A stretch of DNA of 43,957 nucleotides from a virus, in the IMG/VR virus record IMGVR_UViG_3300032214_000779, positions 1 to 43,957 of that record, one strand, 5' to 3'. Below are positions 1 through 43,957 of the stretch, one piece after another. Within the stretch, counting starts at the first letter, position 1, and the number at the start of each line of letters is the position of its first letter. A program made the translations under genes and the position numbers. The notes beneath the pieces are model-generated. The model ran no database searches. It saw nothing but the letters and a program-made list of their open reading frames with translations, and was not told where the DNA came from.

Positions 1-1
1 A

Positions 2-82
2 GGTGATCCTATCACTGTAATGATTTGGAAGATAGATGTTCACACTGGAAAAATATTTGCTAAATCCATAAATGAAGGATAA
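2..82 (+). CDS. C-terminal end of an upstream gene (partial)
   Basis: An open frame runs in from the left edge and stops with TAA at 80-82. The 26 visible residues end in GKIFAKSINEG. They match nothing I recognise, so no function is proposed. The stop lies 11 bases inside the next gene (ATG at 72), an overlap typical of tightly packed phage operons and a reason to think this is a real gene end. Its start lies outside the window. Confidence 0.5.
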   Translation, partial: GDPITVMIWKIDVHTGKIFAKSINEG

Positions 83-1478
83 TAGAAACCATTTTGAAAA
101 AGCTCAGGTCCTTTCTTTGGCCGATGTTGGATTCGAATTCGAATTCTTTTCCAATATCACCAAAGGAAGGGCTGCTGAAGCTATTTCAAAACTAGTCGGA
201 AAAAAGGTAGAGGTATCTAATAAATACCACTCTGAGATTCCTGTTACCAGGGAAAGATTCAAATTAGAGCCCGATTATTCCGGTGGTTTAAATATGCTTG
301 AACTTGTTACTGGACCAATGAGCTATAATGAGGCAGTTCCGGTAATGATCAAGATACTTCGTTGGATAGATGAGAATGGCTGGACTACCGATAAATGTGC
401 TTTCCAATTTTCGGTTAGCTTCAATAAGGAAAGATCTAGTCTAAAGAATTCAATAGAAACTATGGATAGACTTAAATTTATCCTAGGTGTTGATGAAAAT
501 CTCATATATTCCAAGTTTGGAAATAGAACCAAAAACGTTTACGCCAAATCTATAAAAAGGGTTTTGCCCAGAAGCCGGTACATGATATTGGAAAATATCA
601 ACAATATAGACCCAATGATGTTCAAGGTTCCTAGTGATAAGTACTATGGTGTTAATTTCACGAAGGCGCCTATGGGATATCTGGAGTTCAGATATCTTGG
701 TGGCAAGGACTATCAGAAAAAGATAGAGCCAATCAGGGAGGTCATGGACTATTTGATTCTTTATCTCTATGATATAGTTACCAACAGGAAGCCAGGCTAC
801 AGCAAGGATGATCTAGATAAGCTGAAGTCAATGATGAAGGATTACGCCAATGTGGTCAAATGCTTTTCTAGACCTGAGCTATTTCTGAGATATTATCCAG
901 ATTTCAAGATATTTGTTGATCTAAAAGGATTTGATGGAAACCTAAGAACCTACTTCCCAGCAATAAGGGATAAAATATTTGATCTTGTGATAGAAGGTGG
1001 AATAACAGACTGTTTCTTTAATTACGACACTTCCACCGGTAGATTCCAATTAAAGAGTGCAAGATCTAGAAATTCTTTTGAAATTTACGATTTCGACCTT
1101 CTAGATTGTGACATTAAGGGATCCTATATTAAGAAATGCAATATCTACGATTCTAAAATAAACAAGTCCAATCTGGAAGATTGCTATTTGGTTAGAGGGA
1201 CCGATGTTGTAAACTCAAAAGTGGAGGCTTGTTCAATCGAGCCAACCAACAAGCTTAAAGATTGTTATATTAACTGTGAACAAAAAACAGTTAACTGCGA
1301 GGTTGAAGGCGGAGTTCTTAGAGCAGGTATAGTTGGAGAATATGCACAGATAAGCGACACTACCAAGAAGGTTAAAGGATGGAATGAAGTTAGAAATGAA
1401 AGGTTCATAACAGACAAGAGACTTCAAGACCTTAATGATAAATATAAAGGAGCCAAATTTGGCGATATGAACTATTAA
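72..1478 (+). CDS. Amidoligase-like protein with C-terminal beta-helical repeats
   Basis: This 468-aa protein resembles the putative amidoligase / glutamate-cysteine-ligase-like superfamily, ATP-dependent enzymes that form amide bonds. The N-terminus has the acidic strand GFEFEF (about residues 21-26). A segment near residues 68-82 reads PDYSGGLNMLELVTGP, like the family's D-x-S...E-x-V-[ST]-x-P core, and QFSVSFN near 113-119 sits where the family has its histidine/asparagine strand. Residues about 335-440 switch to short Cys/Asn/Asp-rich repeats such as CDIKGSYIKKCNIYDSKIN, which look like a pentapeptide-type beta-helix. A beta-helix on an amidoligase is unusual. The gene overlaps the preceding one and lies 7 bases before a structural gene. 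The superfamily call is from motif recognition only; substrate and catalytic competence are unknown. A modified structural protein remains an alternative. Confidence 0.5.
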   Translation: MKDNRNHFEKAQVLSLADVGFEFEFFSNITKGRAAEAISKLVGKKVEVSNKYHSEIPVTRERFKLEPDYSGGLNMLELVTGPMSYNEAVPVMIKILRWIDENGWTTDKCAFQFSVSFNKERSSLKNSIETMDRLKFILGVDENLIYSKFGNRTKNVYAKSIKRVLPRSRYMILENINNIDPMMFKVPSDKYYGVNFTKAPMGYLEFRYLGGKDYQKKIEPIREVMDYLILYLYDIVTNRKPGYSKDDLDKLKSMMKDYANVVKCFSRPELFLRYYPDFKIFVDLKGFDGNLRTYFPAIRDKIFDLVIEGGITDCFFNYDTSTGRFQLKSARSRNSFEIYDFDLLDCDIKGSYIKKCNIYDSKINKSNLEDCYLVRGTDVVNSKVEACSIEPTNKLKDCYINCEQKTVNCEVEGGVLRAGIVGEYAQISDTTKKVKGWNEVRNERFITDKRLQDLNDKYKGAKFGDMNY

Positions 1479-1485
1479 TTTTCGC

Positions 1486-2292
1486 ATGACTGAACCAGAA
1501 CTAATACAGGAAATAACCGATGCTCTTAACTACAGCTGCGGATTGCCATATTCCCTCAATGAACAAGAGGTTAGAAGGATCATAAAGAGGGCCAAGGATT
1601 GGTTCTATGACAACTATCAGTATTCTGTTGAAGATAGAATATTTATAATCGGTAAAGCAGTTTTTGCACATCCTGAATGGCAAGCTACAAGACAGTTAAC
1701 ACTACCGGATTCCATAGTTACCGTTTATGAGGTTCGCGATGTTGGCGGTGCTGGTATCAGCGGTAACCCAGATAAGGACTTTGGTGATTCTAAATTGTTA
1801 GGATCTGAGCTTCTTCTATCCCCTTTTATAGGTGATAATCTGGTTTACAGAACAGTTATGTACTCCTATTTTGACTTGGCTAAAGCTTATCTTCTATCAA
1901 CATATGCTTTCAAATGGAACAAAAACTCCAAGAGACTGACTATATTAGGTAGGGATCCAAATAGATCCGGTATCGGTAATGGTAACCAGAGCGCTAATTC
2001 TCAGCTAGCCCAGGGTTTTGCTAGTGGTAATGGCGGATATGATCTTTACGTCAGATGTTTTGTTAAGATCGGAGATGAATATCTTTTCGAAGATGAACTT
2101 TTTGTTAGATACTGCATAGCTAAATCCAAGATAGCTCTGGGAAGAATGCTCGGCACATTTAACTATAATCTTCCCGGTGGAGTTCAAGTTAACGCATCTG
2201 ATGTTATATCAGCGGGTGAAGCTGAATTACAGGAGGTCATGGATATGATCAATGGTGAGAACACACCTAGCTATTTCTTACAGTGGAATTAA
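1486..2292 (+). CDS. Probable neck/connector-type virion structural protein
   Basis: This is a 268-aa soluble protein with no signal peptide or membrane segment. It begins with a helical region (EQEVRRIIKRAKDWF, residues about 27-41), has a central segment ending in KRLTILGRDP (about residues 149-158), and carries the phrase LGRMLGTFNYNLPGGVQVN near residues 218-236. I associate the LPGGV-x-(V/I)N pattern, followed by an acidic helix, with virion structural proteins near the neck or baseplate of T4-like phages. That recall is the only functional clue, so the exact role is inference. It lies just before the gp25-like gene, with a weak terminator-like hairpin and a promoter-like motif between them, so it probably closes the previous transcription unit. 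Gly/Ser/Asn-rich residues about 160-182 look like a surface loop. Confidence 0.45.
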   Translation: MTEPELIQEITDALNYSCGLPYSLNEQEVRRIIKRAKDWFYDNYQYSVEDRIFIIGKAVFAHPEWQATRQLTLPDSIVTVYEVRDVGGAGISGNPDKDFGDSKLLGSELLLSPFIGDNLVYRTVMYSYFDLAKAYLLSTYAFKWNKNSKRLTILGRDPNRSGIGNGNQSANSQLAQGFASGNGGYDLYVRCFVKIGDEYLFEDELFVRYCIAKSKIALGRMLGTFNYNLPGGVQVNASDVISAGEAELQEVMDMINGENTPSYFLQWN

Positions 2293-2297
2293 AAAAT

Positions 2298-2325
2298 AAA
2301 TAGCTTTCTTTATTACCTATTTTTT
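2298..2325 (+). terminator. Weak terminator-like hairpin
   Basis: AAATAG (2298-2303) and CTATTT (2317-2322) can pair around a 13-base loop, and a run of T follows to 2325. The stem is only six base pairs and A/T-rich, so termination would be leaky. It lies immediately after the 268-aa gene and before a promoter-like motif, where a unit boundary makes sense. Confidence 0.3.
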
Positions 2326-2331
2326 GGGAGG

Positions 2332-2341
2332 GATATATAAA
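2332..2341 (+). promoter_or_regulatory. Promoter-like motif GATATATAAA
   Basis: GATATATAAA begins 21 bases before the ATG of the gp25-like gene. The same ten bases occur at 16042-16051 before another unit head, and close variants occur at 37634 and 43090. It resembles the T4 late promoter element TATAAATA in length and composition and could be this phage's late promoter or an extended -10. There is no transcript evidence. Confidence 0.4.
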
Positions 2342-2352
2342 CAAAAATAGGG

Positions 2353-2724
2353 ATGAGAGACATTTACAATAGAGATCCACAAGATCCAAATTACGTACCT
2401 TACATCTTAGAGGTTACAGATCCAGTAGAGATCTGTGTTGGCCAATTAAAAATGATGTTGCTAACCGATAAGGGAGAAGTACTAGGGGATCCTAAATTTG
2501 GACTTGGTCTTGAAGCTTTGCTTTTTGAATTAAATCTTTCCGAGGGATCTGTAAGAAAAGAAATAGATCTGCACCTGAACACATACTGCCCTCTTTTTAG
2601 AACTCTAGGCGGATCTTATGATCTTAGATTCTATTTAGGTACAAATAGGGACATCGCATTTTTAGATTTCTTGCTCCCTTATGAAGGGGATCAAAGCCCA
2701 GTTGTAAGCTTAAAGTTAAGTTAA
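2353..2724 (+). CDS. Baseplate wedge protein, gp25-like (GPW/gp25 family)
   Basis: The 123-aa length is normal for the GPW/gp25 family, small wedge proteins shared by contractile tails and type VI secretion baseplates. The N-terminal half shows the family signature: a helix, then the phrase MMLLTDKGEVLGDPKFGLGL (residues about 36-55), followed by LEALLFEL and a long helix (EGSVRKEIDLHLNTYCP). The C-terminal half is the expected beta-rich part. In T4 this protein joins gp6 and gp53 in the wedge, and here it sits directly before the gp6-like gene with a 4-base gap. Despite the historical lysozyme name, I see no reason to assign muramidase activity. Start: ATG preceded by A/T-rich sequence and a promoter-like motif. 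Confidence 0.88.
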   Translation: MRDIYNRDPQDPNYVPYILEVTDPVEICVGQLKMMLLTDKGEVLGDPKFGLGLEALLFELNLSEGSVRKEIDLHLNTYCPLFRTLGGSYDLRFYLGTNRDIAFLDFLLPYEGDQSPVVSLKLS

Positions 2725-2728
2725 AGAC

Positions 2729-4474
2729 ATGAACATATATCAGAAGAATAGAATACTAATAGGTGGACTTCTTTCAGACACCTACAATTTTTTACAGAGA
2801 ACCTACAATCAATCTAGGAACCTGTTTACATCCGCTTCAGCATGGGGACAGATCCTATTTGTTTTACAGAATCTGTCACAGATGATACTTTATTTCATCG
2901 AAGATTCTATAACAGAGCTTAATATCTATCAGGCGACAAGAGATTACTCGGTAAAGAGCTTAGCTAGACTGGCTGGATATGACCCAGGTAGAGCATCTAC
3001 AGCTCAAGGCGAGATATCAATTGAATGGAATCTGAACACTGCCCCTGTTGGTGGTGGCGCAGTTATTATACCAAATAACACTTCTGTTCAGTGCATACAG
3101 AACGGAAAAACTTATTCCATGATATTTTCTTCTCCTAGTGTCACATTTAACCTTGTTGCTGGAAACACTTTAAGAGTTAAGATAGCCCAGGGCACAGTTC
3201 AGAACTCAATCGTTACTGGAACCGGTAGAGCTCTGCAATCATTCAACATCCCTTCTAAATCTGGTTCTTTTGTCGATCAGTATTATGTCAATGTTTATGT
3301 TAATGAGGAAAAGTGGAAAAGATATGATTCTTTCTATGATATGCCCTTACAAGGATCTACCTATATTGTTAAGACTGGTATATCCTCCGGTATAGATGTT
3401 TATTTTGGAAACGGTAACTTTGGTAAAGTGCCACCTCCAGGATCTAGAATAAGAATAGAGTATATTCAAACATTAGGTGGACAGGGTAATGTCAGATCCA
3501 CAGCAGACAAGCCAATCACTTATAGATTCATTGGACTCGGTACTGATTTATTCGGTCAACAGCTCAACTTGAATGATTATGTTAATATTAGAAATCAGGT
3601 CGATCCTTTATTTGGTAGCGATCCTGAGAGTGTAGAACTGATCAGATTGGTTGCTCCTTATACTAGCAGATCTTTCGTATTGGCTAATCCACAGGCATAT
3701 GAGATATACTTGACCAGATTAAACATGTTCTCTCAGATACATGCTTATTCCACTTTCGATGATGAATATCTAGATGACGACAACATAGTTTATCTGTATT
3801 TAGTTCCTGATATAACTCTTAATCTTGAGTCCAATGAGGATTATTTTGATATCCCAACATCTGAGTTTATACTTTCACCTGCTATGAAACTTGCCATATT
3901 GAATCTTTTGGAAGACTCAGGTCAGATGATAGCAACAACTGTTTTGAAGATCATAGATCCACAAATCACAAGAATAGTTGGTAACGCATCTGTTACTATT
4001 TTTGAAGGTAACGATCCAACCACGATAAAGAATACAATACGTAGATCCATAGCTGACTATATGTTGAATCTTAAGAGAAGAGACAGAATACCAAGATCTG
4101 ATATTATCGCTATATTAGAATCAATACCAGGTGTGGATTCAGCTAACTTCTTCTTCACTAGTCAGAAGAATGAGGCCAACCAAATAACTATGCAGGGTGT
4201 CGCTAATCTAAATCAAGCTACTCTTTCTCAGCAAGTTGGAATAGATTCATTTGGTGATATTATTATCGGAAGAAACGAGTTGGTTATTATGAGAGGTGGG
4301 TGGACTGATAGATACGGTGTTTACTACAAAGAGGGAATAGTGGAAGGACAGCCTTGTGCATTAAACATAGACATTCCTTATGTGGTTCCGAATACATTTA
4401 ACAGCGAATCTGCTAAGGCCCAGAAGTCGGTTATAATAAATTCAAATTCACAAACTATACCAAATAGAATGTAA
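2729..4474 (+). CDS. Baseplate wedge protein, gp6/J-like
   Basis: This 581-aa protein is in the size range of T4 gp6, the wedge protein that forms the ring around the hub. The N-terminal helical region (about residues 1-85: LLSDTYNFLQRTYNQ, then SVKSLARLAGYDPG near 70-83) matches the family opening, in which the chain enters a beta domain after a conserved AGY-type turn. The GISSGIDVYFGNGNFGKVPP segment (residues about 215-234) is characteristic of J/gp6-type proteins, where a G-x-F/FG loop follows a beta strand. A late helical domain (TIKNTIRRSIADYMLNLKRRDRIPRSDIIAILESIPGVDSANFFF) matches the family's C-terminal wedge-binding part. Genes for gp25-like and gp6-like proteins are adjacent, as in many contractile-tail clusters. 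Two bases separate it from the next gene. Confidence 0.82.
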   Translation: MNIYQKNRILIGGLLSDTYNFLQRTYNQSRNLFTSASAWGQILFVLQNLSQMILYFIEDSITELNIYQATRDYSVKSLARLAGYDPGRASTAQGEISIEWNLNTAPVGGGAVIIPNNTSVQCIQNGKTYSMIFSSPSVTFNLVAGNTLRVKIAQGTVQNSIVTGTGRALQSFNIPSKSGSFVDQYYVNVYVNEEKWKRYDSFYDMPLQGSTYIVKTGISSGIDVYFGNGNFGKVPPPGSRIRIEYIQTLGGQGNVRSTADKPITYRFIGLGTDLFGQQLNLNDYVNIRNQVDPLFGSDPESVELIRLVAPYTSRSFVLANPQAYEIYLTRLNMFSQIHAYSTFDDEYLDDDNIVYLYLVPDITLNLESNEDYFDIPTSEFILSPAMKLAILNLLEDSGQMIATTVLKIIDPQITRIVGNASVTIFEGNDPTTIKNTIRRSIADYMLNLKRRDRIPRSDIIAILESIPGVDSANFFFTSQKNEANQITMQGVANLNQATLSQQVGIDSFGDIIIGRNELVIMRGGWTDRYGVYYKEGIVEGQPCALNIDIPYVVPNTFNSESAKAQKSVIINSNSQTIPNRM

Positions 4475-4476
4475 TT

Positions 4477-5016
4477 ATGGCAGGAATTAATAGATTCAAC
4501 CCGCAGTTTCAAGATCCTGAAGGTGGTGTTAATTTTACGGTCGTTAGAAAAGTTCCGCCGACTACGAACACCACTTATTACCAGCCGACCGATGTTTATG
4601 AAACTACTGCTCTAGCAGAGGATAGGTCTTTTAATATTGGATGCACTGGATATCGTAATGTTGTTATTAATGCGACAGGAACTGTAAGATATGCTCCGTG
4701 TGTAGCAGCATCGACTTACACTGACATCATGAAGGGCATGCCTAAAATAAATGCCCCTAGAGAATATTATGCTTTTGATCCAACTGATAACATAGACGAT
4801 GTTAAATACAGCGTAAATGACGATCTCTACTCTGGTTATGACTATAAAGAAAGAATATTTGAGAAAACAATGTCAAAAGTCATACTAAGAGATCCTGTAA
4901 AGGCTTCTATTTTGGTTTTTTTCCAGAGAGTAGTTTTTGCCCTTATAGAATCAACGAAGCAGATAACAAACTTTGTGAACTATACAGTGAAGAAAAATAA
5001 CAGAAGAGTGTTCTAA
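4477..5016 (+). CDS. Unknown baseplate-cluster protein, 179 aa
   Basis: I do not recognise this protein. It is short, mostly beta-like in its first two thirds and rich in Thr, Tyr and Asn (for example PPTTNTTYYQPTDVYETT). It ends with a hydrophobic/helical segment (ASILVFFQRVVFALIESTKQ, about residues 145-164) that is too mixed to be a confident membrane span. Its basic tail is KKNNRRVF. It begins two bases after the gp6-like gene and its TAA stop shares one base with the next ATG (TAATG), so it is co-translated with the baseplate giants. A wedge-junction role (gp53-like or gp8-like) is possible from position alone. Confidence 0.6.
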   Translation: MAGINRFNPQFQDPEGGVNFTVVRKVPPTTNTTYYQPTDVYETTALAEDRSFNIGCTGYRNVVINATGTVRYAPCVAASTYTDIMKGMPKINAPREYYAFDPTDNIDDVKYSVNDDLYSGYDYKERIFEKTMSKVILRDPVKASILVFFQRVVFALIESTKQITNFVNYTVKKNNRRVF

Positions 5017-8000
5017 TGGCAGATAGAAGGTTAAAGTTTTTTAATAAATCAGGTAATCCACTAAATTTTGATTACGTTGGACCTACTGGACCAACACCTC
5101 TCGATCTGACCTTTCTATATGTTAGTGCGGTCTCATCTTCTTCTAGGGGCCAGTTAGATGTAGGAAGTCTTGATAACACATCTACTTTGGTATTCAACAT
5201 ACAGGACACCAATGGATTTAATATCACGGGGTGGGCCAATGAGATATACTACTTCCTTCAGAGAGGAGCGGAGGTTGACATAACTCTCGACATACTCCCT
5301 GAAAATCAATTCAGAGGAAGAATTTCCAGTGTAACAATAGGAGCGACATCTGTTACCGTGAATTTTTCTCAGGTCAGTGGGCAAGTTATAGTTTCTACCG
5401 GGAAGAACATTAAGGTAACAACAAATTACGCTTATAGACCTGGTGGATATTTCTCAGGTAGCATTTTCTTTGATCAGGTTTCATCCGGTCTCTATGAGAA
5501 CCAGCAGATCTTTGTAGTTGAGGAAGCTTATGCTCTTTCAACTAATTCGGAATCCTGGTCATCTGTTTCTTCCGGGGCCAGCACTCTTTCATATATCAGG
5601 TCAGTTTTTACTGACTCCGATACTGTTTTAGTAGCAGGAAGATCTTCTAGCTCTGGTTTATTCAGGTATTCAGTGGACGGCGGGCAGAATTTTAGTAATA
5701 TAACTCTGCCCTCCTCACAGATAATCTATGGATTAGGTTGGAATGGTCAAAGTGGTTCATCTTCTGTTTTTCTACTAAGTACACTTAGTGATACTAATAG
5801 GATACTGGTCGGGACTGGTTCTAGTAGTAACCCAAGTGTTTCCGCAGCTTCATCAATACCTGCAATTCCAGGTGGCTATAAAAATGATATGAGAGGTGTT
5901 GCTTTCACCGATCAATCAGGGGGTCAAACAGCAATAGCTGTTGGTAGACTTTATAGCTCATCTGATCCCACTGGAGCTGGAACTTCTCTCGATAGCGTTA
6001 TATGGAGATCCACCGATGATGGTGACACATGGACCGATATATCACCGACAACAACAGCAGGTCTTTGGGATGTAGTGTTCAAAAACGGTAAAGGATTTAT
6101 AGTAGGTGAGGACTCCACTTTATTCTACTCAACCGATGCGGGATTAAACTGGACGCAAACTTCTAGCCCTGCTTCTTCTGATTTTAGAAGAGGATTTCTT
6201 CTATCTAGTGGAAAGGGTTTTGCAGTAGGTAGTGGTGGCGTTCTTTTAACAACGGGCAATTTTGGTCAAAGTTGGTCATCCCTTGATACTGGATTCTCTG
6301 TTGATCTATATGATGTTTATTTCTGGGATGAAATGAACGGCTATATCGTTGGAACCGGCGGTATAATACTAAGAACTTCCAATGGTGGATTTTCTTGGAC
6401 ACAAATGGCTTCGCCAACTTCACAGGATCTATCGACAGTTTATGCTAATCCAAGCTCTTTTAATTATGGATTCGCTGCAGGAACATCTGCTACAGTTTTA
6501 ACTGCTTCGATAGACTCTGAACTACAGTACATCTATCCAAGAGCGGGATCTACTGGCGGGGCTGGACCTTCTATATGGAGATCCAGATGGGATAGTGATA
6601 ATTATGGTGACATAGACGTTTCTGAAATTATATTCACATATAAAATAGTAGAGGACGCAGGAGGAACTGGAGGTGAGCAATACCCACTGATAGTTTCTTA
6701 TCCAAACCTAGCCTTCCCTGTAGATTACAATGTTAATGATGATTATTCAAATGGATATCTCATAAGCGGATCAACCGGTCCTGCTAGATCCGAGGCACTT
6801 CCTATAAACGTGGCTCTGAACGCCACGGATTTATATGCTGACGTATATCAGAGAAAATTGATAGTGGAGGATCTTTCTTCCGGAACGCCATCCAAAGTAC
6901 TAGAAGTTGATTTTTACGGTGAGGTTGTAGGTGAGGACGAGAGATTCCGTATAATGCTACAGAACGTTGGCCAAGTTTTTTATCCACAAGATGCCAACAT
7001 ACTTAGGGATAGCGACCCAAAGGAGCCTCTCCCCAATTTCTTCGAGATTAATGAAAAGAGAAAAGAACTTCTTCTTTCTGGTAACCAAATCTATGATTAT
7101 ATTGGTGCCTATAAGGGTCTTATAAATGCTCTTAAGTTCTTTGGATATCAGGATCTTAGAATTAAGGAATATTGGTTAAATCTTTCCTATAATTCGGTTC
7201 AGAAGGTTTCTCCACTGCTTCAGAATCTATCATTCTTGGCTCAGTACCAATATCAAAACGGAGGAGCTTATACTCAGAGCGTACTGATAAGCGACGTGCT
7301 TGATAATGCTAACAAAGGGAAATATAGACTCGAGCAGACATATGGACCTGGACCAGACGGGACTTATGTGCTTGACGTTTCTTCAGAAGCAACTTTAGTT
7401 CCTAGCAGAACGTATAAAAAGACTTCTTTATTTGGTCTTTATTACGATCTCAACAAGCAAACTGTAGATGTCGATGAATATGGTTATCCTGTGGTCATTG
7501 ATGCATTTGCTTTCACTCAGGAGGAAGTACTGATCAAACTGTTTGCTTTAAAAGAAAGACTTAAATCCACATACCTGCCACTCAATGCTAGGATAGTTGA
7601 TATATGCGGTGAAGGTATCTATTTTACCGTTTATAACACTAAGGCTTGGACCGATACGATGGTAAGATCTGATATAGAATCTGGATTTTATCTTGATATA
7701 CTAGCCAACCCTGATTTTGGATTTCTAGAAGATCTTAGAGCTTTCTCTACGCGACCTTTCACAACAGCATTACAGACACCTGAGAATTATTTTGATGTTG
7801 TTGATATTGATGTGCTTGTTTATGGTTCGACTGGAGCATCCGGTGGTGCTGTTTATTTCAGCGGTATCACTGCAACTGGCGGTAATCAAACTATAGAGGT
7901 CTATGAGGGTAAACAGTATAATTTTAATTTAACCGAGAATCTTCTATCCTCACAGATTGGTGATTTTGACTTCTGGTTAAGTACAACGCCATATCCAATC

Positions 8001-10178
8001 CAGACTGATCCATTGGGGGTAACAGGAAATGGTACAACTGGTGCTACTCTTCAGTGGTATGTTAATCCGCAGGAGAACAGCACAGTTTATTACTACTCCA
8101 CGCTGAATCCCTATTTTATAAACGGGACAATCTCAGTACAGTCTTCCCCTATTTCAGACTTTGGAAATATAAGCGATCCTTTATACTATCTTCAAACTAG
8201 AAGTGCTGCTGAAAATGCAGCTATGATTGAAGCAATTTCGAAATGGTATCAGGAAAAGGAGAACGGAAATCTTAAGAAGTTAGGAGACGGAATACAGGAT
8301 CCAAATCCTTTGGTTGATCCAATTAGTGGTGAACCTTATAGAAATCCCCTGGGTATGCCAGTGGTATTAGAGCTGCTGACTGATATTTGGGTATGGGATG
8401 AAATGGGAGTTAATTGGAGCTCCTTGACACTACCGAGCTTTAATGTAGGCGACTATGTTCTTGTTAGACAATATCAGGATGTGTCCACCAATGGGTTAAC
8501 CGGTGGATATTACGGAACCATAACAGCTACAAACTACACACTTGGTGAATATACGCTGAATAAGGACACCGGTGGATCGGTGACTGTAGGAGGTGAAGTT
8601 TTAATCTCACCTATACAGGAGTATTTAATGCTCACCTGGCAGAATATAGACTTTTCTAATATGGTTGAGGTTCAATGGATAATACAAAAGCTTCCAACTG
8701 AACCAGGACTTCCCTATTATTATGAATTTAGAGGAAGTGTACTCGATTATTATAAGTTTGCACACTTCTTACCTTATACAGGAAAGTACAAGGTCACCTG
8801 TAACGTCTATGACGGATTTAACGCTAAGACAAATGTCATAAAGAACAATCTTATAGAGGTGTCACCTACCGTGATCGACATCGATGCTTGGACAAGATAT
8901 AGAGAAGTTGAGTTCTATGAATGGGATCAAACATACAAGCCATGGGAGATGTATCAATCCATCTGGGAATATCCCGCAGAGGGAATGACATACAGCGAGG
9001 TTAATAAAGAAATGCCTGCCCAGATGTTAGCTTATGCCACATACGGGAACAACATAGAGGAAGGTCAAAGCTTATTTGTTGGTGCATATTCCGATCCTAT
9101 AGGAGCCACTGGATTTATAGATCTAACTCAGGCCTTCTTGTCAATATCTGACGTTAGCTCTCCTGAGTCGACAACCTATCTAGGAACATTTGGATTTGCT
9201 CAAATAACTACAACAACAGATCATGGACTTTCCGTTGGTGACTATGTTTGGCTTGCAAACAGTGACACCCCGGAGGTTAATACAAACTGGCAGGTTCAGG
9301 ATGTGCTAAGTTCCACTGTGTTTACAATTTCGCTTACCCTTTCGACGTCCATGAGCGGAGTAACTTATTCTGCAAACTCCAATTCGGTTACTCTTAATGG
9401 AAATGAAAACGTAGCTACCCCTGGAACAATAAAGGTTTATATAGACGGCAGATTGATAGGCGAGACAACCGCTGGAGATATTTTATATAAGACAACAAAC
9501 ACGCTTGTTGCTGCTATTAATCAGCTGGTTACATACCCGGACTTTTATGCTTCTTGTCCCGAACCAACTGGGGCTTCGACTTACATAACCATACAGGCAC
9601 CCGATCTAACAGGCGCTCAATTCAATGGCTCTGTACTGACAACAGAGGTCACTGGATCACTTTCAGTTACTTCTTCGTCTGCAACACTATCCGGCGGTAC
9701 TGGATCCTATTATAATTACACTTTCTGGAACGAAACATCGGACACATATCCAAATCCAAATCTTAGATTCTGGGGGGTTAAGCATCTAGATTGGCAAATA
9801 TTCGAGGAAAGTCAGTGGGAAGATGGCTACGCACACTCCTGGGAAGATTTTGAATATAACGGGGAATGGCTTGGCGGATTTGAAATACACACAGCATCAG
9901 ATGGAGATAATATCAAGGTGAGTACAGCTACAGAGCTTGATCCTGCTCCTGTTGGCGTGACTTTCACAGCAGCTTCTTTTAGCAGTTTAACACTTCAGGA
10001 GGTAGCAGATCAGCTCAATAACTCTAGCGATTCGTATATAAGAAACTTCTATTACACAATAGCTCCTGTTGGTGTATCACCTTCCACCCTAGCAAATAAT
10101 TCGAATCTTGTTAACACCAGCGAAGATGCATTTGCAGTCACTGCTTCTTCCGGAACTACACCACCATATAGAACTTAA
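5016..10178 (+). CDS. Giant baseplate-region protein with YCF48/BNR propeller and PKD-like domain
   Basis: A 1720-aa virion protein. Residues about 190-490 form a beta-propeller of YCF48/BNR type: five Asp-box-like motifs occur about 40 residues apart near 220, 332, 372, 414 and 455 (SVDGGQNF, STDDGDTW, STDAGLNW, TGNFGQSW, TSNGGFSW). A central helical segment near residues 665-725 (FFEINEKRKELLLSGNQIYD and on) resembles the core of large T4-like wedge proteins such as gp7. Residues about 1205-1290 look PKD-like, with strand phrases YKVTCNVYDGF and IEVSP. The C-terminal 400 residues are Ser/Thr/Gly-rich beta repeats. The position after gp25/gp6-like genes favours a peripheral baseplate role. 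gp7 equivalence is an inference; a large adhesin is the alternative. Confidence 0.7.
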   Translation: MADRRLKFFNKSGNPLNFDYVGPTGPTPLDLTFLYVSAVSSSSRGQLDVGSLDNTSTLVFNIQDTNGFNITGWANEIYYFLQRGAEVDITLDILPENQFRGRISSVTIGATSVTVNFSQVSGQVIVSTGKNIKVTTNYAYRPGGYFSGSIFFDQVSSGLYENQQIFVVEEAYALSTNSESWSSVSSGASTLSYIRSVFTDSDTVLVAGRSSSSGLFRYSVDGGQNFSNITLPSSQIIYGLGWNGQSGSSSVFLLSTLSDTNRILVGTGSSSNPSVSAASSIPAIPGGYKNDMRGVAFTDQSGGQTAIAVGRLYSSSDPTGAGTSLDSVIWRSTDDGDTWTDISPTTTAGLWDVVFKNGKGFIVGEDSTLFYSTDAGLNWTQTSSPASSDFRRGFLLSSGKGFAVGSGGVLLTTGNFGQSWSSLDTGFSVDLYDVYFWDEMNGYIVGTGGIILRTSNGGFSWTQMASPTSQDLSTVYANPSSFNYGFAAGTSATVLTASIDSELQYIYPRAGSTGGAGPSIWRSRWDSDNYGDIDVSEIIFTYKIVEDAGGTGGEQYPLIVSYPNLAFPVDYNVNDDYSNGYLISGSTGPARSEALPINVALNATDLYADVYQRKLIVEDLSSGTPSKVLEVDFYGEVVGEDERFRIMLQNVGQVFYPQDANILRDSDPKEPLPNFFEINEKRKELLLSGNQIYDYIGAYKGLINALKFFGYQDLRIKEYWLNLSYNSVQKVSPLLQNLSFLAQYQYQNGGAYTQSVLISDVLDNANKGKYRLEQTYGPGPDGTYVLDVSSEATLVPSRTYKKTSLFGLYYDLNKQTVDVDEYGYPVVIDAFAFTQEEVLIKLFALKERLKSTYLPLNARIVDICGEGIYFTVYNTKAWTDTMVRSDIESGFYLDILANPDFGFLEDLRAFSTRPFTTALQTPENYFDVVDIDVLVYGSTGASGGAVYFSGITATGGNQTIEVYEGKQYNFNLTENLLSSQIGDFDFWLSTTPYPIQTDPLGVTGNGTTGATLQWYVNPQENSTVYYYSTLNPYFINGTISVQSSPISDFGNISDPLYYLQTRSAAENAAMIEAISKWYQEKENGNLKKLGDGIQDPNPLVDPISGEPYRNPLGMPVVLELLTDIWVWDEMGVNWSSLTLPSFNVGDYVLVRQYQDVSTNGLTGGYYGTITATNYTLGEYTLNKDTGGSVTVGGEVLISPIQEYLMLTWQNIDFSNMVEVQWIIQKLPTEPGLPYYYEFRGSVLDYYKFAHFLPYTGKYKVTCNVYDGFNAKTNVIKNNLIEVSPTVIDIDAWTRYREVEFYEWDQTYKPWEMYQSIWEYPAEGMTYSEVNKEMPAQMLAYATYGNNIEEGQSLFVGAYSDPIGATGFIDLTQAFLSISDVSSPESTTYLGTFGFAQITTTTDHGLSVGDYVWLANSDTPEVNTNWQVQDVLSSTVFTISLTLSTSMSGVTYSANSNSVTLNGNENVATPGTIKVYIDGRLIGETTAGDILYKTTNTLVAAINQLVTYPDFYASCPEPTGASTYITIQAPDLTGAQFNGSVLTTEVTGSLSVTSSSATLSGGTGSYYNYTFWNETSDTYPNPNLRFWGVKHLDWQIFEESQWEDGYAHSWEDFEYNGEWLGGFEIHTASDGDNIKVSTATELDPAPVGVTFTAASFSSLTLQEVADQLNNSSDSYIRNFYYTIAPVGVSPSTLANNSNLVNTSEDAFAVTASSGTTPPYRT

Positions 10179-10197
10179 TCCTTAATTTTTCTACCTC

Positions 10198-10206
10198 AAT
10201 ATATAA
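10198..10206 (+). promoter_or_regulatory. Promoter-like AATATATAA before the second giant gene
   Basis: AATATATAA followed by TT lies 13 bases before the ATG at 10211, and the same nine bases plus TT precede the ATG at 30102. If it acts as a -10 element, the transcript would begin almost at the start codon, giving a nearly leaderless message. It could instead be an A/T-rich unstructured initiation region. Confidence 0.25.
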
Positions 10207-10210
10207 TTGG

Positions 10211-13200
10211 ATGTCATACACAGGTTTATACAGTTTAGGGTTCGATATAGATTCAGATGATAGGATTTGGGTAGTCGGACAAGATTTGAGAATGTTTAAT
10301 GGTGCAACTTGGACCTATTACAATTATCAGAATTCAGCAGTCCCCTCGGTTGCTCCATATTATCTCGATACGAGAACAATATCAATATCTCCAGATGGAA
10401 CGAAATGGGTCGGCTGTGCCGAGATAGAAACCCTAGACGATCCAGCTATTTTTTATATAGCTCCGGATGATGTCAATATTGGAAAATCTTGGTCGTTTAA
10501 TGATATAGATACTTTTGATACCCCTATGGAGGTTTCTAAAATATACGCTTGTCCCTATGGTAATGACGTCTTGGCTTTTTTGAATCCTCTTGGAACTTCA
10601 GATTTAACATTCTCTGGATCTTTTGGCACCGTGTATTACTGGGATAAAATAGCCACGATAGGCACAACCGGTGATGTTGTTGCAAGCACGTTTACTGATG
10701 TCAATAATGGTGTAGCTGTTGCTAATAATGAGATATGGACAACTAGCGATGCTGGGTTTACCTGGGATGCTGGACCAACTGCTTCGACTGCTGGTGATTA
10801 CTTTACCGATGTTACTAGCTACTCAACTAGTGTTTTTGCACTGACCGCCTTTGGTAATTATTTTATTAGTTCTGATAGCGGTGCTACCTGGTCAGCTGAG
10901 CAGACAATAACTGGATATTCTGTTGGTACTAATGGTACAACAAGAAGTGCTAGTTATAGAGCTGCTACGAACAGCTTAATGATAATATCTGCTGATGACG
11001 CTACTGATTTGAGTTACAAATCATATACAGCAGATGGCGGTTTTACCTGGACGGTTAGCGCTACTCCAGGATCGGGTACCTCTTTTATTCTGAATCTCAA
11101 ATATGAAACATCATCGCTATCTATTGGATTTTTTAGAAACCTAACTACTGGTGGATATGAGATTTTACGAAGTATCTCCCCGGATTTTATTAATTTTGGC
11201 CCCTTTTCTGCAACAAATTCAATTTATCCATACAATGCTGCTGTAAGATTCGGTAACAACTTCATTGGAGTAGGAGATAACGGGCAAATAGTTAGATCCC
11301 TTAATTTAGGGACAACCTGGTCTTTCAGGGATTCCGGTACAACGAATAATCTTAAAGCAATAAGCTTAAACCCAAATAACACCAACGAGATTTTCGTTTC
11401 AGGTGAGGATGGAACAATTCTAAAATCTAGCGACCTAGCGGCTACATGGTATCCTGATCTTAAATCAGGAAACGTTACCGGTTCTTTAAATACCATCAAC
11501 ATTCTGGGTGGAGCTACTGGCTATTCTCTGGGCTCATCAGGTTCCGTTTATAGCGAGATCGCATATTCAGGACTGACCGGAGGTTATCTATATAGGTATG
11601 ACATTCCAAACGATTCCTGGCAAAGAGTGGCCGATGGTTACACCTGGCCCCATATCTACGATATAAAAGCTAGAGGATTTGGTGGTGATGATTATAGATA
11701 CTACCTTGGAACTAATCAAGGTATAATAGAGATACCAGGTGAAGAACTAGGTGTTTCCTATTTAGAAGGTGGTATACCTTACATCCCGTCTGCTAACTTC
11801 TATAATTCATCAAACTTCTCGAATCTAAGCGATAACGTTTATTCTCTTGGACTGGATGAGAACTTTAATTTATGGTCCGGTTCAGATGCAGGAAAGCTTC
11901 AGTTTTGGGATTTCCAAAAGTGGCAGACATTCGACACACCAGGTGCAACCGCTAGTGTAACTAGCATGGTGATAAGAGAAAATGGACACGTTTTCTGGGG
12001 CAACTACGATATAGGACCTGGTCTTTATCACTTTAACGGGGTCACAGCTTCTAATATAGGTCTAACCGGAAGCGATCAGATATTAGCTTTAGGACTGCAG
12101 AATAGAAACAGAAACCAGGATGGTATCCTAACATATCAGTACGACATCTGGATGCTTAAGCAGAACAATCTGGAAAGACTCTCCTATGAGATACCACACG
12201 TCAAGGCCTCAAGCCTACAAGACGGAGCAACCGGATGGAACTTTACATATTATAATCAAGCAACAGGAGCTAACAGACCTTTTGCTAATTCTATACCCAA
12301 TGTGAATAAGTACACATGGGAATATCCTTATTGGCAGTCATACCAAACGGATTACCTGCAGTACAAATTCCCAGGTTTGGATCCAAGAAATCTTTTCTTG
12401 ACAACTGAACTTTCATCGATAGCTTCAGGAGAAGCAGGAAAACAGTCTTATTGGAATAATCCACCTATACCTTCGACTTCAGATATAGACCTTTCTAATA
12501 GCGTTCAAGAAGCAAAGTGGGCTCAGATTCTTTCCAATCTATCTGTTGCAAATGTTACGGATTTTCAGATTTATACGAACTGTGTGATTGACACCGGAAC
12601 TCATAAGAGATATCTTCTTGGCGGAGCCATAAAAGCAAGATATGAGCCATTTAGTAATGGCGTAGAGGTTAGCCCTAATTCCAATGGAATAATCTTAGGA
12701 ACTGATATAACTGGAGCAACAGCTTATCTGTTCGGTACTAATCCAACTTTAGCTGGATCCATAGATGTACAGGGCGGCGAAACTTATGATGCTTCGGATT
12801 CACCATCAGCTACCGATTCATACACCGGATTTATAGCAAGCTACGATGAGGACGGAAGGGTGGTTGATGTTATGACCATACCTGGTAAAAGTACAAAGGT
12901 AGTAAGAATAATACCATCCGAGGACGGTAAATCAATCTATGTAGGCGGATCATTCAATGGATTAATCGAGGCTGGTGATTACATTTGGTCTTCATTCCTA
13001 CCGTCAGCAGGTCCTACCGGTGCTCCGGTTGGATTGACTAATGCTGATGTAGCTGGACTACAGACCGACTATGATTGGATCTATACACCAGGTGGAACTG
13101 GTGAATATTCACCAAACGTAAACATAGATTGGACATATAGGAGCTCTTCTAGTACAAGCACATCGGACTCTAACTTTAGATTATATGGTGAAGATGGTAT

Positions 13201-15277
13201 AACCCAGGTACCAGGTGATCTATCATCTTCTGGCTCTGTTAAGTACATATCTGTTGGACAATCACCTGTGACGGGAACTCTTTCAACTACGAACTCGGAT
13301 CTCTACACGGGGATGGTTATTCAAATAGGAAGCGCTTATTATAGAATAGACACCATAAGCTTCCTGCTACCGGATTCAAATTTTGCTTTCCCCGTTTATT
13401 GCTTTGGTGTTACCTGGGTTTCAGGATCACAATCACTTTCATCTGGAACTGATTACACATTCGATTTCTGGTATTGGAATCAGTTGTCTTTCCCGCTCTT
13501 CAGAACAGGAGTAACCGATACATCAGCGGTTGAACTAGCTACTGGTATATTCATAATGGAGTTAACCAACAATATTGGAAACACTACATCTCTAAGGGAC
13601 GTTAATTCAGAGACTTCTTGGAAATATCAGGTTAAGAATTTTAGGCATTTTCCTGCCACATTGAACACAGCTAATTCATATAACTTAGAGCAGTTGATGA
13701 TGGATTCGTCTATGGGCGAATTTTCATTCTCCTTCCAGATGGATTATACTTCATCCAATTATGAAACTTCTTTATTGAAAAATTCATGGAACAGAACAAC
13801 CGATAACATATATGTTCCTGAAATCATAGGAAACGACGGAAGTGCTACTGATGTTAACGGAATAGTTGTTATGAATTCTGTAGATTTCAGCTTGAGAAGT
13901 GCAGCCCAGATTAACAACAACGGCATCGATTACATAGGATCCGTTTCTATTGCTTCTCTTTCCGGTACCGATACGGTAGCTGTTAATGGATCAACCAACA
14001 TAGATTTTAATATAGCGGGTGTTACTTTTACCAACCCAACGGTGTATTCCGGTCATAAACCATTCTATTTTATATTGGACTATTCCGATCCTTCAAATTT
14101 AGGTGTCACTGGTGGATTTTTTAGTTCATTTGGATCTGATCAGACAAATCTTAAACCTGGCATAAGAAACGCAGGATATCTGAGCAAGTATAATGGTTTT
14201 TACACCCTGACAAATCAACACTACGGAGCAACATCCGGTGTCTATCTCAATAAGAATATAGAACTTGGATTGCCTTGCCAGTATCTAGTAACTGGATTTA
14301 TTAACCCCTCAAATTCCACGGAGAAAGTAGTTTTTGGACCACTAAAAGATATACAAACCATAACACAAACGGGATCAGGATCCCCTGCAGGTAACGATAG
14401 CGATCTTTTTAATTCAAAGGTGAATGTAAGGAACGAAGGTGATCTAATTGGTTTATTTGCTGGAGCAACCTCTGCTTCTTCTGGCTCTAATTTACAAACG
14501 ATATATGTCTTTAAACAGGATTTAGAAACTGGCGTAGTAAACACTATCAACCTAGGTGGAATTAGGACAGTATCAGGTAATTTGATATCATCGGACAATG
14601 ACGGAAATATATTTTTTACCGGTAATAATATATCATTATTTGGTGGAACAACTGGACCATCCTGGATAGACTCTGTTACAACCAGTGCTAATTCAAACAT
14701 ATATTCATTCCTCTCGGAGCAGTATGTTCCGGCTGTTGGGATTAACATGGGTCAAATAATATCCAGACCTGGATCTAATCCTTGGACGTGGTGTGATGTA
14801 CATCAAACTGATAGGGGTATGAGCGTACCGCAGCTTTGCACTATATTCTTTTCAAACTATAATTCCGCTATCTACGGTAAGCAGAACAACGTTTGGATTC
14901 TAAGCGATGCTAGAACAGGTGAGCAGATTCTAAATGTTAAGAATACTCCATACTTCATATACACATTTGCACAACCCGGTTACTACTCAATATACAACTC
15001 TGTTGAAGATGCATTTGGAAACGTTTTTGAAGTTACCAAGCCAGCATTCATAACCGTTGTTAATCACAGGGACAAGAATCCAAATGATGAGAATCCTTTT
15101 GTTGTTAACTCATCTGATTATGAATGGCCTTTACCTCCTACAACAACGGAGGACGAAATACAGCTACTGAAGAAAAACATGGCTCAGGATCAGCTACAGA
15201 ACATAAATAACAATAAGCTTCCTTTCTATTCCAATCTAGTTATTAGGGATAGCACGGATGCTACTTTTAATCAATAA
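10211..15277 (+). CDS. Giant virion protein with regulator-type and YCF48 propellers and PKD-like C-terminus
   Basis: A 1688-aa protein. Two stretches resemble the 'two-component regulator propeller' repeat (GLYSLGFDIDSDDRIWVVG at the N-terminus; NVYSLGLDENFNLWSGSDAG near residue 545). Between them are Asp-box-like blades near residues 176, 220, 273, 362 and 406 (SDAGFTW, SDSGATW, ADGGFTW, LNLGTTW, SDLAATW). Residues about 830-930 contain a beta-strand repeat region (SYDEDGRVVDVMTIPGKSTK). Near residues 1570-1620 there is a PKD-like end (AQPGYYSIYNSVEDAFGNVF). It shares this propeller-plus-PKD plan with the preceding gene, from which 32 bases and a frame change separate it. They are probably related partner proteins of the baseplate or fibre network. 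The function is inferred from context. Regulator-type propellers are common in Bacteroidota proteins, which supports such a host. Confidence 0.68.
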   Translation: MSYTGLYSLGFDIDSDDRIWVVGQDLRMFNGATWTYYNYQNSAVPSVAPYYLDTRTISISPDGTKWVGCAEIETLDDPAIFYIAPDDVNIGKSWSFNDIDTFDTPMEVSKIYACPYGNDVLAFLNPLGTSDLTFSGSFGTVYYWDKIATIGTTGDVVASTFTDVNNGVAVANNEIWTTSDAGFTWDAGPTASTAGDYFTDVTSYSTSVFALTAFGNYFISSDSGATWSAEQTITGYSVGTNGTTRSASYRAATNSLMIISADDATDLSYKSYTADGGFTWTVSATPGSGTSFILNLKYETSSLSIGFFRNLTTGGYEILRSISPDFINFGPFSATNSIYPYNAAVRFGNNFIGVGDNGQIVRSLNLGTTWSFRDSGTTNNLKAISLNPNNTNEIFVSGEDGTILKSSDLAATWYPDLKSGNVTGSLNTINILGGATGYSLGSSGSVYSEIAYSGLTGGYLYRYDIPNDSWQRVADGYTWPHIYDIKARGFGGDDYRYYLGTNQGIIEIPGEELGVSYLEGGIPYIPSANFYNSSNFSNLSDNVYSLGLDENFNLWSGSDAGKLQFWDFQKWQTFDTPGATASVTSMVIRENGHVFWGNYDIGPGLYHFNGVTASNIGLTGSDQILALGLQNRNRNQDGILTYQYDIWMLKQNNLERLSYEIPHVKASSLQDGATGWNFTYYNQATGANRPFANSIPNVNKYTWEYPYWQSYQTDYLQYKFPGLDPRNLFLTTELSSIASGEAGKQSYWNNPPIPSTSDIDLSNSVQEAKWAQILSNLSVANVTDFQIYTNCVIDTGTHKRYLLGGAIKARYEPFSNGVEVSPNSNGIILGTDITGATAYLFGTNPTLAGSIDVQGGETYDASDSPSATDSYTGFIASYDEDGRVVDVMTIPGKSTKVVRIIPSEDGKSIYVGGSFNGLIEAGDYIWSSFLPSAGPTGAPVGLTNADVAGLQTDYDWIYTPGGTGEYSPNVNIDWTYRSSSSTSTSDSNFRLYGEDGITQVPGDLSSSGSVKYISVGQSPVTGTLSTTNSDLYTGMVIQIGSAYYRIDTISFLLPDSNFAFPVYCFGVTWVSGSQSLSSGTDYTFDFWYWNQLSFPLFRTGVTDTSAVELATGIFIMELTNNIGNTTSLRDVNSETSWKYQVKNFRHFPATLNTANSYNLEQLMMDSSMGEFSFSFQMDYTSSNYETSLLKNSWNRTTDNIYVPEIIGNDGSATDVNGIVVMNSVDFSLRSAAQINNNGIDYIGSVSIASLSGTDTVAVNGSTNIDFNIAGVTFTNPTVYSGHKPFYFILDYSDPSNLGVTGGFFSSFGSDQTNLKPGIRNAGYLSKYNGFYTLTNQHYGATSGVYLNKNIELGLPCQYLVTGFINPSNSTEKVVFGPLKDIQTITQTGSGSPAGNDSDLFNSKVNVRNEGDLIGLFAGATSASSGSNLQTIYVFKQDLETGVVNTINLGGIRTVSGNLISSDNDGNIFFTGNNISLFGGTTGPSWIDSVTTSANSNIYSFLSEQYVPAVGINMGQIISRPGSNPWTWCDVHQTDRGMSVPQLCTIFFSNYNSAIYGKQNNVWILSDARTGEQILNVKNTPYFIYTFAQPGYYSIYNSVEDAFGNVFEVTKPAFITVVNHRDKNPNDENPFVVNSSDYEWPLPPTTTEDEIQLLKKNMAQDQLQNINNNKLPFYSNLVIRDSTDATFNQ

Positions 15278-15331
15278 AAATTTTAATATAAAATCGGATA
15301 CTTTTAATGTTTAACGTATACAATAACTAGT

Positions 15332-16012
15332 ATGGAAAATACAAACAAAATCCCCAACTCTGAAAAGAGGAAACCTAAGAATCCAATTAAATTCAAGGTT
15401 GAATTAAACGATGAGCAAAAAAATGCTAAATCTATAATTTATGAAAGTCCAGTTGTCCTTATGAAAGGTCAAGCTGGATCTGGTAAAACACTTGCTGCCT
15501 GTCAGGTTGCTCTGGATATGTTTTTCAAAAGAGAAATTGAAAAAATAATTATAACCAGACCTACAGTAGCTAAAGAAGATATCGGATTCTTACCCGGTGA
15601 CCTAAAAGAAAAAATGGATCCATGGTTAGCACCTATCTATTCTAACCTTTATCTTTTGTATGACAAGGATAAGATTGACAAGATGATTACTAACGGAGAA
15701 ATCGAGATAGTACCCTTCGCTTTTATGAGAGGTAGAACCTTTCCAAATTGCTTCGTCATAGTGGACGAATGCCAGAATATAACACACGGCCAGACCGAGA
15801 TGATGTTAGGCCGTTTGGGTAAAGGTGGTAAAATGGTTTTCTGCGGAGATATCAGTCAAACCGACCTTAAAAACAAGAAAGATTCTGGTATTAGCTTCTT
15901 TGCTAGATTAGAGGAGAACGTCAAAGGAGTTAGAATCGTTGTCCTTAAGACTAATCATAGACACGAGATAGTAGAACCGATATTGAGAATATATCAGGAG
16001 TACAGGGACTAA
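15332..16012 (+). CDS. phoH: PhoH-like ATPase
   Basis: This 226-aa protein is the compact single-domain PhoH form common in phages. It has a clear Walker A motif GQAGSGKT (residues 46-53), the PhoH signature ITRPTVAKEDIGFLPGDLKEKM (about 74-95, including the R-P and L-P-G-D elements), Walker B VIVDECQN (142-149), and a motif CGDISQTD (171-178) followed by an NHRHEIV arginine motif (208-214). PhoH proteins are RNA/DNA-dependent ATPases or helicases whose role in phage infection is uncertain. It stands alone between virion genes. Its 54-base A/T-rich upstream gap holds no GATATATA motif, suggesting it is expressed differently from the neighbouring structural genes. No host PhoH N-terminal KH domain is present. 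Confidence 0.93.
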   Translation: MENTNKIPNSEKRKPKNPIKFKVELNDEQKNAKSIIYESPVVLMKGQAGSGKTLAACQVALDMFFKREIEKIIITRPTVAKEDIGFLPGDLKEKMDPWLAPIYSNLYLLYDKDKIDKMITNGEIEIVPFAFMRGRTFPNCFVIVDECQNITHGQTEMMLGRLGKGGKMVFCGDISQTDLKNKKDSGISFFARLEENVKGVRIVVLKTNHRHEIVEPILRIYQEYRD

Positions 16013-16041
16013 ATCACCTTTTAAGTCCTCTTTAAGAAGAT

Positions 16042-16051
16042 GATATATAAA
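16042..16051 (+). promoter_or_regulatory. Promoter-like motif GATATATAAA
   Basis: An exact copy of the ten bases at 2332-2341, here 33 bases before the ATG at 16075 and after the phoH stop. It would drive the 307-, 733- and 1199-aa virion genes, which follow one another with gaps of 18 and 5 bases. Confidence 0.4.
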
Positions 16052-16074
16052 TTCGAAAAATAATAAATTAAAAA

Positions 16075-16998
16075 ATGGCATCAGTTAGTATCACTGAAAT
16101 ATTAGGATCGGATTCTATATCCGGATCTAGAATCACAATAAATTCTAATTTTTTAATCCTCCAGAATTGGGTTAATGGATTTGAAAGCGTGTTTGGAATC
16201 GATACCTCCACGGGGGTTATGGATTTAACAAGTGCTTCCACTGGTAGAGTTTCAGCTTTGACTATCAGAGCAAACACATTTTCAACACCCGCTTCAGGAA
16301 CTGCTTTATCGTCAATAACAAGTTCAGGAGCAGCTTCTTTTGTTTCAACGTCAACCCAGACCTTAGCGGTTTCTGGAGCATCCACATTTAGTGGTGCAGT
16401 TGGTATAGCATCAGATTTAGCTCAGGCTTCGGGTGTTACCGCTAGCTTTGCTGGTAATGTTGGATACACATCCAGAACAACTTACGGAGCTTATTATAAC
16501 GAGGTTCATGCGAACAACTGGTCTACTAACGGATCTTTGGCTGTTGGAACACCTGGATTAACTGCTGCTTTCCCTGTCAGTACAACTGGAGTTGGAGGTG
16601 GCGGTATCACTACCAACGTTAACAATCCCTATGTTTTAACCGGAACAGAGGATGTTATTTATGCTAACTGCGGCCCAACTGGATTCTTTATGAAAGTGGT
16701 TGATGGCAACGGTGCTACTGCCTCTAGCTTACCTACTGGATTTAGATTTACTATAGTTAATACAGCAAGAGCAACCAATCCGTTTATTGCTACCGGTGTC
16801 ACTGGCGTTACCCAAACTTATTACACTGGCTTTAACACCTCTACCACATATGGGTCTTACACGGGTGTAACATTTGCTTCCAATACACCATATAGAAGTT
16901 CGGTTACCCTCCAATGGGAACCTAGAATAGCAGGAGATCAGTCAACTCAAAAAGGATCTTGGGTGATTGTTAATGGTGTCAATGTAACAGCTGGATAA
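16075..16998 (+). CDS. Fibre-type virion protein with shared N-terminal anchor motif
   Basis: A 307-aa protein rich in Ser, Thr, Ala and Gly, typical of phage fibre shafts. The first 40 residues contain DSIS (13-16) and NSNF (23-26). The same residues appear at the same positions in the collagen-like fibre proteins at 28373 and 30102, and one position earlier in the one at 31811. This suggests a common attachment site on the virion. Residues about 60-145 are imperfect short repeats (GTALSSITSSGAASF, STQTLAVSGASTFSGAV) of the kind that form trimeric beta shafts. The C-terminal 120 residues are a distinct domain ending in GSWVIVNGVNV and may be the distal tip. The receptor is unknown. Confidence 0.6.
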   Translation: MASVSITEILGSDSISGSRITINSNFLILQNWVNGFESVFGIDTSTGVMDLTSASTGRVSALTIRANTFSTPASGTALSSITSSGAASFVSTSTQTLAVSGASTFSGAVGIASDLAQASGVTASFAGNVGYTSRTTYGAYYNEVHANNWSTNGSLAVGTPGLTAAFPVSTTGVGGGGITTNVNNPYVLTGTEDVIYANCGPTGFFMKVVDGNGATASSLPTGFRFTIVNTARATNPFIATGVTGVTQTYYTGFNTSTTYGSYTGVTFASNTPYRSSVTLQWEPRIAGDQSTQKGSWVIVNGVNVTAG

Positions 16999-17016
16999 AA
17001 AACTTAGAAAGAAGAA

Positions 17017-19218
17017 ATGGCAAAAACCCCTTTTATTAGACCACTGCAAGTTCAGGGTGGAACTTTTTACACATTTAGTTCTGCAGCGGAAGACCTTGCC
17101 TTTACTTTCAATAACTCTGTCAATAAATTTAGATTTTCAAAGTTTGCACTTCTAAATATTCCAGATATAAGTACGACGGCATCTCAGCAGAACACTGTTA
17201 AATTAAATGCTCCCGATAGCGCATTCATAGACTGGAGTACAGCTACATACAATCTAGTACCTAGTGATGCTAACATAGCTTTCTCTCAGAGCTTCCAGTC
17301 ATATTGTTTAAATTTAGAAACGACTATCACTAGCAGTGACGAGTACGATCCTAGCCTAAAACAGAATGTTTCTGAGCGTGTTTTCTGGAAATGGATGAGG
17401 GAGATTGGAGCACTTAGATTTAAAGCAGCTTCAGCGGAACAGGTATCACCTTCTTTGGATCAAAATACTGTCACGTTCAATTCAGATGGTCTTCCCGTTA
17501 CACAAAAGAGATATGTTGAGGGAGACGAAACAGCAGGAACACCCGGAGCTATTGGTTTAACCGGTCCCTATAACAGGGTGGTTCAGTACATAGGTGGATT
17601 GGATATAGTAAATTCGGTTAGAAATCAGGATAATGCTTATTCTGAGGTTTATGTTTACGTTCCAACTATGGACGGAAACACACCTACTGTTTTATTTAAA
17701 AACGTTATAGATACCAACTACTATCCAGACTACACTTGGACTAATAATCCTCCAGATCCATTGGATGATGAATACCTAACCGGTAGATCATACACTGATG
17801 TTAATCCATCAGGTCTAAGTACTCTAGCTATCTTTGACGAAGAGGCATCTGGAGTACCTACCGTTTCTTATACAGAGACTTTTGATGGCTCTGCTTATAC
17901 AGGAAACTGGTATTCACCTTTAGATACACCTAACAGTTATTTCTCAGATAATTCATTTGTTGATCCGACAAATAAGATATTAAATAAGTCTTATGGTAGC
18001 ATAAACAATTGGCAATATGTCAGATCAAATCTTGATTCTATTGGATTGGATTTTGACCCGACATCATATAAGCAGATTATAGATAACTCTAGCATCTCAA
18101 CAATAGAGGAGTTCAATTCAACATCCGATGCTAGTGACTTTGATTTTAACTGTGTCCTTATTTATTATGATGTATACGATCCCGCTAACGAGGCAGACGT
18201 TGCAACAAATTTATATGGTGTTCTTTTCCTAGACGACGTTAACTCTGAATCTGGTGATTCTTTTATACCTAGATTTACCAAGTATAGACCAAATCCGGTT
18301 ACAAAACTAAATGGTAACTCCTATGGATTCAAGATCAATCTTAAATTTGATACTGATGTAGATCAGACCGGGGTTGAGCAAGCTATTAATGATTACTCGC
18401 CATTCTCGCTTTCCATGTTCATGGATGCTATGAATGTTTTACAGGACGCTTCCGGAACAATAAATGACACTGCTTCGCAGTTCATATTTCTTGAGCAAAG
18501 AGTAACTGCAATGGAGGATCTATTACTTTCTTCCACAACAACTGCTACTCTAGAAGCAAGAATAGCTCAATTGGAGGCTGCTCTTGCAGCTAATCAGGCT
18601 CTGTTTACCAACACTAATGCTGTTATGCAGTTGATAGACCAGAACTATGACATGACTAGGGCTATTATAAACGGCCAGTCTTCAATCACAGTTTCTTATG
18701 ATCTCGATCTTGTTAAACAGGGTAAAGGTATAGATGTTGACAGATCTATTCCAAATCAGCTTTATATCAATAATATAAATCAGGACTTTAATATAGGATC
18801 TAACAACGGAGTAGGAACTTTGACCCAAACTGGATCCAATCTGATACCTCTTGTTGAATTTTCAAATTACTTCAAGCACATTAACAACGGAATTCCTATA
18901 ACATTGACACAGGACATGAATATAAGGATCCAGGACACGAATATCAGATGGAAAACCGGGCAGAGATTCAGATTGACTTTTGGTGATAGAGTTTATCCTA
19001 GTGCATTCTTTATAAACATACTAACTAATGCTACTGGTGAATACCCCGTATCAAATCCTAATGCGTCTCCTTATTCGACCCTAATTATATCATTAGATTC
19101 CGATTTCTTCGCCCAATATGACTACTTACCAGTTCTAGAGATAGTTTGCATAAACCAAGATGATTTAGTTTTTCAGGTTGATGCTGTAGGAAAGAGTTTA
19201 ACAAATAACAATATTTAA
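17017..19218 (+). CDS. Virion structural protein with central coiled coil, 733 aa
   Basis: I do not recognise a family. The protein starts MAKTPFIRPLQVQGGTFYTF and is beta-like for about 480 residues, with many Tyr, Asp, Asn and Ser residues. A heptad-rich helical stretch follows near residues 488-545 (FLEQRVTAMEDLLL, then TLEARIAQLEAALAANQALF), which probably trimerises. About 190 further residues then look like a folded beta domain (KQGKGIDVDRSIPNQLYINN and on). This order, globular head then coiled coil then globular end, fits an elongated baseplate or fibre connector. The gene lies 18 bases after the fibre gene and 5 bases before the 1199-aa gene. Confidence 0.6.
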   Translation: MAKTPFIRPLQVQGGTFYTFSSAAEDLAFTFNNSVNKFRFSKFALLNIPDISTTASQQNTVKLNAPDSAFIDWSTATYNLVPSDANIAFSQSFQSYCLNLETTITSSDEYDPSLKQNVSERVFWKWMREIGALRFKAASAEQVSPSLDQNTVTFNSDGLPVTQKRYVEGDETAGTPGAIGLTGPYNRVVQYIGGLDIVNSVRNQDNAYSEVYVYVPTMDGNTPTVLFKNVIDTNYYPDYTWTNNPPDPLDDEYLTGRSYTDVNPSGLSTLAIFDEEASGVPTVSYTETFDGSAYTGNWYSPLDTPNSYFSDNSFVDPTNKILNKSYGSINNWQYVRSNLDSIGLDFDPTSYKQIIDNSSISTIEEFNSTSDASDFDFNCVLIYYDVYDPANEADVATNLYGVLFLDDVNSESGDSFIPRFTKYRPNPVTKLNGNSYGFKINLKFDTDVDQTGVEQAINDYSPFSLSMFMDAMNVLQDASGTINDTASQFIFLEQRVTAMEDLLLSSTTTATLEARIAQLEAALAANQALFTNTNAVMQLIDQNYDMTRAIINGQSSITVSYDLDLVKQGKGIDVDRSIPNQLYINNINQDFNIGSNNGVGTLTQTGSNLIPLVEFSNYFKHINNGIPITLTQDMNIRIQDTNIRWKTGQRFRLTFGDRVYPSAFFINILTNATGEYPVSNPNASPYSTLIISLDSDFFAQYDYLPVLEIVCINQDDLVFQVDAVGKSLTNNNI

Positions 19219-19223
19219 AAGAA

Positions 19224-22200
19224 ATGGCAGGCACTCAAAATTCTATAAGTTCATTAGTTGCTCAATTCTTGAGACTTCAGAAAAATGCTTTAGAAATCAT
19301 CAACGGTCTGAACGAAGTGGCTACGTCTACCAACGAGACAGTTTCAATAGAGGTTTTAGATGACAATGGTAATCCAACTACTGCTAGTATCCCATCGTAT
19401 GGTTATCTAAGAGCACAGATCGACAGAATAGACGGCAACATACAATCTCTAGCAGGTATTTCAAATGGATCAACCGTGAGAAATCCTGACGGAACTTATT
19501 CTCAGGTTTTCAAAGCGGAGCCTCTGAAGAACCCAGCTCCCTTGAGTAATCTATCGGTACCTGCTACTTTCCAAACTAGAGACAACTGGTTTTTTGAAAG
19601 CTTCCTCAGTCCTCTTTTATATGTCAGCATAGACGTAACTGGAAAGATACAAGAAAGCTCAGATAGGATTCTTATTAAGAGAATAATAGCTAACACGACA
19701 GATCAGGCTCAGAAAGATTTTTTTGATAACAACCTGAAGGGAAGAAATGATATTTCGTATGATAATTTCGTTACTGAATTAACTGCTGCTGGAATTCAAT
19801 ATTTTACCGATGAGAATATAGAGCAGCTACCACTTAGAAAATTAAGATACACTGGTCCATTTAGCGTTATTTCTTTTTATGATAGCGTGGTTTCTACGAC
19901 AAGTCAAAATGGACAGCTGGTTCAGACAACAGTTAGAAATTACAAATTAGGAAGTTTAAATTATACAGATACAACTACAGGTGTTCAGAACTCTAAGGTT
20001 CTAAACAATGGAGATCGTTTATCTACCGAGGATGGTACCATATACTTAGTTACCTCTGTGAATATCGACGAGTCTTCGGTGCAACTACAAAGACTATCTG
20101 GATATCAGCAGGTCTTTTTGGGAGCTAATACTCTTAACTTCTATTCGAATGATTTGGGTCCTAGATTTGTCGATGTCACCGTAGCAAACGATGAAAGACA
20201 AGGCGTATTTTTTAAGACAATCGACGATAATTACAATATAGTTTCGTCTCAGTGGTCCACCGGGGTAACTTTCTGGAGTAGCGAACTTACAACTCTAGAC
20301 TCCGCTGGAAATTTGGTCACCCTTGAGCAATTCTACGTTTCACAGGTGGCCGATATAGGTAAAGTGTTTTTGGATATGGCGAAGGAAAAAACAGTCCCTG
20401 CCATCCAAGGATTAACGCCAAATATACCCACTGTTGCAGAGACAAACTTCAAGGTTGTACAGATCAATAAGCAAGTAACAGATTCAGTTCCTGCTAAGAC
20501 AGCTACGGATAAAGTTGCTGCTAAAACATCGCTAAAATCAGAGATCGATGCACTTGACGTTTCGATCAACCAGACTAAGGTGCAGCTAAATCAGGCTAAA
20601 TCTTTGGGTAGCACGGCATCTACGGCTGGAGCAACTAACACCATACAGTCAAAATTAAGTTCTCTTATAGAAGAGAAGGCAAAAAAGAGCCAGCTGTATT
20701 CTTCAGTTGTAAAAGATATACAAACTACAACTACTGATCTAGCGCAGATTAACACGCAGCCTAAGTATAGAGTTAGGGGATTTTGGGCTATACCAGATCC
20801 AATTTTCGATCCACTAACTGGTGAACAGCAGGTAATAGCTTTCAAGGTAAGATATAGATATCTTTCAGACAGTGGAGCAACACAGCCAACTGAACAGATA
20901 AAGTTTGTAGACAACAACGGCCAACAAAAAACTGGAGCTTTTACAAACTGGACAGAGTATACAACTCAGATAAGAAAGAAGGTTTACGATTCAGCAAAGG
21001 GTATTTATGTGTGGGCTCCTGAGAGCGTTGATAATGCAGATGCTCAGAATGTTAACCAGCTTGATATTCCGATACAGAAAGGAGAAAGAGTTGAAATACA
21101 GATAGCTTCCGTTTCTGAAGCTGGATGGCCTAATAATCCTCTTGTTTCTGAATATTCTGAACCCGTTACAATATCATTCCCTAATGATTTGGGTGTCAAT
21201 GGCATCTCTGATCTTTTGAAATCAAATTCAGAGGATTCAGCGGTTGTTAGAATACAGGATGATCTTAACGCTCAGGGACTACCCCAGCATTTATCCGAGC
21301 AGTTCACAGAGAACACAGTTACTTTCTTCCACCAGGCTTCTAATATTGCCTCTGGATTTTTTAATTCAGCTGGTGGAACTATAAGTCTTTTCGATAAGAT
21401 AGCGGAATTACAGCAGCAGATATCAGTTCTACAATCACTAGTTTCAGCTACTGTTGGTATATTGGAGATTTATCTATTGGACGATATAAGCTCGTTACGG
21501 ATAACAAGCGGACAGGTTATAACTCTTAATGCTGGTTACTATAATGAGATTTTCGATATCCCAACTGATAATGGAAAGATCTACACTAAGACATATCTAA
21601 TTTCTATTAGAAATTCACAATCTACACCAGTAGAGCTTCAGTCTATAGTTCCAGGAGGAATAACAACTCAGGCACCTGTTGCAACGTATCCGCAGATAGA
21701 TGGGTACGGTACCAATCTAAGATATGGTGGTGTACCTATTTCCGTTGTTACTTATGCATCATCGGATGTGGTATCGAACGTCAGCATCCAACAGGCAGCT
21801 CCTTTTGCTTGCGCACAGACATACGGTCAGTTCTTATATTCAAGATATAAAAATCTTGGCTTGGATCAGGATTTATACCTAACAAGCTCTCAGATCCCAA
21901 CTTTCAATGATCTTTATGATTATAGCGGATCCACTCCAACCACTGCATTTTTTGGTGTGACTGGTGGAATTATGCCTGTTAATGGATCTTGCTTAATACC
22001 ATATGACCCAACAAACACTCCAACGACGGTTTCAGGTTCAACCGGTGCTTCGATATGGGACGGAACATTCTCCATAACAACGCCAGTTGGCGGCGGAGTT
22101 ATTTCCGAGTTTTGTATAGCAACATCTCATCCAGTTTTGAATACTGGAGCAACCGGAACATTCGTTAATTATGTTAAGCCTAATTTTGACAACTCTGTAC

Positions 22201-22823
22201 CTGGATCTATAGTATACCCAGCCTTCAGACATGCTTTAGGGTTCTATGGTGATTCAACGCTTCCTGGTTATTATGCTCAAACACAATATAGAACTCCTAC
22301 AGCTGCTGCCGGAGCAACTGCTGACGCAGTCGATATCTATGATTCACAATGGCAAGATAAGGTTGGCTTCTCTGCTGATGATCAGTATTTGCTTGGTAAA
22401 TATTCATGTGGAGCTTATCTTTTCTTAGGAATACCACAGGCAACATTCCTTGCAGTTGATGGATTTACCGCTCAAGCATCTAAGAGGATCTATGAAGGCA
22501 CTAATAATGCAATCAACGTTCCACTTATATTCCAATTCAGAGCTAATGATTTAGGAGGCTATATAGGGGGATGGAGAAAAGCTGGCAATCTAAGTAACAT
22601 CACATACACAAAGAAAATAGGAATAGATTTACAGCAGAGGGCTCAAAGTATATTCTCTTTTGATATACAAGTTTCTGGATCATTTAGAAACCAAAATCTA
22701 ATAGCTCCTAATTTTGGGTCTCAAGTAACTCCTCCTGTCAACTCTCCGGTAAATGTTTTCAACCTGTCTCTGGATAACAATCAGAATAACAACTCCGGAT
22801 TTGGTGGGCTTTTTAATCGGTGA
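19224..22823 (+). CDS. Large virion structural protein with coiled coil and fibronectin-like domain
   Basis: This 1199-aa protein opens with a helical segment (SISSLVAQFLRLQKNALEII). Residues about 437-510 form a long Lys/Gln/Ser-rich coiled coil (KSEIDALDVSINQTKVQLNQ and SKLSSLIEEKAKKSQLYSSV). Residues about 512-652 look like a fibronectin type III-type domain (VIAFKVRYRYLSDSG ... VEIQIASVSEAGWPNNP ... SEYSEPVTISFP), a fold common in tail proteins that bind carbohydrates or pack as spacers. A second helical stretch near residue 725-750 (KIAELQQQISVLQSLV) precedes a beta-rich 450-residue C-terminal region. It ends in an Asn-rich tail. The context gives a tail or baseplate role, and the specific function is unknown. 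Confidence 0.6.
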   Translation: MAGTQNSISSLVAQFLRLQKNALEIINGLNEVATSTNETVSIEVLDDNGNPTTASIPSYGYLRAQIDRIDGNIQSLAGISNGSTVRNPDGTYSQVFKAEPLKNPAPLSNLSVPATFQTRDNWFFESFLSPLLYVSIDVTGKIQESSDRILIKRIIANTTDQAQKDFFDNNLKGRNDISYDNFVTELTAAGIQYFTDENIEQLPLRKLRYTGPFSVISFYDSVVSTTSQNGQLVQTTVRNYKLGSLNYTDTTTGVQNSKVLNNGDRLSTEDGTIYLVTSVNIDESSVQLQRLSGYQQVFLGANTLNFYSNDLGPRFVDVTVANDERQGVFFKTIDDNYNIVSSQWSTGVTFWSSELTTLDSAGNLVTLEQFYVSQVADIGKVFLDMAKEKTVPAIQGLTPNIPTVAETNFKVVQINKQVTDSVPAKTATDKVAAKTSLKSEIDALDVSINQTKVQLNQAKSLGSTASTAGATNTIQSKLSSLIEEKAKKSQLYSSVVKDIQTTTTDLAQINTQPKYRVRGFWAIPDPIFDPLTGEQQVIAFKVRYRYLSDSGATQPTEQIKFVDNNGQQKTGAFTNWTEYTTQIRKKVYDSAKGIYVWAPESVDNADAQNVNQLDIPIQKGERVEIQIASVSEAGWPNNPLVSEYSEPVTISFPNDLGVNGISDLLKSNSEDSAVVRIQDDLNAQGLPQHLSEQFTENTVTFFHQASNIASGFFNSAGGTISLFDKIAELQQQISVLQSLVSATVGILEIYLLDDISSLRITSGQVITLNAGYYNEIFDIPTDNGKIYTKTYLISIRNSQSTPVELQSIVPGGITTQAPVATYPQIDGYGTNLRYGGVPISVVTYASSDVVSNVSIQQAAPFACAQTYGQFLYSRYKNLGLDQDLYLTSSQIPTFNDLYDYSGSTPTTAFFGVTGGIMPVNGSCLIPYDPTNTPTTVSGSTGASIWDGTFSITTPVGGGVISEFCIATSHPVLNTGATGTFVNYVKPNFDNSVPGSIVYPAFRHALGFYGDSTLPGYYAQTQYRTPTAAAGATADAVDIYDSQWQDKVGFSADDQYLLGKYSCGAYLFLGIPQATFLAVDGFTAQASKRIYEGTNNAINVPLIFQFRANDLGGYIGGWRKAGNLSNITYTKKIGIDLQQRAQSIFSFDIQVSGSFRNQNLIAPNFGSQVTPPVNSPVNVFNLSLDNNQNNNSGFGGLFNR

Positions 22824-22830
22824 TAAATAC
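22822..22830 (+). promoter_or_regulatory. Possible late-promoter-like GATAAATAC
   Basis: GATAAATAC differs by one base from T4 late consensus TATAAATA plus C, and is followed by TAAT. It overlaps the stop of the 1199-aa gene and lies 41 bases before the ATG at 22863. It is A/T-rich, so chance occurrence is quite possible. Confidence 0.3.
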
Positions 22831-22862
22831 TAATAAGACAATAAATCCTTAATTAGTAATAA

Positions 22863-25800
22863 ATGCCAGCTCAGAAGTTATACGACTACAACACATCGTT
22901 CTCATTAATGAGAACCAACCCCGCCCTAAGCGGTAATGTTAAAATAACTGTAGATTCTAACGGGGGTGTATGGCTCAATTCTTTTGATGCTGACACTCTT
23001 CTCACCTCAGATATTTTTAAGAAGTATAACGTAACGGGTGATAAAAGTTATGCTGAGGATTTATTTACATTCTTCAATCCCAGTGTCATCTCGTCTAGCG
23101 TTGTATTTAAAGTTGGTAGGTTCACTAATGGAGACATAGAAGCTTCTAACAATTACGCTGGTCAGTATGATTTCTTTTATACTTCAGGAGCTCAAACTCT
23201 TATCGATAAGAATTATGAGGAGGAATTTTCATATCTTGCACCTCTTTGGTTAAGAAGCGAGATCCCGGATTTCTTTGTTATATTTAAAGTACCCGGTCCA
23301 ATTTCCTATAAATATTCGGATAATCAAACCGTTATTAATCAAGGTGTAAAGTATAAGGTAGTTAAAAATTACGATCAGGATGATTTCGTTGTAAGATATG
23401 GTACAGATTCAAGCGGAAATCCTGTTTATTATTCAGATGGAGATTTTTTTACTGGCTTATCTGGATTGACATCCTATTCAATAACATCCGGACAAGGCTC
23501 GGTTGTGATATTCGAAGAACTTTACAATCTTTCAAATGTACAGGACGTCGAGACATATTTTACCGAGAAAATACTACCAAATTCAGAGGCTGTAAAAACT
23601 TACGACCTAAGAAGTGGAACCAAGATCGGTGATTACATAAGAAACATATTTTCGAATCTAGGAGAGCAATATTCGCCCGTTTATATCAATTTTGGTGAAG
23701 GTGGATTTAGTTACTTTAATGGTATATCTCTAGCATCTGGCACATATACACAAGCTGGCGAGTTAATGAGAGACTATTTCGTTAGCTCTGGCTCCACTGT
23801 GCAGATGGATTTGGAAAGATATGTTACGGAAGGATTTGCTAGAAATGCCATCGTTTGTCCAAATCTATTGAATCTTGAGTTTTTATTCAACGACGCTGAA
23901 GCCCAAGACTATGATATCAACAGATATTATGGGGCTTATGTTTCAAGAAATGACACAGGGGAATTTAAGCTAAATGGTAATTTCCTTTATGAGTTTAGAA
24001 ATTCGGAAGGAAATGAGAATTATCCGGTTCCAAGTAGAAATGCATTTGGATATTACTACAACAACACTTCTTACCCAGTCGCTGCTACTTCAGGTGTTAG
24101 ATTATATTACGAAGGCGCTAGTGGATTTTTACCAGGGTCAAACGATACCAATTCCACTAATTACCTTAAGCTTTTTTACATAACCGATAAAAATGACAAC
24201 TTCTATTCCCTGAAAAGAATAGAAAATTGGGATTCTAGTGTAACTGCATCTTCACCATATGGATATGGACCCTATGAACCTGTCAATGAAACGTTCGGTG
24301 TTACTGGTTCTACTGGATGCACAGCGGGAACTTTTGTTTTACAAAACACATCGGTTGATCTTCTAAATTTTACAGGCATAGATGATCAGCTAGTTAGCGC
24401 AAGAGGATCCATAAATGGCCAAAATGGCAGACCGTATTTCGATATAAAATTTTTACAAGATTGGAATATACCAAATAAGGATCTTGTTATTAAAATATAT
24501 TGGCCACAGGGGTCCAGAGTGGAAGGTGCAGAGAGATATGATATAATAAGAAGTGGGGATTTTTCAGGAACCATAGTTTGGGTAGCAGGAAGCACATACA
24601 GCAGCGGCAATAATTATTATTTCAATGCATCTGCTGGTACGACTTCAGAAGTAGCTGGAGCTTTTTCATCCAGTGTTTATGAAATATCCGATATAGTTTG
24701 GGACTCTGGTACGGTGGAATCCTCCTCAGTAATAAGAGTTAAGAATCCTAATGACGTGGGAAATTCCACATATTACGTCTCTGTTTTTGATAATTATGAT
24801 TATTTCGAGTCTAAGTATCAGAGGCTGTGGTCTCCTTCTAGTTCTTATGCGGCAGGTGATATCGTTAGATATAATGGAAGGTATTATCAGGCTTTAAGCA
24901 ATATAATCGCTTCTCCGTCGTCGTCTAATATTAACCCGGATGACCTAGAAGGTGTGTCTTGGAATCTGTATTATTCTCTAAGCTCCTCTGGTTATATCGA
25001 GGTGAAGGGGGAAGACGCAGCTCAAGTTTCCGGGATTAAGTACTTTCAAGGTGGAACTGATAAGCCTAAAATAAGAGTTGCATTTGACGACGACCTCCTT
25101 AATTTGGTAAGACCTGGAAACTTTATACAGACAGAGAAGGGGTTCTCTTTAATATCGGAGATAGACAGATATGTCGATGACCCAATCTACGACAGTAATA
25201 CTAAGTTAGTGACAGGATTCAATGATTATAACTTATTCAGGGTTGCTGTCATATCCGATATCTATGATGAGATAAATCTGGGGTCTGATTCTAGATTTAA
25301 TGTGTTTGCACCTTATATTCTTAAAACCGGAGTATTTACTTTCTTTGACTTTAAAGATTTCGATTTTGATTTTTGGAGTTCTAATTATGGAATAACCCCA
25401 AACTACGAGACTTATAGATATTTCCAACTTTTACCGGGGACGGAAGGAGAAATAGTAGAAGATATAGAGTATTACGTCAAAAATGGTAGCGTTTCATATA
25501 ATGGCTCCACTTATGGACAGTTAACCACTTTTGTTGGTGTTAGCGGAGCTACTTCTTTTGAGAACGCTTCATCCGGTAATATAATTCCGGTAGTCTATCC
25601 TCTCCAATTTTCGGATGCTAACTATAATCAATACAGCATTAGTACAGGCTATGAGGATGATCTGGATTCTTTTAATGGATTTGTTGGTATCAGATCGGTA
25701 GAGCAGACTGCTCCCATACCTGATACCGCAACTAAGGTTCAGACCTTTAATTACGGTTTACTAGCAGATGAATACTCGTACCTGAAAGAAAACTATACGG

Positions 25801-28367
25801 TTGAAAGAGCAAATCTTTCTAGGATAGTTCCTTTTATAAATAAATGGGGATATAAGTACGGGACAGATTCAAGGGGCCATCAATATAGGCTTAATTTAAC
25901 TCCAGCTTTTACCCCTAGTAATTTCTCACCAACATTTCAGAATCTTTATGCGGATCCAAAGTACCTAACTCACGAGTGGTTCCTGCTAGAGAATGTACCT
26001 AGACAGTTCCCGGTAGAATTCATGAAGGACCAGCAAAGTTATGTAGGGAGCAAAATAAACATAGCTTCTGTGTTGGACGCATCCCCGGATTCAGCTCTGT
26101 ACCTATCCTCTTATTTTACTGTTAGCCCTAGTGACTATCCTGTTGAATATCAGGACCCCAAGGATGAGACAAAGGAAATGTTTACTGAATTTACATATAA
26201 CGAGGGGACTGGTTTTTATGAAACTGTTTTTAGAGGTGCGAAAGTAACTCTAAAGAAAAGGTCTGATTTTAAAGCCGATCTACAGGGTAATAACAATATA
26301 AATTTATATGTAAATGGATTCAGAGGTTATGAGGGATATAGATATGCCTCGTTGTTGAGAGTCATTCCGGAGGATTCCAGTACTATACAAACTCCAGTTT
26401 CTTATAAATTTATAGAAAACAACACGCAGAAGTTTATAATTCTTTTGATTGATGTTGTGATGAATGATTATAAGCTTCAGCCCCTTGGATATACAGGTGG
26501 AACTGGTGGATCCCCTATCGTGGATTATACGCTACTATACTCACTCAGTAACAAGAATATCTTACCTGAGCAGTTTATTTCCGATCAACCACTCTATACT
26601 ATAGCGGATATCAAGTTGAGCTCAGCTTTAAATCTTGGTTATTCATCTGGCAGCTCCGTTAATACCGCGACCAATCCCGGTGTGATATTCATAGATCCTA
26701 ATCCTGATTACGACACCGATTTAAGGGAAGAGGTTAACCTAACTTATAGTAACTCTGTTGCTTTCTCTAGCTTCGGTTATACTGGTGCTGGAAGCTTCTC
26801 CGTTCCTTCTATAAGCTGTCTATATCCTTGGCCAAATGGAGTATCTGAAAGATTCCTAGAATTTGGACCGATTGGGCAGGGATTGAATTACTATTTTGAT
26901 ATACCCTTCTCTTTCACCAGCCCAGTGACTGTTCCAGTTGGTTCTGCTAGCATATATGCGGGGAAACCCGTCTTTCAGGTTCAGGGAGGTGAGGATTACT
27001 TCGATTTTATAACTAAAAGAACATCTTTTTCTTATGTCTCAGAAAGAGTTAACACCCTGAATCCTTACGTAGATTACGAGTCATATTTCTATAACGAGAC
27101 AAGCTCTAGCTCCACATTAAAGCTGAATGACTTTGCAATATCATTTGAGCAGCCAGCTCAGATATTCAAGCCATCTGAGTCTAGACCAGTGAGAGTTTTT
27201 TCTTCCGATGCTGCTTCAAATAGACCTGGACTTGTACCAGGTAAGGGGCCAGAAACACAATCTGTTAAAGTACCGAATTCTTATGAGATCCAGGTTACCC
27301 TAAATGGGGTTCCTTCGCAGCTTCTAAGACACTCCGGTAAATATGAGCCCATGTTCAGAAAGACCCTGTTCTTTATTAATGATAAAACCGATACTATCCC
27401 AAATACCGGTATAGATCTGAGTTTTAGAAACTGCACTTTTGGACCGCAGGTCTATAATTTTGGAATCATAAAGAATCTTAATTATACCAAGGTTTCACAG
27501 AATAACATACTACAGGCAAGCGCTAATCTTCCTGCTGGACCTAGATATCCATTAGTTGGACAATCCCCGATAGCTAGGAAAGATTTTAATGTTTTCCAAT
27601 CGTCATGGGATGCCGGATATTACAATGATTATACAACAGCAACTGTTCAGTCTTCCGTTGCTGGTACTAGAGCAATGCTAGAAAGAAAGAGTTTCCTTGG
27701 TAGCAAGATAATGAAAACCCCTAGCAATGTGGTAATTGATAATCAGATTGTCCTTCAGGTTAGCAACAATTCAGGTATTACTGATGCTAGCTCTATTAAC
27801 TTGGAGGCATTTAATTCTCTAATAACGATACAATCTATAAATTCAACAAACTCTGGAACACAAATAGGACTACTAACACCATACAATAATCCCAATCCTC
27901 TGTCAACTATCAACAATGGCATCTTCCCGAACGTTGAAATATTCTGGCAAAAGATAAATTCAACCACAATTAACGGAGTTATTAGATTGGATAGAATGCT
28001 TAGAAGATATCTTATGAATGATGGTGTTGGAGATGTTTTCTTGAATAATATCATATCTGAATTTGGAGTTGGTGACCCAGCATCTATTCAGGACGATATA
28101 TTAAGTTACCTTGAATTAAATATAGCCCCTGTTTACGAGGGATCTATTCTTCAGGTTTATGTCAAAAAGACCGCGACCGGTGTTCAGGATCCAAAACTTC
28201 AAGTTAGAGGTGATATAGCTGCTACTGAAAGATTAAGGCTAGGCTACATACCGGATAAGAATTTAATTTTGACTAAAGTTGATAATCTGGTATATAATTT
28301 CTCATATAAACTGCAATCCGGATTTAATTACCAGCTAATATTCAGATTTAATATAGATAAAATTTAA
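22863..28367 (+). CDS. Giant virion protein with chitin-binding-type module, 1834 aa
   Basis: This is the largest gene in the window. The family is not recognised. It begins MPAQKLYDYNTSFSLMRTNP and is almost wholly beta-like, rich in Tyr, Ser, Asn, Asp and Phe, with no membrane span or signal peptide. Residues about 650-708 read like a CBM5/12 chitin-binding type module: W-SPSSSY-AAGDIVRYNGRYYQAL, then an Asn/Pro-containing spacer, then W-NLYY. This suggests binding to a polysaccharide such as host capsule or peptidoglycan. The C-terminus ends with a compact beta segment (YNFSYKLQSGFNYQLIFRFN). It is 5 bases from the collagen-like fibre gene, so both probably belong to the same distal tail assembly. 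A polysaccharide-contacting baseplate plate protein is plausible, but the role of the remaining 1700 residues cannot be read. Confidence 0.6.
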   Translation: MPAQKLYDYNTSFSLMRTNPALSGNVKITVDSNGGVWLNSFDADTLLTSDIFKKYNVTGDKSYAEDLFTFFNPSVISSSVVFKVGRFTNGDIEASNNYAGQYDFFYTSGAQTLIDKNYEEEFSYLAPLWLRSEIPDFFVIFKVPGPISYKYSDNQTVINQGVKYKVVKNYDQDDFVVRYGTDSSGNPVYYSDGDFFTGLSGLTSYSITSGQGSVVIFEELYNLSNVQDVETYFTEKILPNSEAVKTYDLRSGTKIGDYIRNIFSNLGEQYSPVYINFGEGGFSYFNGISLASGTYTQAGELMRDYFVSSGSTVQMDLERYVTEGFARNAIVCPNLLNLEFLFNDAEAQDYDINRYYGAYVSRNDTGEFKLNGNFLYEFRNSEGNENYPVPSRNAFGYYYNNTSYPVAATSGVRLYYEGASGFLPGSNDTNSTNYLKLFYITDKNDNFYSLKRIENWDSSVTASSPYGYGPYEPVNETFGVTGSTGCTAGTFVLQNTSVDLLNFTGIDDQLVSARGSINGQNGRPYFDIKFLQDWNIPNKDLVIKIYWPQGSRVEGAERYDIIRSGDFSGTIVWVAGSTYSSGNNYYFNASAGTTSEVAGAFSSSVYEISDIVWDSGTVESSSVIRVKNPNDVGNSTYYVSVFDNYDYFESKYQRLWSPSSSYAAGDIVRYNGRYYQALSNIIASPSSSNINPDDLEGVSWNLYYSLSSSGYIEVKGEDAAQVSGIKYFQGGTDKPKIRVAFDDDLLNLVRPGNFIQTEKGFSLISEIDRYVDDPIYDSNTKLVTGFNDYNLFRVAVISDIYDEINLGSDSRFNVFAPYILKTGVFTFFDFKDFDFDFWSSNYGITPNYETYRYFQLLPGTEGEIVEDIEYYVKNGSVSYNGSTYGQLTTFVGVSGATSFENASSGNIIPVVYPLQFSDANYNQYSISTGYEDDLDSFNGFVGIRSVEQTAPIPDTATKVQTFNYGLLADEYSYLKENYTVERANLSRIVPFINKWGYKYGTDSRGHQYRLNLTPAFTPSNFSPTFQNLYADPKYLTHEWFLLENVPRQFPVEFMKDQQSYVGSKINIASVLDASPDSALYLSSYFTVSPSDYPVEYQDPKDETKEMFTEFTYNEGTGFYETVFRGAKVTLKKRSDFKADLQGNNNINLYVNGFRGYEGYRYASLLRVIPEDSSTIQTPVSYKFIENNTQKFIILLIDVVMNDYKLQPLGYTGGTGGSPIVDYTLLYSLSNKNILPEQFISDQPLYTIADIKLSSALNLGYSSGSSVNTATNPGVIFIDPNPDYDTDLREEVNLTYSNSVAFSSFGYTGAGSFSVPSISCLYPWPNGVSERFLEFGPIGQGLNYYFDIPFSFTSPVTVPVGSASIYAGKPVFQVQGGEDYFDFITKRTSFSYVSERVNTLNPYVDYESYFYNETSSSSTLKLNDFAISFEQPAQIFKPSESRPVRVFSSDAASNRPGLVPGKGPETQSVKVPNSYEIQVTLNGVPSQLLRHSGKYEPMFRKTLFFINDKTDTIPNTGIDLSFRNCTFGPQVYNFGIIKNLNYTKVSQNNILQASANLPAGPRYPLVGQSPIARKDFNVFQSSWDAGYYNDYTTATVQSSVAGTRAMLERKSFLGSKIMKTPSNVVIDNQIVLQVSNNSGITDASSINLEAFNSLITIQSINSTNSGTQIGLLTPYNNPNPLSTINNGIFPNVEIFWQKINSTTINGVIRLDRMLRRYLMNDGVGDVFLNNIISEFGVGDPASIQDDILSYLELNIAPVYEGSILQVYVKKTATGVQDPKLQVRGDIAATERLRLGYIPDKNLILTKVDNLVYNFSYKLQSGFNYQLIFRFNIDKI

Positions 28368-28372
28368 AATAC

Positions 28373-29557
28373 ATGTCAAGGCTAAACCTGCAATCTTTTT
28401 CCTCGTCCGATTCACAATCTGATCTTGTTTCTAAACTGAATACAAATTTTAATCAGGTTGTAAATTCTTTTGGTGGAACTCTTGGTGATCAAGGACCCAC
28501 CGGGGAAAGGGGAAACATAGGTTTAAGAGGACCTGCTGGAGCTACCGGAAACATGGGGAGGAGAGGAACTAGATGGTTTGTTCAATCGAATGGACCAACA
28601 GGCCCCGATGTTAATACAGGAGACTACTGGCTGGATGCTAATGCGGACTGCTACATTTACCAATCCAGCGGTTGGAATATAGTAGGTTCTCTAAAGAGAG
28701 ACCAGGACTTATTTAAAACAGTTGAAAATGTGGTTGGTCCTGCCGGGATTACAAGCGGCGTTGTGACAGCTCTTAACCAATTGGATCCTTCAGATTTTGG
28801 ATTTGTAGTAGCTGACGACCAACCGGAGCAAGCGGGTAATTTGAACCCAGAGGGTGCCAAATTCGTTATATCTAGCAATCCGTCCGTTTCAACAGGGTAT
28901 CCTCTGGAATTTAGCAGATTGGATAAAGATACTTTTGGCTCGACTGGATCTATAGATGATACTGTAAAGCATCCCTTTTTCGCATGGGAAACAGGATTAG
29001 ATTTGTCACTTCAAGCTCCAAATGGATCTATAAAAATTGATTTTGGTGGGGGAGCAGCTGGATCAGCTTCTATAAACACCGTTAATGATGTAACATTGGA
29101 AGCCAGAACTGGATCTATAACATTCGGAAATCAACAAGTAACAGCTTCGGGTAATATAATAGTTAATGCTGCCGGTGGTAAACTTCTAGTTAGCGGTACA
29201 TATATCTCTATATCTGCAGTTGAATCTAATTTTGGAGTTGAGCTGACTGATGCATTTAATTTTAATTTAACACCCAGTGTCTCTAGCACAACCGGCTATT
29301 TTAATGTTACCAAGAACGCGGGAGACGGCAACTCTGTTTATAGCTACGCTCAACCCGTTATGAGAGTAACTAGATTCTTTACATACGGGACTAACTTATA
29401 TTCTTCGGCTTCGGCTGTTAATCTAGGTAAATTTACTTCAGCTGGTAGCGGTACAGTATTGGAAATTAGAGCAAATGGTAAAATTTACACGAAAAAAACT
29501 TCAGAAAGGTACTATAATAATACGACATCACCTATCATTACATGGACTACACCATAG
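28373..29557 (+). CDS. Collagen-stalk tail fibre, paralog 1
   Basis: A 394-aa fibre protein. Residues 1-33 hold the anchor motif (DSQSD at 13-17, NTNF at 23-26). Ten uninterrupted Gly-X-Y triplets (residues 38-67, for example GPTGERGNIGLRGPAGATG) form a short collagen-like triple helix. The conserved module WFV ... GDYWLD ... DCYIYQ (residues 68-100) follows, then a beta shaft with the phrase NPEGAKFVISSNPS, which has counterparts in both other paralogs. The C-terminal half diverges and is the likely receptor-binding tip. Collagen-like repeats in phage fibres drive trimerisation. The gene follows the 1834-aa gene by 5 bases with no Shine-Dalgarno sequence. Confidence 0.78.
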   Translation: MSRLNLQSFSSSDSQSDLVSKLNTNFNQVVNSFGGTLGDQGPTGERGNIGLRGPAGATGNMGRRGTRWFVQSNGPTGPDVNTGDYWLDANADCYIYQSSGWNIVGSLKRDQDLFKTVENVVGPAGITSGVVTALNQLDPSDFGFVVADDQPEQAGNLNPEGAKFVISSNPSVSTGYPLEFSRLDKDTFGSTGSIDDTVKHPFFAWETGLDLSLQAPNGSIKIDFGGGAAGSASINTVNDVTLEARTGSITFGNQQVTASGNIIVNAAGGKLLVSGTYISISAVESNFGVELTDAFNFNLTPSVSSTTGYFNVTKNAGDGNSVYSYAQPVMRVTRFFTYGTNLYSSASAVNLGKFTSAGSGTVLEIRANGKIYTKKTSERYYNNTTSPIITWTTP

Positions 29558-29578
29558 TTAGAATAATAAAATTGTAAA

Positions 29579-30088
29579 ATGCCAGTAACACCACAGCTAT
29601 ATAATAAAATAAATTGGTATGCGATACCATATTTTGATTCGATAGATTCTAGGACAATCTTTATCGATCCATCTTACGGAGCGGTTGGAACAGATAGCTC
29701 TGCATCTGCTGGTGCGAATGGTGCCTATTTGGGTATAGGATTTGATGTTTCGAATTATCTCTCCAATAATACGCTGCCAAAAAGTGAAGCTGTTAGATTA
29801 AGAATCATTTGTAGTAGGCCCTCTCCTAACTCATCTTTGCCATCTCTCTCTGGTTTTTCTTTTATTGGATTATTTGAGGGAAACGCTAGACCGGTGACCC
29901 TAAACACAGATTATTGGACTCTTGGTGAAACTACTAGTACCCTCAATATATGCTCACAGGTTGACATCACAATATTTGGTTCTGGTATAGATTCATCGGA
30001 CAACCAACCACAAGTTTTTTGGGAGGCTTATAGCTACAATTCAAGAGGAGGCTGGAGTGGAAATTTTCCTCTAGCCCCTGTGCTATAA
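29579..30088 (+). CDS. Unknown protein among fibre genes, 169 aa
   Basis: I do not recognise this protein. It is a small, mainly beta-like Ser/Asn/Gly-rich protein (for example SYGAVGTDSSASAGANGAYLG) without the anchor motif, collagen repeats, signal peptide or membrane span. It lies between two paralogous collagen-stalk fibres, with gaps of 21 and 13 bases. That position fits a fibre chaperone, a tip protein that caps a neighbouring fibre, or a lectin-like subunit. None of these is supported by sequence similarity I can see. Confidence 0.5.
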   Translation: MPVTPQLYNKINWYAIPYFDSIDSRTIFIDPSYGAVGTDSSASAGANGAYLGIGFDVSNYLSNNTLPKSEAVRLRIICSRPSPNSSLPSLSGFSFIGLFEGNARPVTLNTDYWTLGETTSTLNICSQVDITIFGSGIDSSDNQPQVFWEAYSYNSRGGWSGNFPLAPVL

Positions 30089-30095
30089 TATATAA
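30087..30095 (+). promoter_or_regulatory. Promoter-like AATATATAA before fibre paralog 2
   Basis: The element AATATATAATT matches the one before the gene at 10211 and lies 15 bases before the ATG at 30102. It overlaps the stop codon of the 169-aa gene. Confidence 0.22.
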
Positions 30096-30101
30096 TTCAA
30101 T

Positions 30102-31805
30102 ATGATAGATTTAAGACTTATAAATTTACAGGAAGGTGATTCACAATCTGATGTAGCAAACAAACTAAACTATAATTTCAATCAGATTCTTAGCGCTGGA
30201 GGTGGAGCTTATGGTCCTATTGGGATTGATGGGACAGTGGGAGCATTTGGCCTTACCGGGGCTACCGGACCTGTTGGATTTCAGGGTCAAAGAGGTAATT
30301 TCTGGTTTGTCCAGGCAACAGATCCACAAACTGGTCTTACCGGGGCAACAGCTGGTGATTATTGGGTCGATCTTTCTAACGATTGCGAAGTTTTTCAATA
30401 TACACTAACTAGCGGGAGCTATTCATGGATTACCCAGGGATTTTTATTAGCGCAAAGCGGGGTCTTTGAGATAGCCTCTTCTATAACTGGACTAACCTCT
30501 GGCTCACCATCGCAAGCATATGTGATGGCTTTGCCAGATCCCGCTGAAAAAACTTTAATTCTGACTGGAGCATCTGGTCCAAGTGTAAAAAATCCTCAGC
30601 TTTCTAAGGTTATTGTAGGTAATGGTGGAACGTCCGGGTATCCTTTATTAGAATTCTCTAAAACGGATTATCAATCCGATTCATCATTTAATTCCAGGAC
30701 ACCGAAGATTAAGTGGGGTAGTACTACAACGGCTAATTCTGAGGCCTATGGATTGACTCTAGAAACAAGAGGCGGAATTGACTTTAATACGAGTTATTTT
30801 TCGCTAAGTGGTTTGAATATAGTTTTTACTACATCTGGCTTAACAGGATCTTTTAGCGGCGATGTTAACTATACTGCAGCGACAGGTGATTTTGAATTCT
30901 CGTCTGCTAATTTATCAATTAATGCAGCTAATTCAATCTGGAACACGAAGGGATTTACTGGACCTGTTAGGTTCTCCGTTACGACCGATACCAGCACTAT
31001 AAATTCGGGTAGAAATTCTCTTCTTTTACAAGACGGGATAACATACAATAGAACATCAAACTACGTAACTGGCCAGAATTTACTAAAGGTAAATTATAAA
31101 GGCACATCCAGTTATCCAGGATATGGCCCGTATTTATATTCGGATAATAATTTCTATTTAGCAGATTCTGACGGAAACAATAAGTTTGCTAAGAAAACCA
31201 GCGGATATTTTCCAAACCCCAAAACTGTTTCTTCTTATAATAACACGGGAACTTATCAATGGTCAGGAAAAATAACCGGGTCTAATTATGTTTATAGTGT
31301 AGGGGCTGCCTCCAGCACCACAACTAATACTAGCCTAATGAGACATCAGATAGGCGAATTTTTTCATCCTGACGTGTTTACAGGTAATCCCGGAGTAACA
31401 GGTCCTCAAGCTCTTTCGGTCTTTATACCCAATTCAGCATCCTCTGCTAAAACTGGTTACGGATACCTAGTTCAGAGCGGTGAAACCATGACGTTTAGAG
31501 TTAATTCCACCTCAAGTGGATATGGATTTAATACAATAATATTGGATGCACCAAATTCAAATAATCCGACCTCTTCTTTTGGTACTCTTTCCTCTGGTGC
31601 GAAAAAACAGGCTGTTCTTTTGGGAGATCTGGTCGATAGCGGCGGGAGCGACTCCGTCTATGCTGACCAATTTGAATTTAATATAGTCAGGGTCAATTCG
31701 CTTAATGAATGGAAGGTATACTTTAAAGCATGGGGCGGAAATATTAAAAATTACACAAGCACAGACGGGGGTATTCTCTGCGGCTGTGTTTCAACTACAG
31801 ATTAA
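30102..31805 (+). CDS. Collagen-stalk tail fibre, paralog 2
   Basis: A 567-aa fibre aligned with paralog 1 without gaps for about 70 residues: anchor DSQSD at 13-17, NYNF at 23-26, ten Gly-X-Y triplets from residue 38 (GPIGIDGTVGAFGLTGATG), and FWFV at 67-70. The GDYWVD ... DCEVFQY module and an NPQLSKVIV ... GYPLLEFSK segment also correspond. The C-terminal 350 residues are unrelated in sequence to paralog 1 and end in a Cys-containing tail (GGILCGCVSTTD). Shared base and divergent tip are the usual design of alternative receptor-binding proteins. It is preceded by a promoter-like motif and followed 5 bases later by paralog 3. Confidence 0.78.
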   Translation: MIDLRLINLQEGDSQSDVANKLNYNFNQILSAGGGAYGPIGIDGTVGAFGLTGATGPVGFQGQRGNFWFVQATDPQTGLTGATAGDYWVDLSNDCEVFQYTLTSGSYSWITQGFLLAQSGVFEIASSITGLTSGSPSQAYVMALPDPAEKTLILTGASGPSVKNPQLSKVIVGNGGTSGYPLLEFSKTDYQSDSSFNSRTPKIKWGSTTTANSEAYGLTLETRGGIDFNTSYFSLSGLNIVFTTSGLTGSFSGDVNYTAATGDFEFSSANLSINAANSIWNTKGFTGPVRFSVTTDTSTINSGRNSLLLQDGITYNRTSNYVTGQNLLKVNYKGTSSYPGYGPYLYSDNNFYLADSDGNNKFAKKTSGYFPNPKTVSSYNNTGTYQWSGKITGSNYVYSVGAASSTTTNTSLMRHQIGEFFHPDVFTGNPGVTGPQALSVFIPNSASSAKTGYGYLVQSGETMTFRVNSTSSGYGFNTIILDAPNSNNPTSSFGTLSSGAKKQAVLLGDLVDSGGSDSVYADQFEFNIVRVNSLNEWKVYFKAWGGNIKNYTSTDGGILCGCVSTTD

Positions 31806-31810
31806 TTAGG

Positions 31811-33520
31811 ATGAGATTCAGTAATAAACAAATATTTAACGGGGATTCTAAGGATGAGATAGTTTTAAAAGTAAATGAAAACTTCTCACAGATTATCTCT
31901 TTTTCTTCCGGCCCAGAGGGGAGACCTGGAATTATAGGTCCAACGGGTTATCCTGGATCTGCTGGTCCAGTCGGCCCAACTGGAGCTTCCGGAACAAGAG
32001 CTTCTTCTTGGACTTTAAGTCCAACTCAGCCAAGCAATGCTAATGAGTATGACCAATGGATAGACCAGGGAGTGACCGGGAATGGGGACATATATCAGTA
32101 TGAAGGATCATCTTGGCAAAGTACCGGAATTTCTCTAATAGAGTCTGAGTTTTTCCAGGTCAAAAACGATCTTCCTATATTTGGAGCAGTTACAGATTTC
32201 TCCGGGATTTATTTCTCAGGTACAAATCAGAATAATGAATCTTTGGTTATTTCCGATGCTAACAACACATCTAGCAACATCAACCCGAATTACGCTAAGC
32301 TTCTAGTAAGTACATCGGATCAAACAGAAAGACCGATATTTTCATTTAGAAAATCAAGTTTGAGTCAATTATCTCAGCCTTCATTTTATTGGTCACAATC
32401 CGGGAACTCATCCAGAGTTTCTTTTCAATCAGGTAGCAGCCTCAGCTTAGTAGCGGGATCCGATGGTAATTTTTCACCTCAGAGTTCAGGAACTGTTAAT
32501 TTTAATTCTAGAAATGCATATTTTAATGCTTACAACACGATAGATTCACAGCAATTAAGATTTTCAGCTTCTGGAAATTTGATTTTCAATACTACTAATT
32601 ATAGTTTGTCAGCTTCAGCTATTACCGCAAACGTGGAGACGTATGTTTTTGGGTCTGCCTATATAGAGCCAGCTTTATCTGTTTCTAATAGATCACAGGG
32701 TGTTGTTATAACCAGGGGAGGAACTTCTAGCTTTCCTGCTGTTTCCTTTTCAACAACCCAATTTTCGTCGGTGATTGAATATAACTTTGCTCCATTCAGA
32801 CAGGTTTTTAATATCAACCAGTCCACTGCAATATTGAGCGAGACCGATCCCATAACGGATGTTGCATACAGGGATGTTAGATCTAGAGCTACTTTTGGAG
32901 CAACTGGTGATGACGTTGGTGTTTATGATATATGGTCATCAGGTATACCAACCTCTGCAACGGGTCCTTTCGGGTACCACGTAGTTGGAAACACACAGTT
33001 TGCCCCACAGGTTGGTAGTTTTTATATCGGTAGGCCATCTTCTTCCACACTAAGATACTATGCGGATTTATCTTCGCTTTCAAATTATTATAACGACTCT
33101 ATAACATTCACCCTGCCGAGCACGTGGGCGGGTGGTAATAATGTTTACGTTAAAATACCTAGTATCACATCTGTTCCGCCTGCTGCTAGCACATATCCTT
33201 TATATGGGCCAGAGTATGTGAGCGAATATAAGGTTTTCCTTGATTACGGCAGATTCACGAACGTTAGCAGAAAAATAACTGGAATATACTGGATCCAGCT
33301 TGGTAACGCCTCAGGTTCTTCTACGCCGACATACACCGAAAAATACGTCACTTTTAATAGACCGTGTTATTTCTTTGAGCTGACGTATCATTATAATAAC
33401 AGCTCTCAGGTGATGGCTTATGTCAAAACTTGCACAGGACAAAGCTATCCTATACAGATGACAAACTACACAGGTAGACCTGTGTTATCATCCCCAGTGG
33501 GAGGCGGAATTAGACGATAA
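31811..33520 (+). CDS. Collagen-stalk tail fibre, paralog 3
   Basis: A 569-aa fibre with the same plan but more diverged: anchor GDSKDE at residues 11-16, NENF at 22-25, ten Gly-X-Y triplets at 34-63 (GPEGRPGIIGPTGYPGSAG), then the module YDQWID ... GDIYQYEGSSW. The shaft segment NPNYAKLLVSTSDQ corresponds to that of the other two. The C-terminal region is unique, with a late aromatic/Cys-rich part (RPCYFFELTYHY) and the ending GGGIRR. The gene closes the fibre block; an A/T-rich hairpin (33523-33538) follows. Confidence 0.76.
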   Translation: MRFSNKQIFNGDSKDEIVLKVNENFSQIISFSSGPEGRPGIIGPTGYPGSAGPVGPTGASGTRASSWTLSPTQPSNANEYDQWIDQGVTGNGDIYQYEGSSWQSTGISLIESEFFQVKNDLPIFGAVTDFSGIYFSGTNQNNESLVISDANNTSSNINPNYAKLLVSTSDQTERPIFSFRKSSLSQLSQPSFYWSQSGNSSRVSFQSGSSLSLVAGSDGNFSPQSSGTVNFNSRNAYFNAYNTIDSQQLRFSASGNLIFNTTNYSLSASAITANVETYVFGSAYIEPALSVSNRSQGVVITRGGTSSFPAVSFSTTQFSSVIEYNFAPFRQVFNINQSTAILSETDPITDVAYRDVRSRATFGATGDDVGVYDIWSSGIPTSATGPFGYHVVGNTQFAPQVGSFYIGRPSSSTLRYYADLSSLSNYYNDSITFTLPSTWAGGNNVYVKIPSITSVPPAASTYPLYGPEYVSEYKVFLDYGRFTNVSRKITGIYWIQLGNASGSSTPTYTEKYVTFNRPCYFFELTYHYNNSSQVMAYVKTCTGQSYPIQMTNYTGRPVLSSPVGGGIRR

Positions 33521-33522
33521 AC

Positions 33523-33538
33523 AAAAATATTGATTTTT
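33523..33538 (+). terminator. A/T-only hairpin after the fibre block
   Basis: AAAAAT (33523-33528) pairs with ATTTTT (33533-33538) around ATTG, followed by TA-rich sequence. It has no G/C pairs in the stem, so it would be a weak terminator at best. It is listed because it lies exactly at the end of the fibre array. Confidence 0.2.
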
Positions 33539-33553
33539 TAAAAATAGATAAAT

Positions 33554-33814
33554 ATGATTGAATTAACAAAGGAAGAAAAAGACTACGTCTTAGACCTATC
33601 TAAAACCTACAAGAAATTGCATTCCGATATAGGAGAGATAGAGAAAATGATGAAAGACTTTTCAGATAAAGCTCAAAGCTTATTGAATGATCTTGAATCC
33701 AAAAGGACGGAGGAACTTAATTTTTTGGAAACCCTGACTGATAAGTATGGCGAGGGACAGATAGACGTCTTCACTTTGAAATGGAAAAAAATTAAAGAAA
33801 ATGGAACAAATTAA
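33554..33814 (+). CDS. Small coiled-coil protein, 86 aa
   Basis: The family is not recognised. It is highly charged and helical: residues about 5-62 show a heptad-like pattern of Leu/Ile/Met/Tyr (EKDYVLDLSKTYKKLHSDIG, EIEKMMKDFSDKAQSLLNDL). There is no membrane span. Its last 14 bases overlap the start of the following membrane-protein gene, so the two are probably translationally coupled and might act together. Partner of a lysis or virion assembly protein is a guess from position. Confidence 0.6.
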   Translation: MIELTKEEKDYVLDLSKTYKKLHSDIGEIEKMMKDFSDKAQSLLNDLESKRTEELNFLETLTDKYGEGQIDVFTLKWKKIKENGTN

Positions 33815-34667
33815 AGAGGTTATTGAAAATAACAAGCAGGAGCTAAAGGAGAGGGGTAAAAATTTTCTAAAGAAGAATTTCTTCACTATCTGCGCTGTTA
33901 TTTTTGCCCTTTTGTTGCTAAGACAATGTAATGTCAGTGATAGATTGGAAGAGGAGGTAAGAAGAGAACACAATAATCTTCTGGCTTCTCAGGACTCAGT
34001 TAGATTCATCTCCAATAAAGCTGGGAATGCTGTCTATGAAAAATCTGCTTATGAACTTAAGATGTCAGAACTCTCTAAAGAAAACAAGGAGCTTATTGGA
34101 AAATTAGATTTGGCCCGCAAAAAAACGCCAGAGGTTGTAATACAGACTGTTACAAAATACATCGATGTTTTTAGAGACGTTCCAACCAAGGTTCATAAAG
34201 ATGAAGCAACGGGTCAGGAGTTTGTTTCTTTTACTCATAACCCGGAGCTACCTGGGCAAAACTTCCTTAAGATATCGGGTAAAATACCATATGAGATAAA
34301 GATAAATCAGAATCAGAATGATCTTTCTTTGGTTACTGCTGATCTTATATCAAAGCCAGCTCAGGTTGACATAGAGCAAAAAATATCTATAGTCACTGGC
34401 TTATACAGAGATCCAAAGTCAAAAAGATTAATGACTAGAGTTTCTACAGATTATCCAGGTATAACCTTTAGCGATATAAACTCCTTTAAGATCCAAGATA
34501 CCCCGGAGAATAGAAAAACATTAATGCAGGAGAGAAAAAGATTCGGTATTGGACTGAATGCTGGATTTGGCTATGTTGCTGGAGTTAATGGCATATCACC
34601 CGGAATCTATCTAGGCGTTGGTTTACATTTCTCACCTAAATTTTTACAAACAGACGGCTTTAAATAA
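33801..34667 (+). CDS. Single-pass membrane protein with coiled coil; spanin-like candidate
   Basis: A 288-aa protein with a basic N-terminus (NKQELKERGKNFLKKN), one membrane span at about residues 27-40 (FFTICAVIFALLLL), and then a coiled coil to about residue 110 (EELRREH-like heptads; SELSKENKELIGKLDLARKK). A middle domain follows, and the C-terminus is Gly/aromatic-rich, alternating and beta-like (FGIGLNAGFGYVAGVNGISP, then GVGLHFSP). N-in membrane anchor, periplasmic coiled coil and outer-membrane-like end are features of spanins, which fuse inner and outer membranes at lysis. I associate this C-terminal style with small membrane proteins of Bacteroidetes phages. No endolysin or holin is visible nearby, so a lysis role is tentative. 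An envelope-associated virion protein is the alternative. Confidence 0.6.
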   Translation: MEQIKEVIENNKQELKERGKNFLKKNFFTICAVIFALLLLRQCNVSDRLEEEVRREHNNLLASQDSVRFISNKAGNAVYEKSAYELKMSELSKENKELIGKLDLARKKTPEVVIQTVTKYIDVFRDVPTKVHKDEATGQEFVSFTHNPELPGQNFLKISGKIPYEIKINQNQNDLSLVTADLISKPAQVDIEQKISIVTGLYRDPKSKRLMTRVSTDYPGITFSDINSFKIQDTPENRKTLMQERKRFGIGLNAGFGYVAGVNGISPGIYLGVGLHFSPKFLQTDGFK

Positions 34668-34677
34668 ATTATAGAAA

Positions 34678-36453
34678 GTGGCTTACAGTACAACATCAAA
34701 ATTCGTTCAGCTTACACCATACCTTTTAATGGAATGGATGTATGCGGATCAACCAGATCCAGAAACATATCCGGTTAATACTGGAAGCACCACAGTTGGG
34801 TTCAACAAGATGGTGAATGGCTATATCACAGCTATAGTAAACAATGCATCTATAGTGCCAACCAACCAGATCTATAACCTAGACAGTAACTACGAGGTGA
34901 CACACAACACAGCTGAAAATAGTGTTGTCCAGATAGCCACTAACTCCTTCATAACTCTGGATCCAGGTCTTATAATACCATTTAATGATTTTTCCGACGA
35001 GCTTACACCAACAGATCAGCTGCAGATAAATTTCCCAGCCAATATTCAGGTTGTTTATGATTCAATCAGGTATCATATAGTAGCTGGATACAATCTTTCA
35101 AATCTGGATGGAATCATAATCAATGTCAAGTATCAGGACGTGAATCTCACATATGTGACATTCTCGCAGATTCTAATACAGAAGGGTACACAGCAGGTTT
35201 ACACACTTAACCCAACCCCTCTTAAAATAGGTGCTAATATCTATGATAGGTATCTGGAGGTTAAGGTTCCTAGTTTGTCTAATATGAACAACACATATCA
35301 GGCAGCAGCTGCTTCTTTTAGAAGCCAGACACTAGCAGCTTTAACCAGTCAAAGCGGAAGAGGTTATGTTTATGGTGCCCCGATAAGAATAGAGCTTTGG
35401 ACAGTAGCTAGTAAATCCGATTATCTAGGATATGAAAGATATGATTCCGAGTTAACATCCGCTCTTTCTTTAGAAAGTGAGGATCCTTTTAGCAACATTG
35501 GAGCTGTTATCAAGGAGTCTGATTCCGGACAATTCTTCGAATACTTTGCAACAGACAATCAGGGATTTGTAGAGGACTTTATTCTATTCCAGAATTCAAT
35601 AGGTAACAACTACTATATAAATCACCAGATAGAAACACTGGAGCAAATAGGAGTTGCTATCATCACTACGAACACATTCCAGACCATACAGACCACTGGA
35701 TTTGATGTTCCAAACTATTATAGACCGATAGTGAAAAATGCTGCTACTGCTTCTAGCTTTACCCTCAAGTACACTATGTCCCTAGTTAATACAGTGGACA
35801 ATTCTAGAGTGGTTAGGATCGGTACATATACGTCTGCCAATCCTGGACAGTGGGGTCCAAACATAACCCCGATAAAGTTAAACACTTTTCCACAGGTAAT
35901 GAAGATCTATAATAAGGTCTACAATCAGGCACCCCTGAATATACCTGCTCCTGTTAACCCAACACCTACTGAGATAGTCAAGGTAAGCAATGTGTTCATA
36001 GACAGCAGAAACGTATCAACTACAAGCATACCTCTTATAATAAGAAATGGATCTATCCAGAATGACACCTCAGCAGCACCTACTGTTGCTCAGAGTGCTG
36101 GAACCATGGTGATAGATGTTACTCCTTTTGACAACTACTACAAATTCAAAATGTACAAGAGTGGATCTGATGGTTCACCTGTTGAGATAGATCTGGGTGA
36201 CACCGTTAATTATAAAATGGTGTTTATAGACAATACTGGTAAGAAAATATACGTGCCTTCCTTGCAGGACAAGAATCTAGCCAACTCGTCTAAAGGTGAG
36301 GTAGCTTTCAGAATAGATGATTCTATATCTTCAACTATACTACAGCTTAGAGATCGTAGATTTTTTATAGCTCAGGGAGGAGATCCTGTTAGCACAGTGG
36401 AAAGCGTACAGACTAATCCAAATGTGAACGTTACGGTCACTACAAATACATAA
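34678..36453 (+). CDS. Unknown virion structural protein, 591 aa (GTG start)
   Basis: I do not recognise the family. The start used is GTG at 34678, giving MAYSTTSKFVQLTPYLLMEW; the first in-frame ATG would remove 17 residues of what looks like a continuous N-terminus, so GTG is preferred. The protein is soluble and beta-rich, with Asn, Thr, Tyr and Gln prominent (for example LQINFPANIQVVYDSIRYHI). The Thr/Val-rich C-terminus ends in NVNVTVTTNT. It begins 10 bases after the membrane-protein gene and ends 7 bases before the 203-aa gene. Its placement in a run that ends in a tail-tube-like protein suggests a tail or baseplate component. Confidence 0.55.
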   Translation: MAYSTTSKFVQLTPYLLMEWMYADQPDPETYPVNTGSTTVGFNKMVNGYITAIVNNASIVPTNQIYNLDSNYEVTHNTAENSVVQIATNSFITLDPGLIIPFNDFSDELTPTDQLQINFPANIQVVYDSIRYHIVAGYNLSNLDGIIINVKYQDVNLTYVTFSQILIQKGTQQVYTLNPTPLKIGANIYDRYLEVKVPSLSNMNNTYQAAAASFRSQTLAALTSQSGRGYVYGAPIRIELWTVASKSDYLGYERYDSELTSALSLESEDPFSNIGAVIKESDSGQFFEYFATDNQGFVEDFILFQNSIGNNYYINHQIETLEQIGVAIITTNTFQTIQTTGFDVPNYYRPIVKNAATASSFTLKYTMSLVNTVDNSRVVRIGTYTSANPGQWGPNITPIKLNTFPQVMKIYNKVYNQAPLNIPAPVNPTPTEIVKVSNVFIDSRNVSTTSIPLIIRNGSIQNDTSAAPTVAQSAGTMVIDVTPFDNYYKFKMYKSGSDGSPVEIDLGDTVNYKMVFIDNTGKKIYVPSLQDKNLANSSKGEVAFRIDDSISSTILQLRDRRFFIAQGGDPVSTVESVQTNPNVNVTVTTNT

Positions 36454-36460
36454 TACAAGA

Positions 36461-37072
36461 ATGGCAATATCTAAGAAGCAAAACGGAATACCTGCAAGAA
36501 AGCAATCCCAATATTCTGTGGTTGGAGGAAAAGCTACGCCACAGTTGGTTTCGACCAGACCTGACGCACCTAGCAACCTTCCGATCTCTGTTGTTTACTG
36601 GGGCTATTGGAAGGCAAATGGTACAACTTTCACCGTGCCTGGATCCACTATTGCTTCAGCTTCTACACAGGTTGGTGTGACAGCAGCTACAGGAGCAGCA
36701 GCTCCACAGACTGGCACCCCGACAAACATAGTGGCTAACACATTAGAGGCTGCTAGAAATGCTTTATCAGCTGGATCCTTTTTATACAGCTTGAAGCCTC
36801 AGGTTGGTGCAAGTGGCTCTGTTGCTAAAACGGAATTGACTAAGCAAGCTCCGACTACAACATTCTCTAATTCTGAATTGGTTCAGGGTGTTTCTGGTAT
36901 AGTCAGTGCTTTCAAGAGCACCGGATGGACAGATGCTACTATAATAAACTATTTCTTAACTCCTGGACAATTGGGGTATAAGCAATTCCCTGGCTTGACC
37001 CCGGCTATTTTTATACAAGCGGCTCAGGGTATTATAGACGTTAGTTCTCTATTGACAAAGAAAAACAAATAA
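36461..37072 (+). CDS. Unknown protein, 203 aa, in tail gene run
   Basis: The family is not recognised. The N-terminal 40 residues are basic and probably flexible (KKQNGIPARKQSQYSVVGGK). A short beta segment (ISVVYWGYWKANGTTF) follows, then an Ala/Thr/Gly/Ser-rich low-complexity stretch around residues 60-95. A helical C-terminal half follows (NSELVQGVSGIVSAFKSTGW, IFIQAAQGIIDVSSLL). There is no membrane span or signal. It lies 5 bases before the tail-tube-like gene and probably belongs to the same assembly step, but nothing more can be said from sequence. Confidence 0.5.
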   Translation: MAISKKQNGIPARKQSQYSVVGGKATPQLVSTRPDAPSNLPISVVYWGYWKANGTTFTVPGSTIASASTQVGVTAATGAAAPQTGTPTNIVANTLEAARNALSAGSFLYSLKPQVGASGSVAKTELTKQAPTTTFSNSELVQGVSGIVSAFKSTGWTDATIINYFLTPGQLGYKQFPGLTPAIFIQAAQGIIDVSSLLTKKNK

Positions 37073-37077
37073 GGTAG

Positions 37078-37635
37078 ATGATATTAAATTCCAAAGGCAG
37101 TAATTTTTACTTTGTTTTCCCTAAGGGATTTTTTCCTGAAGCGATAACCAACAAATATCTTCCTTATTTGAAGAGGCAACCTGTTGCTTATGAATCTATT
37201 CCTCAGATGATGAACAGTACGATACAGGCTATATCCTTTCCACAGCTACAGTCTGGGACTGTTGAGCAGACAAGATACCTTGGTAAGAAGCAGAGGTACA
37301 AGGGATCAGTTCCTATCCAGGATTTATTCACTCAGGATTTTACCGTTACGTTTAAACTTTTGGATGGCTATATAAACTACTTTGTTATGTTAGACACTCT
37401 TTTATGGTTTCTTGATTTTAAGAACCCTAGAGAGTATAGCTATGACCTAGTTATAAGAATGCTGGATAACAACGGCAATATCGTTACCAGTGTTGGTTTT
37501 AAGAATACTATATTAACCACCATATCTGATCTCACCCTATCTTACGCTGCCAACTCACCTGAAGTCCAGACATTCACGCTGAACTTCTCCTGTAACTTAG
37601 TAGAGATTTATCTAGAAGCCAAAGAGGGAGTTTGA
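37078..37635 (+). CDS. Tail-tube-fold protein (gp19/gp54-type)
   Basis: A 185-aa protein whose size and pattern match the contractile-tail tube fold. An N-terminal strand (NFYFVFPKGF) is followed by a segment that contacts the neighbouring ring (NSTIQAISFPQLQSGTVEQT). Then come paired strands (GSVPIQDLFTQDFTVTFKLLDG), a helix (YINYFVMLDTLLWFLDF), and a final strand pair ending VQTFTLNFSCNLVEIYLE, which mirrors the 'IQTFEV-x-L-x-L' ending of gp19-like proteins. No sheath gene is visible beside it, and the major tube gene normally neighbours the sheath. It could therefore be the tube-initiating baseplate protein (gp54/gp48 analogue) rather than the major tube. The assignment rests on pattern, not alignment. 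Confidence 0.5.
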   Translation: MILNSKGSNFYFVFPKGFFPEAITNKYLPYLKRQPVAYESIPQMMNSTIQAISFPQLQSGTVEQTRYLGKKQRYKGSVPIQDLFTQDFTVTFKLLDGYINYFVMLDTLLWFLDFKNPREYSYDLVIRMLDNNGNIVTSVGFKNTILTTISDLTLSYAANSPEVQTFTLNFSCNLVEIYLEAKEGV

Positions 37636-37647
37636 TATATACATAAA
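37634..37647 (+). promoter_or_regulatory. Promoter-like motif GATATATACATAAA
   Basis: A GATATATA core beginning at the stop codon of the tube-like gene and 27 bases before the ATG at 37661. It is similar in placement to the copies at 2332, 16042 and 43090. Confidence 0.35.
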
Positions 37648-37660
37648 GAATCTAAGTAAA

Positions 37661-37903
37661 ATGAAAAAATTTTCAACAGTTAAGGAATTGAACGAAATGG
37701 AGTTTGCTCAACCATTGACAAACACCAAAGAGAACATGATGAACTTGCTTGTAGCAGCTTCAGGAAACGACCAGAGAGTTCTGATCGATATTGTAAATTG
37801 TCTAACAGACGATCAAATGAAGAAGTGCTATAACAAGCTAATTAAAGTTTACGGTTACACCGGAGCGGCTGGACAAAGGGTTGAACTTAAGCCAGAAGCC
37901 TAA
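37661..37903 (+). CDS. Small conserved-looking protein, 80 aa
   Basis: The family is not recognised. It is helical, with clear amphipathic stretches (TKENMMNLLVAASGNDQRVL; IDIVNCLTDDQMKKCYNKLI) and a Gly/Ala-rich end (GYTGAAGQRVELKPEA). There is no membrane span. It heads a unit behind a promoter-like motif and lies 5 bases before the RuvC-like nuclease gene. It could be a regulator or nuclease accessory protein, but there is no sequence evidence for either. Confidence 0.55.
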   Translation: MKKFSTVKELNEMEFAQPLTNTKENMMNLLVAASGNDQRVLIDIVNCLTDDQMKKCYNKLIKVYGYTGAAGQRVELKPEA

Positions 37904-37908
37904 TCTTT

Positions 37909-38631
37909 ATGATTCTTGTAGGGATTGACTTTTCTTTAAATTCTCCTGCTTTTTGTATTTGCATAGACGGTGTTTATCACTGGGGATCTATCACCAGATC
38001 TGATAGACCAGCTGAGTCCTTATTAAAGAACTCAAAAAAGCCATACGCTATACTTACTGAGAATGATGCGTTTTCTATAAAATTTATAGAGAGATTGCCG
38101 CTGCCCGATGATTATTCAGAAAGGGAGAGAATTAAGATAGATTATTTTTTAGAGGTTGTTCTTTCCCTATGGAGCGAGGTTGAAAAAATAATAGGCGATA
38201 GAAAGGACAGAGAGATAAAGATAGCCATGGAGGGATTAAGCTTCTCCTCAAATGGAAATGCACTAATAGACATTTCTATGGCAACTGCTTTACTAAGGGA
38301 GAGAATATGTGGTTCGGTTGGAAGCGAGAATTTTTATGTGTTTTCCCCGACTTCTATAAAAAAGTTTGCTCTCAAGGGTAACGCTAAAAAGGATGAACTT
38401 TATGAAGAGTTATCAAACAGAGAAAAAGATGGAACAAATCTGGATTATTTTTGTAAAACACTAGCTGATAATAAATCAGAATGGATAACCGGAGCTAAGG
38501 CAGTGAATAAGCCGGTAGATGATTTAGTTGATGCAACTTGGATTTTATTGTATTTAAGAGAAATATTAGAGGAAAAAAATGAGAAAAAATTGGAGAAACC
38601 TGGTAAGAAAAAATTGGCTAAAGCCCAGTGA
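37909..38631 (+). CDS. RuvC-like Holliday junction resolvase / RNase H-fold nuclease
   Basis: This 240-aa protein shows the acidic catalytic set of RuvC-type nucleases. GIDFSLNSP at residues 5-13 holds the first Asp (D7), MEGLSFSSNG at 107-116 holds the Glu (E108), and KPVDDLVDATWIL at 201-213 holds the final Asp residues (D204/D205/D208). Between them is the PTSIKKFALKGNAKKDEL element, like the 'P..vKk..tG.g.AkKe' region of RuvC relatives. It would cut branched DNA intermediates during recombination-dependent replication or before packaging, a task done by endonuclease VII (gp49) in T4. A Lys-rich tail (KNEKKLEKPGKKKLAKAQ) may aid DNA binding. The gene immediately precedes the SSB leader. 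Confidence 0.75.
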   Translation: MILVGIDFSLNSPAFCICIDGVYHWGSITRSDRPAESLLKNSKKPYAILTENDAFSIKFIERLPLPDDYSERERIKIDYFLEVVLSLWSEVEKIIGDRKDREIKIAMEGLSFSSNGNALIDISMATALLRERICGSVGSENFYVFSPTSIKKFALKGNAKKDELYEELSNREKDGTNLDYFCKTLADNKSEWITGAKAVNKPVDDLVDATWILLYLREILEEKNEKKLEKPGKKKLAKAQ

Positions 38632-38780
38632 GCAACGTTCTGTTGCAGATAGCCACAACCTAAACAACAGCATAAGTTTATTAAACAAAACAAGAAGGAG
38701 TGATTTTTATTTCACTCTCGCTTCCTGCTGTGAAACAAAAGTAAGTAATTAAACTTAAATAAAAAAAACAATTAAAAATT
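38632..38780 (+). promoter_or_regulatory. Structured leader of the gp32-like gene
   Basis: This 149-base gap is the longest in the window. It holds hairpin GCAAC/GTTGC (38632-38636 with 38642-38646). A second hairpin pairs GAGTGA (38698-38703) with TCACTC (38712-38717), extendable by GAAG (38694-38697) with CTTC (38721-38724). Its eight-base loop TTTTTATT (38704-38711) is exactly complementary to AATAAAAA at 38758-38765, giving pseudoknot potential. An alternative stem, TTTCAC (38710-38715) with GTGAAA (38730-38735), competes with the second hairpin. The last 40 bases before the ATG are nearly G-free and A/T-rich. T4 gene 32 is autoregulated through a leader pseudoknot followed by unstructured A/U-rich sequence, so a similar operator is plausible. 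No clear promoter was identified. Confidence 0.45.
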
Positions 38781-39770
38781 ATGAGCAACTTGAATGACAT
38801 TTTCAATCTTGATGGCGACATGTTCGTAACCAAGACAAAATCTGGAGAATCTAAGGATTTAGAATTTTACAAACCCTATCCTGAAGACGGGAAAGACGGA
38901 GTTTACAAATCTCTTATTCGTTTCGTACCTAACGCAGCGGATCCAAAGAAATCAAAGATCCACAAATACTATGTGTATTTGAACGATCCACAATCTGGCG
39001 ATGGCTTTTCTGTAGACTGCCCATCTACCGTTGGTAAAAAATCTATCTTGAAGGACATCTTCTGGAAGTTAAAGAACTCTCACTCTGCAGCTGACCAAGA
39101 GCTTGCTAAGAAGTTTTCACGTAAGGAAGACTATTATTCTTTAGTACAAATCGTACAGGATAAGAATCGCCCAGAATTAGACGGAAAAATCATGATCTGG
39201 AAGTTTGGTAAGAAAATCAACGACATGATTGAAGCCCAATTGAAGCCAGAGTATGGTGATCCTTGTAACCCATATGATCTTTTCGATGGTAAACTATTTG
39301 GCGTTAGCGTTAGAAAAGTTGGAGAGTGGAACAACTATGATTTATGTCAGTTCGTTGGCGAAAGAGGTCCAATCACAATCGATGGTGCTAAAATGGAAAA
39401 GACACAAGAAGGTATGGACAAGGTATTGGAATATCTTAAAACAGGTCCTCAAAATCTAGCTTCTTTTGACTATAAGGATTGGGATGACAACTTGACCGAG
39501 AAAGTGATGGGTGTTATCAGAAGCACAGTCCCAGACGGAAGACTTATTAATGACATCATCAGTGGAGTTGCTTCCGCACCTAGCACATCTTCTCCTAGAG
39601 AAACAGCATCACCTTTTAGAGAGGATGCTCCATCCAAGGAATCCTCTGACTTTTATGCAGAAGTGACTTCCAATTCAGCTTCAATGAAGCCAAATAATGA
39701 TTTCATGAGCTCAGCCCCTAAGTCTTCTGGAGGTTCATCTTCACTAGAGGATTTGTACGCAGATCTTTAA
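38781..39770 (+). CDS. gp32-like single-stranded DNA-binding protein
   Basis: A 329-aa protein matching T4 gp32 (301 aa) in layout. It has a short basic/hydrophobic N-terminal arm, then an OB-type core with SLIRFVPN (residues 44-51), HKYYVYLNDP (61-70), DYYSLVQIVQDKNRPELDGK (117-136) and IWKFGKKINDMI (139-150); the last closely matches gp32's 'FGKKI-D-I'. A Ser/Pro/Thr/Asn-rich linker follows residue 265, and the acidic tip SLEDLYADL would recruit replication partners. The zinc-binding Cys/His cluster of T4 gp32 is missing: the only cysteines are C80, C162 and C189. The early arginines R47, R114 and R130 use CGT/CGT/CGC, unlike the AGA-dominated neighbours, perhaps reflecting high expression. 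It has its own structured leader and a strong terminator. Confidence 0.88.
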   Translation: MSNLNDIFNLDGDMFVTKTKSGESKDLEFYKPYPEDGKDGVYKSLIRFVPNAADPKKSKIHKYYVYLNDPQSGDGFSVDCPSTVGKKSILKDIFWKLKNSHSAADQELAKKFSRKEDYYSLVQIVQDKNRPELDGKIMIWKFGKKINDMIEAQLKPEYGDPCNPYDLFDGKLFGVSVRKVGEWNNYDLCQFVGERGPITIDGAKMEKTQEGMDKVLEYLKTGPQNLASFDYKDWDDNLTEKVMGVIRSTVPDGRLINDIISGVASAPSTSSPRETASPFREDAPSKESSDFYAEVTSNSASMKPNNDFMSSAPKSSGGSSSLEDLYADL

Positions 39771-39785
39771 AAATTAAATAACAAG

Positions 39786-39816
39786 CAACCGGGATAAGAC
39801 TTCCCGGTTGTTTTTT
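39786..39816 (+). terminator. Strong intrinsic terminator after the SSB gene
   Basis: CAACCGGGA (39786-39794) pairs perfectly with TCCCGGTTG (39802-39810) around a 7-base loop, followed by six T (39811-39816). It is the clearest rho-independent terminator in the window. The next ATG is only six bases after the T run, so the primase must be expressed from readthrough or from messages that ignore this signal. Confidence 0.9.
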
Positions 39817-39821
39817 GTCAA

Positions 39822-40886
39822 ATGGATACAATCAAGATAGAATCTTTAGTAAGGCAAGTTCTTTCCAAAGAATTCCACGGCAACGTCGGAAAGCAAAGAA
39901 TTTACCCATCGGGAAATAGATTAAATTTCTCTTGCCCGTACTGTGGTGATTCCAATGATGCTAGAAAGAAAAGAGGAAATTTTTACATGGACACTCAGGC
40001 ATACAAATGCTATAACGGGGGGTGTGGTATTTTCAAATCCTCTCTGTCCTTCTTTAAAGATTTTGGTGTACTCAATAAGTTATCCAGAGACGAGGTTAAT
40101 GATATAAAAAAGGTACTTGACGAGAACCGGGATAAAAGAAGACCAATTTTTGGATCAACCGACATCTCTATGTTTTTCGAGGATGATATCAACAAGTATA
40201 TTATACCAAGATCTGAGTTTATGGAAAAGCTTGGTCTAAAGGATGTTGTCGGCCAGCCGATAGAAAGATACCTCAGAAAAAGATATCAGAACCTGGATAA
40301 CAGATTTGCTTGGGATCCAAAGAGAGAAAAGCTTTTTCTTTTCAATCTAACTCCGGAAGACAAGATCCTAGGATTACAACTCAGGAACATGAATTCAATA
40401 AAGGGTTCTTCTAAGTACCTAACTTACAAGTTAAGCGGTATTTGGGAGAAACTACTTTATTGCAAGGATGGTGAATTTCTAGATGGCTGTAAGAAAATAG
40501 ATCCGATCTCATCTGTCTTCAATGTTGCTAAGCTGGACTTTGGACAGGATATTACAATATTTGAAGGCCCGATGGATTCTTGGCTTTGGAAAAACTCTGT
40601 TGGACTTTGCTCGGTTGAGAATAGATTTCCGTTTGAAGTCGAGAACATAAGATTCTGGTACGACTGGGATAAAGCAGGACTTGCCAAATCAATAGAGCTA
40701 CTGACCGCTGGACATAGTGTTTTTAACTGGGGAAAATTTCTAGAGGAGAACGCTATAACAAAGAATAGAAAATGGGATCTTAATGATCTTGTCATCCATC
40801 TCAGAAAGACTGGAAAGAAGATAAAAAGATTCGAAAATTATTTTACAAATGACGTATTGGAATTGGGATATTTTATCGATGGGTGA
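39822..40886 (+). CDS. DNA primase, DnaG/gp61-like
   Basis: A 354-aa primase, close to T4 gp61 in length (342 aa). The N-terminus has a zinc-binding module: CPYC at residues 38-41 and KCYNGGC with cysteines at 63 and 68 (a four-Cys version of the CHC2-type finger). The central part carries the basic catalytic region (RYLRKRYQNL, FLFNLTPEDKILGLQLRN). The TOPRIM metal-binding motifs are FEGPMDSW (glutamate near residue 248) and WYDWDKAG (D281 and D283). It would synthesise RNA primers for the lagging strand together with a replicative helicase that is not in this window. The gene begins just beyond the SSB terminator, and its last 8 bases overlap the next gene. Confidence 0.85.
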   Translation: MDTIKIESLVRQVLSKEFHGNVGKQRIYPSGNRLNFSCPYCGDSNDARKKRGNFYMDTQAYKCYNGGCGIFKSSLSFFKDFGVLNKLSRDEVNDIKKVLDENRDKRRPIFGSTDISMFFEDDINKYIIPRSEFMEKLGLKDVVGQPIERYLRKRYQNLDNRFAWDPKREKLFLFNLTPEDKILGLQLRNMNSIKGSSKYLTYKLSGIWEKLLYCKDGEFLDGCKKIDPISSVFNVAKLDFGQDITIFEGPMDSWLWKNSVGLCSVENRFPFEVENIRFWYDWDKAGLAKSIELLTAGHSVFNWGKFLEENAITKNRKWDLNDLVIHLRKTGKKIKRFENYFTNDVLELGYFIDG

Positions 40887-41112
40887 TCCAGATGAGATAG
40901 AGAACAAAATAACAGAATGGGAAGATGCTATCGACAAAGACAGCAAACCTAAATTCAAGTTTCCTTTGGAGATAAAGGATAATGATCTGGATGTGATAAA
41001 CTTTGAAATAGAGGAGCCCTCTATCGACAAGCCTAAAGAAAAAAAGAAACCTCTTGTTTTCAAGACGATAGAAAATAACAAAAACAACAAAAATAAAAAA
41101 GGTTTATTCTAA
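40879..41112 (+). CDS. Small charged protein between primase and UvsY-like gene, 77 aa
   Basis: The family is not recognised. I choose the ATG at 40879, inside ATGGGTGA, where start and upstream TGA stop overlap by 8 bases in the manner of translational coupling. The longer start at 40849 would add ten residues that merely shadow the primase C-terminus. The protein is acidic in its first two thirds (DPDEIENKITEWEDAIDKDS; FEIEEPSIDK), then very Lys/Asn-rich (KPKEKKKP, NNKNNKNKKGLF), and probably disordered. Position suggests an adaptor for the replication or recombination complex. Its TAA stop shares one base with the next ATG. Confidence 0.55.
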   Translation: MGDPDEIENKITEWEDAIDKDSKPKFKFPLEIKDNDLDVINFEIEEPSIDKPKEKKKPLVFKTIENNKNNKNKKGLF

Positions 41113-41552
41113 TGGAAAAGCAGGAAGACTACAAGCAAATGTTTGATAGGGAGAGAGAAGAGTGGAAAGAAAAAATCCAGGTTGTCGCTCTCAATCTAAA
41201 GGATATAAAAACTGTAGCTAAAGCTCAGGTTGACCTGTTCGGCTACAGACAGACTTTGCTGGAATATAGTTTCAAATTAGCAGGAATAGTATCAAAGCTT
41301 AATGCTAAATACCGAGCAGATAAATCTATTAAGCTAAGAGAATACTCGGAAAAGACAGATGTCAGATATGGCGCTAATGAGAAAACTGTTTTAATCGATG
41401 GCGATTTAACGTCGATTGTTGAAAAGGTTGAGCTTGTTGAAGGGCATAGAAAATTCATGGATCAAACCGTGCAGACTGTGGACCACATGCTATACGGGAT
41501 AAAAAGTCGGATTTCTTTAGAAGAATATCTTAGAGGAACAACAGTTAAATAA
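41112..41552 (+). CDS. UvsY-like recombination mediator
   Basis: A 146-aa helical, charged protein the size of T4 UvsY (137 aa). Like UvsY it has a long first helical region (EYSFKLAGIVSKLNAKYRAD), a basic Tyr/Glu-containing middle (KSIKLREYSEKTDVRYGANE), a short VLIDGD segment, and a final helix ending in IKSRISLEEYLRG, which resembles UvsY's 'aIKsRgf-IkhI-d-R' end. UvsY loads the UvsX recombinase onto gp32-coated single strands. Synteny supports the call: uvsW follows by 2 bases (uvsY and uvsW are also near neighbours in T4), and a gp32-like gene lies upstream. The sequence similarity is weak. Translation starts in the TAATG overlap with the preceding gene. Confidence 0.6.
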   Translation: MEKQEDYKQMFDREREEWKEKIQVVALNLKDIKTVAKAQVDLFGYRQTLLEYSFKLAGIVSKLNAKYRADKSIKLREYSEKTDVRYGANEKTVLIDGDLTSIVEKVELVEGHRKFMDQTVQTVDHMLYGIKSRISLEEYLRGTTVK

Positions 41553-41554
41553 TT

Positions 41555-43078
41555 ATGCTTAAATTCATAGTATCGGACGATCACCAATGGCTTGTCTTAA
41601 CTCAGTCGCCAGACGAGGTGGAAAAAAAGCAGATTGAGATCTCGCTTACTAAGAAAATACACAACCATTTCTTCCACCCGTTAGTAAAGAAAAAAATATG
41701 GGATGGAAATGTTTGTTTCGTAGAGAAGAAAGGACCATTTTGGAGAATCCCCATAGGTCTCTGGAGAGAAGTGATGCAGATTGGCGAGGAGTACAAGATC
41801 GAGATAGTGATTGATGGTTTAGAAAAGGTGATAAACCGAGATTTAACCCTTGAGAAATTTACCGAATGGGTTGACTCTTTTTTTGAGGATGCTAAGTTTA
41901 AGCCGAGAGACTATCAGATAGAGACTGCTTGGAAATTAATTAAATACCGATATTCAGTATCTGAAGTTGCCACGTCATCAGGTAAGACACTCATATCCTT
42001 TATGATATTTGCTTATCTTAAAAGCCACGGGCTCATTAGGAAGTACATGATGATTGCTCCTAATACAAACCTTGTCATTCAGGGAAGTGAGGATTTTGAT
42101 GACTATGGCCTACATAAATTGGGTGTTAAAATCCAACAGATTGGAGCGGGTAATAAGCTAAGACCTGGTTGCGATCTGATTATAGGTACATTCCAATCTC
42201 TAGTTAAGCAAGAAGCTGAATTCTTTGATGAGGTCGACTGTGTGTTTGTTGACGAAGCTCATCATAGTAATGCGATCTCTATTAAAAAGATTCTAGCAAA
42301 GTGCATGAATTCTAAATGGAGATATGGATTAACTGGAACTCTTACAAAGAGAGGCACAGCAGACTATCTAACAATACAGCAGTTCTTAGGTCCGCTCGTT
42401 GTTGAGATCCCACCTAGTTTCCTATTCGAGAATAATTACGCTACCCCGATATCCATAAAGGTTGTTATTTTGGATTGGTTAGACCCCGAGTATAAGGACA
42501 AATTAGCTGATCTGAAAGCGAATCACGGTAACGTGGAGGGTGCAGAGATTTATAACATAGAAAGAAGAATGGTGGTTGAGTCTAAAAAGAGACTTAACTA
42601 CATAGTGGATTTTATTTCCAAAACATCTAAGAACTCACTGGTCTTGTTTCAATCTGTTAAAGATGAATACGGGAAGCAGATCTGGAACCTATTAAGGGAA
42701 AAGAATAATGACAAAGAGGTTTTCTATGTTGATGGCGACACGGATGAAAATCTGAGGGAAGAGTACAAGTCAAGAATGAATTTCGGTGAGAATCGAATAT
42801 TGATAGCAACGTATGGTACATTTGCAACCGGTATTTCCATAAACAACCTTCATAACATATTTTTGGTTGAATCCTACAAAAGTGAGGTTCTGATCAAGCA
42901 AAGTCTAGGTAGGGGAATGAGAAAAATGGAGGGTAAAGAAAAAGTTAATGTGATAGATTTTGTTGACGATTTCAGTAGTGCCAAGTATCAGAATTATCTA
43001 ATGAAGCACAGCTTAGCTAGAATAGAAATCTATAAAAGGGAGGGTTTCTTGTATAAGATATTCAAAGTCAATCTTTAA
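41555..43078 (+). CDS. uvsW: UvsW-like SF2 DNA helicase
   Basis: This 507-aa protein matches T4 UvsW (about 500 aa). A small N-terminal domain (KKIHNHFFHPLVKKKIWDG, residues about 30-48) precedes a complete SF2 helicase core. The Q-like element is PRDYQIETAW. The motifs are: I, TSSGKT (140-145); II, DEAH (233-236); III, LTGTL (about 259-263); IV, LVLFQSV; V, ATYGTFATGISI; VI, QSLGRGMRKM (about 449-458). UvsW unwinds branched DNA and R-loops, shutting off origin-type replication in favour of recombination-dependent replication in T4. All key residues are present. The gene follows the UvsY-like gene by 2 bases. The start MLKFIVSDDHQWL fits the family N-terminus. Confidence 0.88.
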   Translation: MLKFIVSDDHQWLVLTQSPDEVEKKQIEISLTKKIHNHFFHPLVKKKIWDGNVCFVEKKGPFWRIPIGLWREVMQIGEEYKIEIVIDGLEKVINRDLTLEKFTEWVDSFFEDAKFKPRDYQIETAWKLIKYRYSVSEVATSSGKTLISFMIFAYLKSHGLIRKYMMIAPNTNLVIQGSEDFDDYGLHKLGVKIQQIGAGNKLRPGCDLIIGTFQSLVKQEAEFFDEVDCVFVDEAHHSNAISIKKILAKCMNSKWRYGLTGTLTKRGTADYLTIQQFLGPLVVEIPPSFLFENNYATPISIKVVILDWLDPEYKDKLADLKANHGNVEGAEIYNIERRMVVESKKRLNYIVDFISKTSKNSLVLFQSVKDEYGKQIWNLLREKNNDKEVFYVDGDTDENLREEYKSRMNFGENRILIATYGTFATGISINNLHNIFLVESYKSEVLIKQSLGRGMRKMEGKEKVNVIDFVDDFSSAKYQNYLMKHSLARIEIYKREGFLYKIFKVNL

Positions 43079-43089
43079 CCTTAATTTTT

Positions 43090-43104
43090 GATATATAGAA
43101 TAAA
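43090..43104 (+). promoter_or_regulatory. Promoter-like motif GATATATAGAATAAA
   Basis: A GATATATA core 25 bases before the ATG at 43115, spaced like the copies at 2332, 16042 and 37634. It would separate the capsid-targeted genes from the replication genes and argues against the TTG start at 43088, which lies inside the motif region. Confidence 0.38.
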
Positions 43105-43114
43105 AAATTGGGAT

Positions 43115-43660
43115 ATGAAGGTTCAAAGATTTGAAGAATTTATCAACGAGAGAAATGATTATGGTTATAATGACCAAGGCTATGGACCTCTAAAAGGTAA
43201 ATTGTCTGCTTTTAAAAAGAGAGAAAGATCATCCGATATAGGTTCTTGGCTTGAATCTGTAAAAGGAAGAGTGAAGGACGAAATGCAGAATAGAGACTAT
43301 AAATCAGGTTCCCAAAGATTAGGCGATCCTCTAAAAGTTCTTGGGTCTATCTCTGGGTTTCTATTGAATATAGGAGCTGGCGTTGCTGATGCATTATTTG
43401 GCAAATACGAGAAAGGCGAGGATTATAAAAAAATGAGCAAGGAAGAGATTGATAGATGGGAGAGAGAAAATTTTGCAGGCGATAAGAGAATAACAGATAA
43501 GGATGCAGCAGATTTCTATATGTCTGGTGTGATGAGAGGCAAGAAGATGTTTGGTGATAATTTTGATCCAGACGATCCCAAGACAGAGCAGGAGAAGAAA
43601 TACTCTCAGGATCTATATGATGCAACTACCAGATATTACAATAGATTGAAAAAAAGATAA
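43115..43660 (+). CDS. Probable internal head protein with capsid-targeting-like N-terminus, 181 aa
   Basis: The family is not recognised. The preferred start is ATG at 43115, giving MKVQRFEEFINERNDYGYN. A TTG start at 43088 would add nine residues and overlap a promoter-like motif. The first twelve residues resemble T4 capsid-targeting sequences (M-K-x-x-x-E-F-I-x-E), which direct internal proteins into the prohead and are cut after an I/L-x-E site; here I-N-E occupies that place. Residues about 68-89 (GDPLKVLGSISGFLLNIGAGVADALFG) form a Gly/Ala/Leu-rich hydrophobic stretch that could insert in a membrane or pack in a core. The remainder is charged and helical (KMSKEEIDRWERENF). The ending overlaps the next ATG by one base (TAATG). 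Packaging into the head is inference. Confidence 0.55.
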   Translation: MKVQRFEEFINERNDYGYNDQGYGPLKGKLSAFKKRERSSDIGSWLESVKGRVKDEMQNRDYKSGSQRLGDPLKVLGSISGFLLNIGAGVADALFGKYEKGEDYKKMSKEEIDRWERENFAGDKRITDKDAADFYMSGVMRGKKMFGDNFDPDDPKTEQEKKYSQDLYDATTRYYNRLKKR

Positions 43661-43957
43661 TGGGAAGGATAAAAAAATTCAGAGAATTCAAACCTGTTAT
43701 GGAAGGTGGAAAGGCCATTAAGGACTCTAGGCCCATAAGACAAGACGAGGCTCAGAAAACTTTGGAAAACATAAAAGAAGTTCTTTTGCCTCTTTTGGAT
43801 TTGGATTCCTATAAGGAGGGAAAGGATTATATCATCATTGGATCTCTGGGTAAGAAGAAAACGATGGAGGAGACTTCCGGTGATATAGATCTTGGATTTG
43901 ATGGTGAATATTTTTCAACTAAGAACGGGATCCCATTTAAACAGTGTTCTAGCCGAC
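43660..43957 (+). CDS. Nucleotidyltransferase-family protein, N-terminal part (truncated by window edge)
   Basis: The first 99 residues of a longer gene are visible. IIIGSLGKKK (58-67) followed by SGDIDLGFD (73-81) is the hallmark of the nucleotidyltransferase superfamily: the G-S helix turn and the metal-binding D-x-D (D75, D77). Such enzymes transfer nucleotides to RNA, protein or small molecules; the target cannot be read here. The N-terminus MGRIKKFREFKPVMEGGKAI has an F-x-E-F segment and a possible cleavage-like V-M-E/G-G, resembling the capsid-targeting-like start of the preceding gene. ATG overlaps the upstream TAA by one base. The C-terminal substrate domain lies outside the window. 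Confidence 0.7.
   Translation, partial: MGRIKKFREFKPVMEGGKAIKDSRPIRQDEAQKTLENIKEVLLPLLDLDSYKEGKDYIIIGSLGKKKTMEETSGDIDLGFDGEYFSTKNGIPFKQCSSR

Follow-up and report, generated by a model that had tools for sequence, protein, structure and literature searches.

Three collagen-stalked fibres (A, B and C; proteins P0002, P0003 and P0004), encoded next to one another in a fragment of a T4-like phage, are recognised by their sequences as ancient paralogues with a rod of fixed length, each of which appears to keep its own position, while the tip of fibre A has become a separate protein. The best explanation of these features, which we consider probable and hold with moderate confidence, is a trimer-seeding, baseplate-docking N-terminal helix that is used at several dedicated positions. 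The fragment, hereafter the window, is the whole stretch of DNA that was analysed, a linear virus record of 43,957 bases.

The T4-like tail genes within the window comprise homologues of gp25 and gp6, the tail tube and a head-tail adaptor; in addition, a PhoH-like protein is encoded at 15332. The host probably belongs to the Bacteroidota, since homologues of the neighbouring protein P0007 occur in Bacteroidota phages and the host of phage PAU, listed as Sphingomonas, was later re-identified as Sphingobacterium (PMC3738902). An identity of the clade as bS21 phages was rejected, given that bS21 is present in only one of nine genomes. Elsewhere in the window, two baseplate-region proteins of 1720 and 1688 aa (5016-10178 and 10211-15277) carry propeller repeats of the YCF48/BNR type (PF14870), which are unusual among baseplate proteins; the match in the 1688-aa protein lies below its cut-off. 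A 468-aa protein at the left end (72-1478) resembles, by eye, amidoligase-type enzymes. Just after the fibres, a 288-aa protein (33801-34667) has a membrane segment at its N-terminus and matches DUF6808 weakly, and a similar-looking protein (34016-34861) likewise trails the fibre of the 462-kb record LR756500.

Fibre identity and layout

The members of the A/B/C family are identified as fibres because the homologue in LR756500 ends in an S74 chaperone, gp179 of phage pT24 gives a weak Gp10_C match, and ORF16 of phage MA9V-1 (17,616-19,355), which carries the N-terminal module described below, was published as 'short tail fiber protein' (PMC10537231). Homologues from isolates fall into PHROG 8763, 'tail protein', to which P0002-P0004 gave no match at E<=1, and scans of the window fibres against Pfam and PHROGs detected no tail-collar, S74 or known receptor-binding domain. 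No Pfam or PHROG family was matched by the module alone, and a PDB profile search with it returned only four chance-level matches to unrelated proteins (E 0.15-1.8). Hence, an earlier note on this DNA, which knew of no name for the module, was right with regard to the module itself, though whole homologues bear the two names given above. The features of the fibre region are the following:

28373..29557 (+): fibre A, P0002, 394 aa; slot-A clade 99/95 in the head tree; homologues in close relatives 61-63% identical
28373..28474 (+): fibre A N-terminal module, residues 1-34; most conserved part of the protein
28475..28573 (+): fibre A collagen-like rod, residues 35-67, 11 Gly-X-Y triplets, then W68
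28574..29062 (+): fibre A shared head (W68, DYW module), up to roughly residue 230; every A/B/C pair matches in the head
29579..30088 (+): P0005, 169 aa, separately encoded tip of fibre A; homology to the C-terminal tip that relatives carry on a one-piece fibre A
30102..31805 (+): fibre B, P0003, 567 aa; slot-B clade 85/36, with a single origin recovered in 98% of the bootstrap trees
30102..30203 (+): fibre B N-terminal module, residues 1-34
30204..30302 (+): fibre B collagen-like rod, residues 35-67, 11 triplets, then W68; spacing 42
30303..30791 (+): fibre B shared head, to about residue 230
31811..33520 (+): fibre C, P0004, 569 aa; slot-C clade 97/91
31811..31909 (+): fibre C N-terminal module, residues 1-33
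31910..31999 (+): fibre C collagen-like rod, residues 34-63, 10 triplets plus RAS, then W67; spacing 42
32009..32500 (+): fibre C shared head, residues 67-230

The open reading frames and motifs that the earlier note had described for the proteins starting at 28373, 30102, 31811 and 16075 lie where it had placed them, apart from two small corrections. P0002 holds D13-S-Q-S, N23-T-N-F26, a G-x-y run at 35-67, RWFVQ and GDYWLD...DCYIYQ; P0003 holds D13-S-Q-S, N23-Y-N-F26, 11 triplets at 35-67, FWFVQ and GDYWVD...DCEVFQY; and P0004 holds D12-S-K-D, N22-E-N-F25, ten triplets at 34-63 with RAS as the eleventh, SWTLS and YDQWID...GDIYQY. Ten triplets, as counted previously, are thus correct for fibre C (10 plus RAS) but not for A and B (11), and the numbering 13-16 and 23-26 applies to A, B and P0001, while fibre C, whose front is shorter by one residue, has its motifs at 12-15 and 22-25.

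BLAST comparisons among the three fibres yield 1e-13 to 2e-22 over ~190-300 residues, and the similarity of their residues 1-35 was reached by none of 2000 shuffles; the fibres are accordingly classed as ancient paralogues. Residues 1-230 are common to them and consist of the ~30-residue N-terminal module, the 11-triplet collagen rod and a "W...DYW" head, so that the shared unit of about 30 residues proposed earlier exists by itself in P0001 only. In each of the four families (A, B, C and P0001), the module ranks first or among the first segments by conservation. Mean pairwise identity amounts to 0.52-0.61 in the module of fibre A, versus 0.26-0.48 past residue 64, and for the fibres in general to 0.5-0.7 in residues 1-64, versus mostly 0.15-0.47 past residue 100. 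The family pattern, N-terminal xIxxI-x2-4-D-[STND]-x6-K-[LIV]-N-x-NF-x-x-[IV] within residues 1-35, is fitted by P0002-P0004 and by other fibres, with K21, N23, N25 and F26 being invariant, while P0001 shows a divergent version of it.

With regard to its distribution, each of four close relatives, including one of 180 kb, contains four copies of the module, and LR756500 contains two; there it opens a 205-aa P0001 homologue located before P0006, as in the window, and a 1789-aa fibre located after P0008. A 408-aa ORF (15574-16800) that resembles, by eye, GIY-YIG homing endonucleases lies between the P0001 homologue and P0006 of LR756500 and thus sits inside the virion gene cluster. Among 23 contigs selected by P0001, the fibre-only profile recovered three fibres in 15, two in 5, one in a single contig and none in two; in the three contigs with one or no fibre, P0001 lies towards the contig end, hence the fibre region is probably cut off there. 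In a held-out test, all of the eight contigs chosen only by P0007 held three fibres and one P0001. PAU, pT24, PTm5 and MA9V-1 feature one module fibre each; a profile of fibres plus P0001 matches PAU gp266 and MA9V-1 at E 0.03, and in a search with the PAU head the LR756500 fibre was the only record matched outside PAU and Tenacibaculum phages (4e-3). The module was not found in T4, P-SSM2, HTVC008M, crAss001, phi14:2, phiKZ or the Lak-A2 record, and with no match in these six control phages and the Lak-A2 record, its consideration as a general T4-like or crAss-like feature was rejected. The N-terminal profile search of other phages suggested by the earlier note therefore retrieves the module from many phages, with diverging tips.

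The N-terminal module, P0001 and the baseplate neighbours

Upstream of the fibres, P0001 and three large conserved proteins are encoded:

16075..16998 (+): P0001, 307 aa, collagen-free, with a related N-terminal module; full-length homologues in 35 viral contigs
16075..16176 (+): P0001 module, residues 1-34; mean identity 0.88 in residues 13-34 versus 0.40-0.61 in residues 65-307
17017..19218 (+): P0006, 733 aa, conserved neighbour and candidate baseplate partner; 37% identity to the LR756500 homologue, which occupies the same place
19224..22823 (+): P0007, 1199 aa, PHROG 29329, conserved neighbour and best candidate socket by co-occurrence
22863..28367 (+): P0008, 1834 aa, immediately preceding fibre A; in LR756500 and PAU a homologue likewise immediately precedes the first fibre

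P0001 carries D13-S-I-S and N23-S-N-F26 without any collagen, and the module is its most conserved part. Its resemblance to single fibres is weak, the scores being reached by 25, 343 and 44 of 2000 shuffles, and a search of the relatives with the fibre-only profile did not find the P0001 orthologues at E 0.1. For this reason the link was tested by profile-profile comparison with an empirical null. The two family profiles align without gaps, residues 1-26 on 1-26, at a hhalign E of 3.5e-5; when columns were shuffled 1000 times, the start Met being masked, this match was reached once. Moreover, in a ranking of 1183 N-termini taken from all loci, the 22 of the P0001 family all came immediately after the fibres, only 2 of the ~940 non-fibre N-termini outranking some of these 22. 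The AlphaFold model of P0001 is poor (mean pLDDT 46.9). ORF154 of Flavobacterium phage MaF61 (18982-19791, minus strand), which is collagen-free, adjoins a P0007 homologue and bears a fibre-type KLNANF module, is matched by the fibre profile at E 0.007 in that genome and is not detected by the P0001 profile; it may represent an intermediate.

Convergence on a short N-terminal motif in place of common descent or function would agree with the weak pairwise scores, with the failure of the fibre-only profile to detect P0001 orthologues and with an alignment limited to the first 26 residues. However, the single hit among 1000 shuffles, the in-register, gap-free alignment and the ranking of the whole family speak against it, as does MaF61 ORF154 despite being missed by the P0001 profile, and convergence is thus considered unlikely, although it retains some weight. 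A shared origin of both modules appears the likelier account. Hence, the earlier proposition that the 307-aa protein uses the same module receives moderate support.

Positions 19, 22, 26 and 29 of the module are hydrophobic in all three slots, which corresponds to a 3-4-3 spacing, and AlphaFold predicts a helix at residues 15-32 for the head part of fibre A with low confidence (mean pLDDT 43.7). Together, these two features suggest a short trimeric coiled coil, whereas the invariance of K21, N23, N25 and F26 suggests a further contact, most simply with the baseplate. In the favoured explanation, fibres A, B and C would be short-tail-fibre-like proteins at the baseplate periphery of a T4-like Bacteroidota phage, all three descending from one collagen-stalked fibre that was duplicated long ago. 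Residues 1 to ~34 would constitute the virion-proximal end, composed of a short strand and a subsequent helix of ~18 residues with the 3-4-3 hydrophobic stripe, and would fulfil two tasks: seeding the trimer, thereby setting the register of the collagen rod, and docking the trimer onto the baseplate. P0001 would employ a related N-terminal helix, devoid of a rod, for a baseplate position of its own.

It could also be that the module serves as a trimerisation seed only, as a short coiled coil setting the register of the rod or as the coiled coil of P0001, and that other parts of the protein attach to the baseplate, a reading which we deem rather unlikely. The hydrophobic spacing common to all slots, the placement of the helix immediately before the collagen rod and the helix predicted by AlphaFold, albeit with low confidence, are all in line with it. 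Yet the four invariant residues and the identity of 0.88 in P0001 exceed the needs of a bare coiled coil, and P0001 has no rod whose register could be set.

If the helix docks onto the baseplate, as the favoured explanation would have it, P0007 is the best candidate for its partner, because P0007 co-occurs with the fibre and because genes of the P0007/P0008 type directly precede the fibre in several genomes. Homologues of P0007, all below 60% identity, were found in 31 phage records, the carriers being Prevotella Lak, Tenacibaculum, Chryseobacterium and Flavobacterium phages, PAU and uncultured huge phages. A homologue was present in each isolate record that has a module fibre and in each contig tested for P0007. 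The fibre homologues directly follow P0007/P0008 genes in LR756500, PAU and pT24. In MA9V-1, on the contrary, a long distance separates the fibre gene from the P0007 homologue. This counts against the favoured explanation, as do the poor quality of both AlphaFold models, the failure to detect a collar, S74 or known receptor-binding domain in the window fibres, and the shortness of the stretch, 26 residues, that links P0001 to the fibre module. PDB profile searches with P0007 or P0001 returned nothing worth using. Residues 656-683 of P0008 match the chitin-binding-type domain CBM_5_12 just above the curated cut-off, hence this putative baseplate protein may itself touch surface sugars.

Rod length, slots and a detached tip

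An uninterrupted Gly-X-Y run of 10-11 triplets can be read directly in the window fibres, whose PF01391 matches (5.6e-5, 0.029 and 8.6e-4) all lie below the curated cut-off. Counted from where NxNF ends, the next aromatic residue follows at a distance of 42 in 62/62 fibres of a first set (W in 61, F in 1), and for fibre A taken by itself this spacing to W is seen in 18/18 proteins; the first set comprises 16-19 non-redundant fibres per slot, and as some proteins are near-copies, the independent cases are fewer than these raw counts. The register is also kept by 33 further fibres (31 W, 1 F, 1 I), 17 of which stem from six contigs outside the motif-defining set. The linker right after the aromatic residue, up to the DxW motif, by comparison ranges from 13 to 22 residues in many forms, and rod lengths other than this occur in relatives with a single fibre. 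Fibre B of contig G014 (about 5683-7600) shows a frame shift inside the collagen stretch with the remainder open in another frame, probably a sequence error. Functionally, the rod would act as a fixed 11-triplet spacer that is closed by an R-G-x-x-W motif and carries head and tip outward, where the tips would bind host surface structures. It is also conceivable, though improbable, that the three paralogues with their equal, indel-free rods assemble together, either as a heterotrimeric fibre or as a bundle of three fibres registered at a ring of W residues; the rod would then be a molecular ruler common to three different tips, including one that is made as a protein of its own.

For pairwise matching, the proteins were cut at residue 230 into head and tip. 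Heads match in 1891/1891 pairs, within as well as between slots. Tips match within slots in 128/253 A-A, 100/136 B-B and 120/231 C-C pairs, but between slots only in 3/391 A-B pairs, all weak, and in 0/506 A-C and 0/374 B-C pairs, which bears out the divergence beyond about residue 220 noticed earlier. A tree built from 61 heads resolves each slot, A, B and C, as one group (99/95, 85/36 and 97/91). The heads group by slot and not by genome, genomes recur in similar order inside each group, and the gene order of the slots is kept across genomes; genomes with two fibres hold A and C according to this tree. Fibre lengths, with slots as first sorted before the tree, amount to 394-594 aa for A, 487-671 aa for B and 526-1284 aa for C.

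Three slot-wise lineages imply that heads were not exchanged between slots, and such descent favours three dedicated positions over a single common socket. Each fibre thus appears to keep its own position, with one dedicated slot per fibre and docks that would be homologous but not interchangeable. The earlier note had envisaged one socket that takes any fibre, letting the phage carry or swap tips by fibre exchange. While the similarity of the module between slots and the mutual recognisability of all heads would suit a common socket, the three separate head lineages that follow their slots across genomes, the conserved slot order and, save for the three weak A-B matches, the failure to find any tip on the head of another slot speak against this idea, which we consider quite improbable. 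Phage fibres are usually homotrimers, and a single heterotrimeric collagen fibre built jointly from the chains of A, B and C, although it would explain why the spacing of 42 is kept clade-wide in all three paralogues and differs in single-fibre relatives, is highly improbable in view of unrelated tips of very different lengths, genomes with only two fibres, and LR756500, PAU, pT24 and PTm5, in which only one fibre was seen.

Returning to dedicated slots, fibre A provides a further peculiarity. In the window and its close relatives it measures 394-396 aa, versus 509-594 aa elsewhere, and is followed by a gene for 169-174 aa; the break coincides with the shaft/tip junction, and the tip is encoded as a separate gene in 4/4 close relatives. 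P0005 aligns with the tips of one-piece fibre A proteins from INWY onwards (hhalign E 1.2e-5; score 40.3 versus at most 20.6 in 200 shuffles) and is on these grounds identified as the missing tip of fibre A, separated by fission within one clade. Judged from start coordinates, P0005 is in frame with fibre A in the window but out of frame in the close relatives L002 and L005, so that readthrough is not the general route of its production. P0005 presumably joins the shaft of fibre A non-covalently. The step from a one-piece to a two-piece fibre is thus caught in a single clade.

Comparison with known systems

Closest to the window fibres are PAU gp266, pT24 gp179, the PTm1/PTm5 fibre and MA9V-1 ORF16, which share the N-terminal module, a collagen stretch and an R-G-x-[RK]-W junction. 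In PAU and pT24, as in the window, the fibre directly follows genes of the P0007/P0008 type. Unlike the window, however, these isolates revealed one copy per genome, with collagen that is shorter, interrupted and of varying length, and pT24 gp179 possesses a Gp10_C-like tip which the window fibres lack. No P0001 homologue was detected in PAU, pT24, PTm1/PTm5 and MA9V-1 with the P0001 profile.

T4 gp10, gp11 and gp12 are adjacent trimeric proteins of the baseplate periphery, encoded side by side and thought to derive from one primordial fold (PMC3004832). The window fibres likewise are adjacently encoded relatives at a putative baseplate periphery and, comparable to gp12, lie near baseplate wedge and pin genes, in a cluster with homologues of gp25, gp6 and the tail tube. 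On the other hand, no sequence relation and no match to the module were detected in T4, and the window fibres are devoid of a collar domain.

Several receptor-binding proteins per virion with conserved N-termini and diverse C-termini are also known from TSP1-4 of CBA120 and from the branched spikes of RaK2 and phiK64-1 (PMC10253068, PMC8432352). In those spikes, the N-termini consist of folded TD/XD domains whose mutual binding produces a branched complex, as opposed to the ~30-residue helix and collagen rod of the window fibres, in which no gp10-like TD/XD domain was matched in Pfam or PHROGs. Moreover, receptor modules were found swapped between spikes, while the window fibres bear almost no sign of tip swapping. 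In eCIS, eBAP1-5 combine a conserved N-terminal baseplate anchor with very diverse fibres, some of them collagen-shafted (PMC12923769); these anchors are whole folded domains of injection systems, in contrast to the window module, which alone matches no Pfam or PHROG family.

Taken together, phages with multiple fibres and conserved N-termini, the gp10-gp11-gp12 relatives of T4 and the anchor domains of eCIS were already known, whereas the specific module, a rod free of indels across three paralogues, descent by slot and a tip that has become detached are new here. Two surveys of large aquatic and freshwater phages with predicted Bacteroidota hosts nowhere mention collagen (PMC9723584, PMC12619734). 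Beyond these parallels, the window fibres offer sequence-level rules for how large Bacteroidota phages may mount several fibres simultaneously, namely a single short anchor, a rod of constant length, slots that are not exchanged and tips that can be replaced. With the module profile, the virion end of such fibres can be recognised in genomes that lack annotation.
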